From contig JAAOMT010000633.1 in NCBI GenBank assembly GCA_016748015.1, forward strand, positions 97,023 to 122,237: a stretch of DNA of 25,215 nucleotides, given 5' to 3'. Below are positions 1 to 25,215 of the stretch, in pieces. Source of the stretch: Geosiphon pyriformis. Taxonomy: Eukaryota; Glomeromycota; Glomeromycetes; Archaeosporales; Geosiphonaceae. Numbering within the stretch: position 1 is the first letter of the stretch; every line of letters begins with the position of its first letter. Below the pieces are notes generated by a model. It was given only the letters and a program-made list of their open reading frames with translations, made no database searches and was not told the DNA's origin. Position numbers and translations under genes: made by a program.

Positions 1-184
1 TTAATTCTGAATCATTAATTTAATATTGTGTTAATTCTGAATTAACTTAACTTATTATATTATTTGGTCAATTGACCAATAAAAAGTTTTTTTTTTATTA
101 ATCAATTAAAAAAATCAAAGTTTTAATATTTAACACATTTTTTTATAGCTTTTTAATACTATTTATTATTATTATTTTTTTATT
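1..184. other. AT-rich left flank with a perfect palindrome
   Basis: No gene is visible. A 12-bp word (ttaattctgaat) occurs at 1-12 and again at 31-42. Positions 64-79 (ttggtcaattgaccaa) form a perfect 16-bp palindrome. The T-rich, ATT-repeat stretch around 160-185 is, on the minus strand, an A-rich tail directly beyond the 3' end of the neighbouring LINE-type element, so the element boundary probably lies here. Confidence 0.5.
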
Positions 185-210
185 AAAGTTTAACAAGCAA
201 TGCCCAAAAG

Positions 211-300
211 CTACCTAGAACAATACATCAAAGAATCAATCTAAACTAGGTACTAATCATGTGTTTTATACATGTGAATAGCCACTCAAACCAGTCAAAG
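211..300 (-). promoter_or_regulatory. Conserved LINE 3' tail (copy 1)
   Basis: On the minus strand this reads as a GAGTGGCT block, a CATG block, CCTAGTTTAGATT, GATGTATTGT and CTAGGTAG, in the same order and spacing as the tails at 9396-9480 and 13391-13480. In LINE families with stringent 3' recognition the 3' UTR is the reverse transcriptase's template signal. That role is inferred here. Confidence 0.65.
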
Positions 301-305
301 ACACA

Positions 306-2432
306 CTACACTGATGCTACAAACGAAAACTTATTCAAAGACAACATTTTTTGAATAACAGAAAACAAAGTAGAACTATAAAAAACCAAACCAACTAGCC
401 ATTTAGCAGTTTTAAAGGGATCAGTTTTAATATCAACAGACTCATGCTCCCAAAGGAACATTAAGTTAGAAAACATCTTATCACCCACAATAGGCAGAAG
501 CTCTAAATTACCAAACATATTAATGTTCTCCATACAGCATTCCTTTTTCAAAGAAACTACTTCTCTCCTCAACTTACCAACAGTTTTACTAAAGGAACTC
601 ATATGTACCAAAATCTTATTGATCCTAAGACTAAGAGCACTACTTGAAACCAAATTACCATTAATAAACTGTTCAAAAGTTGTAACCAAAGAGCCAATAG
701 GCTTAACAATAAACTCAACCAAAGCAGAAAGCTTAGTTAAATCAGATTCCAAAGAAGACAGATGGGACAGCACCAAAAGATTATCAACAACAGCTGGAGA
801 AGAGACAAGAGATGACAGAAATGGAAATCCAGAAGAGCTCAAGGGAGCAGAAGCCTTAACATAAGACCTAAAACCAACAAAATATGATGTAAACACCTTG
901 GAAAACTTGGGAGGTGGAAGTGAAGAAACCTTACAGTCCACAGCCAAATGACCCAGCTCTTAATACTTGAAACAACGCCAACAATTAGGAGTTTCCTACC
1001 AAATATGGCATTTTCTCAGTATACCAGTTTTAATAATAGCAGAGTCCAAATCAGCTTAGGAACCAAATGTAACCAGAGCAAACTGGGAATGATAACCAGA
1101 CTCAAAAAAATGAGAAATAAAACAAGTCTAACCACCAACTTGAGAAATCATATCACTAATTTCAAAAGCTGTGCAGCCAAGAGAAAGATTGACCAACTTG
1201 GCCTTAAACTTATTATGAAACAAAATAGTCTCATTTTGATTTACCAGAGAGAGGATTCTAACACTATTCTTGCCCACCAAGACTGACCAATGATTCAAAG
1301 CAGACACAGCAGAGTCCAACTTTTTAAAATAAACTACTACATACTGCCAAATACCAGCAGACTTTAGCACAACACAATTGACACTACCAAATACACTGAG
1401 AGCTGTCTTAATGTTAGCAGCAGACACACCCAAGAGCACATCACACAGCACAACAGTAGCAGAAGGGAAACCAGACTCAAAAATTACCAAAAACTTGGCA
1501 ATTTTGAGGGTGGCCAAATGTACAAAGCTTGTAAGCTCAACCAAGAATGCAGTTTTTAAAGATACTTAAGAAGCAAACTCCACACAAAACAGCTTTACAT
1601 TGTCTTTTGATACTGACTTTGCACCCAAGAAACCATGTACTGACTAAAAAACAGCCTTAACATGAGCCAATTTGATCTTAAAAGTAGCACCAGGCACCAG
1701 AGTGGAGGCCACCCACTCAGCAAATCTTTGACGGCTAGTAATAGTTTCTCAAGCACCACCAGAAACAGCACCAGAAACTAGAGGAAAAGATAATTTAGTT
1801 TCCATTTGGTTAGCCCAGTTCTCAAAAACAGGTGACCCAACAGGAGGAGATTGTTTTGCTTTTAAAACTGGCAAAAATCTGCTGGAAGACACCACATTTG
1901 GCAACACAGCCAGTAGTTGATCTTGGCCTATTTTGAATGATGTGCCAGATGATGCTATGGAGATCTCATCTAAGATCTCATTTGGAACCACAAAGGAGTT
2001 CGGTGTAACAATAGCAGAGGCAGGCAACTGCTCCTACTTTTCTGAACTTTTGGTCTTTTTGACCATTTTCTTTGAAGAGGAGGTGCTAAAAGCACCAAAT
2101 GTTAAAGCTATGGAGGAGAACACCAGCTTGTTAACTGGTCTATTATTGAACACTTTTGGGCTTTTAGTTGGAGTGGAGACAACACTAAGACTAACTCAAA
2201 TATGTCTCTTTGAGGGAACTTTGACTGGTGAAAAACCAGCCAAAGATGAGGAAGTTGCTTCAATGGCTACCAAAGACAGCTTATTATGATTACTGGGTAA
2301 AGAGAAGGCTTTTAAAACATTTTGTTTAGTTGCTTCTACAACAGAGAGATCTCCTTTGGTTGAAATTTTATTAGATATCTTAAGACAGATATCAGGTGCA
2401 GCTTTTTTACTCTTTGTTTTGGTTATGATCAT
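306..2432 (-). pseudogene. Decayed ORF1 (gag-like nucleic-acid-binding protein)
   Basis: One uninterrupted frame of 708 codons runs from ATG 2432 to TAG 306-308. I count nine internal stops and no frameshift. All fit C-to-T or G-to-A changes: TGA at 2198-2196 and 1751-1749 (from CGA), TAG at 2036-2034 (from CAG) and TAA at 962-960 (from CAA). An RRM-like region lies about 1544-1240 and includes WSVLVGKNSVR, nearly identical to WSVLVGKNSVH in the LINE ORF1 near 3750. A CCHC knuckle follows at 974-933: Cys 974-972, Tyr replacing Cys at 965-963, His 950-948, Cys 935-933. The next part (~840-560) is Ser/Leu-rich and helical. The C-terminal part (~500-306) contains LWEHESVDIKTDPFKTAKW, which I do not find in the other LINE ORF1s here. 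In LINEs such proteins bind RNA in the retrotransposition particle. It is non-functional as written. Confidence 0.75.
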
Positions 2433-2647
2433 AAAATTAAGGAGACAAAGAGTTAATAAACATTTTGTATAATATATTTATTATTAATAAATTATAAATA
2501 ACTTATTTAAAAAACATTTTCTGACTTTTTAAAAAACTATTTAATAATTAGAAGTAAAAAAAACAAGCCAAAACTTTGTTTTTTTAAGATTATATAAACC
2601 AATATATTAAAAAAAAAAAACCAGTATTACTAAGAATAAACTTTTTT
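2433..2647. other. AT-rich spacer between two head-to-head LINE-type elements
   Basis: This is A/T-rich sequence with long A and T runs and no open frame. It separates the 5' ends of the minus-strand ORF1-only element and the plus-strand LINE, so any promoter activity here would face both ways. I see no clear TATA or initiator motif. A T-run at 2642-2649 directly precedes the GC-richer start of the plus-strand element (gtcgggatccc, from 2650). Confidence 0.4.
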
Positions 2648-2768
2648 TTGTCGGGATCCCTTGACCACGATGAGAGCAAGAAGTTTACCAAAAAAAATAG
2701 CTTTTCCCCTTTATTTCTCACCTTTAGTTTTGGTAGTTATTTCTATTCTTATATATTCTTTTATTGTG

Positions 2769-4703
2769 ATGGATCTGATAGGCTTATTTGTTGGTGGTTC
2801 TAGTTCTGTTTTGGCTGGGTTGGGAACCCGGTCTAATAATAAAAAGAAAGCTCATGTTGAGAGTGTGTACTCTCATGGCCCTTTGTACAAGAAGCCTAAG
2901 ACTCTTGGGGCTTCCAATGGTACTGTGGACTCATCAACTGGTCCTATTGCTATCAATGTATTACAAGCTGACGACATGGAATGCAAGATGTCTTGGAGTA
3001 GTAAAGTGAAAAGCAAGGATGCTAGTGTTAGTGGAGTGTCTGACATTGAAAACATAAATAATATGGTGGCTGAAGAGACGAGTTACGTGGATTCCAATGA
3101 CTTTGAAGCAGACAATATGGTGGACAATACAACTCTGAGAAAGACTCAAACGAGGATGTATGTTTTGGGGCAGCCACCAAAGAAATCTTCTTTCAATAAT
3201 GCAAGTAACATTGATGATGTGCTGGAGCTTTCTTCTCACACATTTAATGGATCCAATCAATTGCCACTGGTTAAGTTATGTGCCTTAAAGACTCATAGCT
3301 TTAATTCGACCAAGTCTTTTGCTTTGGATGTTGAGCATTTTGCTATACCTGGCAATTCTATTAGTGAAAAGTTAATTTTTTTAAAAAAATTTTTTATCAA
3401 GTTGATGGCTTTGGGAGTGCTTTGACTCTCTCAAAATTTCCTGGAATCATAAGATCGACCTTTACAAGTGAATTTAGTTTGAATAAGGCCAAATTAATGG
3501 CAATCAATAAGAAAGTTGTTGTCAATACTGATTTCAGAAAAGTAAACAGCCATATGGATCAGAAGATAATCATCAAAAAGATCTCAGTAGATCTTCCCAG
3601 ATCAGCAATTGAGGCAGTGTTTTCCAAGTTTGGTAAGATTATTTCTGTTAAGTTGCAGCTTGTTGGTTTTTGGCAAAAGACCCTGGTGGAATATGAATCA
3701 TCTGAGATGGCTGATTTGGTCGCAGCTAGATGGTCTGTGCTTGTAGGAAAAAATTCTGTTCATGTGGTGAAGGCAATTAGTGATAAACAAATGTGGATAT
3801 TGAGGGATCAACATCAAGTGTTGTTGTATACCTTACCTGTTGGAACTACAGCTCATGATCTCTCTGGTTTATTTGAATCATATGGTAGGAAGACTTGTTT
3901 TATTGGCCATAATCCTTTCTTGTATGTTCATGATTGGTGTGCTGTAATCTGTTTTGAGAATGAGACATCCAAGTTGGCTGCTGTTGGTTTGATTCCAGTT
4001 TTTAAGAGTGTGAATTTGCACTGGGCTGGTCTTTGTTTGGCATATTGTACACAGTGTACACATTTTGGTTATATTACTGCCAACTGCTCTGTGAATGGGA
4101 GTTCTGGAGTTCGTGAGAGACAAATGGTTTCTGATCAGAATTGTGTTTGTCTGGCTGTAATTTATAAAAAGAAATCAGCTTCTGTTTCTCGCCTGATTTT
4201 GTTTGGTGGAAGAACTTGGATGTTAGTGGTTGGTGTTCCTTCTGGTGTTTCTTCTCGTCGATAGGTTTCTCCTTCTGGTTCCATTGATAATGGTAAACCT
4301 CTTCCTCCTGTTGTAAATAATTTGGAAAAACAGTTGGTCAGCATTAAAAGCAGTCTTGTCAGCCTCATGGAACAAATTGGTGAGTTGGCTAAGAGATTGG
4401 AGTCACTCATGCTGGCAGTTTCCCAGCCTAGCCCTGAATGTCAGCTGTCGGTGACCCCCCCCATCACAGAATCAAGGGAAAGATATAGTGATGGGAGTAG
4501 GTTTGGGTGAGTCTACTTGTAATGAGACTGCTGTTGCTACTGCTACTGCTACTTATACTGTGAAAAACTTTTCCATGTCCCCCCATATTGTCAAGTTGGA
4601 AAATATGTTGGAAGGTCTTGCTGCCTCAGTGCTGAGTTTGTCTGCTTGTTTTAATGATCTGGCTCTAGCTGCTGGTACACTTTCACAACCCCCTTCTCAA
4701 TGA
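2769..4703 (+). pseudogene. LINE ORF1 (RRM-like, CCHC knuckle, coiled coil), frameshifted
   Basis: I choose ATG 2769 (MDLIGLFVGG). The related minus-strand element aligns there with ATA in place of ATG, and earlier codons look like 5' UTR. The frame is 2769-~3383, then shifts. The homopolymers at 3376-3395 are one base shorter than in the relative, and the protein continues in frame from 3383 to the TAG at 4262-4264 (probably an old CAG). It reads on to about 4455, shifts again near an eight-C run (4455-4462), and ends at TGA 4701-4703. An acidic/Ser-rich N-terminus is followed by an RRM-like region (~3560-3800). A CCHC-type knuckle (Cys 4046, Cys 4055, Tyr replacing His at 4070, Cys 4085) and a Leu-rich predicted coiled coil (~4322-4420 and ~4590-4670) follow. 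It would bind the element's RNA. Three lesions make it non-functional. Confidence 0.75.
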
Positions 4704-5386
4704 GTAAGTTTACTTGGAAGATTGCTATATGCAATATTAGAGGAATGAACAATTGTGTGAAACAGGCGAACATTGTACATTGGCATAATGATATGAACAA
4801 TCTGATTTTTATTGTTACTAAGACAAAATTGAAGAGAAAAATCTGCCTCTGAATTGTGGATAGGTTTGCTGGTGTTCATGTTTTTACTTCAAGTCTGAAT
4901 TCTGGTCACATGAGATCTGGTATTGCAATTATTATGGACTCATCTCTGGCAAAACATGTGTGCAAGGTTCTAAAGATGCCTGGTTGGCTCCTGTTAGTAA
5001 AATTGTTTTTTAGGAACAGACTCTTTGTTTCTATTTTGGAGCTGTATGTTGGTGCTTCTTTAACAGTTTGTTTTTCTCAGGCTGATGAAATTAATTTTCT
5101 CATTGCTAAAGCTGTGAATGAATTCTTTCTCGTTATTCTTGGTGGTGATTTCAATGAAAACAGATCTCACAAGTGTGCCAGTTTCAAGAAGTGCTTTGAT
5201 TTGGGTTTGGTCAACTCTTTGGGTGGGAGCTTTTTTAATAAGTTACCAACTTGGTGTAATTCTCATGGTGTTGCTAAGACAATTGATTATGTGTTTCTTT
5301 CTTTTAACTTGGTTAATGCAATCATGGATCATGGCATGTTAGATGTTGGTGATTTTTTTGACACTAATTATAAGGCTGTTTTTGTT
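4700..5386 (+). other. ORF2 domain: APE-type endonuclease, active site degraded
   Basis: Recognisable blocks are ICNIRGMNN near the N-terminus, IVTKTKLK, GGDFNEN (residues 148-154) and TIDYVF (194-199). FFDTNYKAV ends with Tyr at residue 224. In active APE-type LINE endonucleases these positions read E in the (T)ETK block, D-x-N in GGDFN, and D-H in the last block. Here GGDFN is kept. The Glu is Lys, and the final Asp-His is Asn-Tyr (AAT TAT at 5366-5371). Each change is a single G-to-A or C-to-T step. The domain should be catalytically dead even without the stops. Confidence 0.75.
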
Positions 5387-6196
5387 TCTGTGGGTCTGGA
5401 TGGTTTGTTGGACACGAGACTTTCTTCATTACATAAGCAGACCAACAAAGATTGCTGGAAGTTTGATGTCAAAGATGTGAATGAGTTGAAGTGGATTGAG
5501 TTCAGAGATGGTACAGCTGCCAATGCTTCTATGTTTTCAGATGCATTTGTGGTGGCTGGGAAATTTTCGGATTTGGATGTGATGTGAGACATTATTTGCA
5601 AAATTATAATTTTTTCAGCAGGTGAAACTTTCAAGAAAAAGTGGTTCAAAGGTTTTGACAGTGTTTTCAATAAGGTGTCTTTTAGGTTTCATAAGCTGAA
5701 GTTGCTGGTTTCTAAGCTGGTAAAAGCTTCCCATTTGATTTCTGGGGGTGATTTTGCTCTGTTGTTAGATATGTGAGACAGGCTTGACTCTGTTGGCGCT
5801 TCGTCAATAAAGTTTTTTTTCCATTCAGGGTCTGGTTTTGATGGTATTCACTCTGAGCTGGCTAAGGCAAGGAAGTCTTACCACTCTTCCAAAATGCTGG
5901 AATCTAAGCATGCTGAGAAATTGTGTATAAGACAAGCCATTGAAAATAGGATAGAGAGTTTTGAGTTGAATAAGGGTCATACTATCAGAAGTGTTTTGGA
6001 GTGTCCATTTTGCAAAGTAGTGTTGGATCATTTGATAGTGGATAATGAGTTGGTTTTGGAACCTGAGCTGGTTAAATCTAAAGTGGACAGGATTATGGAG
6101 GGATGAACTAGGAGACGGTTGGTGGTTTCGGACTTCTCTGATAATTGGAAATGCCAATTTTGGTCTTTGGACTACGTTTTTAATGGTGTTTTCTCT

Positions 6197-7400
6197 GGTA
6201 TTATGAACTCAATTAGTTTTGATGAGATGTTCAGTGTCATTTCGAGCTTGCTTAATGGAAAAGCAGCTGGTTTTTCTGGCATCTCTAATGAATTGTGGAA
6301 GCATTGCAACAGAGTGGTTCTGGATATGCTTTTGGTGCTTTTGAATCTCTGCCTGATTTGTGAATCAGTGCCTAGACCTTGAAAGGAAGCCTGGGTTTTG
6401 ATGATTCCTAAACTCTATAAATGGAAGGGTGTTTTCACAAACACCCATCCTATTGTTTTGATTGAAACAGCCCACAAGATCCTTTCCAAAATCTTATCAG
6501 ACAGAATATTTTCGGCTTGCAGTGAGTTTGACATTTTACATGGGGACAATTTTTTTGTTTTAAAGGGTACGACTATGCAGTCACACATTTTTGCTGTTGG
6601 TTCTATGGTCAAGAATGCCTTAGAGAAATACAGAGAGCTGTGGCTGGTTTTACAGGACATACACAAAGCATATAATTCAGTTGGTTGGAAACATCTTAAG
6701 AGGAGTTTGATCAGGATCAAAATATGTAACAGATTTATTAGATTTTTTGGTAGCATCCACAATAATTGCAAGAACAGAGTGATGACAGATTTTGGCTTAA
6801 CTAGTGGGTATGTGGTTCATAATGATTTGGATTAGGGTAAAGTTTTCTTGCCACTTTTCTGGCACATATTTTATGATTCACTTATGTGTGAGGTCAAGAG
6901 ACAAAGAGAGGTGTGTGGTTACAGGTTGAATTTGCATTTCGTTTCCAATACTGGCCATGTAGAATCTCAGGCTGAGTTGACATCATTTTTTACTGCTGGT
7001 GCTTTTATTGATGATACCATCTGGATTGGTAGCAGACAGGCTGCTACACAACACATTTTGGACATTGCTAGTAAGTTCTTCAGGATTAATGACATTTCAA
7101 TTAACAATGACAAAACTGTGGCTATTCCCATCAACTGCCAGGTTGAGACCCCTTACTTAACTGTTAGTGGCTCACCTATTTCCATAGCCAAAAAGGGTGA
7201 ACCTCATTGTTATCTTGGGATTTTTTTGTCTTCTAATAGTCTTTTAGTGCCCAGTTTGGCCAAGACTTACTTGGACATCCGATTTTTTGTCAACCTTGTT
7301 CTGAAAAAAGCCATTTCAGATAAACAATTTAGTTATTTGGTTTTTGCTGTTCTGTTCCCTATTGTTAGCTACAGGACTCAGTCCAGTTTTGTTCCTATTA
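6197..7400 (+). other. ORF2 domain: reverse transcriptase
   Basis: Blocks appear in order. KAAGFSGISNELWKH lies at ~521-535. FVLKGTTMQS follows. LQDIHKAYNSVGW is motif A, with the metal-binding Asp at residue 653 (GAC 6656) kept. NRVMTDFGL comes next. FIDDTIWIG is motif C, with the Asp pair at residues 771-772 (7010-7015). DISINNDKTVAIPIN and a YLGIFLS thumb-region block end the domain. All three Asp of the polymerase centre survive, although stops at 6380 and 6833 interrupt the domain and 7415 lies just past it. The F-x-DD form and YLGIFLS are typical of non-LTR rather than LTR reverse transcriptases. Confidence 0.88.
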
Positions 7401-8095
7401 GTGTGTGTAATAAATAGAATGCTCTGATCTGCAAAGGCTTGAAGTTTAAGTCTGGGCTGCTGCTTGATTTCTCCAATGATGTATTTTATCATCCTTCTTT
7501 GTATGGTTTGAAGACTTTTGAACAGATTTAGACAGAAAGCAAATTGGCCTCCATCATTGCTTTTGCAAATTTAGTTGGTGTTTTGGGCTGCTTATTTTCT
7601 CACAGGTCTCATGACCTCCAGGTTCTCAGCTGGCATTCTCGTCATCCCTTGCTGTTTCTGGCTTGTGTTAATATCAGTTCTTCAAATAATTTCTTAGCAG
7701 ATGTGGTTCGTATTTTTTTTGGATGTGATCTGTTTCTGAACAGGTCTCTGGTCTGTGCTTTCCGTCATCAGGGTGGTACTTCTATGTCTCTTGTTCTTAG
7801 TAAAATCAATTTTCTAAAATGTGTCTCTTCACTTAAGTAATATGGTATTGCTTTTGTGGAACAATTACGCAATTGAAATAGTGTTGTTTTTAGTTGGCAG
7901 ACATTCAAGTGTTGGAAGAAGTTGGACTCCTGTGGCCCAATTTCTTTCTGGTTTGATCTTTCTGCATGTTTTCTTGGTGGTGTTGCTTCTTTTTCTGCAT
8001 GCTCCTCTCTTGTAAGAGATTTTGCTCTGTCTGATGTTTGTTAATCTCATGATTTTGGTGTTATCTGTGATGATCTATTGATTACTGACACTGTC

Positions 8096-8500
8096 TGCCT
8101 TTCTGTATACACAGATGAGTCTCTGAGTGGTTTGGGAACTGTTGCCATAAAAGCTGAGACTGTGGTCTTTTTTGAGAACATTAATTCTGGTTTAGATGTG
8201 GGGGTGTCTGGTTTGGTTTCTTCTACTTTGTTTGAATTGCAGGCCATTGCTTTGGCTTTTGAGTGTGTTCCTTCTTCTTGTGTGGTTGATTTGTTCTCAG
8301 ATAGCCAAGTTGCTTTGGATGCGTGCAAATTGGAATCATTATTGGCTTGTTCAGACTTCAGAAATTGTTGTTGGATAGAGCATTATCATATTGCTAATGT
8401 AGTTTGTCATAAGAATTTAATTGTAAATTGGATTAAAGTTAAGAGTCATTCAGGCATTTTGGGCAATGAGCATACAGATAAGCTTGCTAAGGATGCAGCA
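8096..8500 (+). other. ORF2 domain: RNase H type 1, all acidic residues kept
   Basis: The domain reads VYTDESLSGLG (Asp 1139, GAT 8114), ELQAIALAFE (Glu 1179, GAA 8234), DLFSDSQVALDAC (Asp 1201, GAT 8300) and KVKSHSGILGNEHTDKLAK (His 1250, CAT 8447; Asp 1260, GAT 8477). This is the full D-E-D-(H)-D set of type 1 RNase H, in an open stretch from 8078 to 8644. It is the best-preserved enzyme domain in the window. It would remove RNA from the RNA/cDNA hybrid after target-primed synthesis. Confidence 0.88.
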
Positions 8501-8779
8501 CTCTCTTCTTGGTATTTGCCCCATTCGGTCAATAAACATTTTTTGAGGGTTGGGGGCAGTGTGGTTTCTGGAAATTCTAGGCACTTTGTTCGTAATGTGT
8601 TTTGGTCTATTTTTTATGCACATTGGAAGGTTGGTTCTGGTTCCTAGATTTTGGTGGCTGGTTTGCATGATGGTGTTAATTGGTCTAAGTCTTTTTTGGT
8701 TTGGCACCCTGATTCTCACTTGGCTGCTGGTTTTACTAATGCACGTACTGTTGGCCTTCAGACATACTTTATGAAATCT

Positions 8780-8900
8780 TTCTATTATCAGCTTTCTGTC
8801 GCAGTGCATAAACATTTGTATGATAGATGCTATTCCAGTATGATGTGTTTGTTCTATGGTGATATGGAATTCCCAGACCATGTCTTCATTTGTCTTTTTG
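8780..8900 (+). other. ORF2 C-terminal Cys/His zinc finger
   Basis: CLFYGDMEFPDHVFIC (8846-8893) has Cys 1383, Tyr 1386, His 1394 and Cys 1398. The matching block in the minus-strand LINE (VLCFYCEEIESFNHFFVY, about 14040-13980) keeps the second Cys but has Tyr for the last. Together they imply an ancestral C-x2-C-x7-H-x3-C finger, as in the zinc-binding domain that follows reverse transcriptase/RNase H in many LINEs. It probably helps bind target DNA or RNA. Confidence 0.65.
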
Positions 8901-9388
8901 ATACTGCTGGTCATGCTCGGTTGTTGGATGCTTATGTGTCTTTTTGGGAAACACGGTCTAGACTCTCTCATTCTACTTCGTGTGTTTCACAGTTGTTGTC
9001 CTCTTGTTTTTCCAATACTACTATTAGTACTACTTTGTATAAGAGTTTTGTTTTCAATGATTGGTACCATGAATTCTTTTTGGTCTTTAAGAATGCTAAA
9101 GTTGTGGCTTCAAATATTGTGTGTTTTGTGTGCAAGTTTTGCTCTGCATTTTGCAATGAGTTTTGGCTAGTCTATGCTAAACACTGAGCTTTTATGGAGA
9201 AGAATAGACTTATTTCTCATGATAGTTCTATTCTTGCCCTGGTTTCTGGTTTATCTACAGTGCTTTTGACTGGTGTAATCAGATTGTTGAGTGTTGTTAA
9301 AGCTTTTAGTATTGGTTTCGGTTTTTATAAATCTTGTTTGTTTTTCTCAAGTATAGGGGATTTTGTCTCTGTTAGAATAGATGCGTAG

Positions 9389-9529
9389 TGTTGTTCTGAT
9401 TGGCTCGAGTGGCTGGTCATATGTAAAAAAAGCATGATTCGCTCCTAGTTTAGATTATTTATATGATGTATAGTCTTAGGTCACATTTAAACCTCACTCA
9501 TTAAACGTAATAAAAAAAAAAAAAAAAAA
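9389..9529 (+). promoter_or_regulatory. LINE 3' UTR, conserved tail (copy 2) and A18 tail
   Basis: The block 9396-9480 contains GAGTGGCT, CATG and CCTAGTTTAGATT, then GATGTATAGT and CTTAGG, in the same order as at 211-300 and 13391-13480 (both minus). AATAAA at 9509-9514 merges into an uninterrupted run of 18 A at 9512-9529. This marks the 3' end made by target-primed reverse transcription. Confidence 0.8.
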
Positions 9530-11090
9530 CTTTAATTCTAAATTGAAGTATTAAATACATACTATTTTTTATATTATACAAGTTAAAAAACAAAATATAT
9601 TTTATCTTAAAAAAACAAAAAAACCAATTTGTTTAAAAAAAAATTATATAAAAATTATGTAAATTTTATTTAAAAACAAGACATAAAAAAATAAACAAAA
9701 CTTATAATGTAATATAATATTAATTTAATTTTTTATATAAATAAATACTAATAATTTTTTATTTATAAATTAAAAATAAATATATTTGAGTACTTAAAAA
9801 TTTAATAAAACAGTTTTGTTTTTACTATATTAAATATATTAAATAATAATCTTTAATTTAATTAATAGCTACAAATCTGATTTTAACAAAAAATTTTATG
9901 TATTATTTATGTGTAAATTTGGTTAATATATACAATTAACCAAATAATTCTTACAAATATATTTATTATATTTGGAATTATTTTACAAATTTTTTTTAAA
10001 CTACAATTCTTTTTTCTAAAGAAGCAAAAAAAGTTGCAAGTTTTTTTTTTAACTTTTTATTATATTTAAATTTCCAATTATTTTTTAAATTAATAATAAA
10101 AAAGAGTTTACAGCTAAATTAATCAAAAAATTAACAGAAATATAGCCAATTATTTATATTATAAATAGATATACAAAATATTTTTAATTTTAAAGATTAA
10201 TTAAATGAGCAAATAATATATTTTAACAAAAACTTTAAAAATAAATAAAAAATAAAAGAACTAATAATTAGTTATATAATTTATATTAAGTAATATGTAA
10301 AAAATATTATTTTTATATTGTTTAAATTTTTTAAATAATTATTAATTTTTTTTTATTCATTTAATAAATGAAACCCAAATGCCACTGTTACCAATAGAAT
10401 TTTAGCTACTAATTAACATAAAATTACCTTTCTAATTCGTAATATTAATTAGTATATATTATTATTATTTCAATTATCATGTATTAATTTATCAAATTAT
10501 CAAATATTATTATTCAATTAATAACCCAATTTGTACTATAGAAATTAAGATGATCAAATTACACAATATCCTAAACCATTTAATATTCAAAAATTTACCA
10601 AAATGAATAGAAATTGGCCGAAATAATCAATAGTTAGTAGAAATAACTTGTAGTTTATTAAAATGTATCTTTAGTTTGCCAAAATTATAACAAAGAGAAA
10701 AGTACAAGTTTAAAAATTACTACAACAAATTATATAAAAGAAAAGCTTTTTTCTTTAAGAAAAATATACCTTACTTTAAATATCTTAATTAAAACAAATC
10801 ATTCCTTACATATCTTTAAAAAAAATTAAATAAAATTAAATATTTAAAAACCAAATTCTTTAATTATTATACTTAAAAGTCCCAAAACCCAACTAAAATT
10901 TTGAAATTGATTAGCTACCAATTTCAATAAACTATTAGTAACTTTAGGCCTGGATAGAAAATGATTCTCTTAATAAAACTTTATTTCTTTTATATTTTTT
11001 TTATTTTTTTTTTATTTTTTTATTATAAATTATTAAGATAGCCTATATATGAGATTCCTGTAGAAGAGTTGACTTCTATAGCAAAGTAAC
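9530..11090. other. Gene-free AT-rich region
   Basis: Both strands are dense in stops, and I recognise no protein, RNA gene or element end. Local simple patterns occur, for example atcaaattatcaaa near 10490-10505 and long A/T runs throughout. The stretch 10370-10960 is slightly less AT-rich, with short GC-containing words, and may be the worn remains of an older element. I cannot assign it. Confidence 0.5.
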
Positions 11091-11092
11091 TA

Positions 11093-11113
11093 TAGTGAAC
11101 TCTCTCTATAGTC
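11093..11113 (+). repeat. Left terminal inverted repeat
   Basis: TAGTGAACTCTCTCTATAGTC mirrors the right end (13144 down to 13124, CAGTGAACTCTCTTTATAATC). The 21 positions differ at four sites, and all four are C/T or G/A transitions. It is flanked outside by TA (11091-11092). Confidence 0.7.
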
Positions 11114-11292
11114 TCTTTGATTATAGTTACTATTTTTTTATAATCACATTTTTTTAAAAACCAAAACCATTTATATATAATATTATTTCCTTATAGTCAC
11201 CTTTACTATATATATCTCCTTATAGTTCTTATCTCTACAAATATGATAGCAGAATATAAATAATTTCTACTTTCTATAGTCACACTATAATT
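11108..11292. repeat. Left subterminal cluster of TATAGT(C/T)AC-like motifs
   Basis: Variants of tatagtcac recur in this stretch: tatagtctc, tatagttac, tataatcac, tatagtcac, tatagttct, tatagtcac. They appear again next to the right end (tatagttct, tatagtcaa, and inverted at 13121-13137). A longer direct similarity links tatagttcttatctct...acaaatatg at about 11222-11247 with tatagttctatctctct...acaaatatg at about 13075-13109. Repeated subterminal motifs are usual transposase-binding sites; that role is inferred. Confidence 0.5.
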
Positions 11293-11306
11293 ATATAATA
11301 TTAGAT

Positions 11307-11483
11307 ATGAACATCAGATGTCATTTCATATTTAATCAGACATGTAAGATACCTCAGATTATAAAAGGTGTTCCAAATATTATTTTAAAATGTCGACATT
11401 ATTTTGCATTTAAGTATTGCAATAATAAGACTTATATTAATCTATCATTGTTTGCTTTATTCATTAATTTATTATTTTATTAG
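11307..11483 (+). CDS. Short ORF of unknown function (58 codons)
   Basis: An uninterrupted ATG-to-TAG frame inside the pogo-like element, upstream of the 51-bp repeats. The product has Cys/His-containing segments (IRCHF, QTCK, LKCRHYFAFKYCNN) and a hydrophobic end (LFALFINLLFY). The Cys-rich character resembles the downstream 17-residue repeats (for example WCNNCHNY), so it may be the 5' part of the same captured gene. I do not recognise the family. At 58 codons in AT-rich DNA, chance is a real alternative. Confidence 0.3.
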   Translation: MNIRCHFIFNQTCKIPQIIKGVPNIILKCRHYFAFKYCNNKTYINLSLFALFINLLFY

Positions 11484-11561
11484 TATAATTTTAAAAGTTA
11501 CAACAAGCAAATTGGTGTAAAATAGCATGCTCTGCTTTGTTTTGGTGGCAAATATTGAATA

Positions 11562-11980
11562 ATTGCTCAAGCCACTAAGTAAATTTATTTAGTATTGGTG
11601 TAATAATTGCCATAACTATCCAAAAGTAAGTGAAGTAAATTATCATTGTTACATTAATTGTCAAGGCTATCCAAAAGTAAGTAAATCTGATTATTATTGT
11701 CATATTGATTGCCATAATTATTTAGAGATAAGCAAATTTGATTAATATATTCATGTAGATTGTCATAGCTGTCTAAAGATAAGTAAATTAATATTGTTGT
11801 ATTGATTACTGAAACTATCTAAAGGTAAGTGAATCTGATTATTATTGTTGTATTGATTATTGAAGCCATTAGGAAGTAAGTGACTGAATTATTATTGTTG
11901 CATTGATTGTTAAAACTATTGGGAGGTAAGCAAACTGAATTATCATTGCCATGTTAATTGTTGTGACTGTTTGGAAGTAT
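11562..11980 (+). repeat. 51-bp tandem repeat encoding a 17-residue Cys/His unit
   Basis: Eight marker positions (the T of the gtaag/ataag word) fall at 11627, 11678, 11729, 11780, 11826, 11877, 11927 and 11978. The spacings are 51, 51, 51, 46, 51, 50 and 51. A further degraded copy starts near 11562. In frame, clean copies read like GYPKVSKSDYYCHIDCHNY, that is C-x3-C followed by H/Q-x-Y-P-K-V-S. A period of exactly 17 codons and conservation of Cys, Tyr and Lys-Val-Ser show it once coded for protein. Stops (TAA, TGA, TAG) and the 46- and 50-bp units break the frame now. The family is not recognised; paired Cys could bind metal. Confidence 0.6.
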
Positions 11981-12007
11981 TTTTTAAAAATGTAAAATCT
12001 CGAATTA

Positions 12008-13003
12008 GATTTTTACTATCTATTCTGTTTAAATACTGGAAACTCTGCAGCAATAAATAAATTAGGAAATTGTTACTTTTATAGCAAAGGTGTTAATCAA
12101 GACATGGGTTAAGCTGTCAAATTATATTAAAAGACAAGTGATGTAAAAAATTCTGCTACAATGAACAATTTAAGTTATTGTTATCAGCATAACAAAGATA
12201 TTAATTAGAACAAAATTTAAGGGGTCAAATTATATCAAAAGACTGTTGATGCAGAAAATTCTGAAGCAATGATTCGATTAGATCATTGCTATCAATATGG
12301 TAAAAGTGTCAATCAGGACATGGATCAAGCTATCAAATTGTATCAAAAAGCAAGTGATGCAGAAAATTCTGAAACAATGACTTGATTAGAACATTGCTAC
12401 TTTAATGGCAAATACATCAATTAGAACACAGATCAAGCTGTCAAATTATATTGAAAGATGGCTGATGTAGAAGATTCTGAGGCAATGAATTAAATAGGTT
12501 ATTGCTACTTTAATGGCAAATGCATTGATCAGAACATGAGTGAAATGGTCAAATTTTTTCGAATTGTAGTTCTGAATAATAGTCAAATGTCAGCTCATCT
12601 ATTAGATATTAAACAAGAACTTCTACAAGAAGTACAAGTTCTTATTGAGCATATTGATATTAATAAGCTATTGGCAATAAACTTTATTAATATTGACAAG
12701 TTTGAATCATTATTTATTTATGCCTCAGAAGATGAAATTGTGGATCTTATTAACAACAAGTATAGTAGAAATTTTAATGCAAATGAAGATTTAGAAAGTA
12801 AAGATGAAGATGAGTCTTTGCCTTTGCTATCTACACATCAAGATAAAACTGCACTTGAAGATACATTGTGCTATTGTGAAGAACAATATAGTAAAAAAGT
12901 TGATTCAGACTTTTTTAAAACTTTAAGAACATTAATTCGTAATATTGTTCTCAAAGTTCAAAAAGAGAAAAAACAGTTGCAAATAGATAGCTTTTTTAAA
13001 TAA
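12008..13003 (+). pseudogene. Sel1-like repeat array fused to a pogo/Tigger-type C-terminal tail
   Basis: One frame runs through the region. From ~12047 to ~12600 there are four to five Sel1-like repeats of 36 codons (108 bp), visible as AMIRLDHCYQYGKSVNQDMD, then QAIKLYQKASDAENSE, then LEHCYFNGKYIN and IGYCYFNGKCIDQNM. Seven or eight stops interrupt them, mostly readable as old CAA, CAG, CGA or TGG. The stretch 12536-13003 is stop-free (155 codons). Its last part contains LLAINFINIDKF, an EDEIVDL block, an acidic SKDEDESLPLL stretch, a helical region and the end KKQLQIDSFFK. That order (INID, acidic linker, helices, K-Q-x-x-IDSFF) matches the C-terminal tails of pogo/Tigger transposases as I know them. 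Sel1 repeats are helical protein-binding scaffolds. The join is around 12600-12650. No catalytic DDE core is present. Confidence 0.6.
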
Positions 13004-13084
13004 AATATATATAATTGGTTATTATATTATACATGTAATATATAGATCATATAATAAAATATTAATCATTTTTTATAGTTCTAT

Positions 13085-13137
13085 CTCTCTATAGTCAACA
13101 CAAATATGCTGACCAAAAAGTGTGATTATAAAGAGAG
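13085..13137. repeat. Right subterminal inverted repeat (foldback)
   Basis: ctctctatagtcaacaca (13085-13102) is complementary, with small mismatches, to tgtgattataaagagag (13121-13137) around an 18-base loop. The outer arm is part of the right terminal repeat. Confidence 0.6.
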
Positions 13138-13144
13138 TTCACTG
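13124..13144 (-). repeat. Right terminal inverted repeat
   Basis: Read on the minus strand it begins CAGTGAACTCTCTTTATAATC. It is followed outside by TA (13145-13146). The outer part also folds with an inner inverted copy at 13085-13102. Confidence 0.7.
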
Positions 13145-13146
13145 TA

Positions 13147-13375
13147 CACATTTTAGTAAGCTTCCAAATGAGCAATTTGTAAGAAAAAATTGATCTTTAT
13201 TACAACATAATTACATAAAATAACTGGCAAGAAATTGGCTATTCCACTTATAAGCCCATCAATTCAAATTATAGAAGATAATTTAAAGATAAATTCAGTT
13301 ATCAGAGGTTCTATTACTTCCAAATAACATAAATTTACATCAAACCAATATTAACAACATCCAAAAAAAAAGACC
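13147..13375. other. AT-rich spacer between pogo-like element and minus-strand LINE
   Basis: No coding frame or repeat is recognised. A nine-A run at 13362-13370 probably lies near the 3' end of the minus-strand LINE, but no clean tail or target duplication is visible. Confidence 0.4.
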
Positions 13376-13390
13376 AAAAACTTTCAATAA

Positions 13391-13480
13391 TACTACCTAG
13401 CACAATATATCAAATTAAATAATCTAAATTAAATGCAAATTATGTATTTTTTATACATAACCAGCCATTCAAACTGATTA
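13391..13480 (-). promoter_or_regulatory. Conserved LINE 3' tail (copy 3)
   Basis: On the minus strand this reads GAATGGCT, then a TACATAA block, ATTTAATTTAGATT, GATATATTGTG and CTAGGTAG, in the order and spacing of the tails at 300-211 and 9396-9480. It sits directly after the ORF2 stop at 13489. Confidence 0.65.
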
Positions 13481-16400
13481 AAACAACACTATAAATCTAT
13501 TTTAACAGATATTACAGTATTAATACCAGGAAATAAACAGCAAAATTCACAAAAACCAAAGCTAAAACTATGTACTTTAACAATTTTAAATAACTTAACA
13601 ACTCTAATAGAAAGCAAAGACAGCAGATTATGAACTTTAGGAAGCACAAAACCATCATGTTCAATTAGGCTTTTTCTCTCTATAAATTTTCTGTATTTAG
13701 CCCTTACTATCTAAATTTCAGTATGGTAAGCTGTTCTTAAACTTCGCACAAAATTCACAACTTTTTTACTGACAACCTTAACATCATCAAAAATAGATAT
13801 AGTTTCCAAGTATTATTCTTTGAATAAAAAATTTTTACACAATACAGTATACACAACATCATCAAAAATACACAAAAAAAGCATATATAAAACCCAAGAT
13901 AATAGTAGACTCAAACTTAACATAATATTTCACTGAATCAGAAGCAACCTAAGCAAGTCTTTACAAACTTTAGAGTCTATTATATACACAAAAAAGTGAT
14001 TAAAACTTTCTATTTCCTCACAATAAAAACACAATACACTAAGATACTTCTTATAATATAAACACTTCTGAACAGTAACCAACAGACAACAGTACAAAGT
14101 CTTTATAAAATATGAATACAAATCAGTTGTAGACTTATTTGTAAAACCAGCTATTATATACAAATTAAGATATCAAACCAAAACAATACAAACTCAGTCC
14201 ATATTATCAACCAAGCTTTTGTTAATAATACCAGATTCAAATCTGACCTTCTAACAAGCACAATAAACAGTTCTAAAAACTCCACAAGTAAAATAATGAA
14301 TATTTTCAGATACTATCACCTTATCAGCTCTAATAAATTTTTCTCTGACAAAAACAGGAAGTACCAAATTTGAATCAGCAATCAAACTGGCCAGCTTATT
14401 AGCATGTTTATTGCCCAAAATACTCGAATGTCTTTTAATCTTGCACTAAAAAATATTAAGTCTCTTATTTCTAATAAAATTCACAATACTCTGCCTTTTT
14501 ATTTAGCAACAATTGCAAAAATCTGGCAAAACCAAATCCAACTTCACAGCAAAATATACAAGACTGTCTGACTGTTTAAATACACTATAACAGAACTATT
14601 AGCAGGAATACACTCCAAAGCCAAAACAATTGTCTGCAATTTTATTATTGTAAAGGAAACTAATCTACTAATATTAATACCAACCCCTATATTTAAGTCA
14701 AAAAAATGCAGCTGCACTATATTTTATCTTATAAATACCCAAATTTTTCAAAAACCTATCTATATAGACACTAATAACATCCAAATTCACATCAGAAATA
14801 CACTGCATCATTCCAAAAATGCTATTAGAATTGCAAATATTCAAAAATTGAAAGCCAAAATCAGATAATTCAGTAGAAAAAAGAGATACAAACCTAATTA
14901 AAAAATTACATGTTAATTTGAAACAGCTAGAGACTAAACTCCTTAAATTAAGCCTTTTTCAATGACAAAAATTTTTTAATTAAAGACCAACTCTTTTTTA
15001 TCATACAATTAGTCAACAAACACAACTTCAAACTTCATAAATAAACGTGAAATATAATAAAACTTTGAATTATCCAGAACATAAAACATTGGAATATTAC
15101 TCAAAAAATAGAATATAGACAAAAAATTGTTGTTAAGTGACATATCACAATCCAAAAATATTCTCACTACACCAACTAAAAAATTGTTAACTGAACTAAT
15201 TTTTAGCTTTATAGAGTAATGTAAAAAGTAAATAAGAAATCAACTCAAAACCTATAAGTCTAAAAACTTATAATTAAACAGACAACTAAAAATTCCACTA
15301 GCATTTAAAAAATTCAACACAAAAGCCATTTTACTCTCAGCTTGTAATTGTTCAAATGATTTCAAACTATACAATAATGGATAATAAAAAGCCTTGTTAA
15401 AAAAGTCTTTTAGTAAATCAGCTTTTATCTTCAAACTTTTTCTTATTAGTGTATTTTACTTAATATATATACTCTTAAAAATAAAATTAAACTGAGTTCT
15501 ATAACTGATTATAGACTATAACACAACTGAGACCAAATAAAAAAACTGTTTGTCTAAGATAGTCTTCTTTAGAACCAAATTAACAAAAAACCTGATATCT
15601 AAATGAGTCTTTGCCAAACTGGGTTTAGACAAATCTTTAGAAGACAAAAAAATATCAAAATACTTATAAGACTCTTCTTTTCATGCAATTAAAATTGACA
15701 AACCACTAATTAATAACAAAAAATTTCTGCTTTTTGATTAATAAAAATAACTACTGTCTTATTATTATTAATTAGAATATCATTGATTATAAAAAACTAT
15801 TTACAATGTTTAGAATATATTGAGTAGTTGTTTGATTATTTTCAACCTAAATTGTGTCATTAATAAAAATTTCAACTGCTAAAAATAAAGTTAGTTTATC
15901 CTAACTCTTCAATTTGTTAGTTTTGACAACAAACCTAGTATCAATATAATAGTCACACAAACTTTCCTGCCATTTGACTTTATATAAGAGAAGATTATAA
16001 AAAATCTTTTAGAACAGAAGAGAAAAAATTTTACTCTAGTTTAGACTATTATGTACATAGTACTCATTTGTCAAACCATAATTAGTCATAATTTAATTAA
16101 TTCTATTATTATAAATTTTTCCAAAAAATTGAATAAATTATTTGCACATTTTAATCTTAACCAAACTATTTCTTAGAAGTTACCAACTTACAGAATTATA
16201 AGCCTTCCACATATTTTATAAGACTAATTAAAGTTTACAGTCTTTTTTCAAAACATTTTCAATTATTAAACCAATGGCAAAAATAAGAGACTGAATAGTA
16301 ATATCTTTTAACACAGAAAAATTGTCATCACAAAAAATATCAAATTTACTACAAGCCAAAGAGATTCTATTGGAAAGTAACTTAAATAGAATTTCTTAAG

Positions 16401-16929
16401 TAATCTTAATCAATGCAATTCTTTTAATATTAGTCAGAACACTTTTCCACTTATATGGCTTAAAAATTATTAACACTTAAGCTTTTTTCTAAGATTGAAG
16501 TACAGATTTATGTACTAAACAAAGATTCAAAAAGTTCAAAAGCATAATGAATATCAAACTGTCACAATGTCTTTATAGTTTATTTGTAATACCAAACAAA
16601 CTAACAGTCTTTTTATCAAGTAGGTTTTTGATTACACACACTAAGTTATTATAACTAATAATATTTATAATATCAAAGAATACAATATTATTAACATGAA
16701 CCAAAGACAGATATTAATGATATCACAGATTGAAAATATTATTTAACACTTCCTTCTTTCTTGTTCAACTCTCCATAATAGTGTCAACTTTAGATTTAAT
16801 TTCAACAGAATTCAAAATCAAATTACTATTAGCAATTAAATGATTCAATACTATTTTATAAAAAAAACACTCCAATATACTTTTGATTATATGGCCCTTA
16901 TTAATAGTGTTACTGAAAGATTTTCACAC

Positions 16930-18340
16930 TTTTCAATGCAAAAATTACAACACATACAATAAAAATTAACATTAAAATCATGCAAAAAAAAACCTACATT
17001 ATTGCACTTAATCAACAAAATCAGCCAACAATCTGGAAATAAATGATCAGCAATCAATCCAATTACAACAAAGAAATATGGCACAATCCAACAGTTTAAT
17101 TAAGTTGGATACAAAAAAATCTTGGCAAACTAAGAAACACCAATGAAAATGAATGATTGATGCATGTAATCAGATAACAACAGATTTTGTTATGCTCCAA
17201 AATTTTTATACACTCTTATTAGAACAATTTAACATTCCAGATCTGCAATCAATGGTTAAAAGTAGTTACCAAGAAATGTAATCAATTAATCTACTTCTAA
17301 TTATGTTGATCATAATTACAATTAGTATCATTGATTTACAATCAATGTTCTAGATTCAGCCATCTAAATCTGATCATCTAAATTACTAGCTCTTAGATGA
17401 ATAACAGACTAAGTAAGCTTATCATAAATTGATTAATTAAATGTATATAAATAATTGATGTATTTTAAATAGTTCTAATATAATATGTAGATTTGATATA
17501 ATTTAGCTATATATACAGCCTCTTTGTCAGCTCAAGAAAGTATTAGTTCAATACTGAGCCAACTCTTCACTATAGTTTTATAGTAAGCAGTTAGTTCTTT
17601 CCTCTACTCCTTACACTTTCTCTCCCCTTTTTCTATGCTCTAAATACTTGTCATCATAATCTCAAGTATGCCTTTCCATATTTCTTATCACTATTTGGAA
17701 TCACTTTATTTAGAACTTCTTACTTACTTGTTAACAAAATTATCAAGCTTTCTATTACTTCTGATCTTTTAAATCATGTGTTATCATCATTTCACATTAA
17801 GCCTTGTTTCACCAAACAAGTTGTTAAATCTAAAAATAAGTAATAAAGTATCACATTGTTAAAGAGTAGTCTCAACAATAAAAAGTTTAAGCAAAATCTA
17901 TTTCAGTTATGTTTGACTTTCATAATTTCTTTTATAATTTCTATAACTTCGTTTTTAAAGTAGGCATTTGAATACTACACCCTTTTGACGACTAATTGAA
18001 AAAATTCTGGTTATGATTTTCTTAAGTAGTTTTGGTTTCTTTTTGTTGCTGGTTACATTTTTAATATATATAAAGAGATGTGACTTCTCTTTTCCCCTTT
18101 TCAAATACCTAAGACTGGTTCTTGTCCAAAAACAAATAATAATGACAATACTTTCTTTCACTTTTAATGACCTTATTACATACCCCTTTTGCTCTCCCAC
18201 CTACTGAAATAGTCCATACATTCATGATATGCTATAGTCAGTAGCATAATCATGGTAATGTGTGTTCCAGGTAAAAGTTATTGTTATTAATAAGAAGTTA
18301 CAAATTCATAGCTTTCATCCGGTAACAACAGTAAAGCTTT
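16930..18340. mobile_element. Unidentified ~1.4 kb insert within the LINE ORF2
   Basis: LINE homology breaks after RIESF (minus strand, near 18345) and resumes at NTINKGHII (near 16905), so the sequence between is foreign. It has a different texture: repeated caatcaat words at about 17050-17345, a TATA motif near 17508, a pyrimidine-rich stretch at 17585-17640, and no long coding frame. The right edge reads ccggtaaca, an LTR-like ending. A solo LTR is one reading. The edges are blurred: similar ctttactg and ctttcagtaac words flank the two sides, but I cannot define a clean target duplication. Confidence 0.45.
17507..17521 (+). promoter_or_regulatory. TATA-like motif in the insert
   Basis: gctatatatacagcc stands out from the surrounding sequence. 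A GC-richer leader-like stretch (ctctttgtcagctc...) and a pyrimidine-rich tract follow within about 130 bases. This layout is like the U3/R region of an LTR or a Pol II promoter. The assignment is by appearance only. Confidence 0.3.
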
Positions 18341-19591
18341 CTATTCTTTTGTTGATAGCAGATCTAATATTTATCTCCTCAGCTCTTAAAAACTTAGCAA
18401 GTTTACAGGCACAGTATGACTTTCTTGTGCCATAAAAAACAGATCTTATATGATCAAAATCAGCACTTAAATCTAATAAAACTTAAATAATCAAAGCCTT
18501 ATTATTGTTTAAAGATGCCCAATAACTTATCAAGAAAGTAAACTTGCCATTGAGACCTATTTATAAAGACTTTACAATTTTTGAAACCAAAATTTCTAAC
18601 TTATAAAACCTAGAAAAATCTTTTATAAAAACACTATCAAAGTTTTTAAATCATTTTTTCTTAAAAATTTCATTGGCTAAAAGACATACTGTTTTGTGAA
18701 CAGTATTTTACATTAAATTCAGATTTAAAAACCTTTTGAACATAACAAACTCATTAAATAACAATATTGCATTAGCCATTATAGCATCTTTAAACTTATT
18801 CTATTTTTTTTTATCAGCATTTTTAATGTTAAATATTCAACAATTTTTATTCACTTGCTTGCACAGAAGATTCAGCTGCATATCTAACAAATTACCTAAA
18901 TCTACAGAAATAGAAATGGCCTAATGATCAGTGTAAAATAATCTTTAATGTTTACAATATTATAATCTATTACTGTATTAATTAAGTTTAAAGAAACAAA
19001 CACATAGTTAATTGTCTTCATAACACTCTTAAAATTTTTTCAAGTCAATGTTTTTGCAGTTGAGCTTCTGGCCAATAAATTAACCAATCTCAAACTAAGG
19101 CATCTCTTAAAACTAGCACATTTACAGGAGTTATTTTTATTAAAATTACCACCCAAAATAACAAAAAAAAACTTATTTACAGTCTTTGCAATTAAAGAAT
19201 TAACTTTATTAGCCTGAAATAAACATACAGCCAGTATTGCACTAACATACAGCCCCAGAATTAAAACAGAAAGTCTATTTTTAAAAAGCAAATTGACAGA
19301 GAAAAAGTGATCAGAAATCTCAGAAATCTTATATATATGTTATGCTAAGACAATATTCATAATAATCACAATACCAAAACCCAAATAATCAGAGTCTAAA
19401 CTAGAAACAAACACACAAACACCATTAAACTTATCAGCAATCTATAGACAAATTTTCTTCTTTAATTTTGTTTTAGTAACAATTAAAATTAAATTGTTTG
19501 TATTTTTGTGAATGAATAATATTCTTTTGTTTTGCAGGATTGTTTATATCTCTAATATTGCACATGACAACTTTCTATATTCAATTAGTTA

Positions 19592-21483
19592 TTAATAAGA
19601 AAAAATATCCAAGCTTAAACCTTTATTGTCTAATTTGGCCAATAATTTTATAATCATATTCAATAAATTACTTAACTTTTCTTTAAACTTCTTAATAGTT
19701 AATTGATCTAAAAATATTACTCTTACCATAGTCTTACTACAAGTAACTACATCCAAACTTTCACTTATTACTTTATTTGCTCCTTGATACTGTGATGAAA
19801 AAGCAATCAATGGCTAACATTTAAGGCTAGACTGGAAAACTGTTGGCTTAAATACATCTAACCTCTTAGCCAGCTTACTAACTTGCTCTACAAGGCTAAC
19901 AAGACTGTACTTAAAAGCAACAAACCTGTTATTTATGTCCAAAAAAACCAGCAGGAGAGATTTTGCATCCAAAGATAAACTAATACCAGAAAAAACTACA
20001 GACACTACACAAAAAGAGAAACTATTAACAACTTAAACCCAAGTTTTACTTTCAAATAAAACTGAGCAAGCAATTAACATCTGCTTTTTTTTATATATAT
20101 TCACTAGATGACTTTGATTCTGAGAATATATTATCTGCTTACTGTGATTACTAGAATTCTTATTCACTAAACATATATTAAAAACATGACCAAATTGTTT
20201 ATACTAAACACAACAGACTAAAAAAAAACCAGTCCAACACAGATTTATATTCTTAAAAACTAGAACAAAACTAATAACAATCTTCTTAAATGTCTTATCT
20301 CCAGAACAAACCACAACATATCTATTATACACATATGAATTTAGATTATGACTAATAAAACAAGTCTTCTTATTATAAAATTCTATTAAATCAAAAAAAT
20401 CATAAGCTGTGATGCTAACTGACAAAGTGTATAGCAAAATCTAATACTGATTTTTTAATACCCATAACTGCTTATTATTAACAACTAACATTATTCATAC
20501 AGAATTTTTATCCATGAGAACTGATCACTTAAACACAACTAAACTAGCAACCTTAGATAACTCAAACTCAACTAAAGTCTTTTGCCAATGACTAATTAGT
20601 TGCATTTTAATTAAAACTATTTTACCAAATTTGAAAAAAACTGATTTTATAGCCAATTTGAAAAGATCAACCAGAATCTCTTTAACAATAATTTTCCAAT
20701 TTATATGGTTGTTTGTTTTTTTAATATCAATATTAACAAGAATTTTTTTACTAATAACCAATTTTTTAGCCTTTTGCAAACTCAAATTCGAAATAAAAAA
20801 ATACCTAATTATCTCTAAAAATTTTGAAGAAGTAGAAACTTCTCCAAAACTATCAATTCAATAAAAAATTTTCTTAATTACAATCAATTTATTACTATTA
20901 GTTTTGTTTAATACAGCAGATAACTTAATATTTAACATAAAAAATTTAATTAGCTTAAAATTGCACCTATTTAGAACATGTGATCTGACTGTTAGCAAAC
21001 ACTTAGTACCAGAAAACTTAGAAACTAAAAGTGTCAAAATATTATCATTATTATTACTTAAATTGTTAAAAGAAATCTTCTTTGGCTGGCTGTCCAAAAC
21101 ATATGTTTTAGTATATGTTTTCTTAGATGTAATATTATCTATTATATCATCAACTTTTAAAGCATTTAAATCTGTATAGCTGGTTTTTTCTGCAACTGTA
21201 TTTTTTATGTTTTTTAGGTCTGATATATTACTAATACTGCTTGTTTTGTTGTTCACTTTGCTGCTCCAAAATCTTATAGACTTGTTAGTAATTATATCTG
21301 CAAGATTCAGAAGGCCAGCAGATATTTCAACCATATTGTCAACAATAATAGGTTTCTTGGGTTTTTATAAGATGCACTATGCAAATAAGTATTCACTAAA
21401 TATTTGGTTTTGACACTAAACTGAGTTCTCAACTCAGCCAAACTAGATACTAATTCACTAACAAAAAAGTCTACTGGTTTTAT
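19592..21483 (-). pseudogene. Decayed ORF1 of the minus-strand LINE
   Basis: This aligns block by block with the plus-strand ORF1. PVDFFVSELVSSLAELRTQF lies near 21478. AEKTSYTDLNALKVDDIID and KTYVLDSQPKKISFNN lie near 21180-21080. KLIVIKKIFY lies near 20885. KIIVKEILVDLFKLAIKSVF, FKFGKIVLIKMQLISHWQ and KTLVEFELSKVASLV lie near 20690-20540. LLYTLSVSITAYDFFDLIEF lies near 20435, and SLVSLVEQVSKLAKRL near 19900. The start codon position (21483-21481) reads ATA where the plus-strand copy has ATG. At KKIFY (near 20865) it has one more base than the plus-strand copy, which identifies the frameshift there as a deletion. Several stops are present. No intact product is possible. Confidence 0.75.
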
Positions 21484-21560
21484 AGTTACAAACAAAGATA
21501 TGCTAAAAAAAATAATTGTAAAAATAAAGAAGATAAAGAGTAAAAAAAAATTTTTATAGT

Positions 21561-22036
21561 AAAAGATTTTGAATTAATCAAAATATTTCAATATTTAAAT
21601 CCCATTTTTCAATCTGTTTGTGCTGATATAATTAAGAATAGAATCATAAAATTCTATGTTTTGGGTAGACAAAAATTAAAAATAAGCACTATCTTTATTA
21701 TAAAATATCTTTTTTTTTTTATTTATACTTATAATATGATAGGCATATTTAAGTATTATTAAGTCCAAAATTTTTTTACATTAGATTTTTGGACATCTTC
21801 TAATAACAAAGTTTTTGTTTTTATTACTATCTATTATATTAATAACAATTAAAATCTTCAATAAACAATAATTAATTTTGGATTAATAAATAAACAACAT
21901 AATAAAATAAATATTACAAATAGATTTTTTAAAATATTAAAAAATTATAAAATTACATCAAAGATATATATGTATATTTTTACATGAATTTGGGTTAATT
22001 AATAGCTAATAATGAAATTGACATATCATATAACAT
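21561..22036. other. AT-rich region with a short inverted repeat
   Basis: No gene is recognised. gtccaaaa at 21763-21770 and ttttggac at 21787-21794 form an 8-bp inverted repeat with a 16-base loop. They could be facing ends of small elements or chance in AT-rich DNA. Confidence 0.4.
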
Positions 22037-22260
22037 ATTAGTATCATTTGAGATTCAGAGTTAATATAGTGTTCATATTATCAAAAATTGTATTTTGTTA
22101 ATATTGGCTTAAGTTGGTTTTTATTATTGCTCCAAAGCTGAATTTTTGGTATTAGTATTATCTAAGACTTAGAATTATTACAGTGCTTATATTTTTAAAA
22201 ACTGCATTTTTTTAATATTAGTTTAAGTGATTTTTATTATGTTTTAAGCCAAATTTTTAG
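22037..22260 (+). repeat. Tandem duplication, two diverged ~114-bp units
   Basis: The unit starting attagtatcatttgagattc (22037) recurs as attagtattatctaagactt (22151). The two stay collinear to their ends (ctgaatttttgg and ccaaatttttag). Shared words include tagtgttcatat/cagtgcttatat and ttaatattggcttaagt/ttaatattagtttaagt. Most differences are C/T or G/A. No function is recognised. Confidence 0.7.
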
Positions 22261-22732
22261 CCAAAAAGATTAAGAAAAAAGTTTAAGAAAGAATTATATT
22301 TATTTTCTTTTTATACAAGTTTACTATTAATTTTATTAGTAATAATCTAATTTTTTTTGACAGCTTTTTACTATTATCTTTAATAATATTGCAAATAATA
22401 GTACTTTTGTAAAAAAACTAGCAAAAAAATTAAAAGAAAAAAACATTTAATAAAACTCAAAAAATCTTTAATTTTAATATTTTGATTATATTTTAAACTT
22501 AATAGTATAGATGATTTTAGATAAAATAAAAGATGATGTTTTCAAAATATTTGTTAAAAACCCAAACTGAATATATTTACTTAAAATTTTCTTAATATAA
22601 ACTTGGTAGAAATTAAAAATTAAAAAATTTAACTTTGTAATTTGTATCTTGTCTCAATATTTTAAGCTCTTTGAATATATTTATAATACATGTTAAATTA
22701 AATACTGTAAATTCATTTTGAATTATTCTATT
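22261..22732. other. AT-rich region upstream of the hAT remnant
   Basis: No readable protein is recognised. It may contain unrecognisable upstream parts of the hAT transposase gene, which in an intact element would extend more than 1 kb upstream of the recognised segment. Confidence 0.4.
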
Positions 22733-23566
22733 TGGTAGAATTTTATTTATAACATAGTCAAAAATGAATTATCTTTTAAATTAACAAGTTATTTATTTCT
22801 AAATTTGTATATTTTGAATACAAAAATTATAATTGTAAATTTATAAGCATTAAATATTCTTACTAGCACTTATATTGACCTCTATTAATATGCTATTTTA
22901 TATAATTAGTGGGCTGTTTTCAATAAAATTGCTAAATTTCTTGAACTATTTAAGAATATTATAGTTAAAATATTAGCCAGTTCAAATAATATTGCATCCT
23001 TGATTATTTCCTTCTTTAATATCATTTTTAATCATGTTAAAGACACAGTTAATAATAATAAATTTAGTAAAGCATTATAATTTTAATAGTTATTTATTTA
23101 ACATATTTAATATTAAATCTATTACTTATTACAACAAATAGAACAATAAGAGAAAAGTTGGTTAAATATTATTCTAAAACAAATACAATTATAATACTTT
23201 GTATTGCATTGGATCCAAGGAGAAAATTCAAGTATTTCACAAAGAGAAAATTTTTGAATAATAATATTAATAAAATAAAAGAATTATAAGTTATTAATTT
23301 ATTTAAATAATTTTATTTTTCAATTCTTACATGATAAATGAATCTTTAAAATACATACTCTCTTTGAAATAGAGTACATATTAAACATTATATCAACATT
23401 AAATGACAGTTTTTTGTTAAATAACAATTTTAATAATACTATAGCATCAGTTATATAATTTATATTAAAAACAGACTTTGACAATAACAAAAAAAAAGAA
23501 CTTAACAAAATTAATTATTATATCTCTAAAAAAGTGGCCAATAGAAAAATAGATGTAATAATATAG
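22733..23566 (+). pseudogene. hAT-family transposase remnant (C-terminal half)
   Basis: In frame from TGG 22733, W*NFIYNIVKNE matches the hAT RWNSTY-x-M block. In the same frame, WAVFNKIAKFLELFKN (from 22910) and ILASSNNIASLIISFFNIIF match the E-W...L-x-P-F and following blocks. After a frame change, REKLVKYYSKTNT and ILCIALDPRRKFKYF (23149-23289) match the hallmark hAT K-YY-x-K-T...LDPR-x-K-x-x-x-F segment. A last piece, KELNKINYYISKKVANRK (to TAG 23564-23566), may be the E-L-x-x-Y-L region before the dimerisation domain. Internal stops and at least one frameshift make it a dead copy. Intact hAT transposases are about 600-800 residues; only about the last third to half is visible. Terminal repeats and an 8-bp target duplication were not found. 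Confidence 0.62.
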
Positions 23567-23984
23567 TAAAGAGTATATTACAAAAAATATTTATCTAAAT
23601 TAATATTTTATTAATAATTTGATATTTAAGTATATTAAACACAATTTTCTTGTTTTGTATATATGGTTTGTAATTATTTAGTAATCCAAAAATTATTTGT
23701 TGTTTTTGAATTTACTTTTTTTGCAGATGGAAATATAATTACAAATATGAGATTTTGTTTAATATTGTTACTTATAAAATATAGGAATTATATATTAGTC
23801 TATAAATTAGCCAATTAGAATAAGACATAGTAATAGTATTAAAAGCAAAAAAGACAGAATCTTTAGTTTTAGAACTTTTAGTTCTAATTCTCTATCTATC
23901 TCTTTATACAATAGTATTCTATAACTTGAAATAGAAATATAAAATATTAATAAAATACTTATTAATTATCACAATCTATCTTTC
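23567..23984. other. AT-rich region, no gene seen
   Basis: Stops are dense on both strands. A local near-repeat (ctttagttttagaacttttagttctaattctct, in part self-complementary as agaac/gttct) lies around 23861-23892. Nothing else is recognised. Confidence 0.4.
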
Positions 23985-24009
23985 ACTATTAACAATTCAT
24001 GTTAATAGT
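23985..24009. repeat. Perfect 10-bp inverted repeat (hairpin)
   Basis: actattaaca (23985-23994) and tgttaatagt (24000-24009) are exact complements around the 5-base loop attca. Confidence 0.7.
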
Positions 24010-24033
24010 TACCAATACTTAATTACACTAAAC

Positions 24034-24058
24034 CAATAGCTTTTGATCACAGCTATTG
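24034..24058. repeat. Perfect 8-bp inverted repeat (hairpin)
   Basis: caatagct (24034-24041) and agctattg (24051-24058) are exact complements around a 9-base loop that contains the palindrome tgatca. It lies 24 bases after the previous hairpin. Confidence 0.65.
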
Positions 24059-24171
24059 ATAAGATACTAACTTTTTCTTGTCTTGGCTTATTGCTTCATT
24101 ATTTTTTCATTATTTTTTTTATTTTTTTTCTTGTATTTTTGTTGTGAGTTTATTAATTGATTAAAAAATTA

Positions 24172-24303
24172 ATGCATGAAGTACTGATATTAGGATATAA
24201 TACTGGTAAAAAACCCAAGTATAAGGGTAAACACTCAAAATTGAGGATAGCTTATCAAGAAATTACTGGTCATCAAGCTGAAAAAGAAATTAATGGAATA
24301 TAG
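24172..24303 (+). CDS. Short ORF of unknown function (43 codons)
   Basis: The frame runs from ATG 24172 to TAG 24301. It encodes a basic, hydrophilic peptide (…NTGKKPKYKGKHSKLRIAYQ…). Its composition is more protein-like and richer in G+C than the DNA around it. After the TAG the frame stays readable (IFQKVTDNQVHQFKS) up to a TGA and then a TAA near 24386, so this could be a fragment of a longer decayed gene. I do not recognise it, and chance cannot be excluded. Confidence 0.25.
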   Translation: MHEVLILGYNTGKKPKYKGKHSKLRIAYQEITGHQAEKEINGI

Positions 24304-24389
24304 ATATTCCAAAAAGTGACAGACAACCAAGTACACCAATTTAAAAGTTGAAAAAACACTAAAAGCATTACTAAAAAATATATTCATTA

Positions 24390-25215
24390 AATCTCTGTCC
24401 ATTATACAAAAGGCTTAACCAAAACTTTTAGATATTAAAATCTTCAGAATTATTAACTATACTGGTTATTAAACACCAAGTTATGAGTTTGTTATTTGTT
24501 TTTAAACCCCAAATAATCACTTGTAACAATGTAACCAACTACTTAAGTTAATTATGATATTAACTAAATTAAATTAAAAAAAACCAAAAATAAATCTAGT
24601 TTATTAAGTTTCTTAATAATATTATTTAAATTTTGAATATTAAAAATAAAATTATTAAAAAACAACTTAAATTTTTTAATACTATTTTTAATATTAGAAT
24701 TACATATTTATTATAAAACAACCAAATAATCACATATATTTTTATTCAAAAAAAATGCTTTAACAGCATTAATTTTATTTTATTTATATAATTAAAGTTA
24801 ATTTTAACTTTAAACAAACAAAGTTTTTAAACATATTAATCAAAAAAAAATAAAGCTTTTAAAAACATTAATTATAAAAAGTAAATATTTTTATACTTTG
24901 TAATTCTTTTATATATTTTTAGTTAAAAAAAAATAATCAAAGTAATTAAAAATTAATAAGTTTAATAATAAACTTAATTAAATTAATCAAATTTTAAATT
25001 TAAGACTTTAAAAAATTTAATTTAAAATCAAATTTGAGATTAATAACAAAAATGGCCAAAAAAACAACATAAAAAGAAAACAAAAAAGTAAAACTCTTAG
25101 CATAAAACTGTTTATTAATCAAAAATAATATAAAAAACTTAAAGTTAACAAAAAATTTAATAAATAATTTAAAAAAATAAAATAATAATATTTTATAATT
25201 TTTAAATAAGTAGTT
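24390..25215. other. Gene-free, extremely AT-rich right end
   Basis: Sequence is dominated by A and T runs, with stops in all frames. No element ends, RNA genes or protein similarity are recognised. Confidence 0.5.

Follow-up and report, generated by a model that had tools for sequence, protein, structure and literature searches.

The window (the whole stretch of DNA analysed, 25,215 nucleotides) contains, at 11093-13144, a 2,052-bp element bounded by terminal inverted repeats (TIRs) and flanked by TA on both sides. The features of the element and its target site are the following.

10693-11092: left half of the target repeat (dispersed, ~1 kb long), extending over at least 400 bp
11091-11092: left TA target duplication, a single TA in six paralogous empty sites
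11093-11113, plus strand: left TIR, based on arm alignment, other copies and the end-pattern scan
11093-11346, plus strand: 5' end common to copy types A and B (element positions 1-254), stopping at the TA of 11345-11346, the start of the type A foreign module
11576-11979: 51-nt tandem array (earlier 'Cys/His repeat'), also present in all six older relatives compared, which have no Sel1; doubtful as coding sequence
11982-12570, plus strand: left part of a Sel1 gene fragment, a pseudogene with 108-nt (36-aa) repeats; left edge approximate
12570-12571: internal-deletion junction between Sel1 and the transposase tail, with ~2 bp of microhomology (TT, by eye), identical in the C316, C389 and C64 copies
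12570-13003, plus strand: C-terminal tail of a pogo transposase, after DDE_1, in frame with Sel1 (ORF 12536-13003)
13004-13144, plus strand: 3' end of the element, from alignment to family copies
13124-13144, minus strand: right TIR, on the same three grounds as the left
13145-13146: right TA target duplication, a single TA in paralogous empty sites
13147-13395: right half of the target repeat, with crossing matches in the empty sites

The two arms, with their TA counted (11091-11113 and 13124-13146), are identical at 20 of 23 positions, and none of 200,000 random pairs drawn from the window match as well. The genome searched comprised 124.7 Mb in 406 contigs. A degenerate end pattern including the TA found 96 forward and 100 reverse matches (196 in total), while the control pattern, read backwards, found none in either direction; the two controls rule out a chance origin of the ends. 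Among the 100 end-pattern places listed, 78 form 39 inward-pointing neighbour pairs (at any distance), including 24 of 4.18-4.37 kb, two of 2.05 kb, and one of 1.75 kb. Another orientation is seen in three pairs of neighbours less than 30 kb apart, and 22 places are unpaired. In the family copies compared, whose end coordinates were placed from alignments, the outer TA is present at 18 of 18 left and 16 of 16 right ends.

The unit itself is repeated in the genome, with at least 51 matching pieces when 40 of 224 candidates are scored. Within this sample, two full-length matches exist besides the window copy (C389 and C64, 89% identity), nine rows match the left 1.4-1.5 kb, and in 20 the match is confined to the right ~575 bp, although one of these (C257:174044) ends a longer copy whose left part is matched as well. 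Copy counts for this class and for the other large one (40 of 132 candidates scored) are, consequently, lower bounds.

To look for paralogous empty sites, the two flanks of each of 20 family copies were joined so as to leave a single TA, and were compared with 44 loci and the window, all from the same genome. The joined flanks of the window copy are crossed at six places in five loci (L023, L038, L039, L041, and twice in L042), with 76-80% identity and a single TA. Because six paralogous places run through the joined flanks, the element is seen to sit in a ~1-kb dispersed repeat, and its insertion is thus demonstrated within one genome. These sites, together with the pairing of the same ends at other places, rule out that the two ends belong to different elements. 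The joined flanks of other copies are also crossed (L006 at 77%; L010 and L035r at 74-75%), and several further ones at 64-76%, some gapped at the join and not counted as proof. The imperfect inverted ends with outer TA described in the first-pass annotation are, therefore, real, and its conjecture that such units are multi-copy is borne out by the paired ends, their TA edges, and the presence of the same cargo and a transposase region in longer copies. As for the dispersed repeat (window ~10693-13395; L023, L038, L039, L041, L042), it seems itself to have inserted into L023 and L038, both of them pogo copies.

The window locus has a counterpart at C164:45700-69000, aligned over window positions 10520-23653 (at least 13 kb, ~94% identity), with differences that are mostly transitions (~16:1). 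Its flanks beside the pogo element are 94-96% identical to those in the window. Owing to these shared flanks, it is taken as a duplicate or diverged haplotype, not as an independent insertion. A 10.2-kb Gypsy-like LTR element is nested in the Sel1 part of this copy (L019/L020), with 878-bp LTRs that are 92% identical and an apparent dUTPase segment (labels by eye). By arithmetic only, the pairs of pogo ends separated by 14.4 and 24.6 kb may contain this insert once or twice. Elsewhere in the window, two strongly diverged copies of LINE-like ORFs occupy 2661-9187 (plus strand) and ~19040-21334 (minus strand), with putative endonuclease, reverse transcriptase, and RNase H recognised by eye.

Copy types, transposase and inserted modules

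Four kinds of copies, A to D, share the same ends. Type A (4.25-4.27 kb, four measured) consists of element positions 1-254, a segment of ~1.92-1.93 kb, and a transposase region with HTH_Tnp_Tc5 and DDE_1. It is the common form, its segment having 132 candidates, of which 40 were scored. Type B (4.25-4.4 kb, four measured) consists of positions 1-254, the 51-nt array, a Sel1 region, and the same transposase region. A 481-bp cargo stretch that is missing in the window copy marks this type at nine places (all nine candidates scored). Type C (2.05 kb) includes the window copy, C389, C64, and the C164 duplicate, and corresponds to type B with one deletion, while type D (1.75 kb; L007, L008, L009, and L023 with a further ~1-kb insert) corresponds to a different deletion of type B.

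The transposase was recognised by HTH_Tnp_Tc5 (PF03221; 1.3e-15 in one type A copy, 2.4e-16 in the consensus), which is absent from the window copy, and by DDE_1 (PF03184; 1.5e-31 in one copy, 1.5e-34 in the consensus). There are 31 residues between the second and third D (DD31D, D residues chosen by eye), and phmmer matches the transposase to CENP-B and Abp1 structures. In the consensus of type A, 20 of the first 23 positions of the two ends agree. A set-back consensus was also built, by changing T to C or A to G wherever C or G is retained in two or more copies; it leans to open frames and to C/G, and is thus conservative for the remaining stops, but inflates C>T counts made against it, as in the type P comparison below. 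For type A, it gives 519 codons counted from the likely start, and a single stop remains. No stop-free match covering the full 231-aa N-terminal part of the transposase was found among the 150 scored of 270 candidates; the open matches in this sample are fragments or more distant relatives (37-58% identity), and the pogo family looks extinct in this assembly. Between types A and B, the transposase consensus is 98.2% (set-back) or 94.1% (majority) identical over 2,088 bp, with 37 or 123 transitions, respectively, and zero transversions. Since they differ by transitions only, A and B are almost one and the same element, distinguished by their modules.

The alignment to long copies is consistent with the lack of an HTH or DDE core in the window copy, and its pogo/Tigger-type C-terminal tail, as first described, is the end of the transposase found complete with both domains in those copies. 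The 155-aa tail ORF by itself has no Pfam and no PDB match. The proposal that the catalytic core was replaced by cargo fails, as the longer copies hold both cargo and transposase; the core was lost by one internal deletion, common to three insertions. The type D junction has 3-4 bp of microhomology, by eye (placed by alignment only in L023), and is out of frame (also by eye), so that the in-frame fusion of Sel1 and tail seen in the window is not conserved. The C junction is common to three places and the D junction to four, with differing flanks, which suggests that each deletion happened once and that its product then moved. Types C and D can be accounted for as simple internal deletions of type B.

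The type A segment has a different history. It matches loci outside the pogo family at 85-88% (six compared, L039-L044); the match ends at A2180 in six of six, and the three reaching the left side stop at A253. At this position, the foreign sequence starts with TA followed by CAGTCAGGGA, exactly on a TA that belongs to the pogo sequence (window 11345-11346), and in those three outside loci TA precedes the same start. This shared start indicates that another TA-flanked element probably inserted there, whose far part would then have been deleted along with the array. These loci, with type A A253-2180, form a second TA-flanked repeat family with the end TACAGTCAGGGA; the four ORFs of the type A module yield nothing above the Pfam cut-off. 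The region before the transposase thus takes three forms, namely, the bare array, the array with a gene fragment, or a piece of another TA-flanked repeat, and nested insertion followed by deletion can, accordingly, mimic 'gene capture'. Overall, the family shows two unusual module replacements, and the window copy is a deletion derivative.

Origin of the Sel1-bearing copies

The 51-nt array had been annotated as a 17-residue Cys/His repeat carried as cargo. The tandem array is real, but a protein is doubtful: in the consensus with C>T set back, the plus strand is open for 50 aa and the minus strand for 122 aa, and a Cys/His domain was rejected, with no Pfam match above the cut-off and reading frames against it. 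In one copy, L010 (C138), positions 977-1342 of the turned sequence are likewise open for 122 aa on the minus strand.

A search with the array led to seven further loci, six of which (all except C315:688713) were compared and constitute the type P relatives. Their aligned parts are ~70-79% identical to type B, and in four of them most differences from the set-back consensus are C>T or G>A, a direction towards which this consensus itself leans. In all six, the alignment passes from the array end straight to type B position 2094 or 2185, and in place of the ~1.2 kb of Sel1 cargo of type B there are 3-87 bp; in most, this spot is taken by other sequence of up to ~90 bp, which is alike among the loci. 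The transposase region is partial or absent in L027 and L026. As the array occurs without Sel1 in all six older relatives, it looks native to the element family, and Sel1 is probably, and most simply, a later gain, with the reservation that loci found through the array carry an ascertainment bias, so that missing Sel1 could reflect loss instead of the ancestral state.

The cargo has about eight Sel1 repeats, more of which, together with further cargo, are held by type B copies than by the window copy. Sel1 (PF08238) is matched at 2.7e-39, in five stretches, by the consensus of 13 copies with stops read as Q or R; the decayed window copy alone gives no Pfam Sel1 match, and the Sel1-like repeats first seen there were nonetheless correctly named. 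A stop stands at one codon in 16 of 16 aligned copies and at another in 15 of 15 (nine of type B and seven of types C or D, counting the C164 duplicate), and a frame change is present in the sixth repeat of the nine-copy type B consensus. The Sel1 fragment was, therefore, broken before amplification. In the same genome, Sel1 constitutes a large family of open host genes. Among the matches listed (150 of 799 candidates scored), these are 26-45% identical to the cargo at the amino-acid level, with the best at 42-45%, and no close donor gene was found. The 18 best cargo matches (70-82%), all with stops, lie in family copies, C366:1407671 being left out of that placement, and the ~480 bp of cargo beyond Sel1 have no match outside type B. 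That such units are a route for shuffling and spreading Sel1 families, as had been suggested, is not supported, given the early breakage and this low identity, on which latter ground the window element was also rejected as a source of host Sel1 genes. The results speak against an origin of the large Sel1 family of this genome from such elements.

The explanation we favour, with a probability of about 0.85, is that the unit is a non-autonomous, internally deleted DNA transposon of the pogo superfamily, which arose in the order P, B, then C or D, and was moved in trans. The starting point would be an element with TIRs, the 51-nt array, and an HTH_Tnp_Tc5/DDE_1 transposase (type P). One lineage would then have gained ~1.2 kb, including a Sel1 fragment presumably derived from a host gene, between array and transposase (type B). 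Type B would then have undergone two separate internal deletions, with 2-4 bp of microhomology, giving the 2.05-kb type C, to which the window copy belongs, and the 1.75-kb type D. As both keep their TIRs, a transposase acting in trans could have carried them to new TA sites.

Alternatively, the Sel1 region could be an original accessory gene of the pogo family, lost by types P and A, instead of a captured host fragment. The constant position of the cargo in the examined type B copies (nine cargo places in all), the absence from type A of the region neighbouring Sel1, and the failure to find a close donor among the scored host genes would all fit such an origin. It is, nevertheless, unlikely, given that the older loci skip the cargo, mostly with mutually alike sequence in its stead, that Sel1 is a large open gene family of the host, and that the amplified copy was already broken. 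Pack-TIR capture as first proposed, with Sel1 and the Cys/His array both taken directly into a non-autonomous element, would explain a gene fragment within TIRs in several copies without a catalytic core, but is highly improbable, since the same cargo lies beside the transposase, in the same flanking sequence, in type B, the array is present in relatives without Sel1, and simple deletions account for types C and D. What endures of the first-pass reading is a multi-copy pogo-like element with a Sel1 fragment within its TIRs and no core, without the core replacement, the Cys/His cargo, or the Sel1 spreading. With the deletion-derivative origin, the 2-kb unit is settled as a decayed, internally deleted transposon, together with its route of origin.

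Decay of the family

Among the 419 singleton changes in eight type A copies, 359 are C>T or G>A, a count from which sites changed in several copies are discarded by the singleton rule. These affect 5.3% of C/G sites, whereas the reverse transitions affect 0.14% of A/T sites; transversions number 30. Rates are 0.053 in CA, 0.052 in CT, and 0.059 in CC contexts, indicating no dinucleotide preference, and the pairwise transition/transversion ratio (Ts/Tv) is 27.1. The pattern is weaker in thirteen type B/C/D copies, where 67 of 115 singletons are C>T or G>A (89 transitions versus 26 transversions); compared with their majority consensus, these copies show 1359 transitions and 62 transversions.

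Similar ratios are found between the LTRs of the nested C164 element (22) and in two donor-family pairs (20 and 45). Two sets of values weaken the decay reading, namely, 2.4 and 6.8 in the 1-kb target repeat, and 1.2-2.7 in old LINE pairs of 65-71% identity, although the latter are low partly because saturation at such identity lowers the ratio. For host Sel1 genes (at least 75% identity), there are 102,674 transitions to 113,705 transversions (~0.9; 838 overlapping alignments pooled), a rough control, as 25 of 25 alignments listed pair up repeats within just two genes (L055, L056), which are under coding selection. DNA_methylase (PF00145) has ten matches in the genome, some in open frames: C318:788280-789372, C318:820713-821336, C96, C307, C327, C346, and C355.

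Repeat-induced point mutation (RIP) requires a sexual cycle and a RID methyltransferase, and has a CpA dinucleotide preference in Neurospora. In type A, C:G>T:A changes occur on both strands of a repeat, as in RIP, and the Neurospora-type CpA preference is not seen; the decay thus resembles RIP without dinucleotide preference, for which reason dinucleotide-based RIP indices probably miss it. Tentatively, an active or recent repeat-directed C-to-T hypermutation of this kind may have killed the pogo family together with the Sel1 cargo and young transposons nearby, but spared the intact Sel1 genes. Passages of the literature describe RIP signatures as undetected in Gigaspora margarita (PMC8647823) and report RID in the clade of arbuscular mycorrhizal fungi (PMC8298701); among the titles listed, with passages of these two papers and of PMC13297926 consulted, none announces RIP in such fungi. 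If true, and if the host is an arbuscular mycorrhizal fungus, which its numerous Sel1 genes suggest, a RIP-like process would exist in a group in one member of which, Gigaspora margarita, it went undetected according to the passages of PMC8647823. The decay pattern is the more valuable by-product of the analysis, as a RIP-like process in this fungus becomes directly testable.

Comparison with known systems

In passages of PMC7386202, the pogo superfamily is described as having TA target duplications in most families (TAA or TAAA in many Fot and Fot-like), TIRs of at most 40 bp in most families, lengths of 1.2-5.2 kb, an HTH-type DNA-binding domain (HTH_Tnp_Tc5 being listed), and DDE_1 with DD29-56D. 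The present element shares the TA duplication, the short TIRs, both domains, and parents of 4.25-4.4 kb, and its DD31D spacing falls within the Tigger, Lemi, and pogoR ranges and outside the DD35D of Fot given there. It is assigned to the superfamily by these features (TA, TIRs, domains, and spacing). Unlike in other pogo elements, the stretch between the left end and the transposase is occupied by a Sel1 fragment or by part of another repeat, and, unlike its parents, the window copy keeps only the transposase tail.

Tc1-Mariner families have been reported in Rhizophagus irregularis, a possibly related fungus, in which expanded genes such as Sel1 may harbour partial transposable element insertions, according to passages of PMC11075540. 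Sel1 sequence is likewise associated with transposable elements in both cases, with element pieces inside genes in R. irregularis and a Sel1 piece inside an element here. Sel1-type expanded genes were excluded from the element analyses of PMC11075540, and the words 'pogo' and 'Tigger' are absent from the texts of this paper and of PMC8647823. On the capture of genes by fungal pogo or Tc1-mariner elements, paper titles and passages of PMC10853768 yielded nothing useful.

Pack-TYPE transposons of plants, as characterised in passages of PMC8903248, are alike in having TIRs, a target duplication, and a coding-gene fragment multiplied with the element. The packFinder tool sets apart elements with a transposase match of more than 250 bp as autonomous or autonomous-derived (PMC8903248, same passages). 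Going by that description, the window copy differs from elements without transposase, since 434 bp of tail are kept (12570-13003) and type B has the whole region. The fragment here adjoins the transposase in longer copies, the short form is a deletion product, and no close donor gene is at hand among the host Sel1 matches listed, perhaps because the donor has diverged or been lost.

Internally deleted non-autonomous derivatives form a general class, in which both ends are kept, the middle is lost, and several copies have one and the same junction. The window element is alike in all of this, with the difference that its retained middle includes a gene fragment.
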